A DNA stretch of 64,000 nucleotides, from the NCBI GenBank assembly GCA_034620365.1, contig JAQGEQ010000359.1, positions 37,097 through 101,096 on the forward strand. The letters run 5' to 3'. Of this stretch, positions 1-64,000 are shown piece after piece. Position 1 is the stretch's first letter. Each line of letters opens with the position of its first letter. The DNA comes from Pegea sp. RAD2-039 (lineage: Eukaryota > Chordata > Thaliacea > Salpida > Salpidae). The position numbers were made by a program, and so were the translations under genes. The notes below the pieces were generated by a model that worked only from the letters and a program-made list of their open reading frames with translations, had not been told where the DNA came from and did no database searches.

Positions 1-27
1 CGAAAATATATTAGACAAAAAGATAAA

Positions 28-848
28 TCATTTCTTTCTTCGTGGACGATTTCGGCCTTTTTTCATTTTAGCGTCAATTAATTGCTGCGCTCTTCGCTTT
101 AGATCAGCTCATATAGGAGCCTCTGTGTCATCTTCATCACTATCTTCCTCATCTGAGGATATTCAACTATTATAAATTTGTTGGGGAGTTTGTTCAGCAA
201 ACCTTCGAATGTATCAATTTTAGTTGTTGTTGGTAAAACAATTCTGGTGTTGTAGGAAGGAAGTTTTGTTTCAATCGAACTTTGAAACTGAAAAAAGTTT
301 GAAAATAAAAGTTTTTCAAAAGTTAAATTCGAACCTCATTATCTCCATTTGACGTAGAATTAAAGGTAGTTCAGTGCCGTGCAGATCTTCTAGAAGTTTC
401 AATAACTTCTCTTCAGAAGAAGATAAAAGATTAAGGACACATGCGTAATATTTTCCTTTTTTAGCTCTTCAAGATGCTTTTGTATCTCTCCTTGAGAACG
501 GAATCTCGCTACAACCTCCTAAAATAAAATCTGTGAGTTTTAATTCAACTCTCATGAAATAAAACCTGAATCCCTGAGACTCCAGTCGCTTCCTTAATAC
601 ACAAAAACGCTTCTTCATAAGATGAAATCTTCTTCTCTTTATCTTCTTCAGTCATTTGATGTTTAGATGGATCTCCAAGCGTCTCTTGTTCTTGAGCTTG
701 TGCTCTTTGAAGCTAGAAAATATTCTATGAATAGAAACAGAAAAGTAGTAAATTTCTAACCCTGCGTTCGACTCTTTCAGCTTGAGCTTTCTTCTCTTCA
801 GCGAGAGCTTTCAACTGATTCAGGGCAACTTTTCGCTCCCTGCGTTCT
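28..848 (-). pseudogene. ODAD3/CCDC151-like C-terminal fragment (left copy)
   Basis: Four exons read on the minus strand: 761-848, 566-712, 335-518 and 28-287, each with AG/GT borders. They encode a charged coiled coil (ERRERKVALNQLKALAEEKK), the segment ISSYEEAFLCIKEATGV, then EVVARFRSQGEIQKHLEELK, KLPSYNTRIVLP and an acidic patch before a basic end (KKGRNRPRRK). From memory this order fits the C-terminus of ODAD3 (CCDC151), an outer dynein arm docking protein of motile cilia. The frame breaks inside the third exon after LEELKKEN, again at its end (one G fewer than the right copy), and before the acidic tail. No N-terminal exons are present, so this is a truncated pseudogene. The family call is moderate. 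Confidence 0.6.
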
Positions 849-872
849 CTAAACACAAAAAGATTTATTTTA

Positions 873-1510
873 CTTCAATTTACAAAAATCAACTTTGAAC
901 AGCATAAACACAAAAAGCACCTTCAACCACCAAATACAAGATTTGTTTGTAAGACAATTTATTATTGACTTGGTGTTGGTGGCCGAGGAGGTTTTAAATG
1001 TCAAGGTGCTAGAAGCAAGTGAATCTTCACCACCTTCAACCATCAAGCACAAGATTTGTTTGTAAGACAAGTTATTATTGACTTGGTGTTGGTGGCCGAG
1101 GAGTTTTTACAAGTCAAGGTGCTAGAAGCAAATGAGTCTTCAGCGTCTTCAATCACCAAACAGAAGATTTGTTTGTAAGACAATTTATTATGGACTTGGT
1201 GTTGGTGGCCAAAGAGTTTTTAAAAGTCAAGGTGCTAGAAGCAAGTGAATCTTCACTACCTTCAACCATCAAGCACAAGATTTGTTTGTAAGACAAGTTA
1301 TTATTGACTTGGTGTTGGTGGCCGAGGAGTTTTTACAAGTCAAGGTGCTAGAAGCAAATGAGTCTTCAGCGTCTTCAATCACCAAGCACAAGATTTGTTT
1401 GTTAGACAAGTTGTTATTGACTTGGTGTTGGTGGTCGAGGAGTTTTTACAAGTCAAGGTGCTAGAAACAAATGAGTCTTCAGCATCTTCAACCACTAAAA
1501 TACTTTGTTG
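873..1510. repeat. 113-bp minisatellite, about 5 copies
   Basis: Tandem repeat with unit of about 113 bp, recognised by recurring GATTTGTTTGTAAGACAA at about 939, 1049, 1163, 1277 and 1389. It lies between the ODAD3-like and DNAJC13-like exons. Short open frames across it are by-products of the period and are not genes. Confidence 0.9.
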
Positions 1511-1572
1511 AATTATAAATACAAATGTTATCAAGTTGAGATAGTTTTAATCAAATCGAAATATGTTCTCAC

Positions 1573-2990
1573 CTCAGAAAAAAGCTGTATATCCATATAA
1601 TCATAAGTAGACAAGACTTTATTTGATGATGGGTGTATTTGGCGAATAGATGCGGCTGCAACCTACAACAGAAATGTCTTTATCCAATCAAAACTGATAA
1701 TAAATACCTCTAGAACAATCGGGACATGATTTTTACTCCAATGATACTTTCGTGAATTAAATCTTTTTATTTTATGATAAGAATCTGAAGTGGTTTTACA
1801 ATGTCTCTGTAATAAAAACGATGAGTTGAAATTTTATGATGATAAAGCTAAAGCTGCAGGTTTAGAAGTTAATTATTAAATTCAATTGTGAGCTGGTTCA
1901 ATTGCTTCAAAAGATTTTGAAAAGTTGTGTTTACAAAATCGCTGTCAGCAAAAAATACTATTTTTAGGTTCCACATTTGTACATTTAAGATGAATTTAGG
2001 ATGAAAATGTACTTACTAGTGTCTCAGTGATCACATTCTCTCTGTATTCACATGAAAGTCTCATGGTTTCATTCTTCTCACCAGTTTTACGCAAGGATAT
2101 TATAAACTTATTAATTTTTGGTTTACTATCAGGTAAGATGCCAGTAAAGTCATTATAGGACCACTAAAAAATGAAATTTAAAAAGTCATTAAAATAAACC
2201 CAAATTAAACAATATGTTAACGAAGGTTGATCTATTCATTTACTTAATTCTTATTTGTTTAAATGCATTAACTAAATATTATTACAATAAATCTAAATTA
2301 CAATGTGAAAATTCAACTAAAACTACATTTAAAAAGTTATACATTCCAACATTTTAAAATGAATTAATCGAATTAAAAAGAATTTTTATAAAACTTCTTT
2401 TATAGTTGTATGTATACATTGATACTATATTTAAAAAGTTATATAAATATGTTTATATAAATCAAATAAACAAATAAATATCAGAAAACTCAAGGTACTT
2501 GGTTAGTTATTTCTTATGAGCTTGGGTTATATGTAGTAACAGCTTTTGTTCCAACTGCAAATAACCTTTTATATCTAAAAACAAAATATATTATAAAATC
2601 TGAAACTTTTTTATTTACATTACATTAACACATGGTTGCAGATAACAAAACAAATTAGTTTTTAAGGTAATCACAGAACCATATGACTATAATGAAAGGT
2701 AACAAGTACCATAGTTTAACATCAATAAGGTGAAAAATATGAACACTGCAGAGGCATGGATATATATTTAACAAATATTTACAAAAGTATTAACAAGATA
2801 ACTATTTTTATACATATAAATAGTCTATAAAATTGTAAATAATAACTTCTTTAATTATGATGTTAAGTTTTACACCATAAACAATAAAGTCTTATAAACT
2901 GATATAAACAAATAATTACTTTCCTCTCTATGAATGTTTGGTTGCATAGTAACAAGCTATATCAACATTATCAGCAATAATTTGTGACAT
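1573..2990 (-). pseudogene. DNAJC13/RME-8 N-terminal pseudogene (left copy)
   Basis: Five minus-strand exons: 2920-2990, 2499-2574, 2017-2163, 1708-1806 and 1573-1662, all with GT/AG borders and joining in frame. They read ACYYATKHS*RGKYKRLFAV, then NQWSYNDFTGILP, RKTGEKNETMRLSCEYREN, YHWSKNHVPIVLE and INPs-like RQIHPSSNKVLSTYDY. This follows the start of DNAJC13 (RME-8), the large endosomal J-protein that acts with Hsc70 in early endosome sorting. Exon 1 has a private Trp-to-stop change (WRGK to *RGK). Exon 2 has a TAA at 2514-2516 that the right copy shares. The rest of this protein of more than 2000 residues is missing; a minisatellite follows exon 5. Identification rests on recalled family sequence. 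Confidence 0.8.
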
Positions 2991-4593
2991 AATCCATTAA
3001 CTTTCTTTTTGTCTTCAATTTATCTAAATGTCCCAAACATATATACACTAAAAAATAAATTATTAAAATGGTTATTGTAGAAATAAAACTTAAATAATAG
3101 TTTTTAGTTTTTTATGAATGGTTATAAGCAAATATATTTGGAATATAAACAAGGCTTTGATCTCTTGTTTTTAAAGCCACGAAATGAAAAAACTAAATAA
3201 TAAATAAAACAAAATTGGTCCAATGAAAATAAATAAATGAATTTGCAAACTTTTTCTAGAAAACTGTTATCAAAATATAATCTTATATCATTTGAAATTT
3301 TAAAGTTAAAAGTATAGATTTTAATAAAGAAAAAGAAAATTAGTAAACATAAATGTTTATATAATTACTTTTAACATTTGAAATGATAAAATTTTTAGTA
3401 TAAATATAAATTAAAAATGACTAAATTATCAATCATACATTGATACAAATATACATTTAATAATATTTATTTTGTATAAACTACAAAAGAAATCCTATTT
3501 TTAAAATTAATCTTAAATATGCAAGATTGTTAAGTATAGAACAAATAAATAGAGATAAAATCACAAAAAAAGTTTAAAACATAACTCATTAGACATAAAT
3601 AATTTCCAAAATTCAATTTATTGAAGTGATAAACTACTTCAAAGTAATATTTGATTTAAAGTTGTTGTTAAAAAGTTTATATACAAATATTAATAAACAA
3701 ATTTCTCAATAAACCTGTAAATGAAAGAAAACTGTTTCTACAAAATAACAAAAACTAAAAAGTACAAAAAAAATGAAGAAAATTTTCGATATTTATTTAA
3801 AACATTTAATTATATAACAAGTTAAATAAGCAACAAAAAATTTAATAAATAAAAATAAAATACTTTAATTAATCAAACTTAGTTTAAACATTTTTAAAAT
3901 TTGGTAATTAAGGCACAATGATTAAGTTAATAATTTATTTTGAAAACTTAAATGTTAAATTACTAAAAAATATTTCAAAATAGATTATTAAACAATTATT
4001 CCAAAAATATTTTTAATAATTTTATTAATATTTTAACTATTACAAACGTTTTCTGATTAAGAATACTATTTAAAACAAAAGAAATTTTATTTGACGAATT
4101 TTATTTCAATAAAGCTTTCAAAACAAATTGTATAATATTTGTTAATAACTAAACGACGAAAAAAATGTCAACAAAATTTAACTTGTTTATGATTTTCAAA
4201 ATTATATAAATCGAAGTTTAATAAAACTCAAACTAAAATGGGCGTTTTTATCTTTGGAAATGTTTTGATGTAAGATTAGTTTTAATTACTTGTTTATTAT
4301 TAACTGCTTATAGTTACTTTTGATTGAATTAAAAATTATGAAATTCATCAAGTGTAATTAAAATAAAAATTTAATTTTAGATGTAAAAAACCTCATAAAT
4401 AGTTTAAACCAGCATTTTTAGAATGAAATCGTATTAATTTAACTTTATAGAAGCTAAGATAGATCAAAACCAGGAATAAACAACATTTTCTAAATACATA
4501 AAAATTTACTTATACTAATTAACAATTTTGAATATAATGAAAGCTTTAGCTTGCTAAAAGAAAACTGTTAATTCAAATTTTGTTACTCTTAGA
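2991..4593. other. AT-rich non-coding stretch
   Basis: Very AT-rich DNA with stops in all frames. It is mirrored at about 51100-52620 in the right arm. I see no gene, RNA or mobile element in it. Confidence 0.7.
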
Positions 4594-4965
4594 ATGGTTT
4601 GTATTGCCCGTACGTTTATTGTCATCTATGATAACATAGAGGTTAGTGATTACATTACTAAAAAATTGAAGTATGATAGAGACGAAACTGATTTCGTTGC
4701 TAAAAACAAATTTGAAAAAGGAATGAATTTAAAAGAAATTGGAAGAAGTTTTGAAATGGTAGAAAATTCCATTACAAAACAAATTAAGGTAGACGCAAAA
4801 GTCGTTTAACAGTTGTTTGAAATAAAAAAATTAAGCGAAGAAGATGAAAAAGTGGAAAGAAAAGACAAGAAAGGAGAACTAATTGAAACATGGAGTATTG
4901 AAATTTAAGATTTTAAAGAAATTGTGGAAGACAAAACCATTGACAACGATGATAAATTTTTTTTT
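4594..4965 (+). pseudogene. Unknown lysine/glutamate-rich relic, copy 1
   Basis: An open frame of 71 codons begins MVCIARTFIVIYDNIEV and ends at 4809. The same frame continues past two stops as QLFEIKKLSEEDEKVERK and ETWSIEI. Homologous frames at 9271 and, inverted, at about 50720-51085 carry stops at partly different places. The conserved but broken frame suggests the decayed end of a coding region rather than a working gene. I do not recognise the family. Confidence 0.45.
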
Positions 4966-6928
4966 AATAACCTAAATTTGTCTCAAATTTAGTAACTTAT
5001 TAATCAATTTTCTTCGTTATAATTTATTATAAAAACATTTTATTCAATTTAGAATAAGAACTAGTGAAGTCACAGCAACAAAACATGTAAAGATAATCAT
5101 TTAATAGATTTATCACATATTTTATAATTGTATTGAACGGAACAAATTAATTAATTAACTTTAGAGCACTTTAAAGAAATTTTCTGTATCTAAAATATCA
5201 GAAACTTTCTTTTAAGTAATTATCTTAAAAATAAAAACTTGGATTTTTATGTAATTGGTTCATTATTTCATTATTATTGGTTCATTTAACGGCAAGAATT
5301 TATTTTTCAGCAAGTTTTCAATGTCTTTATTTGAAAAAAGTGCAGAACAAAATAGTTAATAATTTCAAAAGTTTATTTCCTTAACTTTTGAAGTTTTTAA
5401 CCGAAAATAAACTACCTATTATAGTTATACTAATTATATAAACTTATATATTATAGAAATATTAATATTCTTAAATTGAATCAAAGTAAAAACTTGTCTC
5501 TGGATTGTTTTATTTCATAAACCTTTAATAACTTGTATGAACTGAACATCGACTTTTAATTTAGTAGAAGTATTTTCCCGAAATTTATGTTATATTTAAT
5601 AAAAGTCGAATAATTTTAAAACACATTTTATAAATTCGTTTAACATTTTTTATTTGAAATTTGATGATTGATTATCAATGATTCATTGTTCACAGATGAA
5701 CAGGAATTATTCATGCACAAAATCAATTGTTAATACATTTGTGGTTACAATCGAAGTTTTTGTTCTTTATTGTTTTATAAGGATTAAAATCTCATTTCCT
5801 TCCAGATTAAAATACACAATTTAATATATTCTTTATTAATTATATAAAGTTTTATGTCAGAATCACTCGCGTTGTTCAAGCAGAAGTTGAACTGTTATAA
5901 TATTACCAACATTGCCATTTTTAAACTGAGAATTTTTCCTTTTTTTAATATTATTATAATTCTAATTTAAAACAGATTGTATAAACTCTTTTTAATGTTT
6001 TTATCCGAATTTTGATATTAATAGCATTTGTTAAACTTTCACAGATGAATAGGAATCATTCGTGCACAAAATCGATTGTTAAAATAGTTTAATTTAGTAC
6101 AGAGATATCAGACTTCTAAGGTTACTTATTGATTGATGTTAGAAAGCTTACAAGCAATGCTACTCGTCTAAATTTCTTTTTTTATAAAGTGACTTTTGCT
6201 ATCAACATATAAAAAGGTAATTAAAATTAATTGATTGAATAATTATTAAAAAATAATCAACATTTTTGAATAAATAGTCAAATTTTGCATCATTGTTATT
6301 CATCGCGAATTTCTGGTTGCAATCGAAGTTTTTGTTCCTCATCCTTTTCATAATGATTAAAGTCTCATTTCTTCCCAGACTAAGATACACAATTTAATAT
6401 ATTCTTTACATACTTGATAAAAGCAAAATTCAAATATAGAATTTCGTTTGTAGAATTTAGAATAATATTTTAACAATAAAAATTCAACACTTTCTTATAT
6501 TTAAGATAACTATAAAGAAATTGTGTTTATTGGGAAAGCAAAAAAGTGTAGAATGGAATATTTACTTACTTAAAATATTTGAAGCATGAAACTTCCAGGA
6601 GTATTTAATAGTCTTTGTAAGATTGATCATAACCATTAAAAACGTTTTTATGATCATACATGAAATAAGATCTAACAAAAGAAATTCTATTTTTTGTTCT
6701 ATTTTACCTTTATTAAGAAACTCTTTTTTTAACTATTACAAAGCAGAATAATAAAAAAGAAAAAATTTATTTTCAATATATAAAGTAAGCATAGTCTAAT
6801 CATTGTTGTAAAAAGAAAGTAGCTAAAAGTAGTTCAATTTCTTTCGATTTTAGATAGTCTTATTGGTGGGACTTGATTTTAAACTTTATTTTGAAAGACT
6901 TCAACTTAAACATTTAAAAGATTTTGCA
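4966..6928. other. AT-rich upstream region of Ly6-like copy 1
   Basis: No convincing gene. It matches 9650-10010 and 11280-12864 of unit 2, and the right arm. The antisense open frame at 6202-6390 has no equivalent intact frame in the other copies. A pyrimidine-poor acceptor, GATTTTGCAG, ends at 6929, 12 nt before the ATG of the Ly6-like gene; it is conserved in all three gene copies and could be an SL trans-splice site. Confidence 0.6.
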
Positions 6929-6941
6929 GGATTTAATAGAA

Positions 6942-8414
6942 ATGAAGTCTATTGTATTAGCTTTGATTACAGTTTTGATTTATGCTGTGAATACTGCAGG
7001 TGAAAATATTCAAATAATTTATTATTAATAATATTTGAAAATTTGTTTCTTCTTTAAAATAAACGCAAAGTAGTATGCTTGAAAAGAGAACCTCTTACTA
7101 ACATATATTCTCACAAATAGTATAATAATACTGATAATAGAAGTCTTTTAAAAATTTATTGATACACATTTTGAATATTTAATAACGACTTCAAACTAAA
7201 TATTCATTAATTTAGATGGAATCAAATGTGTAGAGTATGCTGCTGAAGGAACAGAAAATAGAGAAAAAGTAAATATAATTACAAACGATGAAGCTGACTG
7301 TCCTGAATCCACATCTTGCTACTTAACAACATTTAAATACCTTGATAGTAAGAACAAAGAATATACAATCCAAAAATTTTAAGATAAACAAAGTTTAATT
7401 TCAATTCTAATTTTACTATTTGATAACTTTTAAAATAGCGTTCTAAAAACTTACTATTCATTTCTAGAACTTAGTTTAGTGAGTAGAAGTTTGCTGATCA
7501 AAAGTAAATTTTTAATCTCAATTGCAGCAACATCTACAATTTATATGGCATCCTGTGTCGCGATAGATGACAATTATTTTAGCGATCCATCCTTTTGTGA
7601 AAGAGAAATCTTAGAAACTTGCTCGCAAAGCATCTGTTATGAAGATCTTTGTAATAATATTTCAATAATTCAGCCACCAACAACTCAGCTACCAACAACT
7701 CAGCTACCAATAACTCAGCCACCAACAACTCAGCTACCAACAACTCAGCCACCAACAACTGAGGTTGAAACAACAGCTGAAACAACAACTTATACTTCAC
7801 CATCTTCAAGTATTACCGTTAACCTAATTGTTTAAAGACAAGTTAATTTCATTCTAATCTGTTTTTAAGAATGTCCACCTCTTAGTAAAGATAGAACAGT
7901 TGACTTCAATTGTTCAAGACTTTATGATGATTCATCTAAATGTGGACGTCGCAGAGCATGGTCTTGTGATTATTCTAGTTGGAGAGTTAATATGTTGGAA
8001 TTATTTTTAAAAGAATTTGCAGACAAAATGTAAATTTACAACTTATTTTCAAAATTTTAACTTTTTTATTTTATATAACAAAATTTTTAGCACTGAAGAT
8101 AGTGATTTTAAACTTCCTAAATGTGATAATGATGATGGCATCAGTTGTGAATCATCAGAAAAATGTTGTTACATCTCCTACAGTGGATGTCAAATCTGTC
8201 ATTGCATCGACCACGATTACATTGGTAATTGACGAGTATTATTTTTGAAATATTTTTTACTTTTTATCAATTGTTTACTAAAAGTGTATTAATGATTTTA
8301 GATCACACATATGTACAAAATATTTGGAAGCGAGATCAGCAATTATGGAGGAAGCTTTATAAGTTATACATCGAAGTTTATCCTGGAGAATCTGATTATT
8401 TTAATACTTGTTAA
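6942..8414 (+). CDS. Secreted Ly6/uPAR-like protein with TTQ stalk, copy 1
   Basis: Exons are 6942-6999, 7216-7347, 7468-7835, 7870-8029, 8091-8224 and 8302-8414. Exon 1 is a signal peptide (MKSIVLALITVLIYAVNTAG). Exons 2 and 3 carry Cys patterns of an LU (three-finger) domain: GIKCVEY, DCPESTSCYL, CSQSICYEDLCNN with the typical C-terminal CN. A short stalk of six pentapeptides (QLPTT/QPPTT) follows, then a stop at 7833. Exons 4-6 encode another Cys-rich part (RTVDFNCSRLYDDSSKCGRR, SSEKCCYISYSGCQICHCID, ending YFNTC). Introns 1, 2 and 5 are phase 1; exon 4 also fits phase 1 and intron 4 is phase 2. I see no GT donor that joins exon 3 to exon 4 in frame, but exon 2 joins exon 4 in frame. Alternative 3' ends are therefore likely. 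No GPI or membrane tail is visible. Function is unknown; surface or secreted role inferred. Confidence 0.7.
7670..7762 (+). repeat. 15-bp coding repeat, about 6 units
   Basis: Tandem 15-bp units (CAACTCAGCTACCAA type) coding TTQLP/TTQPP in exon 3 of the Ly6-like gene copy 1. Shortest of the three alleles of this stalk in the window. Confidence 0.9.
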
Positions 8415-9270
8415 ACAAGCGAAATCTTCCACAATAAATTTACTTGCATTAGTTACTTACTAACAATTGTAAATATATCAAAACTTTATACTTTATAAAA
8501 GTGCTAACTGTTGTAACTTGTATATTATAATTAAAAAATGTTTGACTAAAATCATAAGAACATTAAAAAATAAAACTAATATCCACTAATAGAGAAATAT
8601 TTTGTTGGTAATTTTTGATCCTTAAAAGTTAGAGGTTTAACGAAAGTTCTTTCAATTTATTTGTTTTATTCAATGAAGCATAAGCTTCAATCTATTGAAG
8701 CATAAGCAAAAAAAAGTAATTAACAAAAAATATTAAATTAAGTGAAAAAAGAAGCTGGCAGCATTATACATCACTTGTTAACAAAATTGTCCAAATGTTA
8801 TTTATTTCAAAGGATACTAATATTTTTAAATAAATAGATGACGAAAAAAAATTCAACAAAATTTTAACTTGTTTATGATTTTCAAATTAATGTAGTTTAA
8901 TAAAACTCAAACTAAAATAGGCGTTTTTATCTTTGGAAGTATTTTGATGTAAGATTAGTTTTAATTACTTATTTATGATTAACTGCTTATAGTTACTTTT
9001 GATTGAATTGAAAATTATAAAATTCTTCATGTGTAATTATAATAAATATTAATTTTAGATGAAAAAACCTCATAAATAGTTTAAAGAAACATTTTGGAAT
9101 GTAACTCTAGTAATTTAACTTTATAGAAGCTAAGATAGATCAAAACCAGGAATAAACAACATTTTCTAAATACATAAAAATTTACTGATACTAATAAACA
9201 CTTTTGAATGTAATGAAAGTTTTAGTTTGCTAAAAGAATATTGTGATTTCAAATTTTGTTACTCTTGGAA
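8415..9270. other. Ly6-like 3' flank and unit junction
   Basis: No gene seen. Contains AATAAA-like motifs (for example AAAAAATAAAACT near 8567) after the Ly6-like stop, and the junction between tandem units 1 and 2 at about 8815-8840. Confidence 0.6.
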
Positions 9271-9640
9271 TGGTTTGTATTGCCCGTACTTTTATTGTAT
9301 TCTATGATAACATAGAGGTTAGTGATTACATTATTCAAATATTGAAGTATGATAGAAACTAAAATGGTTTCGTTGCTAAAAATAAAGTTAAAAAAGAAAT
9401 GAATTTAAAAGAAAATGGAAGAAGTTTTAAAATGGTAAAAAATTCCATTACAAAACAAATTAAGGTAGACACAGAAGTCAATTAACAGTTGTTTGAAATA
9501 AAGAAATCAAGCGAAGAAGATGAAAAAGTGGAAAGAAAAGACAAGAAAAAAGAACTTACTGAAACATGGAGTATTGAAATTGAAGATTTTACAGAAATTG
9601 TGGAAGACAAAGCCGTCGACAACGATGATAAAAGTTTTTA
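9271..9640 (+). pseudogene. Unknown lysine/glutamate-rich relic, copy 2
   Basis: Homologue of the frame at 4594. It starts MVCIARTFIVFYDNIEV, reaches a stop after KYDRN (not present in copy 1), and continues in frame as NGFVAKNKVKKEMNLKENGR and EIEDFTEIVEDKAVDNDDK. Decayed in every copy; family not recognised. Confidence 0.45.
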
Positions 9641-12600
9641 AAAATAACCTAAATTTGTCTCAAATTTAATAAGTAATTAATCAATTTTCTTCGTTATAGT
9701 TTTTTATAAAAACATTTTATTCAATTTAGAATAAAAACTAGTGAAGTCACAGCAGCAAAACATGTAAAGATAATCATTTAATAGATTTATCACATATTTC
9801 ATAATTGTATTGAACAGAACAAATTAATTAATTAACTTTAGAGCACTTTAATGAAATTTTTTGTTTTTAAAATATCAGAAACTTTCTTTTAAGTAATTAT
9901 CTTAAAAATAAAAAATTGGATTTTTATGTAATTGGTTCATTATTTCATTATTATTGGTTCATTTAACGGCAAGAATTTATTTTTCAGCAAGTTTTTATCA
10001 ATGTCTTTAATTGAAAAAATTGTAAAGAAATTAATATTTAAAAACTATTTTGAATATTTGTTGAAAAAGAATTTATTTTGACGATTTCTTTCAAGATTCT
10101 TAAAAGTATTAAATTGCTTTAGTAGGAACCTTCGATCATTATTAATCTATGAATCTGAATGTCTTTGCTGTTTGATAAATCTAATTTATCATTTAAATTG
10201 AATATCTTACTTAATTATAATTTGTAATTTGATAATGACTTATGATATTACTTTGAAATTCTGAATTGTTCTGAATTAGCTCTCTAAAATGAAGATTAAA
10301 AAGATAGTTAAATATTTATTCTCTTTCATTTAAATAGTATTTTCCGAGTTACCGTTTTATGTCTATTTCTAAAAGTTTTAAAAATGTTTAAAAAATTTAG
10401 TTGTAAGAATGATGTTTAAAGATTTATTGTAAATGGTTTCATCTAATTGTATGGTACAAAATTTTGTTTATGAGTTGATAGTAAAGTTGCTAATATTTAT
10501 ATTATTTCTCAATATCGCCAAACATATCAAAACACAATTGAAAACAAACTTTACTTAAAACAGATTTTCACTGTTACCAGCATGTCATTAAAGGTTTCAA
10601 ACGAATAAAAATAAATGAATATAAATTCTTTTAACTTTAAAATACTCTTAAAGAAAAAGAACCAAACCAAAAAAAGTCTTGAGCTTTAATAACAAAAGGG
10701 ATTAATTCTATGCTGATGCAAAGCAAAGACTCGTTGACAATTGTTTAATGAAAATAATCTTGGTGTAGTTATATGGCATCATTTTGAAAAGAAAAATAAT
10801 TATTACTGAAGGTTTAGATGTAGCAAATGTATCAGAAGTTATAAGTTGTTACAAACTAGTATAAAAAGATTACACTAAATCATATTAGGTTGAAAAATTG
10901 TTGATGGATGTCGTGCTAATTACCCTCAAATATGAGAGATTTAATTGCTGTTGTTTATTTATTATAAGAAAGAAAGATTTATTCAGCTTGATGTTAAAGA
11001 AAAACATTTCATTTTGACATTTATGGTTGAAACCACGCATCTTATATATTTAAATAATTCTCTACAAGCAAAAATAATTTATTTAGTTATTTGGAGCAGT
11101 ATCTACTTTTATACAAACTTTGCAAGATATAAATTACTCAAAGTATCGGTTTGTAATTTGTCAAATGCTTTTTAGCATCTTAATGAACCACTTGAACCTT
11201 GTAAGTGAATTATATCTAGAAATTTTATTTTATGAATTTATTTATTCGAGCTTAATAAGTTCAAAATTTGTCAACAAAAAGTTAGTAATTCTAAAAGTTT
11301 ATATCCTTAACCTTTGAAGTTTTTAACCGAAAATAAGTCACGTATTATAGTTATACCAATTATATAAACTTATATATTATAGAAATATTAATATTCTTAA
11401 ATTGAATCAAAGTAAAAACTTGTCTCTGGAATGTTTTATTTTGTAAGTCTTTAATAACTTGTATGAACTGAACATTGAGTTTTAATTTAGTAGAAGGAAT
11501 TTCCCGAAATTTATGTTATATTTAATAAAAGTCGAATAATTTTAAAACACATTTTATAAATTCGTTTAACATTTTTTATTTGAAAATTGATGATTGATTA
11601 TCAATGATTCATTGTTCACAGATGAACAGGAATTATTCATGCACAAAATCAATCGTTAATACATTTGTGGTTACAATCGAAGTTTTTGTTCTTCATTGTT
11701 TTATAAGGATTAAAATCTCATTTCCTTCCAGACTAAAATACACAATTTAATATATTCTTTATTAATTATATATAGTTTTATGTCAGAATCACTCGCGTTG
11801 TTCAAGCAGAAGTTGAACTGTTATAATATTACCAACATTGCCATTTTTAAACTGAGAATTTTTCCTTTTTTTAATATTATTATAATTCTAATTTAAAACA
11901 GATTGTATAAACTCTTTTTAATGTTTTTTATTCGAAGTTTGATATTAATAGCATTTGTTAAACTTTCACAGATGAATAGGAATCATTCGTGCACAAAATC
12001 TATTGTTAATATGTTAAAATAGTTCAATTTAGTACAGAGATATCAGACTTCTAAGGTTACTTATTGATTGATGTTAGAAAGCTTACAAGCAATGCTACCC
12101 GTCTAAACTTCTATTTTTATAAAGTGATTTTTGGTATCAACATATAAAAAACTAATTAAAATTAATTGATTGAATAATTATTAATAAATAATCAACATTA
12201 TTGAATAAATAGTGAAATTTTGCATCATTGTTATTCATCGCGAATTTCTGGTTACAATCGAAGTTCTTGTTCTTCATCCTTTTCATAATGATTAAAGTAT
12301 CATTTCTTCCCAGACTAAGATATACAATTTACTATATTCTTTACATACTTGATAAAAACAAAATTCAAATATAGAATTTCGTTTGTAGAATTTAGAATAA
12401 CATTTTAACAATGAAAATTCAACACTTTCTTATATTTAAGATAACTATAAAGAAATTGTGTTGATTGGGAAAGCAAAAAATTGTAGAATGGAATATTTAT
12501 TTACTTAAAATATTTGAAGCATGAAACTTCCAGGAGTATTTAATAGTGTTTGTAAGATTTATCACAACCGTTAAAAACGTTTTTATGATCTTACATGAAA

Positions 12601-12862
12601 TAAGATCCAACAAAAGAAATTCTATTTTTTGTTCTATTTTACCTTTATTAGGAAACTCTTTTTTTAACTATTACAAAGCAGAATAATAAAAAATAAAAAA
12701 GATAATTTCACTATTAAAAGTAAGCATAGTGTGATCATTGTTGTAAAAAGAAAGTAGCTAAAAGTATTTCAATTTCTTTCGATTTTAGATAGTCTTATTG
12801 GTGGGACTTGATTTTAAACTTTATTTTGAAAGACTTCAACTTAAACATTTAAAAGATTTTGC
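9641..12862. other. AT-rich upstream region of Ly6-like copy 2
   Basis: Mostly non-coding. The part 10020-11270 is present here and inverted in the right arm (about 49100-50350) but deleted in unit 1. Two overlapping open frames at 10945-11317 (YKKERFIQLDVKEKHF and MQDINYSKYRFVICQ) are only partly kept in the right arm (49032-49229) and lack gene-like composition. Confidence 0.55.
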
Positions 12863-12876
12863 AGGATTTAACAGAA

Positions 12877-14728
12877 ATGAAGTCTATTGTATTAGCTTTA
12901 GTAACAGTTTTGATTTATGCTGTGAATACTGCAGGTGAAAATATTCGAATAATTTATTTTTAATAATATTTGAAAATTTATTTCTTCTTTACAATAAACG
13001 CAAAGTAGTATGATAAAGAGAACCTCTTACTAACATATATTCTCACAAATAGTATAATAATACTGATAATAGAAGTCTTTTAAATATTTATTAATACACA
13101 TTCTGAATATCTAATAACGACATCAAACTAAATATTCTTTAATTTAGATGGAATCAAATGTGTAGTGTATCGTGGTTTTATAGAAGATAAGACAGAAAAA
13201 TTAGTTCTACTTGAAAGTGATGAAGCTTACTGTCCTGAATACACATCTTGCTACTTTACAATATATAGATTTCTTTCTGGTAAGAACAAACAATTTAGTC
13301 TCAAAAATTTTAAAATAAACAAACTTTAATTCTAAATTTACTATTTGATAACTTTTTAAAAAGCGTTTTAAAAACTTACTATTCATTTCTAGAACTTAGT
13401 TTAGTGAGTAGAAGTTTGGTGATCACAAGTAATTTTTTTATCTCAATTGCAGCACCATACACAGCTTATGCAGCAAACTGTGTCAAGATAGACGATGATT
13501 TCGGCGATCCGTCCTTTTGTGAATTAGAAGACATAACAACTTGCTCACAAAGCATCTGTTCTGAAGATCTATGTAATAATATTTCAACAACTCAGCTACC
13601 AACAACTCAGGCACCAACAAATCAGTGTCCAAAAACTCAACTACCAACAACAACTCAGCTACCAACTACTCAGCCACCAACAACTCAGCCACCAACAACT
13701 CAGCCACCAACAACTCAGCCACCAACAACTCAGCCACCAACAGCTCAGCTACCAACAACTCAGCTACCAACATCTCAGCCAACAACTCAGCTACCAACAA
13801 CTCAGCCAGCAATAACTCAGTCACCAACAACTCAGCTACCAACAACTCAGCCACCAACAACTCAGCCAGCAATAACTCAGTCTCCAACAACTCAGCTACC
13901 AACAACTCAGCTACCAACAACTCAGCTACCAACAACTCAACCACCAACAACTCAGCTACCAACAACTCAGCTACCAACAACTCAGCTACCAACAGCTCAG
14001 TCTCAAACAACTCAGCTACCAACAACTCAGCTACCAACAACTCAGCCAGCAATAACTCAGTCACCAACAACTGTGGTTGAAACAACAGCTGAAACAACAA
14101 CTTATACTTCACCATCTTCAAGTATTACATTCAATCTAATTGTTTAAAGACAAGTTAATTTCATTCTAATCTGTTTTTAAGAATGTCCATCTCTTGGTAA
14201 AGATAGAACAGTTGACTTCAATTGTTCAAGATTTTATGATGATTCATCTAAATGTGGACGTCGCCCAGCATGGTCTTGTGATTATTTTAGTTGGAGAGTT
14301 AATATGTTGGAATTGTTTTTAAAAGAACTTGCAGACAAAATGTAAATTTACAAACTTTTTTTCAAATTTTAAACTTTTTTATTTTATATAACAAAATTTT
14401 TAGCCCTGAAGATAGTGATTTTAAACTTACTAAATGTGATAATGATGATGGCATCAGTTGTGAATCATCAGAAAAATGTTGTTACATCTCCTACAGTGGA
14501 TGTCAAATTTGTCATTGCATCGACCATGATTACATTGGTAATTGACGAGTATTATTTTTTGAAATAGTTTCTATTTATTATCAATTGTTTACTAAAAGTG
14601 TATTAATGATTTTAGATCACACATATGTACAAAATATTTGGAAGCGAGATCAGCAATTATGGAGGACGCTAAATAAGTTATACATCGAAGTTTATCCTGG
14701 AGAATCTGACTATTTTAATACTTGTTAA
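12877..14728 (+). CDS. Secreted Ly6/uPAR-like protein with TTQ stalk, copy 2
   Basis: Same six-exon plan as copy 1: 12877-12934, 13148-13279, 13393-14147, 14182-14341, 14404-14537 and 14616-14728. The signal peptide is MKSIVLALVTVLIYAVNTAG. Exon 2 differs strongly from copy 1 (KCVVYRGFIEDKTEKLVLLE) but keeps its cysteines; exon 3 keeps CSQSICSEDLCNN. The stalk has about 32 TTQxP pentapeptides. Exon 3 ends in its own stop at 14147. Exons 4-6 are open from a phase-1 entry and end YFNTC. All splice borders are GT/AG. The exon sizes outside exon 3 equal those of copy 1 exactly (58, 132, 160, 134, 113 nt), so this copy looks functional. Threonine-rich stalks of this kind are usually O-glycosylated; that is family knowledge, not seen here. 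Confidence 0.72.
13585..14070 (+). repeat. 15-bp coding repeat, about 32 units
   Basis: Tandem 15-bp units coding TTQLP/TTQPP with variants TTQPAI TQSP and TAQLP. The opposite strand and the +2 frame are also open across it because 15 is a multiple of 3; those frames are not genes. Confidence 0.92.
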
Positions 14729-15889
14729 ACAAGCGAAATCTTCCACAATATATTTCTTACATTAGTTACTTACTAACAATTGTAAATATATCAAAACTTT
14801 ATACTTTGTAAAAGTGCTAACTGTTGTAACTTGTATATTATAATTGAAAAATATTTGACTAAATTCAGAAGAACATTAAAAAATAAAACTAAGATCCACT
14901 AATAGAGAAATATTTTGTTGGTAATTTTTGTTCCGTAAAAGTTAGAGGTTTTACGAAAGTTCTTTCAATTTATTTGTTTTATTCATCGAAGCATAAGCTT
15001 CAATCTATTGAAGCATAAGCAAAAAAAAGTAATTAACAAAAAATATTAAATTAAGTGAAAAAATAAACTGGCAGCATTATACATCATTTGTTAACAAAAT
15101 TGTCTAAATGTTATTTATTTCAAACGATGTTAAATTTGTATATATTGAAAGATTTGTGAATTTGGTGTGAAGCAACTGAACTAGTTCTGAATAAATAATT
15201 TTTTATATGGATGCATCTGTATTACTTTTTCAAATTAATTAAAATTCGATATTAGTAGTAAGCAAAACTGATTTAACAATTTTTTATACGAATATTATTA
15301 CATGAAGATTTTAAGTCAGATTTTTAGTTATTAGTAGCATCTTGTGAATAAGAATTGTTTTGGAAGACTTCTTGTTTAGACTTTCTTAAAACAGTTTATA
15401 GATTACTCAACAGTAATTTAGTTATAGAAAATCATTTGGGCAAAACATTATTTGCTCATTTGACAAAGTTGAAATTTGACTCTTAATATCTGAAACATTG
15501 AATTAAATCCTGCAAAAGGCTTCAAAACTAAATAAAGGTAAATAGTTTCAGCTTTTTTATCTATTAGCTTGTTTGAATATAAACACAAACTATTTGAAAT
15601 CCTGTCTATAGAAAAAATTATTAAGATCGAACAAATAGTTAAATAATTAGACAATTAAGTTCTTCAATGTCCAAGATGCACAGAAGACATGTAAATGATT
15701 ACATCAGAGTTTCATTCTGATTTTAGTGTTCGTTATTCTAAAATCAAAAATGTAAAAATACAAATAATATTCAATAAAATAAAAACTTTCTAAATATTCA
15801 CCTCTAGTAAATATATAGTATACTTTAAATTGCATCTTTCAAGTAAGACAAAGTACAAGTCTAAAACAAATATCGACGTAAACCGCGCT
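14729..15889. other. 3' flank of Ly6-like copy 2
   Basis: No gene seen. A segment of it (about 14880-15510) recurs at 22660-23326 in the spacer and inverted at about 43910-44600. The minus-strand open frame at 15448-15654 is broken in those other copies. Confidence 0.6.
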
Positions 15890-16390
15890 TAGACACCATC
15901 GCCATGTGCATTCCAGAGAAAATTGTAGAATTCCTAACTTTAATGGATATATTAAAGTCATCAACACTACTACCTCTCTGTCTTGCTTCAAAATGAAGGT
16001 TAAGATGTACAATAGCGCACTGGAAGCTCTTGGAGTGAAGACTTATGACAGCAAAGACTGCTTCGAAAAAAGAAGCGTCAAGCGCATGTAAAGCACCAAA
16101 AACAATCTAGCAATTCTGAGATTTTGCGCAAAGCTAGAAAAGTATTTGTAGAGCTGCAAGAAAATGTGTCAATGAGATTTGGCTGTAAAAAATCGAAGCT
16201 GTAGCAGCAATGGGTGACACCAAATCCGTTTATGATGGTGTTAGATGTGCAATTGAACCCACAAAACGTCTAACAGCCCCCCCTCCCCCGCAATCTGCCT
16301 CAGGATAAATTTTGTACAAAAATAAGAAACCAATAGGGAAGCACATGGAACATTTTAAACTCGTTTACTCACTAAAAACACCGTGATGAA
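15890..16390 (+). pseudogene. LINE ORF2 relic (linker before RT)
   Basis: Reading with frame changes gives SALEALGVKTYDSKDCFEK, then IEAVAAMGDTKSVYDGV, TKRLTAP and KHMEHFKLVY. This follows the region between endonuclease and reverse transcriptase in LINEs of the type with the segment GKAPGPDG (LG..KRK..DWFDE, then EIQ.AAD..D.KAFYDA, then APLL and W.EHF). Several stops interrupt it. Its first part is mirrored at 43340-43540; the rest is absent from the right arm. Confidence 0.55.
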
Positions 16391-18990
16391 CACTATAATA
16401 GATAAAATGTAGCAACTACTAGTCATACAAGATCTAGATTGTGGATCAACAAGAAAAGAACCCAGCAATGCCATTTCATCAATGGGTGTTGAGAAGCATC
16501 TGGTAGCGATGGTAAAGTACCTAATCTACTAAATGTCAAACTTGCTTTTAGTTCCTTCTCCGGATATCTTAACTAAATGTTGAAAAGAAGAGCATATATT
16601 TAAATTTATTTTATTAAAAAAAATTCAATTTTCTAGAAAATTCTTTTGTTTTGTTTACAGCTTTTATAAATGTTATATAATAGCTGGTATTTATCATTTC
16701 TATGGCCATTTACTCATCTATCAGTTGTTCCTGATTTCTTCCTTGTTTTCTACATTAATGTTAAGCTGTGATCCTTAAGACCTTTGCATCATTTTTCGGC
16801 AATCACAATGTTTCATGTTTGCTGTAAGAGTTGAACAATTTGTGATTTGCATCCATATGACAAATATACTTTACTTAATATTCAAAAAGATTATTGAAAG
16901 CATACCTCTTATAGTTTCTTACCCAGCTATTTTTCTATGGTAATCGCAGAACGTATGAACCGTAGATTATTTACCGCAAAGGTTTCTGAACATTGGGCGC
17001 TGTCAGTTCATTCTGCATCCTGACAGTTGAGTTTTTCATTGTTATTTGCCGAGTTTGTTAACAGGAAATTTTTGTAACTTTTTTATTTAAACATGCTTTC
17101 ATAGTGATATTAAAATTATTAATTTGAAGTGATTAATTCATTTTTTTTAATCTTTTAGTTTCTACAATTATACTTGGGATTTTTATTCATTAGATGATAA
17201 CCATAATAATAAGTAATTTGTTAAAATTTATTTTTTTATAAACTTTTTTTATAAACTTTTTTAGAAAGTGGTTGGATTATCAGTTGAATAACTACATATA
17301 TTGCAGGAAAACTTTTTCTCATTATTTTTGTGTTTCCTTTTTATATAAGACTTCAAAACTCTTTCATTTCCAAAAATTTCCTCACAAAACTGGCAGTGAT
17401 GAAGATAATTAGAGTTAAAGATTAAACAGTATTGAAATATTTTTACGACTTTTTACTGTTTCTGCTATTTTTTACTGTTTTTGGTGTCTTTTCACAGTTT
17501 CAGGTATCTTAAACTGTTTCAGGTGTTATAGACTACTTAAAGAAAGATGCCAATGCAACTATCACTTGTGGTTTATGCTTAGATATCATCAATGATAAGA
17601 TATTATCATTTATCTATCATAAAACTTATTTGTTCAGTTGGTTTGCACTTGCATTATGACCAGTAGGTGTTGCAGCCAGATGTTTGACATTTTGTCATTA
17701 CCAGGTGACTTCAATTTATGTTTCTTTTTCAGCCCCTGAGAAACTTTTACAACTGATATTAGATTCCACTGATACTTGGGTATATGTTTCATATCCTCAG
17801 CTTCTGTGAGAATCCATTCTTGTTACTAGTTTCTTTATACTTTTGCTTAGTTGGTTTTGGTAGAAGTTTTTAGAGTTTTTATTAAATAATTGTTCCACAG
17901 GTTGTTGAAGTGAAAGTTGACAAGCCACAAAGAAGTAAATATTGATGCATGAGAAAGTTGTTACTGATGCATATTTGCAAATTCAAGTTTATAGTAGATA
18001 CTTTTGACTATAAGAGGAACAGATCTGATCATTTTTCTACTTTCCTTTAAATGTTTCATTTATTCATAATGTTTTTATCACTTAATTATTATGTAAAGAA
18101 CATATTGTTGCCTCTGGTAGTGTATTCAGAGTTGTTTGTAGTATATTTTAAACGAATAACAGTAGAATATTATACCGCATATGTTAATATCTTATCCACG
18201 CTAGGCTTGAGCACTTTTATGAATTTGGTTATTTGCAACTTTTGTAGTTTAATAGAGCTCTCTATTCGAATAGTTTTAATTTATTCAAATGTATAATTGT
18301 TTTATTTTCAATTTGTCAACGATTTCTTTGGTGTTATTGAATCCATATGTCTAAAATTTGTTTTTTCTGTAGATATTAGTTATTTTATATCTGATTAAAT
18401 TGATAAAACAAGTTTTATAAACTCTAAGTGCAGTTTTTATACCAATAAATGGCGTCACTTAAGGAAAACCTTTACTACTTAGACAGAGGAATGTAAGTTA
18501 AATTGAAGAGAGAAGAAAAATTGGCTACGTTATTTACCGTTGGTATAGTTCTCAATTTATTTAATAAAATTTCCTTTTAAGATTTATTTTGAATTTTTAA
18601 AGTTTTAAGAGTTTATTTTATTCTAATTCTACTGAATTATTGTGCTTAAATCTTACATAATATCACCAAACTTTATTTCTTAAATTTTAAAAGTTAAGTT
18701 ACCAGATTATTTCTCAGTTGCTTTCTTAATCATTAAAAAACATTCGTACACGATGTTAAAAAAATAAGTATTTTAACTTTTTATAACAAATTTTTATTCC
18801 AGTATCTTATTTTCAATGTTTTTTAGCATGATTTTAAAATAATTCATTCTATTTTGAAGTTTGTTTATAGATATTTTTATGCATTTTTATATTTAGATGT
18901 ACATTAATAAACTGAAATATAATTTAAATTGTTTATATAATTTATATCGAAAAACTTCTTTTTCAATTAAACTTGAGTTAAGCTTATTAA
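16391..18990. other. Inner arm end and non-coding stretch
   Basis: Up to about 17265 this belongs to the left arm; the block 16835-17060 is the best conserved inner piece. Beyond it the DNA is single copy. A possible decayed coding patch at about 17530-17650 reads DYLKKDANATITCGLCLDII, and another near 17735 reads PEKLLQLILDSTDTWVYVS; I recognise neither. A small open exon at 18449-18492 (MASLKENLYYLDRG with a GTAAGT donor) cannot be joined in frame to the next gene. Confidence 0.4.
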
Positions 18991-18992
18991 TA

Positions 18993-19008
18993 TTTCTTTT
19001 ATAAACAG
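18993..19008 (+). promoter_or_regulatory. Probable SL trans-splice acceptor of HD-ZF gene
   Basis: A pyrimidine stretch (TTTCTTTTATAAACAG) ends in AG at 19007-19008, 18 nt before the ATG at 19027, and no compatible coding exon lies upstream. Given the SL array in this window, I infer a trans-splice site; a cis-spliced 5' UTR exon is the alternative. Confidence 0.45.
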
Positions 19009-19026
19009 ACTTAGTAATTGATAATA

Positions 19027-21575
19027 ATGGAAATTCATCAAGTTATTACAGCTGATTTGTGGTTAGAAGAGAATAATTATACTGTAGATGATCAAACTCC
19101 TGCAGATAATTTTATTCTTCCCACTATTGAGTTGGAATTTATACAACAATTTTGTGCTTTCCCTTATCCATCAGAGGATCAACTAATTAAACTCTCTGAA
19201 AATTCTGGCTATTCATATAAATCGATTCAGCGTTGGTTTAACATGAAAAGGCTTCAGAATAACATAAGTTGGAGTCCTTCAGAAATACAATATGCAAAGT
19301 GTAAAATCATAAAATATTATGAAGAAGAAATTAAAAATATTGAAGATAGTTTAAGGAAATTGGCTTCAAATGGTGATAATAACATCTCTGAAATTCCATC
19401 TAAGGAACCTGTTGCTTCTACAAGTCAAGGAGAAGACCTAAACACTGTATCTTCATCTGAAACCTTTGTAAGTATCTTTTTTTGTTTATATATATTTATT
19501 GTCAAAATGTTAGTTGTTTCTACATAAAAAAAATAATTTGTTAGATGGTTTTAGTATTTTTTTTATGAATTTCTTTTTAATCTTTTATAAATAAATAATC
19601 TAGATTGTATAATTTTACTGGGATTCTTATTTGCCTCCTAGCTTTTTAAGACAGAAACAATAGAAACTCAAGTTTTCTATCAACCTAAACAAAAAGAAGA
19701 TTTTAATTCTTCTAGAATATTGGTTGAAGAAGGTAAATTTTAATTTTAAATGATCTTATGATGTTATAATATATGATTTTATTGTTTGTTTATGTTTTTG
19801 GTGTTTGGTTTTATAACTAAGTTATTTTAAAATTGGAAGTTTAATATAATGAACTGAGAAAACCTTTGAAGTAATATTGTTGAAGTGTTTGATAAATCTT
19901 TTATTAAACTGGTTTTTATAATTTTGATCTTTTAATAATCTAATGACTGTTAACATGTTTGCCTGACCAAGAAATTGTGATACAAGTTTATATTCAACAA
20001 AATATTTAAATTTAAACAACAAATTTGTTTTAAAAGGATCAAAATCTGTTAGTGAAGATTGTGGTGGATATGAAAGTTGTTTCAATCAACCAGAGATTAA
20101 AAGAAGAAAGTTGGAAAGTAAAACTGTTCTAAGTACAACTTCTAAACTAAAGTTATAATGTTTGTAATGGTATAAGAAATCACAAAAAAAAATATTTATG
20201 ACTAATAGTAACCCATTTAAATTATAGATCATATATTATTATTAAATAATAGTGATCTGTTTTGATAAGGAATAGCATTAAAACCCTTAACATGTCCAAT
20301 AGAAATTGCACTGGAGGTTTTTTAATTAATCTTATTGTTACAGAATGTCCTGAAGCCATCCAAGAACAACTGGATGATGATGTTGTTGATGAAGATTCAG
20401 TTAAAGATGTTGTTGAAAGTAATGATTATGAAAATTTTGATGGAAATGTTCTTGAGGATGAAGACCTAAATGACGTTAATGATTGCAATTTTGAAGGTGG
20501 AAATAAGGATCACATTGAGAATACTCTGGATGGTTGTGAAGATGAAGATCAAATGAAGAACGCTCTTGGTGATGGTGATAGAGATGACAATGAGGGTACT
20601 GCAGGTGAAAATGAAGAAATGCTTGAAAATGTTCTTGATAATGATAATGAAGATTTAGAAGATGCCCCGAAAGATGAAAATAAAAGTTAGAAAATATTTA
20701 TTTAGTAAAATAATATTAAATTATTTATGAATTACTTTAATTAAAAAATCGAAAAAGTTAACTAATGTTATTCGTCATAAAGACAATCTTATGAATAACT
20801 ACAAATAACTTTTTACAGCTAAAAGTCCTCAGAAAGAAATCAAGAATCTGAAAAGGAATCCTGAATTACTCCAAAGAAGTAAATTAAACTTTTCCATTTA
20901 TTTGTAAAAAAATATATCTTATTAATGTTTCTAGTTCTAGAATAAAATTAATTTTTGTAATAACACAATTTTTGTGCAGCTGATCTTTATCACTGCGAGT
21001 TTTGTGAAGACATTTTTGCTGATAAGAAAGTATTTGAAGTTCATCTTAAAAGAAAACATTCGCCTAATAAAAAGTATCGCTGCAATCTATGCGACTATAC
21101 TACGGATTATGGAAGCCATCTCAAACAACATCAAATAACCCACAATAAATTAAAAAATTTTCATTGTCGCTTGTGTGGAAAAAGCTTTGGACTAAAAATT
21201 AACCTTAACCGACATAATGAGTCAGTTCACTTAAAGGTGACGTATCAATGCGAGCTTTGCGAAAAATCGTTTAGCCACAAATCTAGCAAGCAACAACATA
21301 TCCGTAATACTCACCAGAAGCAAAAAGACTTTGTTTGTAATCAATGTGGAAAGACATTTGGGCAATTATGTCATCTTACAAGACACAAACGAATCCACAC
21401 AGGCGAGAAGTTGTTTCATTGCAAGATTTGCTCAAAATCATTTTCGCGATCATCTACTTTGAAGCAACACGAGATCAGCATCCACACCAGAAACTTTCCA
21501 CATAACTGCAGTGTTTGTAAAAAAGGGTTTTTGCGTCCTTCTCATTTACAAAAACATCTGAGAAGTCACAATTGA
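19027..21575 (+). CDS. Homeodomain plus seven C2H2 zinc-finger protein
   Basis: Six exons join in frame to 536 codons: 19027-19467, 19642-19732, 20037-20117, 20344-20685, 20819-20878 and 20980-21575; introns are phase 0, then 1, 1, 1, 1. Residues about 35-80 form a homeodomain-like unit whose third helix reads SIQRWFNMKR: Trp and Phe are kept but the usual invariant Asn after WF-x is Met. Residues about 205-318 are a very acidic Asp/Glu/Asn-rich region. Residues about 341-535 hold seven C2H2 fingers (for example FVCNQCGKTFGQLCHLTRH), with a TGEK linker only between fingers 5 and 6. It should be a nuclear DNA-binding regulator, with the fingers the likely DNA readers. The start is the first ATG after the acceptor. 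All exons are open and fingers intact, so the gene looks functional. No orthologue name can be given with confidence. Confidence 0.85.
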
Positions 21576-21632
21576 GTTTATGAAACTTTCATTTGTTTGT
21601 TTATTTGTTAAAATTGTTTATATTGTTGTTTT

Positions 21633-21638
21633 AATAAA
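21633..21638 (+). terminator. Poly(A) signal of HD-ZF gene
   Basis: AATAAA lies 58 nt after the stop codon of the homeodomain/zinc-finger gene, in a T-rich setting. Confidence 0.6.
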
Positions 21639-21639
21639 A

Positions 21640-22250
21640 GTTTCATTTATTCGATTTGTTGTGATGTTAATTTGAGTCTTTAAAAAGTTTTTAGTCGAAA
21701 GAATTTTAATTAATAAAATCAAATGATCAATAAACAAATAGTTTTAAATTATTAGATTAATTTTTAATTGAAGCAATTAGTTACTAGCTAAATTGTGCTT
21801 TAAAGAAATTTACTTTTATCGCAACTTTCTAATGTCTTTTTAATAATCTTTATTATTGCGTTTCTAGACATCCTATCTGATGTTATCTTGGAACCCCGAT
21901 TAGAAATATTTTGGAATTTTTATTTAAATTTGACAAAAGTTCATGTTTGAACTTTCTTTAAAATGTTTAAGCTAAAAGAGCTGTCTATAGACTCCAATAT
22001 CAGTAGATGATGTTAGTTTGTTTGTATATCCAGATGAAATTCAGCTATTAGTTAGTTTGTATATTGAAATGATGATGACTCTTTATATAAAGCTTAGCAT
22101 CGGGATATCATTATCGGTATAATTAATACCATTGGAAAGTCCACAAAATCAAGGCTTTGAAAGCACATTTGATGAAAAAACTTACTGTCATCATCTTTAT
22201 CAGTCTCAAATACATTAAAGATAATAACATTTTTTCTCAGTCCTCACGGT
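21640..22250. other. Non-coding; holds an 80-bp duplicate
   Basis: No gene seen. About 21868-21951 is a near copy of 22519-22600 (shared GATTAGAAATATTTTGGAAT), the sequence just upstream of the relic ORF at 22523. Confidence 0.6.
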
Positions 22251-22523
22251 TCAAAGTGAGTTTTTTGCGTGTGTCGGAGGCCTTCTTGGCAAGAAGCTGC
22301 ACCATGTTAGCATTTTTGTCGGAACCGGGACCACCGAGGCCCATGTGACTTGTTTCTTTATAGACGCATTCAGTTCGTCCATTGATTTAGACAAACTAAA
22401 AACTTTCTCATCAATCTTGGCATATTCCGATTTAAGTTTTACTAATTCATCAGATACAGATTTGCTGATGTCTGATAATAGGTTTTCATCAGAACTGGTT
22501 GAGGAAGCTGTTGTGACAGACAT
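22251..22523 (-). pseudogene. Coiled-coil ORF relic, retroelement ORF1-like
   Basis: The frame from 22523 reads SVTTASSTSSDENLLSDISK, then a heptad-like stretch (KIDEKVFSLSKSMDELNASI). After IKKQ the frame slips; another frame continues as MGLGGPGSDKNANMVQLLAK and stops at about 22225. A diverged relative at 27650-28084 has the same coiled-coil segment placed after a PHD-finger-like pattern, a combination seen in ORF1 of some invertebrate non-LTR elements. A host-gene retrocopy is the alternative. Not recognised further. Confidence 0.4.
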
Positions 22524-22659
22524 CGTATCCGATATTATCTTGGATCCCCGATTAGAAATATTTTGGAATTTTTATTTAAACTTGACAAAAGTTCATTTTT
22601 AAACTATCTCTAAATTAGCAGAAATAAAATACTTTTTAGAAAGAATACTAAACATTAAA

Positions 22660-23326
22660 AATTAAAACTAAAATCCACTAATAGAGAAATGTTTTGTTGG
22701 TATTTTTTGTTCCGCAAAAGTACAAGTTTTTACTAATTTTTTTTTCAATTTATTTGTTTTATTCAATGCATGGTTTCAGAAAACAAACTATTCAGCTGTT
22801 ATAGAAGACTGTAAAAAACTGCTGAAGGATGTTGTGAAAGTCTTTAGTATAGTTAATGTAGAAAAAAGAACTTTATTGAAGCATAAGTGAATAAAAGTAA
22901 ATAACATAAAATATCAAAATAAGTGAAAAAAGAAGCTGGCAGCATTATAAATTACTGGCTAACAAAATTGTCTTAAAGTTATTTATTTCAAAGGATGTTA
23001 AATTTGTATGTCTTGAAAGATTTGTGAATTTGGTGTGAAGCAACTGAACTAGTTCGGAATAAATAATTTTTTTATAAGGATGAATCTATATTACTTTTTC
23101 AAATTAAATTAAAGTCAATATTAGTAGTAAGCAAAAATAATTTTACAATTTTTTATAAGAATATTATTACATAAGGATTTTAAGTCAGATTTAGACTTTC
23201 TTAAATCAGTTTATAGATTATTCAACAGTAATGTTGTTTCTAGAAAATTATTTGGGCAGAACATTGTTTGCTCATTTGACAAAGTTGAAATTTGACTTTT
23301 AATACCTGAAACACTGAATTAAACCG
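22660..23326 (+). repeat. Dispersed copy of palindrome-arm segment
   Basis: Matches 14880-15510 downstream of Ly6-like copy 2 in the same orientation (shared GAAGCTGGCAGCATTATA and GATTTGTGAATTTGGTGTG), with one insertion at about 22775-22870. The match ends at GAATTAAACCGTGCAAAA, exactly where the SL array begins. Confidence 0.8.
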
Positions 23327-23327
23327 T

Positions 23328-26300
23328 GCAAAATATTAACGCGGCAAAGTTAAGTGGTAGCTTTGAAAACGTGTCAAAAATGCTTTAGTCGCCCAAGTGA
23401 TATCGTCAAACATTTGCTTAAGGACTTATTAATGTTTATATGTACGTAGCTAAGACTTCTAAATTTTACCTATTTGAATAAGGTAAGTGTCTATCAGGAG
23501 TAATCTCCTATTTTTTTCAATCAAACAAAATATTAACGCGGCAAAGTTAAATGGTAGCTTTACAAACGTGTCAAAAATGCTTTAGTCGCCCAATGATATC
23601 GCCAAACATATGATTAAAGACTTATTAATGTTTATATGTACGTAGCTAAGACTTCTAAATTTTACCTATTTGAATAAGGTAAGTGTCTATCAGGAGTAAT
23701 CTCCTATTTTTTTCAATCAAACAAAATATTAACGCGGCAAAGTTAAATGGTAGCTTTACAAACGTGTCAAAAATGCTTTAGTCGCCCAATGATATCGCCA
23801 AACATATGATTAAAGACTTATTAATGTTTATATGTACGTAGCTAAGACTTCTAAATTTTACCTATTTGAATAAGGTAAGTGTCTATCAGGAGTAATCTCC
23901 TATTTTTTTCAATCAAACAAAATATTAAACGCGGCAAAGTTAAATGGTAGCTTTACAAACGTGTCAAAAATGCTTTAATCGCCCAATGATATCGCCAAAC
24001 ATTTGATTAAAGACTTATTAATGTTTATATGTACGTAGCTAAGACTTCTAAATTTTACCTATTTGAATAAGGTAAGTGTCTATCAGGAGTAATCTCCTAT
24101 TTTTTTCAATCAAACAAAATATTAACGCGGCAAAGTTAAGTGGTAGCTTTGAAAACGTGTCAAAAATGCTTTAGTCGCCCAATGATATCGCCAAACGTAT
24201 GATTAAAGACTTATTAATGTTTATATGTACGTAGCTAAGACTTCTAAATTTTACCTATTTGAATAAGGTAAGTGTCTATCAGGAGTAATCTCCTATTTTT
24301 TTCAATCAAACAAAAAATTAACGCGGCAAAGTTAAGTGGTAGCTTTGAAAACGTGTCAAAAATGCTTTAGTCGCCCAAGTGATATCGCCAAACGTATGAT
24401 TAAAGACTTATTAATGTTTATATGTACGTAGCTAAGACTTCTAAATTTTACCTATTTGAATAAGGTAAGTGTCTATCAGGAGTAATCTCCTATTTTTTTC
24501 AATCAAACAAAATATTAACGCGGCAAAGTTAAATGGTAGCTTTACAAACGTGTCAAAAATGCTTTAGTCGCCCAATGATATCGCCAAACATATGATTAAA
24601 GACTTATTAATGTTTATATGTACGTAGCTAAGACTTCTAAATTTTACCTATTTGAATAAGGTAAGTGTCTATCAGGAGTAATCTCCTATTTTTTTCAATC
24701 AAACAAAATATTAAACGCGGCAAAGTTAAATGGTAGCTTTACAAACGTGTCAAAAATGCTTTAGTCGCCCAATGATATCGCCAAACATTTGATTAAAGAC
24801 TTATTAATGTTTATATGTACGTAGCTAAGACTTCTAAATTTTACCTATTTGAATAAGGTAAGTGTCTATCAGGAGTAATCTCCTATTTTTTTCAATCAAA
24901 CAAAATATTAAACGCGGCAAAGTTAAATGGTAGCTTTACAAACGTGTCAAAAATGCTTTAGTCGCCCAATGATATCGCCAAACATATGATTAAAGACTTA
25001 TTAATGTTTATATGTACGTAGCTAAGACTTCTAAATTTTACCTATTTGAATAAGGTAAGTGTCTATCAGGAGTAATCTCCTATTTTTTTCAATCAAACAA
25101 AATATTAACGCGGCAAAGTTAAGTGGTAGCTTTGAAAACGTGTCAAAAATGCTTTAGTCGCCCAATGATATCGCCAAACATTTGATTAAAGACTTATTAA
25201 TGTTTATATGTACGTAGCTAAGACTTCTAAATTTTACCTATTTGAATAAGGTAAGTGTCTATCAGGAGTAATCTCCTATTTTTTTCAATCAAACAAAATA
25301 TTAACGCGGCAAAGTTAAGTGGTAGCTTTGAAAACGTGTCAAAAATGCTTTAGTCGCCCAAGTGATATCGCCAAACATTTGATTAAAGACTTATTAATGT
25401 TTATATGTACGTAGCTAAGACTTCTAAATTTTACCTATTTGAATAAGGTAAGTGTCTATCAGGAGTAATCTCCTATTTTTTTCAATCAAACAAAATATTA
25501 AACGCGGCAAAGTTAAATGGTAGCTTTGAAAACGTGTCAAAAATGCGTCGCCCAAGTGATATCGCCAAACATTTGATTAAAGACTTATTATGTTTATATG
25601 TACGTAGCTAAGATTTCTAAATTTTACCTATTTGAATAAGGTAGTGTCTATCAGGAGTAATCTCTATTTTTTTCAATCAAACAAAATATTAAACGCGGCA
25701 AAGTTAAATGGTAGCTTTACAAACGTGTCAAAAATGCTTAGTCGCCCAATGATATCGCCAAACATTTGATTAAAGACTTATTAATGTTTATATGTACGTA
25801 GCTAAGACTTCTAAATTTTACCTATTTGAATAAGGTAAGTGTCTATCAGGAGTAATCTCCTATTTTTTTCAATCAAACAAAATATTAACGCGGCAAAATT
25901 AAATGGTAGCTTTACAAACGTGTCAAAAATGCTTTATTCGCCCAAGTGATATCGCCAAAAATTTGATTAAAGACTTATTAATGTTTATATTTACGTAGCT
26001 AAGACTACTAAATTTTACCTATTTGAATAAGGTAAGTGTCTATCAGGAGTAATCTCCTATTTTTTTCAATCAATCATAAAAATCTATGCGCAAAACAAAA
26101 ATCGTAGCTTTGAAAACGTGTCAAAAATGCTTTAGTCGCCCAAGTGATATCGTCAAACATTTGCTTAAAGACTTATTAATGTTTATATGAACGTAGCTAA
26201 GACTTCTATATTTTACCTATTTGAATAAGGTAAGTGTCTATCAGGAGTAATCTCCTATTTTTTTCAATCAAACAAAATATTAAACGCGGCAAAGTTAAAT

Positions 26301-26470
26301 GGTAGCTTTGAAAACGTGTCAAAAATGCTTTAGTCGCCCAAGTGATATCGCCAAACATTTGATTAAAGACTTATTAATGTTTATATTTACGTAGCTAAGA
26401 CTACTAAATTTTACCTATTTGAATAAGGTAAGTGTCTATCAGGAGTAATCTCCTATTTCTTACAATCAAA
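23328..26470 (+). repeat. 197-bp tandem array of SL RNA genes, about 16 units
   Basis: Units of 193-198 bp, most nearly identical. The last base of the 16-nt leader lies at 23482, 23678, 23874, 24071, 24267, 24464, 24660, 24857, 25054, 25250, 25447, 25640, 25834, 26031, 26229 and 26427. Two variants alternate in the region after the T-run (AGTGGTAGCTTTGAAAAC and AAATGGTAGCTTTACAAAC). Units toward the right edge are more degenerate; unit 12 has lost a base in the donor (GGTAGTG). Not CRISPR: no short repeat/spacer alternation. Confidence 0.9.
23467..23512 (+). ncRNA. Spliced-leader RNA (first of about 16 copies)
   Basis: The proposed leader is TACCTATTTGAATAAG (23467-23482), followed at once by the donor GTAAGTG. 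Bases TTACCT before and AGGTAA across the donor can pair, forming the stem that holds the splice site in SL RNAs. Then comes a perfect hairpin, AGGAGTAATCTCCT, and a run of seven T. A third possible stem, CAAAG with CTTTG, lies about 45 nt downstream. Ciona's leader, as I recall it, is ATTCTATTTGAATAAG and its SL RNA is about 46 nt; a 46-nt RNA from 23467 would end just in the start of the T-run. No clear RATTTTTGR Sm site is present; ATTTTTTTC may stand in. The exact 5' end is inferred. Confidence 0.8.
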
Positions 26471-27640
26471 CATAAAATTCTATAAAAAAACTATTAAATC
26501 ATTATAGTAGATGATAATCATTTGAGTCTTTTTTAATTGTCAACCGGCTTAAAATACTGGAAACTCCGTGAAAGTGACCCGAATCACATTTATCTATGTA
26601 ATAGTAAAAAAATACTCATATAAGAAAGAAACTAGCAATTGTTTAAATTAGATTACCGACTTGTTCATGATTTCAAAATAGGAACTGATGAAAAGCTATC
26701 TTGCAATAATACTTCTTAGGTTACTTGTCAAGAAGTTGCACCATGCTAGCAAGTTTTGGATTGAAATCACTGACCAATGATAACTAGCATCTTTTACTTT
26801 CGAATTTGATATTAGGTCATCGGCAAGTTGCCGATATCAAAATAGTCGATTTGTCTTGAAATTCTGTTAAAGTCTATGAAACTTGCTTGTTTTTTTTAAT
26901 ATCTTTCGGTTTAGTGTTTGTCCGGACGAAACTCAAAATTTAAAATTCAACTTTTTTCATGGGTTTGATTTATTTTAAACAACGAGAACATTTTTTTATT
27001 GACAACAATTCTAAATTAAGTTTTTATTATTTGGTACTTATCAGTTTCCATAAATTTTTTAAGTTTTCATTTTTAAGTTTTAATGTTGTCAAAATTTATA
27101 GTTTACAAAAAACAATTCCCATAAAAATTAGGATAAACTAAACAAATAAGTTGTCGGCTCAATAATTTATTATAAACAGTTTAGGTTTGAAATATTCCTT
27201 GTAACTCTACTTCATCACTTCAAAACTTATGTAAAAATTCTAAAATTAGAATATTTTTTTACTATTTTCTTACAAGAAGATAGTTTTTGTTTGTCTCCGA
27301 GATATTGTAAATGGAGATAGTTAAAAGTAATTTACTAATATCTATGTAATGTTTTTTGTTTTAGTCGATTTTTTAAATATCAAGTTTGAACAAATCGATG
27401 AAATAAACTTTATATTTACAATTGCTTTTTACTGAATGAAATTTAAATATGATTTAGCAAAAAGTTTTGTTTTCAGAACTAATAAACAACTTTGATAAAA
27501 GCTCTTAATGAAGAATAAGCAACAACATCCAAATGACAATTTTATCTTTATTTTTCATGAAATCTCATGTGTTTCAAGATGATATGAAACTTCTATTACA
27601 GTTTCTACTTCAATTCGATCGAATTAAATCCGTTTCTAAT
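26471..27640. other. Non-coding, AT-rich
   Basis: No gene seen. About 26650-26725 is a diverged inverted match of 29130-29215 (shared GATGAAAAGCTATCTTG). At 26819-26835 there is a perfect short inverted repeat, ATCGGCAA-G-TTGCCGAT. The open frame at 26959-27141 has no gene-like features. Confidence 0.5.
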
Positions 27641-27649
27641 TTATAATTT

Positions 27650-28084
27650 GAGTAAAAACTAAATGGTAACATCCTTGGCAATTTCCGATATAAACTTGGC
27701 TAATTGAACGGATATAGATTTGCTGATGTCGGATAATTGGTTTTGATTAGAATTAGATGGGGTAGCTGTTGTGTTCATGCTTCTACATTAAATGCTGAAC
27801 CGTTTAAATCCCATTTGCCTCATTTGGTTGTTATCAAATATATCGTACATTTTTTTGCTCACATCATTACAGGTGAGATGAAACTAGAAGCGGCATTTAA
27901 AACATTCCATTGCCGGATCTTCACCAGAGCAAATTTGTATGCAGGATTGACAATTGCCATTGTAAGCTTGTTTTGATGAAGTTGATTTGTCAGGATTTTT
28001 CTTTAAATTTGAACGTAAGGTCTTTCTAGTATTATTTGGGTCTACCATAGTTTTTGGAAGGATTTTTAGGGTCACCAACCACAA
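27650..28084 (-). pseudogene. PHD-finger/coiled-coil ORF relic
   Basis: The minus frame from 28084 reads KKNPDKSTSSKQAYNGNCQS, then the pattern CQSCIQIC..ECFKCRF and, after a stop, FHLTCNDVSKKMYDIF. The Cys/His spacing fits a PHD finger. About 30 codons on, it continues as NNQLSDISKSI-like sequence homologous to the relic at 22251-22523. Stops and at least one frame change show decay. The arrangement is consistent with ORF1 of a non-LTR retroelement; a host PHD protein is possible. Confidence 0.45.
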
Positions 28085-30907
28085 TATATAATATATTTAT
28101 AATATACAAATAACTTCCTAGAAATAAATTTATCACAACTTATAAGCACTTATTCAAATAGAATATAACCTATAACCTGAAACTTATTCAAATTGAATAG
28201 ATATTAGAGAACCTAAATTTATATTTTATGATCATGTGTGAAAATGATCTAATAGTTTCTTCATCCTGTTATTGTTTGCAAAAAGTAATACTTCCTATCT
28301 TTTTAGTCATAACTTTTAGTATACACAAAACAAATCCCTTGTAAGATAGCACATTTGATCTTTTATTTCTAATAATTAAAAATCTGTTCTAAGTAAAACT
28401 TTTCTCACTAATCTTCTCTAAGTAATTTTTATATAAGTAACTAAAATAAACAGGTTTTCCTAGATCTTCTAGGTCATTTAAACGGCAATCAGAGCACAAC
28501 TCATTTTATATGAAAAAGATTAGAAAATACTGAAATCTGAGAACTTTAATCCAAAATAGTTGGAACTTATTACCTAAATTTATAACAACTATTTAAAACT
28601 TAAACCGCATATTCAAATTGCTGAAATATTATTTTTTATTTAGTTTAATCCTACTTTTTGTATTCCTTTTTGAGAACCGTAATTTTGTAAGCATTATTTG
28701 CAAAATTGTTTCCAGAAAACATGATGGCTTTTCTATTTATTTGTTAGGAACAAGATTTCTCTATATAAGTTTTATTATTTATAAAATTATGTTCTGTGGA
28801 AGACCTATTAGACAAGTAGTTTTTCTTTCTGACTGTGAACTTAGAAAATATTCTTTTTAAAAAGTTAGAAACAGTTTCATTGAAAATAATTACAATTGTT
28901 TTACATTAGAAGTATTTTTATTAATATTAGTCACAAGAAATCTTTTAAATTTTGTAATTTAAAAAGTAATATGCAAACACGTAAAACTAAAACAATTTAG
29001 AAATGTTGTCAAAGAAAAACATTTTTTCAAACAGTTAAATATATGATACTTATAAGGGAGAATCAATTTTATAAATAAAACTTTGTCCGGACGAACTTTA
29101 GATCAAAAAACATTTTTAAATAGACGATGTTTCATTCCAAGATAGCTTTTCATCTGTTTCCCAAGACAGTCCAAAATTTGAAACCGGCAATTTGTCGGTG
29201 ATCTATTTATTAAGTTCTAAAATAAGCGAATTAATGAAAATGTGTTGGAAAGTAGACTATGAGTTGTTTTTTTAAATGTTATTCCAGTACTTCCAACGGC
29301 AAGTTAGCAATTGATTAACTTTAACAGAAAATTAAAACTTTAATTTTGAGCTTAAAGTAATTTTAGCTATAATTTGCTTATAGTTTGTTCTCACTCTAGT
29401 TAGAGATGAAATTATCAAACTGCAAAAATTTAAGAAGTTTTGAAATTGGTTAATACATTTATAATATAGTTAAAATGCAAATAGCAAAAGTCCAACAAAG
29501 ACTTTGATTTTAATTTAGTAGCATTTATAAACATTTTATTTAGTTATGTATCAAATTAAAAAAAAATTTTTCGTAGTTTTTAATCATCGAAATTTATAAT
29601 TTTCACATCCTTTTCTACATCTATAATTAATGTGTTTTACAATCAGTACTTTTAGCTGTACTATCAAAATAATTTTTGTAATCATCTGAAAGTTTCTTTT
29701 ATCAAAAAGCTTTATAGGACTAATGATATTAACAAAAATAATTGAAAAATTTTTCTAAATTTCTCATCACAGTTAATATGTCTTTCAAATATTTCATTCT
29801 TGAAAACTAATAAAAATATTATCAAGCTTCTATTGTTGTTTTTCTGGAACGTTCTGATTTCAAGATTAATTTAACGGTGAGCATCATTGATGACATCTAT
29901 ATAAAATACATGGACATAAGAAAACAATCGCATCTAAGTCTTATCCTTTTTTCAAAAAAACCTTATCAAGCTTCTATTGTTGTTGTGAAACTTTTTATTA
30001 AGCAATCATAACAATCTGGAATGTTCTGATTGTGCTTTACAGTGAGCATCATTGATAACGTCTCAAAAATACATGGATATCTAAGGGCAATCGAATCTAA
30101 GTCTGATCCCATCAGACACAAGTACAGATCATTTTAAACGACTTAGGTTTCTCCAGACTTTAAAAACTTTACATTTGCTTAACGCTATCCACTACTGTTA
30201 CTCAATGAAATGAAAATGAACTTTATTAAATCACATGCAATATGTAAAATTGTGATTTAAATAATATGATACACGCCACGAGTAGTAAAAATAAGTTTGC
30301 ATAATCAGCGTTAAAGTATTTTTATCTTTATTTAACTTGTTGTAATTTATAAAATACTATAAAAAAATTAAATGACTATTGTGTAATTAAACTAACCTAT
30401 AAGATCTAGACAAAAACAAATAAGACTTGAAATATTCGACTATAGCTGCTTGATGGAAAAATTGATTGAAGCACAAAGTTTTCGTAATTTTATTTTAATT
30501 CCAACAAAATAATTAAAAACAAATACAAGAGGCGAAATTTAAGCTTAGATTATAAAACATAAACTTTTCTGGTAGTAAGAACAATTAGCAAACGCACAAA
30601 CTTATCTCGCAGACATCAAACATTTCTTTATCAGAAGTAAATTTTTGTTTTATGATTTTAAAAGCTATTTATTTAAGTTTACGTCCGACCAACAATATCT
30701 AATTTCATTGGTTCTTGTTCATATATTTTTGACGTTTAGCCTTTAAATTTTGAAGAGTTAAAAGAAAACACTTTAAAATGAACTTTTAAGTTTAAATCAA
30801 AAAAGACATTCAAGAAAAATATGAAAGTTTTCTTATGTAAGGTTTGGTGCTTTACTGAAACTTTTTAAAATTATTATTTTTGACTTCTTTTTCGCATTAT
30901 TGTTTAA
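28085..30907. other. Non-coding, AT-rich
   Basis: No convincing gene; the open frame at 28618-28860 is hydrophobic, AT-driven and unsupported. It contains the inverted partner of 26650-26725 and the duplicated segment described at 29815-30110. Confidence 0.55.
29815..30110 (+). repeat. Two-copy direct repeat of about 145 bp
   Basis: 29815-29950 and 29961-30115 share TATCAAGCTTCTATTGTTGT, a GTGAGCATCATTGAT block and a CGAATCTAAGTCT-like end, in the same order. Meaning unknown. Confidence 0.7.
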
Positions 30908-32275
30908 TTAATTAGTAGGCATCATCATTTTTAAAGAAGATAACAGTTTTTTGATTATTTCTGTGGCGGTATTCAAAATAGATATCATTCTTTGACAGTT
31001 TGAAAGATCTTCAAAAATTAGTTTTATATCGAGTAATACGCCCAATTGGCTCTCATAGTTACTAGGAAACATTTTATCTTCGTTGTTTTCATTATTCTTT
31101 TTGTTACTCATAGAAACTTTAAAATTCTCTGAAACGTCAGATGAAATATTGTTTGGCTGATCAGAAAAATTTGAACTTGTATAACCTTCTTCCGACAGGT
31201 AGAGATCAGTTTCGAGGCAGTCACAATCGTCAGATATTAAATTGCAAGACTGATTAGAAAAATCGGAACTTGTATAATCTTCTAGGTACAGATCAGTTTG
31301 AAGGAAGATAGATTCTTTTCTTATCTTTGATAACTTTACATGACAAGCTAATGACAAGCTAAACAAAACAGGTACAAGTAAATTGTTAAAATAAGTTTCA
31401 GCAAATTCTGGATTTCGTTTAAATTCTATTAAAGTGCTTATTAGGCTGTTTGAGGCAAATGTTTGCCCCAAAAAATACTCTTGTCCTTCTATCAATGACT
31501 GAATGAATAACCTCAAATCGCATAAGCTTACAAAAGCAATCACTCTGATTATTTCTTGGTAATACTCAAGATAAGCCGAATCTATATGCAACAGATTGTT
31601 ACATGATTGCACAAGTGCGTAACAAAAATCATCTAAAAATGATAAATATTCTTGAAACTTGAGAAAATTTGTATTTGTTGATTGTATAACTTTTTTAGTT
31701 GTACCAGATAGCAAGGAAAATCTTTTGATCAAATCATTAAGTTTTGTGGTTTGTTTGTAGATATTAGTTTCGGTTATATTGCCAAATCCATCCAAAATCT
31801 GCACTAGAAAAAATAGAAGTGTAGACGTTTTGTATTTCATTATGGCTTTAGTTGGTTTGAATTCTTCAGCAATCAACAGACAATGTCTTAATAATTCTAA
31901 AGCAACAAAATGGCTTTCTACAGATTTGTCCTTTTTGAAAGAAAACTTTGTTCCAATTTGAAAGAATATTCTCAGTATAATAAGATCACGTGAGTTACTG
32001 CTGGCTTTAAAATCTTTCAATTTGTAAACTTTTACTAATCCAGGTTTTTCGTATTTCCAGTAAACAAATCCTGCTGACAAAATATTATCTTTCACAAGTG
32101 AATCAGAAAAACAATCAAATCCATCAAAATCTTTATCTTGGTACTTAAGGTGAAGTTCTATAAGCTCATTTCCAGCCGGTCTCGTAAAAATGTAATCAAA
32201 TAGACTACCTTGCAATATGAAAGACGTTTTTCCTCCAATATCTAAAACTTTCACACATTCAGAATATTCATTCAT
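30908..32275 (-). CDS. Orphan 455-residue intronless protein
   Basis: A single open frame of 455 codons, very long for such AT-rich DNA. I do not recognise the family. The N-terminal half is mixed (VKVLDIGGKTSFILQGSLFD), the middle is helix-like and hydrophobic with Leu/Phe-rich stretches (VPVLFSLSLACHVKLSKIRK), residues about 330-390 hold an acidic, Ser-rich repeat (TDLYLEDYTSSDFS and TDLYLSEEGYTSSNFS), and the C-terminus is again helical. No signal peptide or clear membrane segment. A truncated paralogue lies on the same strand at 35280-36242, so this is a small family. The ATG at 32275 is the first in the frame. A possible acceptor (ATTTGTAG) lies about 30 nt upstream. The lack of introns may point to a retrocopy or a mobile-element gene. 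Confidence 0.6.
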   Translation of the reverse strand: MNEYSECVKVLDIGGKTSFILQGSLFDYIFTRPAGNELIELHLKYQDKDFDGFDCFSDSLVKDNILSAGFVYWKYEKPGLVKVYKLKDFKASSNSRDLIILRIFFQIGTKFSFKKDKSVESHFVALELLRHCLLIAEEFKPTKAIMKYKTSTLLFFLVQILDGFGNITETNIYKQTTKLNDLIKRFSLLSGTTKKVIQSTNTNFLKFQEYLSFLDDFCYALVQSCNNLLHIDSAYLEYYQEIIRVIAFVSLCDLRLFIQSLIEGQEYFLGQTFASNSLISTLIEFKRNPEFAETYFNNLLVPVLFSLSLACHVKLSKIRKESIFLQTDLYLEDYTSSDFSNQSCNLISDDCDCLETDLYLSEEGYTSSNFSDQPNNISSDVSENFKVSMSNKKNNENNEDKMFPSNYESQLGVLLDIKLIFEDLSNCQRMISILNTATEIIKKLLSSLKMMMPTN

Positions 32276-35200
32276 TTCAAATTTGTTAATTTTTGTAGCA
32301 AGTTAATCTACAAATTCAGGAGCTGCTAAAATTAAGGCTGTAGTTGAATAATATATTAGACAAACGTAGCATCATTCAGTACATTTACTAAATTAAAAAT
32401 GTTCTGACTATATTTTACCTTACAGCTTGCAGCAGGCAATCAAGATTTAAATCTTACTAAGAAGTAGTAGTATCTTCATTAACTTAAATTCTAAATCAAA
32501 CATATGAATTCACATCAAATAGTTAAAACATATTCAGTACTAAACTAGCAAACAAACAATAAAGTAAAAAATATAACTTTCCATGTAAGAAAAGTCTTCA
32601 ACAAATATGCCCTCATATTCGAGTTGTTCATTTATTTATAGTCTTGCAAATGTAAACCAAATCAACCGAAATAAAATCATTGAAAACAGACTTGTTACTT
32701 ATTCAATCAGTTTGTTTAAACTGTAATCATTTCAATATTATATGTTCAGTTTAAGAACTGATAAAGAGACAGTTTTATTATTAATAATTTTGTAAAATCA
32801 TATAAGGTGAATTCTTTGCTTTCTCTGTTTATATAAATCGATATTTTGCTGAAATTACATGAGGCCTTATGACTATGCTTATATTTTGCACAAAGCTAAA
32901 AATAATTTCCTTAAACGTTTCCTTCAGCTTTTTGAATAAATGTCTCTTTACTTTCCGCTAGACGCTTAGAGCAGGATACGACTTTAACAGCTTTTTAAAT
33001 ACATGTCTTTCTGCTAGAAGCAATAAAAACAAACATACTGGTGATCACGAAATACAAAATTTGCATATTAGAAACATCTTTTAATGGTCTTTTATTGAGC
33101 TTATGAAAGATTTGAAAGATTAAGAAATCTGTTTAATAACTCTTCATTTTATTTTGCTTCTTAAAATAAATGTAGTTTCAAATCAGTTTGCTCTAAATAT
33201 AAATGAAATTTCTTTAGACTAACAATAAAAAATAAATGATAAAGGTTTAATAATTTTAGTCAAAATGCTTTTTGTAATATCACAAGACTTACAAGTTTAG
33301 ATAAAAGTATTAGACATTTATTTATGACTGAAGTTGTTTTCTTAAAGTATTTAGACAATAATGAATATATTGCTGTAGGGGTTTCAAGTCTTGTGTTGCT
33401 AATAGTGAAATAAAGATAAGTGTATTTGTCTCGTGGAGGCAGGTGGTAGTTAGATTTACTCATTATTAGGCTCACTTCAAGTCTGGAGAGTCTTACAACC
33501 TCTGTAAAGCAAGATGTTATTACCTGCAACGCCGACTCATTATATTTCACAAAGGCGTCATCGCCGAGACGATGTTTTGTTAACTAAGGTAGCAAGTTTA
33601 TAATCTAGTTTTAATTATTTAACTTTTAAATTGATGGCTAATGTTGCAGTAATTGTTTCATGAAACTTTGTGAATATAAACTCCTGGCAGCCAACTTATA
33701 GATTAAAACAATTTGGTTGAATAAATTAAAGTTATAAAATGAGTAAAGCTTGAGTTTAATTTCCAAATCTTACCAAAACTATCTTTTTGTTGTTGTAGTA
33801 TTTCTAATTACTACATGAAAGTTATTTTTATGTTTTTATCCTCAATTAATATTTATATGAAAGCTTGAAAACTGAATTTGATGTTCCTAAACTACGAAAA
33901 CTAAAATAGCAAATAAATCAATCCCAAACCAACCTTGTTTTAGACTAAAGTATAGAAATTTTTTTTTTATAAACAAATTGAGTATTAAAAAGTAGCTTTC
34001 AACTTGATTTCGTTTTCCTTAAATGATTTAGAATTTGTGAAAAAAAACTTAAACTATCAAGAAATCAAAAACAACTTTTGCTATATTAAACAAACCAAAA
34101 TTTTTAATTCAAAGAATTAGGTAAACGAAAATTTTAAATTTCACCTTAAAAATTAATAGCATCAATATTATCAAAACCTATGATTATCAAAACAATCTTT
34201 TTTATAACACCCAATCGAAACTATTTACTATTTTTATTTAGTTCCACAAATATACATTTATCTATGTCCTTATGGCCTCTCTGAATTGAAACTACCCATA
34301 ATGATATCAAAAGTCAAATATCTCTGTGTGACGTTAACCAAAAGTTATGTAATTTGGACTTTTATATATTTTTTATAATGTTTTGTGGATATATTTTAAA
34401 TATGTTACAACTGTAAATAAATCGAATTAAAATTCAAGTTAAGTTGCAAATATTCTAATTCGAAAGCTTTCATGCTATTGGCTGATCACAAAAGAAATAT
34501 TTTCAGTCTTATATGTTAGCTAGAGGTTGTCAAAACCTGTCACAATACTAAGGAATTAAAAAAATTTACTGACCTCATAACTTAACTGGTCCATTAACAA
34601 TGATCATAACAAAATTTAACAGATTTAAATCAACTTTGATGGTAACTACAAAATACGTTGCACGGCTCTAAAGAGCAATTCAAACTTCTAAAGGAAATGT
34701 TATAGAAGAACTCTTTAATATCCGTTAAACGTTTTTCTAAAAACCATTTGACAACTAAGATGTAATCACTTTCGCTTTAATTATTTCTATTATAAAAAGT
34801 TTGCAACTAGCTTCCTCATAAACTTCCTTAATGATTATTATTACAGGCGCGTTATAAATTCATTACTCCACAGCTTGTTTAACCAATCTCACAAGAGCGT
34901 CTTTTGAAAAATTTTCTTGAGAATCAGTTATGGTGATTTCTAATTCATAACGGACCTCACCAAAATATTTTTCATATCAGAGTACTAAAGGTAAAGGACA
35001 AAGTGTTTTTGGGTTTGCTAGGGTACTGAGTGCAAATCACTAAGTGTTTTTGGGAATTTCATAATATTATCATTTGCAATTTTCTTTTTGTGAATGTTGA
35101 ACAAATTCTTCAAATAAAAACTACTGTTATACAACTTTTGTAAGATATAATTTATTGGCCGTCTTAATGATTATTTTTCCAAGTTTTTGGCTTTCAATCA

Positions 35201-35279
35201 ACCGAGTTTCATCTTTTTTCTAACTTATTAAGTATAATTTATAAAAATATAAAACAAAACATTTTATTCTGAAGGTAAG
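32276..35279. other. Non-coding between the orphan paralogues
   Basis: AT-rich. The only gene-like patch is a minus-strand frame at 33260-33550 (ALQVITSCFTEVVRLSRLEV), of higher GC than its surroundings; it may be a decayed exon but I recognise nothing. Confidence 0.5.
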
Positions 35280-36242
35280 TTAAATTTTTAAGGTGATAAA
35301 AACTTCTACGATAACGTTATAATTATTCAGCGTTATAGTTTTGCAGGCATAACTAATTTTAAACGAAGAATGCAACTTTATAATTATTTTTGTGGCTTTA
35401 GTCAAAATGTGTTTCATCTTTTGACAATCTAAAACACTATCAAAAATTACATTTATAGTAAATAATTCGTCGTACAAGTTGTCATATCTACTAACAAACA
35501 TTTCAGCTTTCTTGTTTTCTTTATTTTTTATATTACTCAAAAAATATTTCATTTTCTCTGAAAATTCAGATTCAATTTTGCTTAGTTAATTAGCTTAAAA
35601 ATTGAAATTTGTATAAACTTCTTGACACAGGTACGTATTAGTTTGGAGGCGTATAGATTGCTTTCTTATTTTAGAAAACTTCAAATGGTAAGCTAACGAT
35701 ATCAACAAATTAAAACTAAACAAAACAGCTGAAATTGATTTGTTTAAAAAATCATTAGCGAACCTTGGATTTTGTTTGGCTCCTTGTAAGTTTATTTGAA
35801 GGCTATATAAAGCAAATATTTGCCCAAAAACATATAAGTGTCCTGCTATTGAAGATTTAATGAAGAACATCAAACTGCATAAGCATACAAATGCATTTAC
35901 TCTCAATATGTCTCGGTTATACTCTAAGCCATTAGAATTGTAATCAAATAGATCTTCAGTTGACTCAAGTGAGGAATGAAAGACATCCAAAAATGATAAA
36001 TATTTTTGAAACTTGTGATTATTGGTGTTTGTTCATAGTTTAACTTCTTTAGTTCTACCAGATAGCAAAGACAATCTGGTGATCAAATCATTAAGTATTT
36101 TGGTTTGTTTGGAAAGTTTAGTTTCGTACATATTGCCGAATACATCCAAGATCTGTACTATAAAAATTGAAAACGCGGATAATTTGTATTTCATTATGGT
36201 TTTAGTTGGTAAAAGATGATGTGTAAAATTGTATATTTGCAT
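35280..36242 (-). pseudogene. Truncated paralogue of the orphan gene
   Basis: Three successive minus frames match the orphan protein in order: IMKYKLSAFSIFIVQILDVF (36242-36033), LRVNAFVCLCSLMFFIKSSI (35990-35595) and INVIFDSVLDCQKMKHILTK (35552-35280), against IMKYKTSTLLFFLVQILDGF and so on in the intact copy. Stops and frame changes separate them, and the first about 145 residues are missing. The break lies at a 23-bp minisatellite and a fragment of the PROPPIN gene. Confidence 0.85.
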
Positions 36243-36575
36243 AAACTAAAATTGTACATTCGAATAAAATAAGTTTGTACATTTAAATAAAATAAAATTG
36301 TGTATTTGAATAAAAGAAAATTGTACATTTGAATAAAACAAATTTGTACATTTGAATAAAAGAAAATTTGTACATTTGAATAAAACAAATTTGTACATTT
36401 GAATAAAATAAAATTTGTACATTTGAATAAAAGAAAATTTTGTATTCGAATAAAATAAATATGTACATTTGAATAAAATAAATTTGTACATTTGAATAAA
36501 ATAAAATTGTACATTTGAATAAAATAAATTTGTACATTCGAATAAAATAAAATTTGTACATTTGAATAAAATAAG
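36243..36575. repeat. 23-bp minisatellite, about 14 units
   Basis: Imperfect tandem units of about 22-24 bp (TTGTACATTTGAATAAAATA type) between the truncated orphan paralogue and the PROPPIN fragment. The overlapping open frames here are by-products of the repeat. Confidence 0.9.
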
Positions 36576-36645
36576 ATTGAGAGGAATCATACTTGTATTC
36601 ACCATTACAAGATAACCATCTGATTCTGTACTAACTACAATCTAC
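36576..36645 (-). pseudogene. Fragment of the PROPPIN gene
   Basis: About 70 bp nearly identical to 41738-41810 in the PROPPIN gene, same orientation. It codes remains of VVGTESDGYLVMVNTNMDPL (residues about 95-114). It ends where the minisatellite starts. Confidence 0.8.
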
Positions 36646-36697
36646 TGTGGATTAGTTGCTGTTGAATGTATTTAATATCTGCTTCACTTAAAGGTAA

Positions 36698-36753
36698 TTA
36701 CGTCATTGATGACGTCATCAATTTGTTATTTAATCATATTTTTTTATAAAAAA
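36698..36753 (+). promoter_or_regulatory. CRE-type sites and TATA box
   Basis: TTACGTCA (36698-36705) and the perfect palindrome TGATGACGTCATCA (36707-36720) are CRE/ATF-type sites. A TATA box, TATAAAAAA, follows at 36745-36753. About 100 nt downstream begins the Q/P-rich region. Two more TGACGTCA sites lie at 37967-37974 and 38071-38078. The spacing looks like a compact core promoter; function is inferred. Confidence 0.5.
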
Positions 36754-36851
36754 GACCTCTTTGGTTGTTAGTGAGTTTTTTCAATCTTCTTTCAAGTTAT
36801 TCTAATCTTTAAGATTGCAATTCAAAAATTTTTATTGTACTAAATCCAAAC

Positions 36852-37994
36852 ATGACTTCATCTTCAAATCATTCTGATCTTCAAGCTTTCTACCAAATTG
36901 TCGCAGAGTTACATCAGTTCATTCTGATATCTTCCATTTCCTTAGGAAGATTTTAACATGATTTCTACTTCAAGTTATTCTACTCTTCAGAATTCTTCTT
37001 TCACATTTACTGCTTCTGAATCTTTTATTATATTTTCATCAAAATATTTTCTTCTCATTTTCTAGAAAGATTCTGTTTAAAATTTTTACATCTTTTTTAA
37101 GTTTAAGCAACTTCAAAGACGCCTTTATCTTCAGATCGTGTAATCTTTCATATCTTACTGATCTTAAAGTAATTTTAGTCACTAAAACCTGTTTAACATC
37201 TGATTTAAAATAAATGATCTTAAGACTTTATTTAAAAACAAAATTTTTCATCAAATCTTCCTGATATAATCTCTTCTTACTCATCAAAATTCCTGCCACA
37301 TTTATCTCCTGCAAAATCTTTAAACAAAATCCAAACTTCTCTAATCTAATATCTTCTTACAGGATCAACAACAACCAATTAATCAATCCTTCTTCAAACC
37401 AAATCACAACATCCATCATTTCTCTCGACAACTCTTCCAACAATCTCCAATCACTTCAACATCTCAATCAAATCTTCCCGAACTTGTTGCGCTTCAATGC
37501 GTCCAACATCAACCTTACTTCGGTAGATTAGAACCATTTCAATGAAAAGTCCCTGGTCACCAGCTGTTTATAGTGATAAGCCAATGAGACCACAACCTGT
37601 CGGTCCACAAGCTCCATTAGTCTATGGTGGAGTACCAACACCACAAGACAGTTATTATGACGATGAAGATGTTCTTAGTGACGGTCACAAGTACGATATT
37701 CCAATGTTGGAAGGATCAAGTTATCTTCCACAACAAACAGGAGTTGTCTACACTGACAATGATAAGAATCTTGGAGATCATCAACCAACAACATTAGATG
37801 TCGGAACAGTACCAACTGCTCCTGGACATCCACTTGTACCAGGATATCCAAGTCCATTCGGACCAACTGTCAGCGATAGTGGCAAGGCTATGCGACCACA
37901 ACCTATCAACAATTTCTGTTTCTACTTGATCTTGTCAACTCTCGACATATCTAGAAACATGATTGATGACGTCACACTGTTGCAAACCACGTGA
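36852..37994 (+). CDS. Candidate Q/P-rich protein gene, structure uncertain
   Basis: This stretch has more GC and different composition from its surroundings. A short frame starts at 36852 (MTSSSNHSDLQAFYQIVAEL). After an acceptor at 37361-37362 a Gln/Asn/His-rich frame is open to 37545 (DQQQPINQSFFKPN to FGRLEPFQ). It ends in TGA overlapping the ATG (37542) of a second frame open to 37994, which reads SPWSPAVYSDKPMRPQPVGP, SYYDDEDVLSDGHKYDIP and AMRPQPI, a Pro/Tyr-rich low-complexity protein. MRPQPV/MRPQPI recurs about 105 residues apart, hinting at a repeat. The ATGA overlap suggests a frameshifted or unrecognised spliced exon. I do not recognise the family; it may be a fragment of a longer structural or regulatory protein. 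Confidence 0.4.
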
Positions 37995-39735
37995 TTAACG
38001 CATCTTAACTTATCGTCCAATCACTTAACAAGATTTCAGTCATGTGATGAGCCTTGTAAGCTTCTAGCGATGACGTCACTTACAATCGATCCCAACTTGA
38101 TCCAAGATGCTAATCCTTAGATCCAGGATCTCAATCTGTGTCCCTGTTTCAAGCAACTTTCTGCATCTGATAATCTCCTTAATTACATCATGATGTAGAC
38201 TTTTTGAAAGATAACTCGAAATTTTGTTGATACAATAAAACATCTAAGCACAAAACAGTTTTTTTGTAGTTAATTAAGATTTATAATTCCTTAAAACATT
38301 AAAGAGCAAATTGTATCCTAATAACAAACCATTAACTAACATCACAGTCTTCAATTTCAAAGTTTTTGGTCGTGAAGAAACTAACTAAGAATTAATTTGT
38401 TAAATTGAAAATTTAATATTTATAAAAAGATGTTCTAAATACAAAAAATTCTTAGAATTAAAGCTTTTTATAAAAGAGTAAACAAAGTTGATTGATTTTA
38501 CAAAGATATTTGTGGAATAATAAATCTATTGATGGAAAATTGGTTAAAAGAATTATAAAGTTGGTTGAAGAAATAAAGTTATAAGTTTAGAATTTGTGGG
38601 CTGGAATCTGGCTAAAGATTATCTCAAGTTTTTAAAAGTTTCAAAACATTGAATGACTTAAAATAATTACATAATAAAGTTAAAGAGTGAGTTAATGAAT
38701 TTATGCTAAAGATAATATATCTAAATAGGTGTCTAACTTTAATAAATATATCCTTGGAATATATATTTTTATCTTTTTGTAATGTTTGGCTTTTTGAATT
38801 ATTGTAAAATAAACTTAATTGTTAAAATTAATTTGTTCAATAAAAATACAAATCAATTATAAGTTTTGAAATTTAATCAAAAATGTTTATTAACCTTTTA
38901 CATAATAATATTTAATTACAAATCATTTTCAAGTTTATCAATAGCTAAAGTATTTTGTAATATCAATATTCTTCATTATTATATTTCTTTATCAAAAATT
39001 GATATTTTCAGTTCATATATTATTACTTGAAAAAAGCAAATACATCTAAAATTAATTATGTTTTGCAAAAATAATAAAGCTAGAAAGTAACTAGTTTGAT
39101 GATTGCTGAAATTTTTTATATATTATAAATTTTTCTGGCTTGCCAAAGAAAAAACAGTTTTGTAAATTACTTTCACAGATACTTTTATTTCAAATCTTAG
39201 CATAAAATTGTTTAAAAATTTAATATCTGTAATACAAAAATTACTAACTTCAATATAAACTTACTTTCAAATTCAAATCTAACATATTTTTATATATATC
39301 TATGCTTCTGCACTGTTGTTATATTTTTTATATTACTTAAACATAAGAATTTTAAACTATTTCTTTGTTGTCATAATGTTTTGTTTTCGAGATAAGAGAT
39401 GTAAGTTTTTTTTATCGGCAATCATGCGTTAAGTAAAGGAAGTAAAACTCTAGCACCATCAATGTTAAAAGGTTTCCAGAAAGATTTTTTATTTACTCTT
39501 TTAAGGAGATTCTTTTTCAGATGATGAACACTCTTTTGATTGCTGCAAAGAAGTGAGATTTAAGTTCACATTTAATAAATTTAAAAAAAATAATTATTTA
39601 AGAAACCCAACTGTACACAGACACTGACAACTACTGAAGAATTTATGAAAACAGTAAATAGTTCATCGTTTAAGACTAAGAACTCTCTGTGAAGTTTTAT
39701 AATGGTTTACTACTAACTATAAACTTTATCTTATC
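37995..39735. other. Non-coding stretch
   Basis: Two CRE-type sites near its left end and an E-box (CACGTG, 37988-37993 region). After about 38220 it is AT-rich without visible genes. Confidence 0.5.
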
Positions 39736-39737
39736 AA

Positions 39738-40642
39738 GGTGGTCCAAACATTTTCAGTCAATATTCGACGGTAAGCGCTCTGTAAGTGATAAAAATCTTC
39801 TCTGTATTCCACAACGCGAGGTGATTTTGGAGCTTGATGAACCCTTTATCTATTAAAGAGATCACCAAAGCAATCAATCAGCTAAAAATGCAATAGGGCT
39901 TCTGATGTCGATGGAAAACCATCAGAGTTGTGAAAAAAGGTAGTGAGTAACTAAACAAAGCTCTAAGCTGCTTGTATTTTGCTAATATATCGTATTTGCT
40001 CATAGAAAATCTGACAACAATTTCGTAAGCAAACTAAAAAAAGACGTATTTTGATAATTGAAAACGTATTAAATATCTATATATTTTATTGATCACGAAA
40101 TTATTATTTAAAGACCAATTTTTCCTCTACTGGTTTATAATTATAATTTTGCATGCCATAGTTCGTTTATCGTTACTTTTGTTGTTAGGCGCATTTTATA
40201 ATAGAATAAAGCTCTTTTTAAAAGCTGTTATTATTCCACTGTAATACATTCATACATCTCACCAAAGTCTTTGATGCTGTAATTAGAGAAGCCCTGGGAA
40301 GATAATCAAACTTCTTGGATGTCTACCTAAGTTTACTAACATGATTATGCGGCTCAACAATTAGTAAAAAAAGGAAATGTAAAATTTAGAAATGCCTTTT
40401 TCACACTGTTGTGAAAGAAAGAGTTTAAAGAAAGATGTGTGCATACAACTCTCTTCTCAATATTCTTCAGTTTGATGTGAAATCATACATCCTTAAATTT
40501 CAATGAACAAGACACAATCTACTTTTGGTACTACCTTAATGACCTTACATTCAATTTGAGACTTCTAAGATGTAAATCTTACCTCACCATGATTTATAAA
40601 CTTATGTTTGAAGATGATGCTACTCTAATGGCACACTAATTC
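39738..40642 (+). pseudogene. LINE reverse-transcriptase relic
   Basis: Read with frame changes: WSKHFQSIFDGKRSV, IPQREVILELDEPF, EITKAINQLK, then TKVFDAVIREALG, KLLGCLPKFTNMIMRLN, and LTFNLRLLRCKS...LMFEDDATLMAH. These follow in order the LINE RT segments W..HF..LLN, IPQ.PV..ELD.PPT..E...AI.QLKNGKA, LTKAFDTV.REGLW, K.GCPPKF, and FADDCALVAH. The catalytic FADD box reads FEDD. Many stops and large internal gaps: a dead 5'- and 3'-truncated copy of the same broad type as the relics at 15890 and 56962. Confidence 0.75.
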
Positions 40643-40980
40643 GAAGCTTAAAGAACATCTTGCTTCAAGAAGACTGCAAAACTATATACGACTCATATAT
40701 TATTTCACTTTTTCCTGTTGATCTATCTTACATATATTTTTCACTATTTAGTTATCTCTGCACTATCTCTGTACCTCAAAACATTCTTGATAAAAATAAA
40801 CTTAACAATTTTTAAACTTTACATAATTTTTAACCTTATAAATCTGTTGTTATTATCTGATGCTTTAAACATAAAAATCTAATCTAAATAAATTAGATAT
40901 AAAGAATTTGATAGACAGTAATTTTAAGAGGCAGAAACTTTTTTAAATCAAATTTATTACGATTAAACCACACATAAATG

Positions 40981-42084
40981 TTAATATTCGCCAACGACAT
41001 CAACAGAATCAATTTGCGCATTCCGTAAATTAATTTTATAAAATATTTTCTGCTGATTCTTTTTAACCAGCTCCATAACAACGTATTCTGTTTCCTTAAA
41101 AAGATGAACAGCAGTTACATCAGCTTCAGTATAAAACCACTTAGATACAGGAAGTTGACTAATATAATCAGCAAATGGTATGAAAGTTGATAAAAGTCTA
41201 CTCATAGTTTCAACAATCATAGATTTTTCGGCATCCTGTTCGCAAAACTTTGGTAGCTTGAATAAATTAACAAGACCATCAGAATAAACAGCTGCTACTA
41301 TTTCACAATCAGAACTAATAGCAAGTGCAGTAATCGTTCCTCCAACTAAAGAACTCCTAAACTCATGAAAGAGTTTTCCTGTTGAAGCAAAAAATACTCG
41401 AATAACAGTTCCACGTTCAGAAGCAGTAGCAATCATATCACTGTTTGAATCACCACAAATAGCCACCACTTTATGTTTATGGGCTTTAAGTACCATACGA
41501 ATTTTCATATTTTTTAAATCAAATACTTCTACATGCCCACAGTCACAATGATACCCATAAGTCACTAATATTTTCTGTTTTTCTAGAAAGCAAATAGTTC
41601 CACTTTTATCATGCTTTTGACTCAGATATTTCAAGGATTCATTCTTTGATCTCTCATACATTCTAAAATTATCTTCAGTAATCAATGTAATGAGAGTATC
41701 AGTTGCTGTTACTTTAATATATGGAAGATAATCATAAAGATTGAGAGGATCCATATTTGTATTCACCATTACAAGATAACCATCTGATTCTGTACCAACT
41801 ACAATCAACATGGACTTTTTTATGTCCGAATTTTCTCTATGACTCAGCAGCATTTTTGTAGCACACCATTTAGTGAGAGACTTAATCTGTTCTTCATCCT
41901 TCAAATTAGATTTTTCCTTCATATATAGATCAGTAACTGACTGAAGATTGATTATTTGTACTTTGTCGAAATTCATTGGAGATATCATCATATCCACTCT
42001 ATTTAAATCTTTTAATGTTTCCAAGGTAGCAACATACTTCTTGTTTTGTGACAAGAATTGAGAACTTTCTTTAACTAGAGACAT
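40981..42084 (-). CDS. Intronless PROPPIN (WIPI/Atg18-like) beta-propeller protein
   Basis: The 367-codon frame carries the PROPPIN signature HKHKVVAICGDSNSDMIATA, ASERGTVIRVFFASTGKLFH, EFRSS, then ISSDCEIVAAVYSDGLVNLF. PROPPINs are seven-bladed propellers that bind PI3P and PI(3,5)P2 on autophagic and endosomal membranes through two sites flanking an (F/L)RRG motif. Here that motif is FRSS (residues 242-245), so the second arginine and glycine are lost and lipid binding may be weak. WIPI genes normally have introns; this one has none, which suggests a retrocopy kept open. The length is close to WIPI3/WIPI4 (about 340-360). A TTTTTAG acceptor lies 28 nt before the ATG at 42084, as expected for SL trans-splicing. 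A 70-bp piece of the gene is duplicated at 36576. Which WIPI class it derives from is uncertain. Confidence 0.72.
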   Translation of the reverse strand: MSLVKESSQFLSQNKKYVATLETLKDLNRVDMMISPMNFDKVQIINLQSVTDLYMKEKSNLKDEEQIKSLTKWCATKMLLSHRENSDIKKSMLIVVGTESDGYLVMVNTNMDPLNLYDYLPYIKVTATDTLITLITEDNFRMYERSKNESLKYLSQKHDKSGTICFLEKQKILVTYGYHCDCGHVEVFDLKNMKIRMVLKAHKHKVVAICGDSNSDMIATASERGTVIRVFFASTGKLFHEFRSSLVGGTITALAISSDCEIVAAVYSDGLVNLFKLPKFCEQDAEKSMIVETMSRLLSTFIPFADYISQLPVSKWFYTEADVTAVHLFKETEYVVMELVKKNQQKIFYKINLRNAQIDSVDVVGEY

Positions 42085-42804
42085 TATTAACTTGAATCAA
42101 ATTTGTAAACCTAAAAAGTATTTAAAAAGTTATTTGACAAACAATTTTAATTTAATATTTAAATATATATAATATATAAGATTTTATTTGAAGTAAATTC
42201 AAAAAATCTACAAATTTAAGTATTATAAGATTGCAGAGTAAAATATATATTTAAAAATAGTTAATTTAGAAAAATTGAAAATTAATAAAATTCACAATAC
42301 TTAAATTATTCAACAAAAATATCAGCTTAAATTTTGATGATAAATTTATAGGATAAATATCCATAAAAACTACATTTGATTCAATAAAATATTTCTATTT
42401 TAGTTACAAAAATTATAAGTTTATTTTTTACAATTACAAAAATAAAAAAAATGTAGAACAATTTTAACAAAAATATACTTTGTCAAATAAATATATACTA
42501 AAGAATAGTTTGATAAAAAATAAAATCTACACAAACGATAAAAAAGTTTGTATAAAAGTTTAAAATTACTAAACTAAAGAAAATTAAGACGAAAAAAACA
42601 GATTACAAAACTTTTATTAATAATGAAACTAGAAATATATGACAAAATTGTTTTCAATTTAATAATATCACAATAAGTATTAATAAAACAATATTATTGA
42701 TACTTTTATATCTACAATTAAAAACAAATCTTGTACTTTGAAACATAACATTTTTTCAATGCATAGTTTTCCTTAAGAACAACTTTAGTAATAAATAATA
42801 TTAA
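42085..42804. other. Non-coding, AT-rich
   Basis: Single-copy sequence between the PROPPIN gene and the right arm; no features seen apart from the putative acceptor at 42111-42112 (minus strand). Confidence 0.6.
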
Positions 42805-43339
42805 ATGCAAAATTTAGTTTATAAAAAATTAATTTTAACAAATTACTTATTATTATGGTTATCATCTAATGAAAAAAAATTAGATTAAAATAAAAATCCC
42901 AAATATAATTATAGAAACTAAAAGATTAAAAGTAAAAAAAAAATTAATCACTTCAAATTAATAATCTTAATATAATTATGAAATTATCTTTAAATAAAAA
43001 ACTTACAAAAGTTTTCTGTTAACAACACCGGCAAATAACGATGAAAATCTCAAATGTCAGGATACAGAATGAACTAACAACAGGCAATGCGCAGAAACCT
43101 ATGCGGTAAATAATCTACGGTTCATACGTTCTGCGATTACCATAGAAAAATAGCTAGATACGAAACTTTAAGAGATATGCTTTCAATAATCTTTTGGAAT
43201 GTTAAGTAAATGATATTAGTTAACTCATATTTGTCATATATAAATGTTTATATATGTTTATTTATATATAAATGTGTTATATATAAATAAAAAAAAAAAA
43301 TTTTAGTTAACTTTTATTTGTCAGATGGATGCAAATCAC

Positions 43340-43540
43340 AAATTCTATTTTTCGAAGCAGTCTTTGCTGTCATAAGTAATCACTCCAAGAGCTCACAGTG
43401 CGCTATTGTACATCTCAACTTTCATTTTGAAGCAAGACAAAGAGGTAGTAGTGTTGATGATGTTAATCTATCTATTAAAGTTATGGATTCAACAATTTTC
43501 TCTGGAATGCACATGGCGATGGTGTTTAAGCGCAGTTTAC
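43340..43540 (-). pseudogene. LINE ORF2 relic (mirror copy)
   Basis: Reverse complement of 15890-16055. The part corresponding to 16055-16833 is missing: the sequence joins directly to the equivalent of 16834. An AT-rich insertion of about 100 bp lies just beyond, at 43205-43315, bordered by similar AGTTAACT motifs. Confidence 0.6.
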
Positions 43541-44692
43541 ATTTTTGTTTTCGACTTTTACTTTGTCTTACTTGAAAGATGCAATTTGCAGTATACTAGA
43601 GGTGATTGTTTAGAAAGTTTTTCTTTTATTGAATATTATTTGTATTTTTTACATCTTGATTTTAGAATAACGAACACTAAAATCAGAATGAAACTCTGAT
43701 GTACTTAATTACATGTCTTCTGTGCATCTTGGACAGTGAAGAACTTTATCATCTAATTATTGAACTATTCGTTTGATCTTAATAATTTTTTCTATAGACA
43801 GGATTTCAAATAGTTTGTGTTTATATTCAAACAAGCTAATAGATAAAAAAGCTGAAACTATTTACCTTTATTTAGTTTAGAAGCCTTTTGCAGGATTTAA
43901 TTCAGTGTTTCAGGTATTAAAAGTCAAATTTCAACTTTGTCAAATGAGCAAATAATGTTTTGCCTAAATAATTTTCTATAACTACATTGCTGTTGAGCAA
44001 TCTATAAAATATTTTAAAATGTTTTTCTATTTAAGGAAAGATTATGTGAAAAGTCTTCCAAAACAATTCTTGTTGACAAACTGCTACTAATAACTAAAAA
44101 TCTGACTTAAAATCTTTATGTAATAATATTCGTATAGAAAATTGTTAAATCAGTTTTGCTTACTACTAATATCGAATTTTAATTAATTTGAAAAAGTAAT
44201 ACAGATGCATCCATATAAAAAATTATTTATTCAGAACTAGTTCAGTTGCTTCACACCAAATTCACAAATCTTTCAAGATATACAAATTTAACATCGTTTG
44301 AAATAATTAACATTTGGGCAATTTTTTTAACAAGTGATGTATAATGCTGCCAGTTTATTTTTTCACTTAATTTAATATTTTTTGTTAATTACTTTTTTTT
44401 GCTTATGCTTCAATAGATTGAAGCTTATGCTTCGATGAATAAAACAAATAAATTGAAAGAACTTTCGTAAAACCTCTAACTTTTACGGAACAAAAATTAC
44501 CAACAAAACATTTCTCTATTAGTGGATCTTAGTTTTATTTTTTAATGTTCTTCTGAATTTAGTCAAATATTTTTCAATTATAATATACAAGTTACAACAG
44601 TTAGCACTTTTACAAAGTATAAAGTTTTGATATATTTACAATTGTTAGTAAGTAACTAATGTAAGAAATATATTGTGGAAGGTCTCGCTTGT
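43541..44692. other. 3' flank of Ly6-like copy 3
   Basis: Mirror of 14729-15889; no gene seen. The plus-strand open frames at 43318-43699 are not conserved on the left. Confidence 0.6.
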
Positions 44693-47473
44693 TTAATAAG
44701 TATTAAAATAGTCAGATTATCCAGGATAAACTTCGATGTATAACTTATATAGCTTCCTCCATAATTGCTGATCTCGCTTCCAAATATTTTGTACATATGT
44801 TTCATCTAAAATCATTAATACACTTTTAGTAAATAATTGATAATAAGTAGAAACTATTTCAAAAATAATACTCATCAATTACCAATGTAATCATGGTCGA
44901 TGCAATGACAAATTTGACATCCACTGTAGGAGATGTAACAACATTTTTCTGATGATTCACAACTGATGCCATCATCATTATCACATTTAGTAAGTTTAAA
45001 ATCACTATCTTCAGGACTAAAAATTTTGTCATATAAAATAAAAAAGTTAAAAATTTTAAAAACAGTTTGTAAATTTACATTTTGTCTGCAAGTTCTTTTA
45101 AAAACAATTCCAACATATTAACTCTCCAACTAAAATAATCACAAGACCATGCTGGGCGACGTCCACATCTAGATGAATCATCATAAAACCTTGAGGAATT
45201 GAAGTCAACTGTTCTATCTTTACTAAGAAGTGGACATTCTTAAAAACAGATTCGAATGAAATTAACTTGTGTTCAAACAATTAGATTGAAGGTAATACTT
45301 GAAGATGGTGAAGTATAAGTTGTTGTTTCAGCTGTTGTTTCAACCATAGTTGTTGGAGACTGATTTGTTGGTAGCTGAGTTGTTGGTGACTGAGTTATTG
45401 CTGGCTGAGTTGTTGGTAGCTGAGTTGTTGGTAGCTGAGTTGTTGGCTGAGTTGTTGGAGACTGAGTTGTTGGTAGCTGAGTTGTTGGTAGCTGAGTTGT
45501 TGGTGGCTGAGTTGTTGGTAGCTGAGTTGTTGGCTGAGTTTTTAGAGACTGAGTTGTTGGTAGCTGAGTTGTTGGTAGCTGAGTTGTTGGCAGCTGAGTT
45601 GTTGGTAGCTGAGTTGTTGGTGGCTGAGTTGTTGGTAGCTGAGTTGTTGGTGACTGAGTTATTGCTGGCTGAGTTGTTGGTAGCTGAGTTGGTTGTAACT
45701 GAGTTATTGCTGGCTGAGTTGTTGGTAGCTGAGTTGTTGGTGGCTGAGTTGTTGGTAGCTGAGTTGTTGGTAGCTGAGTTATTGCTGGCTGAGTTGTTGG
45801 TAGCTGAGTTGTTGGTAGCTGAGTTGTTGGTAGCTGAGTTGTTGGTGACTGAGTTGTTGGTGACTGAGTTGTTGGTAGCTGAGTTGTTGGTAGCTGAGTT
45901 GTTGGTAGCTGAGTTGTTGGTAGCTGAGTTGTTGGTAGCTGAGTTGTTGGTAGCTGAGTTGTTGGTAGCTGAGTTGTTGGTGACTGAGTTATTGCTGGCT
46001 GAGTTGTTGGTAGCTGAGTTGTTGGTGGCTGAGTTGTTGGTGACTGAGTTATTGCTGGCTGAGTTGTTGGTAGCTGAGTTGTTGGTGGCTGAGTTGTTGG
46101 TAGCTGAGTTGTTGGTAGCTGAGTTGTTGGTAGCTGAGTTGTTGGTAGCTGAGTTGTTGGTGGCTGAGTTGTTGGTAGCTGAGTTGTTGGTGACTGAGTT
46201 ATTGCTGGCTGAGTTGTTGGTAGCTGAGTTGTTGGTAGCTGAGTTGGTGGTAGCTGAGTTGTTGCTGGCTGAGTTGTTGGTAGCTGAGTTGTTTGAGACT
46301 GAGTTATTGCTGGCTGAGTTGTTGGTAGCTGAGTTGTTGGTGGCTGAGTTGTCGGTAGCTGAGTTGTTGGTAGCTGAGTTGTTGGTAGCTGAGTTGTTGG
46401 TGGCTGAGTTGTTGGTAGCTGAGTTGTTGGTAGCTGAGTTATTGCTGGCTGAGTTGTTGGTAGCTGAGTTGTTGGTAGCTGAGTTGGTGGTAGCTGAGTT
46501 GTTGCTGGCTGAGTTGTTGCTGGCTGAGTTGTTAGTAGCTGAGTTGTTGGTGGCTGAGTTGTTGGTGACTCAGTTGTTTGAGACTGAGCTGTTGGTAGCT
46601 GAGTTGTTGGTAGCTGAGTTGTTGGTAGCTGAGTTGTTGGTGGTTGAGTTGTTGGTGGCTGAGTTGTTGGTGGCTGAGTAGTTGGTAGCTGAGTTGTTGT
46701 TGGTAGTTGAGTTTTTGGACACTGATTTGTTGGTGCCTGAGTTGTTGGTAGCTGAGTTGTTGAAATATTATTACATAGATCTTCAGAACAGATGCTTTGT
46801 GAGCAAGTTGTTATGTCTTCTATTTCACAAAAGGACGGATCGCTGAAATCATCGTCTATCTTGACACAGTTTGCTACATAAGCTGTGTATGGTGCTGCAA
46901 TTGAGATAAAAAAATTACTTGTGATCACCAAACTTCTACTCACTAAACTAAGTTCTAGAAATGAATAGTAAGTTTTTAAAACGCTTTTTAAAAAGTTATC
47001 AAATAGTAAATTTAGAGTTAAAGTTTGTTTATTTTAAAATTTTTGAGACTAAATTGTTTGTTCTTACCAGAAAGAAATCTATATATTGTAAAGTAGCAAG
47101 ATGTGGATTCAGGACAGTCAGCTTCATCACTTTCAAGTAGAACTAATTTTTCTGTCTTATCTTCTATAAAACCACGATACACTACACATTTGATTCCATC
47201 TAAATTAAAGAATATTTAGTTTGATGTCGTTATTAAATATTCAGAATGTGTATTAATAAATATTTAAAAGACTTCTATTATCAGTATTATTATACTATTT
47301 GTGAGAATATATGTTAGTAAGAGGTTCTCTTTTCAAGCATACTACTTTGCGTTTATTGTAAAGAAGAAATAAATTTTCAAATATTATTAACAATAAATTA
47401 TTTGAACATTTTCACCTGCAGTATTCACAGCATAAATCAAAACTGTTACTAAAGCTAATACAATAGACTTCAT
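44693..47473 (-). CDS. Secreted Ly6/uPAR-like protein with long TTQ stalk, copy 3
   Basis: Exons on the minus strand: 47416-47473, 47068-47199, 45273-46954, 45079-45238, 44883-45016 and 44693-44805, with the same sizes as copies 1 and 2 apart from exon 3. Exon 2 is close to copy 2. Exon 3 has a stalk of about 95 TTQxP pentapeptides and stays open for 556 codons from its first Met to its own stop at 45273. The downstream part is damaged: FNCS in exon 4 is FNSS (a Cys lost), and exon 6 has GAA-to-TAA at 44717-44719, removing the last residues including YFNTC. The LU domain plus stalk form may still be made, whereas the form using exons 4-6 would be truncated. Acceptor TTTTGCAG lies 12 nt upstream of the ATG. 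Confidence 0.68.
45345..46755 (-). repeat. 15-bp coding repeat, about 95 units
   Basis: The longest of the three stalk arrays. Higher-order blocks are visible, for example TTQPAITQSPTTQLP recurring every 50-80 residues. The opposite strand is open for 443 codons (LVAELLVAEL repeats), purely as a consequence of the period. Confidence 0.93.
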
Positions 47474-50400
47474 TTCTGTTAAATCCTGCAAAATCTTTTA
47501 AATGTTTAAGTTGAAGTCTTTCAAAATAAAGTTTAAAATCAAGTCCCACCAATAAGACTATCTAAAATCGAAAGAAATTGAAATACTTTTAGCTACTTTC
47601 TTTCTACAACAATGATCAGACTATGCTTACTTTTAATAGTGAAAATATATTTTTTCTTTCTTATTATTCTACTTTGTAATAGTTAAAAAAAGAGTTTCCT
47701 AATAAAGGTAAAATAGAATAAAAAATAGAATTTCTTTTGTTATATCTTATTTCATGTAAGATCATAAAAACGTTTTTAACGGTTGTGATCAATCTTACAA
47801 ACACTATTAAATACTCCTGGAAGTTTCATGCTTCAAATATTTTAAGTAAATAAATATTCCATTCTACAATTTTTTGCTTTCCCAATAAACACAATTTCTT
47901 TATAGTTATCTTAAATATAAGAAAGTGTTGAATTTTCATTGTTAAAATGTTATTCTAAATTCTACAAACGAAATTCTATATTTGAATTTTGTTTTTATCA
48001 AGTATGTAAAGAATATAGTAAATTGTATATCTTAGTCTGGGAAGAAATGATACTTTAATCATTATGAAAAGGAGAGGAACAAGAACTTCGATTGTAACCA
48101 GAAATTCGCGATGAATAACAATGATGCAAAATTTCACTATTTATTCAATAATGTTGATTATTTATTAATAATTATTCAATCACTTAATTTTAATTAGTTT
48201 TTTATATGTTGATACCAAAAATCACTTTATAAAAATAGAAGTTTAGACGGGTAGCATTGCTTGTAAGCTTTCTAACATCAATCAATAAGTAACCTTAGAA
48301 GTCTGATATCTCTGTACTAAATTGAACTATTTTAACATATTAACAATCGATTTTGTGCACGAATGATTCCTATTCATCTGTGAAAGTTTAACAAATGCTA
48401 TTAATATCAAACTTCGAATAAAAAACATTAAAAAGAGTTTATACAATCTGTTTTAAATTAGAATTATAATAATATTAAAAAAAGGAAAAATTCTCAGTTT
48501 AAAAATGGCAATGTTGGTAATATTATAACAGTTCAACTTCTGCTTGAACAACGCGAGTGATTCTGACATAAAACTATATATAATTAATAAAGAATATATT
48601 AAACTGTGTATTTTAGTCTGTGAGGAAATGAGATTTTAATCCTTATAAAACAATGAAGAACAAAAGCTTCGATTGTAACCACAAATGTATTAACGATTGA
48701 TTTTGTGCATGAATAATTCCTGTTCATCTGTGAACAATGAATCATTGATTATCAATCATCAATTTTCAAATAAAAAATGTTAAACGAATTTATAAAATGT
48801 GTTTTAAAATTATTCGACTTTTATTAAATATAACATAAATTTCGGAAAATTCCTTCTACTAAATTAAAACTCAATGTTCAGTTCATACAAGTTATTAAAG
48901 ACTTATAAAATAAAACATGCCAGAGACAAGTTTTTACTTTGATTCAATTTAAGAATATTAATATTTCTATAATATATAAGTTTATATAATTGGTATAACT
49001 ATAATACGTGACTTATTTTCGGTTAAAAACTTCAAAGGTTAAGGAAATCAACTTTTGAAATTATAAACTTTTTGTTGACAAATTTTAAACTTATTAAGCT
49101 CAAATAAATAAATTCATAAAATAAAATTTCTAGATATAATTCACTTACAAGGTTCAAGTGGTTCATTAAGATGCTAAAAAGCATTTGACAAATTACAAAC
49201 CGATACTTTGAGTAATTTATATCTTGCAAAGTTTGTATAAAAGTAGATACTGCTCCAAATAACTGAATGAATTATTTTTGCTTGTAGAGAATTATTTAAA
49301 CAAAGAAGATGCGTGGTTTCAACCATAAATGTTAAAATGAAATGTTTTTCTTTAACATCAAGCTGAATAAATCTTTCTTTCTAAAAATAAATCAACAACA
49401 GCAAATAGATCTCTCATATTTGAGGGTAATTAACACGACATCCATCAACAATTTTTCAGCTTAATATGATTTAGTGTAATCATTTGATACTAGTTTGTAA
49501 CAACATTATAACTTCTGATACATTTGCGACATCTAAACCTTCAGTAATAATTATTTTCTATTCAAAATGATGCCATATAACTACACCAAGATTATTTTCA
49601 TTAAACAATTGTCAACGAGTCTTTGCTTTGCATCAGCATAGAATTAATCCCTTTTGTTATTAAAGCTCAAGACTTTTTTTGGTTTGGTTCTTTTTCTTTA
49701 AGAGTATTTTAAAGTTAAAAAAATTTATATTCATTTATTTTTATTCGTTTGAAACCTTTAATGACATGCTGGTAACAGTGAAAATCTGTTTTAAGTAATG
49801 ATTGTTTTCAGTTGTTTTTTGTTATATTTTGTGAATTAAGAAATAATATAAATATTACCTTTACTATCAACTCATAAAAATTTTTTGTAACATGCAATTA
49901 GATGAAATCATTTACAATAAATCTTGAAACATCATTCTTACAACTGAATTTATTTAACATTTTGAAGAAAAAAAACCTTTAGAAATAGACATTAAACGGT
50001 AACTTTGAAAATACTATTTAAATGAAAGTGAATAAATAGATAAATATTTTTAATCGTCATTTTAGAGAGCTAATTCAGAACAATTCAAAATTTCAAAGTA
50101 ATATCACAAGTCATTATCAAATTACAAATTATAATTAAGTAAGATATTCAATTTAAATGATAAATTAGATTTATAAAACAGCAAAGACATTCATATTCAT
50201 AGATTAATAATGATCGAAGGTTCCTACTAAAGCAATTTAGTACTTTTGAAAATCTTGAAAGAAATCGTCAAAATAAATTCTTTTTCTAGAAAAAATTCAA
50301 AATAGTTTTTAATTATTAATTTCTTTACAATTTTTTCAATTAAAGCATTGTTAAAAACTTGCTGAAAAATAAATTCTTGCCTTTAAATGAGCCAATAATA

Positions 50401-50719
50401 ATGAAATAATGAACCAATTACATAAAAATCCAAGCTTTTATTTTTAAAATAATTACTTAAAAGAATGTTTTTGATATTTTAGATACAGAAAATTTCTTTA
50501 AAGTGCTCTAAAGTTAATTAATTAATTTCTTCTGTTCAATACAATTATAAAATATGTGATAAATCTATTAAATGATTATCTTTACATGTTTTGCTGCTGT
50601 GACTTCACTAGTTTTTATTCTAAACAGAATAAAATGTTTTTATAATATAAATTATAACGAAGAAAATTGATTAATTATCTATTAAATTTGAGACTAAATT
50701 AGGTTATTTTAAAAAAATC
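47474..50719. other. Upstream region of Ly6-like copy 3
   Basis: Mirror of 9650-12876 including the 10020-11270 segment. The minus frame at 49032-49229 is the equivalent of 11120-11317; both are short and not gene-like. No other feature seen. Confidence 0.55.
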
Positions 50720-51085
50720 TTATCATCGTTGTCGACGGCTTTGTCTTCCACAATTTCTGTAAAATCTTCAATTTCAATACACCATGTTTCAGTTAGTTCT
50801 TCTTTCTTGTCTTTTCCTTCCATTTTTTCATCTTCTTCACTTACTTTCTTTATTTCAAACAACTGTTAATTGACTTCTGTGTCTACCTTAATTTGTTTTG
50901 TAATGGAATTTTCTAACATTTTAAAACTTCTTCAAATTTCTTTTAAATTCATTTCTTTTTTAACTTTATTTTTAGCAACGAAACCATTTTAGTTTCTATC
51001 ATACTTCAATCTTTTAATAATGTAATCACTAACCTCTATGTTATCATAGATGACAATAAACGTACGGGCAATACAAACCATTCCA
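50720..51085 (-). pseudogene. Unknown lysine/glutamate-rich relic, copy 3
   Basis: Starts as MVCIARTFIVIYDNIEV, identical in this part to copy 1 (4594), then becomes like copy 2 (KYDRN-stop-NGFVAKNKVK, EIEDFTEIVEDKAVDNDDK). The switch from copy-1-like to copy-2-like sequence lies at about 50995-51060. Confidence 0.5.
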
Positions 51086-52621
51086 AGAGTAACAAAATTT
51101 GAAATCACAATATTCTTTTAGCAAGCTAAAACTTTCATTATACTCAAAGGTGTTTATTAGTATCAATAGATTTTGATATACTTACAAAAAGTTTTTTTAG
51201 TACTGGTTTTGGTCTATAATAGCTTCTATAAAGTTAAATTACTAGAGTTACATTCTAAAAAAGTTGCTTCAAACTATTTATGTGGTTTTTACATCTTACA
51301 TGAATTTTTATTCTGACTATACTTGATGAATTTTATAATTTTCAATTCAATCAAAAGTCACTATAAGCAGTTAATAATAATTTAATATTTAAAACTATTC
51401 TTACATCAAAATATTTCCACAAATGTAAACGCCCATTTTAGTCTAAGTTTTTTAAACTTTTGTTTACATTATTTTTAAAATTATAAACAAGTTAAAATTT
51501 TGTTGAATTTTTTTCTTTATTTAGTGATTAACAAATGTTATAAAACTTGTTTTGAAAGCTTTATTAAAATAAAACTCGTCAAATGAAATTTATTTTGTTT
51601 TAAATAGTATATCTTAACCAAAAAACGTTTGTAATAGTTAACATGTTATTAAAATTATTAAAAATATTTTTGGAATAGTTATTTAATAATCTATTTAAAA
51701 ATATTTTTTAGTAATTTAACATTTAAGTTTTCAAAATTAATTATTAACTTAATCATTGTGCCTTAATTATTAAACTTTAAAAATGTTTAAAGTAAATTTA
51801 ATTAATTGAAATATTTTATTTTTATTTATTAAATTCTTTGTTGCTTATTTAACTTATTATATGATTAAATGTTTTAAATAAATATCAAAATTTTTCTTAA
51901 TTTTTTTTTCTACTTTTTGGTTTTTGTAGAAACAGTTTTTTCTTTCATTTACAGGTCTATTGAGAAATTTGTTTATTAATATTTGTATATAAACTTTTTA
52001 ACAACAACTTTAAATCAAAAACTACTTTGAAGTAGTTTATCACTTCAATAAATCGATTTTAGGAAATAATTTATGTCTAATGAGTTATATTTTAAACTTT
52101 TTTTGTGATTATATCTCTATTTATTTGTTCTATACTAAACAATTGTGTATATTTAAGACTAATTATAAAAATATGAGTTTTTTTGTAGTTTATACAAAAC
52201 AAATAATTTTAAATGTATCATTGTATCATTAATAATTTGGTCATTTTTAATTCAATTTGTATTTTACTAATTTTTCTTTTTCTTTATTAAAATCTATACT
52301 TTTAACTTTAGAATATAGAATGATATAAGATTATATTTTGATAATAATTGTCTAGAAAAAGTTTGCAAATTAATTTATTTATTTTCATTGGACCAATTTT
52401 GTTTTATTTATTATTTAGTTTTATCATTTCATGACTTTAAAACTGATAGATCAAAGCCTTGTTTATATTCCAAATATATTTGCTTATAACCATTCATAAA
52501 AAACTACAAACTATTATTTAAGTTTTATTTCTACAATAACCATTTCAATTAATTTATTTTTTAGTGTATATATGTTTGGGGCATTTAGATAAATTGAAGA
52601 CAAAAAGAAAGTTAATGGATT
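51086..52621. other. AT-rich non-coding stretch
   Basis: Mirror of 2991-4590; no features seen. Confidence 0.65.
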
Positions 52622-54025
52622 ATGTCACAAATTATTGCTGATAATGTTGATATAGCTTGTTACTATGCAACCAAACATTCATGGAGAGGAAAGTAATTAT
52701 TTGTTTATATCAGTTTATAAGAATTTATTGTTTATGGTGTAAAACCTAACATCATAATTAAAGAAATCATTATTTACAATTTTTTGACTATTTATATGTA
52801 TAAAAAATAGTTATTTTGTTAATACTTTTGTAAATATCTGTTAAATATATATCCATGCCTCTGCAGTGTTCCTATTTTTTACCTTATTGATGTTAACTAT
52901 GGTGCTTGCTACCTTTCATTATAGTCATATGGTTCTGTGATTACCTTAAAAACTAATTTGTTTTGTTATCTGCAGTCATGTGTTAATGTTAAGTAAATAA
53001 AAAAATTTCAGATTTTATAATATATTTTGTTTTTAGATATAAAAGGTTATTTGCAGTTGGAACAAAATCTGTTACTACATATAACCCAAGCTCATAAGAA
53101 ATAACTAACCAAGTACCTTCAGTTTTCTGATATTTATTTGTTTATTTGATTTATATAAACATATTTACATAACTTTTTAAATATAGTATCGATGTATAGA
53201 TAATTTTTATAAAACTTCTTTTTAATTCTAATAATTCATTTTAAAATGTTGGAATGTATGAATTTTTAATTGTAGTTTCAATTGAATTTTCACATTGTAA
53301 TTTAGATTTATTGTAATAATATTTAATTAATGCATTTAAACAAATATAAATTAAGTAATAAATAGATCAACCTTCTATAACATATTATTTAATTTGAGTT
53401 ATTTTTAACGACTTTTTAAATTTCATTTTTTTAGTGCTCCTGTAATGACTTTACTGGCATCTTATCTGATAGTAAATCAAAAAATAATAAGTTTATAATA
53501 TCCTTGCGTAAAACTGGTGAGAAGAACTAAACCATGAGATTTTCATGTGAATACAGGGAGAATGTGATCACTGAGACACTAGTAAGTACATTTTCATCCT
53601 AAATTCATCTTAAATGTACAAATGTGGAACCTAAAAATAGTAATTTTTGCTGACAGCGATTTTGTCAACTCAACTTTTCGAAATCTTTTGAAGCAATTGA
53701 ACCAGCTTACAATTGAATTTAATAATTAACTTCTAAACCTGCAGCTTTTGCTTTATCATCATAAAATTTCAACTCATCGTTTTTATTACAGAGGCATTGT
53801 AAAACCACTTCAGATTCTTATCATAAAATAAAAAGATTTAATTCACGAAAGTATCACTGGAGTAAAAATCATGTCCCGATTGTTCTAGAGGTATTTATTA
53901 TCAGTTTTAATTGGATAAAGACATTTCTGTTGTAGGTTGCAGCCGCATCTATTCGCCAAATACACCCATCATCAAATAAAGTCTTGTCTACTTATGATCA
54001 TATGAATATACAGCTTTTTTCTAAG
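52622..54025 (+). pseudogene. DNAJC13/RME-8 N-terminal pseudogene (right copy)
   Basis: Exons 52622-52692, 53037-53112, 53435-53581, 53792-53890 and 53936-54025 equal the left-arm exons in size (71, 76, 147, 99, 90 nt). Exon 1 is intact here (ATKHSWRGK). Exon 2 has the TAA after NPSS shared with the left copy. Exon 3 starts CSCNDF instead of WSYNDF and has a private TAA at 53530-53532. The gene ends after exon 5 at the minisatellite. Shared plus private disabling changes show that decay began before the inverted duplication (or was copied between arms) and then went on in each arm. Confidence 0.8.
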
Positions 54026-54089
54026 GTGAAAACATATTTCGAATTGATTAAAACTATCTCAACTTGATAACATTTGTATTTATTAGTCA

Positions 54090-55370
54090 ACAAAGTATTT
54101 TAGTGGTTGAAGGTGCTGAAGACTCACTTTCTTCTAGCACTTTGACTTGTACAAACTCCTCTACCAACAACATCAAGTTAATAATAAATTGTCTTACAAA
54201 CAAATCTTGTGTTTGGTGGTTGAAGATGCTGAAAACTCACTTGCTTCTAGCACCTTGACTTGTAAAAACTCCTCGACCAACAACACCAAGTCAATAATAA
54301 CTTGTCTTACAAACAAATCTTGTATTTGGTGGTTGAAGCTGCTGAAGACTCACTTGCTTCTAGCACCTTGACTTGTAAAAACTCCTCGGCCAACAACACC
54401 AAGTCAATAATAACTTGTCTTACAAACAAATCTTGTGTTTGGTGGTTGAAGGTGCTGAAGACTCACTTGCTTCTAGCACCTTGACTTGTAAAAACTCCTC
54501 GACCAACAACACCAAGTTAATAATAACTTGTCTTACAAACAAATCTTGTGTTTGGTTGTTGAAGGTGCTGAAGACTCACTTGCTTCTAGCACCTTGACTT
54601 GTAAAAACTCCTCGACCAACAACACCAAGTCAATAATAACTTGTCTTACAAACAAATCTTGTGTTTGGTGGTTGAAGGTGCTGAAGACTCACCTGCTTCT
54701 AGTACCTTGACTTATAAAAACTCCTCGACCACCACCACCAAGTCAATAATAACTTGTCTTACAAGCAATTCTTGTGTTTGGTGATTGAAGATGCTGAAAA
54801 CTCACTTGCTTCTAGCACCTTGACTTGTGAAAACTCCTCGACCACCAACACCAAGTCAATAATAAATTGTCTTACAAACAAATCTTGTATTTGGTGATTG
54901 AAGGTGCTGAAGACTCACTTTCTTCTAGCACCTTGATTTGTAAAAACTCCTCGGCCACCAACACCAAGTCAATAATAACTTGTCTTACAAACAAATCTTG
55001 TGTTTGGTGGTTGAAGGTGCTGAAAACTCACTTTCTTCTAGCACCTTGACTTGTAAAAACTCCTCGGCCACCAACACCAAGTCAATAATATCTTGTATTA
55101 CAAACAAATATTGTGTTTGGTGATTGAAGATGCTGAAAACTCAGTTGCTTTTAGCACCTTGACTTATAAAAACTCCTCGACCACCAACACCAAGTCAATA
55201 ATATCTTGTATTACAAACAAATATTGTGTTTGGTGATTGAAGATGCTGAAAACTCAGTTGCTTTTAGCACCTTGACTTGTAAAAACTCCTCGACCACCAA
55301 CACCAAGTCAATAATAAATTGTCTTATAAACAAATCTTGTATTTGGTGGTTGAAGGTGGTTCTTGTGTTT
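54090..55370. repeat. 113-bp minisatellite, 11 copies
   Basis: CTTACAAACAAATCTTG-type motif recurs at about 54194, 54307, 54420, 54533, 54646, 54759, 54872, 54985, 55098, 55211 and 55322. Same unit as at 873-1510 but twice as many copies. The overlapping 60-codon open frames are repeat by-products. Confidence 0.92.
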
Positions 55371-55427
55371 ATGCTGTTCAAAGTTAATTTTTGTAAATTG
55401 AAGTAAAATAAATCTTTTTGTGTTTAG

Positions 55428-56132
55428 AGAACGCAGGGAGCGAGAAGTTGCCCTGAATCAGTTGAAAGCTCTCGCTGAAGAGAAGAAAGCTCAAGCTGAA
55501 AGAGTCGACTGAAGAAGATAAAGAGAAGAAGATTTCGTCTTATGAAGAAGCGTTTTTGTGTATTAAGGAAGCGACTGGAGTCTCAGGGATTCAGGTTTTA
55601 TTTCATGAGAGTTGAATTAAAACTCACAGATTTTATTTTAGGAGGTTGTGGCGAGATTCCGTTCTCAAGGAGAGACACGAAAGCAGCTTGAAGAGCTAAA
55701 AAAGGAAAATATTACGCATGTGTCCTTAAACTTTTATCTTCTTCTGAAGAGAAGTTATTGAAACTTCTAGAAGATCTTGACGGCACTGAACTACCTTCAA
55801 TTCTACGTCAAATGGGAGATAATGAGGTTCGAATTTAACTTTTGAAAAACTTTTATTTTCAAACTTTTTACAGTTTCAAAGTTCGATTGAAACAAAACTT
55901 CCTTCCTACAACACCAGAATTGTTTTACCAACAACAACTAAAATTGATACATTCGAAGGTTTGCAGAACAAACTCCCCAATAAATTAATAATAGTTGAAT
56001 ATCCTCAGATGAGGAAGATAGTGATGAAGTTGACACAGAGGCTCCTATATGAGCTGATCTAAAGCGAAGAGCGCAGCAATTAATTGATGCCAAAATGAAA
56101 AAGGCCGAAATCGTCCACGAAGAAAGAAATGA
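55428..56132 (+). pseudogene. ODAD3/CCDC151-like C-terminal fragment (right copy)
   Basis: Exons at 55428-55594 (fusing the first two by a deletion), 55642-55826 and 55874-56132. A deletion joins AGAGTCGA to CTGAAGAAG, removing an intron and about 50 nt of coding sequence and making a TGA. The third exon carries the same frame break after LKKEN as the left copy but keeps the G that the left copy lost, so ILRQMGDNEFQSSIETKLPS reads through. The acidic tail is again out of frame. Confidence 0.6.
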
Positions 56133-56159
56133 ATTATCTTTTTGTCTGATATATTTTCG

Positions 56160-56960
56160 CGCATTTATCTTAACAACTTAATTATATGTTAGAGTAAATA
56201 GTATCTGAGCTTTTTTGCTTTTTTAAGTTTCTTCTTTCTGCCACGTTTAATCACTATCAACGAGCACTTTAAAAACCTCTAAAACCGATTTTCATTACTA
56301 TTTAAAATAATCTTATATTCTTATTTTGTAGATAAAGCAGATTTTAAAAAGTTCTAGTTAGATCTAAATATTGATTTTTTAAATAAATTCTTTATCATGT
56401 TTTTATCATTTGAAGAAAATAAATTTTTGAAAATAAAAATGTGACCCAAAAAAGAGTCTTTTAAAGTTAATGTCTTTAAATATTAAATCTTTGATATGCT
56501 GCTACAATTACCAATAGTTTTTCAGGGTCGGTATCTGATTACAATCAATTTAAAACTTTTAAACTTGAAAATTTGTTCTTATTTAATTAATTTTTAGATC
56601 TTAACATTCTAACTTATTCTTCAATAATTTCTTTTCAGTTTTATTACTTTATTTTATAATTCAGTTTAATTTTTTAAATTATTTTAATAACTAAATATTT
56701 ATTAGATTATTTTTTATAACTAAGAAATGTTGAATAATCAAATTATTCAAATTCTGCTTGAAATTTATATATTATCGAAATTAAACTCAAAATTAACGTC
56801 AAATTGAAAAGTCGAACATTTACTAATAATCAAAACAGCGAAAAGATGGAAAATATTTAATAACAGTAAAGATTTGGTTAAGATGCGTAGTTTTGTGAGT
56901 GATATCAAACAGTGAAATTAGGTTACAAGTAAAAAACAGGTCAGAAAAGTTCTAAATTTA
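56160..56960. other. Non-coding outside the palindrome
   Basis: AT-rich; similarity to the left end has stopped because the window begins there. No features seen. Confidence 0.5.
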
Positions 56961-56961
56961 A

Positions 56962-57131
56962 TTAAGCATCAAAACTTTACGTAGTATGTGCGCTGTTCCC
57001 AATTTGAATTTCAGCTCCTTGATTTGTTCAAAGTATTTTTTAGTGAACTTTTCAAATTCTTTTGATGTTATTCCTAATGCACCAATTACAACTGGAAGTA
57101 TTTTAGTATTCACTTTCCATCTTCGGATCTT
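56962..57131 (-). pseudogene. LINE ORF2 C-terminal relic
   Basis: The minus frame reads WKVNTKILPVVIGALGITSK then EFEKFTKKYFEQIKELK, LGTAHILRKVL. This follows the C-terminal LINE segment VTVIPIVVGALGTVPK...LE.LEI...I...QK.ALLGTARILRKVL. It is open for about 57 codons but isolated, so it is a 5'-truncated insertion. Confidence 0.75.
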
Positions 57132-57524
57132 AATTTCTTTGTTTTAATTTTTTTTTAATTTATTTAATTATTACAATTTAATTTAATTCATAATCATCTA
57201 TTCAGTTTATTTAATTCCAAAGTCATATTTAAATAAATGACAAAAACAAGTAGATCTCTTTAATTTAGAAACAAAAAAATTTATTTTTAGAGTTTTCTTT
57301 AAGCTGAGTAGCATCAACTATAGAAAAACTTGTCTTTACAAACCAATTCTGCTCCTAGCAGCACGCAATTAAACACCTACTTTGATAGAATGGTTGACGC
57401 ATATTTATAAAACGTAGTCTTAGATGTCTTATAGTTATAAACTATCACAATTTTATCAAAATCTTGCCGGTTTATGCTAATTTATTTATATTAAAAGTAT
57501 TTCAAGAAAGCCTAGAGACTGATT
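57132..57524. other. Non-coding stretch
   Basis: No feature seen between the LINE relic and the first candidate exon of the microexon gene. Confidence 0.5.
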
Positions 57525-58098
57525 ATGAAAAGTTTAAGAACCAGCGATCTTAAGATTAGAGGTAAGCTCTTCAACTAACTGTTTGTAAATTCATTGTTAT
57601 TTTTTGTCTTTGCTAATTATTATTATTATGGAAAAATTGTAGCTGATCACATTAGGTTATTTAATCAAATATTTTTACAAAAGTGTTTTTGAGTTTTGGT
57701 TAATGAGTTGTTTAAAATGATTTGATAATAATGAAAGATAAAAGAAATATTCAATTAATCAAGATCACTAATTCTTTTAATGTTAATAACGAGCTAACTT
57801 GAATTATTTTGACAACGATATTAGCATCTATGACGTAATAACCAATAATTTATAACTTGTAAAAAAGTTTTTCTTTTAGTTGTCTACTTTATTGAGGTTT
57901 GTCCATCGCTCTTTTAAAACTTAACTAAATTAAGTAAATAAGTAAATCTTTCAAAGTTTTTAATTATATTTGACAATTATGAAATAATATTGATTAAAAT
58001 CATTGCTTTAGATAGTTACTGAATAAGTTAATTTTGATTTATACTTTATATCAATTTTAAAGTAGAAATTATGCAATTATTCTATTTAATTTTTAATG
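57525..58098 (+). other. Candidate alternative first exons of the microexon gene
   Basis: 57525-57561 (MKSLRTSDLKIR, then G before GTAAGC) and 58063-58098 (VEIMQLFYLIFN, then G before GTAAGT) are open, end in phase 1 and join in frame to exon 2 at 58494, which also needs phase 1. Together they would give a 5' end different from the MDKQLDLL start at 58361. Supported only by splice borders and phase. Confidence 0.35.
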
Positions 58099-58360
58099 GT
58101 AAGTTTAGATATTTTGAGATCGCAAACAAAGTTGTTAGTAATCTCAAATTGTTTTTTTGAATACTTTCTAATGTTATTGAGCAGTTTTAGTTTGTTGTTA
58201 TTTTAAAATATGCGACAATACTAGGATATAATTAATAGCTTTCATCGCTAACTAAGTTAATTTTAAAAGTTTATAATTAAAAAGTAGTTGTTAACATTAA
58301 TTTTTTTGTCTTGCTATTTAAAAATATCTTTTCATCAGATAGAATTATTTATTTTTCGAG

Positions 58361-61300
58361 ATGGATAAGCAACTAGACTTACTTAGTAAGTATTTTTCAA
58401 TCTAACATTTTCTTTTTAAACCTTGTAATAAAGTTATACAAATAACATTAACACTTTGTAGTTCATGAGTAAATGTTATTCTTATGATTTCAGATCATCC
58501 TATGGAAGTTCACTTATATGAAGTGAATCACCTACAGTTAAACGATATCTATTTTCAACTGGTAAGTAAATAAGCTTATTAACTTTATTAATACCACTTT
58601 GTAATAACTATTGTACAGTGTATAACAAGCTTGCTTTGTTTAAATTAACTAATTTTTTATATTTCAGCCAAAATTAGTATTGTTTGAAATATCATTGTTT
58701 GGTAAGTTTACTTTTGTTTTAAATAGTTATATTTTAAATTAAATGTCTTAACGCAACTGATAAACAGTTTTTAAAACTACATTTTTATTTAAAGGTAATT
58801 TTGAACAAACGAAATTTAAAGGTTAGAGAATTAATTAATTGATTGTAACCTCATATATTAACATATGAAAATTTTAGGTACAATTCAACAAAATGTTTTT
58901 AACCTGCAACAGTGGAAATGTTTGTTGGTAAAATGATTTATTTCAATTATTATGTTAAAAACACCTAATAATATATCAAATATTTACTTTTTCAAGCTTA
59001 TTTAATTATATTTGATTCAATAAACCCTTGCAGAATTTCTTTTTTAATTTAAAGATTCTGTTAATAAGTAAAAATAACTTATGATTTTATTTTTAGTTGG
59101 AATACATGAAGCACCTAAGTAAGTGTAACAGACAAAATGCTTGTTCTAAAAATAATAAATTTAATCTGATTTTTCTGAAACTTGTTACTTTATGGTCATA
59201 GTTTTGTTCATGTTTTCAATTAAATTGTAGAATTTTAAGTCTTAATACAAAATTAAAAATATTTTCAGCTGTTAACAAAGTTGTTGTTGGGGATATTGTT
59301 GAAAATGCTATAGACTTCAATACAGTGAGTTAAATAAACATTTTCCTTATTGATAGCACTTGCTTGTCTTTTGTAGTAGTTTTAAGACTGTTTGGTAAAT
59401 AGAATTTTAGTATTTTATCAGAAAGTATTTGATTCATCCTTATTCATACTTAATGCAAATTAATAAATGATAACAGTTGACTAAATAAGTTATTAAAGTT
59501 TTTGTTTAACTCTATTTCTTATAGGAAACCTCATCAGTTGTTGAAGTTATTGAAGAAGAAAACGAAATGGTAAATTTTAACCGTTGATATAAAATATGTA
59601 CATTATAAAACTATTTGTTCATTTTTTTAACTATATAAAAGATTAATTATTCATCTTTAATAAAATAATAATGGTCATATTGAAATTAAATCAGCTTAAA
59701 ATCAAATATTTGTTGAACTTTCAATACTTTTACAACAAAATAATTTAAGTAGAAGTAAAATATGTAAACTGGGAAATATTTTTCAGTTGACTGATTTGGA
59801 AGATGGTGGTGATGATTTGAAACCTTCCAGCGTGAGTTTCTGTTTCTTCTAATTTCAGGGTGTCTTTGATTCTAATTAAAAACTCTTCATCCGTTTGTTA
59901 AATTGATTGTATTAATGTTTGTGAAACAAATTTAACTTCTTTTGCTGCTTCACTTGCATTTGTATAATTTGAGTATCAATCGCTTTTATTTTATATAAAA
60001 ATAGTAATTTCAGGTTTTTAAAAACCAAACATTTATAACAATTATACAAAGACACAAAATTAAAAACTCAAATAAACTCAAATAACTTTCATCAAAAATA
60101 TACAAAAAATCAGTTTTCTTTCTAGCTATGATGTGTTAACGAAAAACATATTTAAAGTTCTGCTTACTTTAAATTAAGGTTCAATGTCAGTCTTTTATTT
60201 AACGTTTTTTTCCGATTTTAGCATTAGTTTAAATTGTTTAAACTATTAGTTTTAAAGTTATGTTTAAGCTACTAAAAAAATTTGAAACTGAAAGTTGCCA
60301 GTTTAAAGTCAACAAGATTGTACTCAAATTAATTATTTTACAAAACAAAATTGTAATTTATTATTTTGATAAATGATAAAACTTGAAAATACTTTTAATA
60401 AACCACTAACTTATTCCAAAAAAGTAGTAAAAAATATTTGAGTAGTTTAAAAATGGTTGTCAATACATATTTTCTTTAGTTATTAGAGTTACTCAAGGAA
60501 TGTGACAGTGACAGCTCTTCAATCTCCTCATGGGTTAGTTTCTGTGATTAATTTATCATCACCCATTTTGTTTATTAAATCTTATATGTACTTTTTGTTT
60601 CTAAGAATTTTTTTTCAAGTTATGATAACTGAATTAAATACTGGTTTTGTATACAATGATATCAAAACTTTTTTGCTACTTTTAAAAGATAAAACATAAA
60701 GTTGTAATTTCTAGGAAACCGATTGCTCAGAAACCAACAATAATTTGGTGAATCCAGTTTTGGTAAATACTAATTTGATCGTAAACCTAATTTATTTTCC
60801 TTTAAATGTAAATTTGCCTTATTAAAACTTACTGAAAATATTTATTTATGATTTTAGATTGAAAACAATGAAATGAAAAGCAAAGTCACTTCGATAATTT
60901 CAGAACCTAATACAGTTAGTGAAAAATTACCATTTCTATTTGTTTCTTTGATCTAAAAACTAAAACATTGTAAATTTTAATGTTAAACAAGTTATTGAAA
61001 TAATTATTACAGATCTAAATACAAGCTACTGATTTAATTTTTCATTAAGTTTATTGATAATATAGAAGATAATCTTATAGAAGCTGATTTGATTGCTTTC
61101 AGACAAAGACCAAACCATTATAGCTTCTATTCAAAAACTCACTAGATTGTCATTATCATACTACAGATTATTTAATATTTCATTCATTAATAGTTTAGAA
61201 ATAAAAAATTTATGATTTAACTTCAATTCATTTTTAATTTAATCAAACTAATTTTCATTTTTATTAACATTTTTGATATAAAAGAAAATAAATATTTAAT

Positions 61301-63966
61301 AGCTTGTACCTCTGTTGCTATTTCATTTGCTGTTTTTACTATATTAAAATACAAACATATTAATTTTTCTTTCATTGTTTTCAGGAACAAAGCATAGGTG
61401 ATAATAGCAATATTCAAAATGTTGAAAGCAAACCAGTTAGTTTTGATTTAATGTTGATATTACAATGGTTTTACTTCACAAGTTTTTTTTGATTTAAATA
61501 TAAATTCTCTGTAATATTACTGAAAAAATTAAAGTAAATAATTTGTTACAACTACTTTAGAAATGTTTTATAAATTACGTTTTCAACATAAAATTAATAT
61601 TATTTTTGCTCTCAACTTTATTTAAATTTCAATCATTTTTTTCAGTATCAAAATATCCCATATGAAGAACCTAAGAATATAAATGTTGAAAGCAAACCGG
61701 TAAGTTTGGTTATTTGGATTTTGTTTATCAGATATAAATGTGTAACTTTTGAGAAATTATTGATAACAAGTTAATGTTTATATAAAAATGAGTCTTCTCA
61801 ATTATAAATTTAAGTTGTTCAATGCAGGAAACAGCTTTCGAGATTTTCAAGAGAAATTTTTTGAGAATAAGAGCTGTAAGTAAAAACTTATACGTGATTT
61901 TGAATATAACGTAAAAAATTTAAAGCAATTATTTTCTATCTCTCCATAAACTTTTAAAATCTCTGAATTTCATTTTAATGAATTTAAAATCTTTTTTTAT
62001 AGTCAATAATTACGTTAAATAAAGTAAAATTAACTATTTTACACAGACAAAATTAAATCTTATAACTTGAAAAATGATAAACTTGAAAATACCTTATTCA
62101 AACCATTAACTTATTACAGAAAAGTAGTAAAGTAAATTTGAACAATTTTCATATAGTTTTTAACAAATTCTTTCTTTAGGAACAAAAAGCTAAAAAGGAA
62201 AGTCAAAGTGACAGGAGTTCAATCTCCTCATTGGTTAGTTTCTGTGATCTATTTATCATCAGTCATTTTGTTTATAAATTCTGATGTATAGTTTTTGTTA
62301 GTCACAACTTTGGTTCAAGTTATATAAATTAGATTAAATAATTGTTGTTTTCATGAAACGATAAAATATTTTGGTCTTTTTGCTAATTTATAAGAAAAAT
62401 AACTCTAAAAAAATATGTGTAAGTTAACACTAATACCTGATGATAAATAGAACATAAAAATCTAAAGCAATTAATTTCTATCTCCCAATAAAATTTATTA
62501 TTTCTGAATTTTGTTTTAATAATTTTAAAATCATTTTTATAGTCATGAATTAAGTTAAATAAAATCAAATTAACTACTTTACAAAAACAAAATTAAATCT
62601 TATAACTTGAAAAATGATAAAACATAAAAATACTTTATTGAAACAACTAACTTATTACAGAAAATTAGTAAAATAAATTTGAATAATTTTCATATAGTTT
62701 TTAACAAATATTTTCTTTAGGAATCAAATGCTAGCAAGAAAAGTCAAAGTGACATCTGGTCAATTTCCTCATTGGTTAGTTTCTGTGATTAATTTATCAT
62801 CAGTCATTTTGCTTATTAATTCTTAAAAAGGGTTTTTTTTTAGTTATAACTATATTTCAGGTTAAATAAATTTAATTAGATAATAGTTGTTTCCATGAAA
62901 ACATCAAATAAGTTGTTTTTGTTACTTTCAAATAATAAAAGATAAACTTGTCTTTTTTAGAAAGCCGATAGCGAAGAAACCAGCAATAATTTGGTGAATC
63001 CAGTTTTAGTAAGTACTAATTCGATCCTAAACCTAATTTCTTTTATTTTAAATATAAATTTGCCTTAATAAAACTTACTGAAAATATTTATTTATGATTT
63101 TAGATTGAAAACGATAAAATGAGAAGCAAAGTCACTTCGATAATTTCAGAACCTAATACAGTTAGTGAAAATTGATTATTTCTTTTTGTTCTTTTGACCA
63201 AAACCAAGATTATTGTAAATTTTAATAATAAAATTAATTTAGAGTTAGCTATTAAGGATATAAATACAAGTTACTGATGTAATTTTTCATTAAATTTATT
63301 TATAATATAGAAGATAATCTTATAGAAACTGGTTTAATAGCTTTCAGACAAAGAGTAAAACCATTTTAGTTTCGTTTCAAAAACTTACTAGATTGTCATT
63401 ATCATACAATAGAATATTTAATATTTCATTCAATTAATTGTTTCAAAATAATTTATTGATTTTAAACTTTTTGATGTAGCTTCAGTTTGTTGTTAAATTA
63501 ATCAAACTAATTTTTATTTTCCTTTAAAGTTTTGACATAAAAGAAAACATAACGTAATAATTATTTGTTTGTATCTCTGTTGCAGTTTTATTTGCTGTTT
63601 TTACTATATTAAAATTATAACTGATTAATAATTATTTTATTTTGTTCAGAAAAATGGTATAGATGATAATAGCAATATTCAAAATGTTGAAAGCAAACCA
63701 GTTAGTTGTAATTTAGTGTTGATATTATAATATTTTTACTTTACAAGTTTTTTCTGATTTAAATATTAACTCTCTGTAAAATTCTTGTAAAAAAATTAAA
63801 CTAATAAAATTATTGTCACTACATTAGACAACTTTTATAAATTATGACTTCAACATAAAATCAATCTTATTTTTTCTCTCAATTTCATTTAAATATTGAT
63901 CATTTTTTTCAGGATCAAAATATCCCAGATGAAAAACCTAAGAGTATTATTATTGAAAGCAAACCG
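58361..63966 (+). CDS. Small-exon gene of unknown function (runs off window end)
   Basis: Twenty-one exons join without a stop for 1002 nt (334 codons): 58361-58385, 58494-58561, 58668-58701, 58795-58821, 58878-58927, 59097-59118, 59269-59324, 59525-59569, 59787-59831, 60480-60533, 60715-60762, 60858-60914, 61385-61435, 61646-61699, 61828-61875, 62180-62233, 62721-62774, 62961-63008, 63104-63160, 63650-63700, 63913-63966. All have GT/AG borders. From exon 8 on, every exon is 45-57 nt, a multiple of three, between phase-0 introns, so any can be skipped without frame change. The protein starts MDKQLDLLNHPMEVHLYEVN and becomes acidic, Ser/Asn-rich (CDSDSSSISSW, NNLVNPVL, KVTSIISEPNT, NIQNVESKP). 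No signal peptide, membrane segment or known domain. An in-frame TAG just before the ATG fixes the start; acceptor TTTTCATCAG ends 22 nt upstream. I do not recognise the family; it resembles flatworm micro-exon genes only in architecture. Confidence 0.75.
60480..63966 (+). repeat. Duplicated five-exon cassette
   Basis: Exons 10-14 (A-E) recur as exons 17-21 with their introns, offset 2241-2267 bp. Examples: ETNNNLVNPVL and ETSNNLVNPVL; KVTSIISEPNT in both; NSNIQNVESKP in both. Exon A is present a third time as exon 16 (62180-62233), 541 bp before exon 17, also with its upstream intron. Exon 15 is single copy. Confidence 0.88.
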
Positions 63967-64000
63967 GTAAGTTTGGTTATTCAGCTTTTCTTTGTCAGTT

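Follow-up and report, generated by a model that had tools for sequence, protein, structure and literature searches.

Does a well-preserved tandem array of spliced-leader (SL) RNA-type genes encode the leader that its genome uses? The question is raised by the array at 23329-26479 of the window, i.e., the 64,000-nucleotide stretch of DNA analyzed here, which an earlier sequence-only reading had taken to define the SL of the species. We consider it likely, on the evidence of the genomic DNA, that this is a tunicate-type SL RNA array with a variant leader, and that a second class of arrays on other contigs, encoding ATTCTATTTGAATAAG, supplies the leader of retroposed transcripts, the window's class being rarely or not at all used there.

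Anatomy of the array

TRF recovers 16.0 copies of 197 bp (96% matches, score 5693), and a covariance model based on 23 units likewise detects 16 units in the window, bearing out the 16 units of about 197 bp initially described. The array and the parts of its first unit, together with one damaged unit, are as follows:

23329..26479, + strand: tandem array of 16 SL RNA-type units of ~197 bp, variant leader class (TRF and covariance model)
23423..23442, + strand: first unit, conserved upstream stretch GACTTATTAATGTTTATATG of presumed role
23467..23482, + strand: first unit, variant leader TACCTATTTGAATAAG with putative 5' end (16-nt register of the Ciona SL)
23483..23488, + strand: first unit, splice donor GTAAGT
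23496..23509, + strand: first unit, 5-bp hairpin AGGAG-TAAT-CTCCT
23511..23517, + strand: first unit, T-run, a candidate Sm-like site or 3' end signal
25622..25679, + strand: damaged unit with donor GTAGTG

The hairpin and T-run had both been reported correctly. Within the conserved upstream stretch of the first unit, a TATA-like TATATG begins 31 bp upstream of the A of ACCTATTTG. The leader that had been described is preserved throughout, TTTTACCTATTTGAATAAG being present in 16/16 units; the accompanying perfect GTAAGT donor holds in 15 of the 16, the exception being the unit with its donor at 25641, where the loss of one base gives GTAGTG. The array thus has the tandem organization and the canonical donor directly 3' of the leader that characterize Ciona-type SL RNA genes. 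It lacks the full 16-nt leader ATTCTATTTGAATAAG of that type: 13 of the 16 bases agree and the first three are TAC. These last 13 bases equal, as had been stated, those of the Ciona SL printed in the accessible part of PMC7986045, which also gives a 264-bp Ciona unit, in keeping with the length of about 260 bp first given, longer than that of the window.

The donor had further been said to pair back onto the leader. Such pairing (UACC with GGUA) is indeed predicted for the window's leader; it is absent from the best folds of the TATC leader and of the 16-nt Ciona-type leader, in the latter of which AUUC pairs with GAAU within the leader. Eight forms were folded; in each, between 15 and 74 of 200 shuffles do equally well, and the folds are consequently weak evidence. 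In the hairpin, 98.3% of cells pair over 23 units, with wobble changes and no double change, a figure not above that of shuffles; pair counts reveal no compensatory changes among these units. The Ciona Sm motif AGCUUUGG does not lie within 25 nt of the donor, and a search of the 60 nt next to the donor, with one substitution allowed, found it in 0/153 units, both classes counted. In the window no Rfam family reaches its gathering score; the sole weak match at a lax threshold, uxuA (593 bases of the array, minus strand, E 0.86), was rejected.

Host and surroundings of the array

To our knowledge, the presence of a GH6 gene among animals marks tunicates. The genome (105.7 Mb in 387 contigs searched; the window lies on contig C159, and contig and region labels, C and L, are our own) contains one GH6 match, PF01341 at C14:74494-74718, in a gene apparently with introns. 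The best named match of its protein, with frames joined by eye, is from Clavelina lepadiformis (51% over 95% of the query), ranking behind a match at 68%. On account of this gene we take the host to be a tunicate, the most likely assignment and the one already made from the array. According to the accessible part of PMC7464555, the common ancestor of tunicates had GH6 genes.

A large inverted duplication surrounds the middle of the window (1-16074 versus 43343-56159, pieces 89-97% alike) and contains tandem repeats of 113 and 15 bp as well as PTTQ-rich reading frames. At 40981-42096 on the minus strand the window encodes a very divergent WIPI/ATG18-like protein, whose three best relatives (63-91%) are on short contigs and whose matches to named animals are 32-42% over part of its length.

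Sister arrays and two leader classes

At least 153 SL units were found in the regions fetched, 99 of them in arrays of the window's class:

C159, window's class: 16 units in the window and 3 nearby
C173, window's class: 27 units
C358, window's class: 24 units
C87, window's class: 14 units
C272, window's class: 13 and 2 units
C4, second class: 39 units, 33 with exact ATTCTATTTGAATAAG
C11, second class: 8 and 2 units
C216, second class: 3 units
C70, second class: 1 unit
C194, second class: 1 unit, without the hairpin

In the window's class, TAC or TAT stands ahead of CTATTTGAATAAG. The second class, mainly that on C4, has the leader ATTCTATTTGAATAAG, with some changed copies, which is identical to the Ciona SL in the accessible part of PMC7986045. 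The exact 16-nt leader followed by GTAAGT (ATTCTATTTGAATAAGGTAAGT) occurs at 42 places in the genome as against 0 for the control, namely 33 on C4, 6 on C11, and one each on C70, C194, and C216. Across the 152 units having 16 bases, the leader forms are TACC (53), ATTC (43), TATC (36), and others (20). As judged from the sequences, the two leader classes are not clean clades: the 16-nt class requires 4 changes on the tree (67 of 149 units), and its constitution as a single clade was neither rejected nor demonstrated (p=0.104).

Flank pieces adjoining the arrays on C358, C173, C87, and C272 are 89-98% alike. To the right of the window array, the flank at 26480-35200 is 97-98% identical on C358 (L012, L020), and shorter flank pieces lie next to the C173, C87, and C272 arrays, which suggests a joint spread of arrays and flanks or, in part, allelism. 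We also observed a 23-bp minisatellite, TAAAATTGTACATTTGAATAAAA, at 36224-36579 of the window, which resembles the leader and elsewhere abuts SL units at L017:9761-9835 (minus strand), L019:1177-1251, and L018:4035-4108; these units have kept the donor, hairpin, and downstream part and have lost the promoter and leader.

Sequence constraint and the candidate promoter

A comparison of the consensus of 95 variant units (leaving out a chance match at window position 62092 on the minus strand) with that of 38 C4 units revealed that the 45 bases from the donor onward are identical and that the leader differs at 3 of 16 positions. The upstream region with the TATA-like box is 14-17% different between the classes, and the spacers on either side 23% and 36% different; against the C11 group, the spacers differ from the variant consensus by 14% and 28%. 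Compared among themselves, the 95 variant units show 1.5% difference in the core (-9 to +41) and 12% in the spacer, and 4 of 219 circular shifts give so low a value. The corresponding figures for the 16-nt class (51 units) are 2.0% and 9.5%, with 17 of 219 shifts as low, which makes the test weak for that class. Because the intron body is identical, the variant arrays would be either constrained or recently homogenized. The reading of the window array as tandem SL RNA-type genes stands, as its leader, donor, hairpin, T-run, conserved core, and diverged spacer together indicate.

The U1, U2, U5, and U6 genes are present above family cut-offs and share an upstream element, CCCACAAAYANNAAACTT (AAGCTT in most U2 genes), accompanied by a TATA box, which follows the start of the element by 27-29 bp for U1, U5, and U2 (U2 by eye) and by 32-34 bp for U6. 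An ungapped PWM, with the U2 comparison made by eye, did not find CCCACAAAYANNAAACTT upstream of SL units of either class, and so the TATA-like box is the one element on which the reading of transcription rests. With the PWM for the element common to U1, U5, and U6, the median best scores of 12 of the 13 SL array groups do not stand out from the main body of scores given by 3000 window pieces. C70, with its one unit, reaches the top 4%, though its hit, at -20, is misplaced for such an element. A gapped likeness to the snRNA element with U6-like spacing, noticed by eye, was set aside, the ungapped PWM having given nothing, and we make no claim regarding polymerase II or III.

These patterns of divergence bear on an alternative that we regard as plausible but do not favor, namely that the window array is a selfish or decaying, untranscribed satellite derived from SL RNA genes, with its likeness to them due to recent amplification and segmental duplication. 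The similarity of the flanks beside the C358, C173, C87, and C272 arrays (89-98%) is what such a history would leave, as are the cut-off SL units joined to the 23-bp minisatellite at three other places and the near absence of retroposed leaders of the window's class (see below). However, simple drift would not yield variant spacers that differ by 12% around a core that differs by 1.5%; gene conversion limited to the core could do so, but would be a special circumstance.

Dispersed leaders as a probable record of trans-splicing

Beyond the SL genes, the leader is scattered over the genome. CTATTTGAATAAG occurs 490 times, SL genes included; its reversed control gives 10, and base composition predicts 22. 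In the counts of leaders that follow, places with a G directly after the leader are omitted because the SL genes fall there; on this count there are 169 copies of ATTCTATTTGAATAAG, with 0 for the control and about 0.9 expected. When 28 of these places were read, 23 were found to run into one LINE family. In a first sample of 20 dispersed regions among the matches listed (all 17 on C1 and C3, and 3 chosen on C4 and C6), ATT precedes the first 13-mer in 17 and the LINE-like family lies downstream in 18; in a second sample, comprising regions chosen for other reasons, 12 of 20 match the family, giving 30 of 40 overall (BLAST E <= 1e-5; the shortest match over 36 bases). One copy of the family encodes pieces of a reverse transcriptase domain. 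The window itself contains one such copy:

27664..28198, - strand: 5' portion of a LINE-like copy in which two relict leaders are nested; elsewhere the family carries the 16-nt leader
28149..28164, - strand: inner of the two relict leaders, ATTCTATTTGAATAAG, with the exact sequence of the Ciona SL and a junction to TGCTTATAAG
28183..28198, - strand: outer of the two relict leaders, ATTCAATTTGAATAAG, with one change and a junction to TTTCAGGTTATAGG

Where the leader opens a LINE-like copy, the DNA 5' of it is unrelated, and the leader is joined to the same LINE UTR at several points. At two of these the other copies keep an AG, reading TTTCTAG (2) or TTCCTAG (1) before GAAGTG, and TTTCAG (6), TTCAG (1), or TTTTTAG (1) before GTTATAGG. 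No AG was found at the TGCTTATAAG junction in the DNA of the copies read, TGCTTATAAG outside leaders being preceded by GATAT (2 cases), nor in the copies read at the TGACAG junction (L058, L080), where other copies read GGTGACAG. Several LINE-like copies have two or three leaders, some of them nested, as if they had been spliced, copied, and inserted more than once. Another repeat family (L087, L095, L096), with ATGGATCAACTATTGAAACCA or ATGGATACACTGTTGAAACCA downstream, has the leader in its 5' part. We read the dispersed leader copies as retroposed trans-spliced transcripts.

Which leader was used?

The dispersed record appears to hold the 16-nt leader, and that of the window rarely if at all. 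Genome-wide, the window's TACC leader has 0 dispersed 16-nt copies with no G after. Any CCTATTTGAATAAG with no G after occurs once (control 2, about 2.5 expected), which is no more than chance; this lone place reads CACC and matches the LINE family over 42 bases. The TATC leader with no G after occurs at 9 places, all of which were read and 5 of which are LINE-like. Five LINE copies start with TATCTATTTGAATAAG and one with CACCTATTTGAATAAG, making some use of variant leaders possible. Given 169 dispersed ATTCTATTTGAATAAG copies versus 0-1 of the window's type, the window array does not encode the leader of the retroposed copies. The proposal that it defines the species' SL is accordingly not supported, for the retroposed transcripts carry ATTCTATTTGAATAAG, which the arrays on C4, C11, and others encode.

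Might the window array nevertheless be a working second SL, whose RNA is expressed and gives (T)ACCTATTTGAATAAG to a share of host mRNAs and not to the LINE? The consensus of its intron core is identical to that of the 16-nt class with little change among units, the donors are intact in all but one of the 16 window units, arrays of its class account for 99 of the 153 units found, and one LINE-like copy starts with CACCTATTTGAATAAG. Nonetheless, we think this unlikely: 169 dispersed 16-nt leaders stand against 1 of the CCTATTTG form, which is within chance, variant leaders should be common if use tracked gene number, and Ciona and Oikopleura dioica have one SL each in the accessible part of PMC7986045. 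A stronger version, in which the window's class would be a second, separately kept SL with arrays and host mRNAs of its own, excluded from LINE transcripts, as a chordate counterpart of a two-leader system, strikes us as improbable.

Least credible is the notion that the 16-nt leaders dispersed in the genome are no products of trans-splicing and belong to the LINE family as its native 5' end, as might be supposed from the same leader opening most copies read and from the TGCTT and TGACAG junctions without AG in other copies, since the leader is attached at several different positions in one UTR (at two of these, other copies retain an AG), is present two or three times in some copies and also in the second repeat family (L087, L095, L096), and equals both the donor-bearing leader encoded in the genome and the Ciona SL.

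Proposed scenario

Under the favored reading, that of a tunicate-type array with a variant leader, each unit would be transcribed from ~31 bp downstream of the TATA-like box to give a short RNA; using its GTAAGT donor, the spliceosome would attach its leader to mRNAs at AG acceptors. The leader put on transcripts would stem from the 16-nt class, encoded on other contigs; LINE transcripts thus trans-spliced would have been reverse transcribed and inserted with the leader at their 5' end, in some cases repeatedly. The window's class would be an amplified paralog that spread together with its flanks, its leader seeing rare or no use on LINE transcripts.

Comparison with known SL systems

The window locus separates the SL RNA genes that a genome holds from those it uses, a large, well-kept array having a leader that is hardly ever present on retroposed copies; that the locus consists of SL RNA genes does not guarantee mRNAs starting with TACCTATTTGAATAAG, which may be missing. 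The LINE copies offer a DNA record of trans-splicing, giving the exact 16 leader bases and some acceptor sites without recourse to RNA, and this chordate retroelement seems to have repeatedly acquired a host leader. Expression of both classes would mean more than one SL in a tunicate, as against the single SL each reported for Ciona and Oikopleura dioica in the accessible part of PMC7986045. A literature search, with subscription papers mostly outside its reach, returned no report of the window array, two tunicate SL classes, or leader-bearing LINE copies in tunicates.

Among the closest known counterparts is Ciona intestinalis, whose SL RNA genes have a 16-nt SL, a 46-nt RNA, and a 264-bp tandem unit (PMC7986045, PMC6836712, accessible parts). 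The array shares with it the last 13 leader bases, tandem arrangement, and a GT donor directly after the leader, and another array class of the genome encodes the identical 16-nt leader. It differs in that the first three leader bases of the window's class are TAC and not ATT, in its unit of ~197 bp, and in having no AGCUUUGG near the donor; unlike the Ciona genes, which are on chromosome 8 and two unassembled contigs, there are several arrays here with two leader classes. More than one leader class per genome recalls nematode SL1/SL2 (accessible part of PMC7986045), but we see no evidence of class-specific targets here. Finally, dinoflagellate retroposed genes carry relict spliced leaders (accessible part of PMC6050394, citing Slamovits and Keeling, 2008), and the leaders described above likewise open retroposed transcripts at the 5' end, at times more than one together; unlike in dinoflagellates, the host is a probable tunicate, and the carrier, in the places read, is mainly one LINE family and not host genes.
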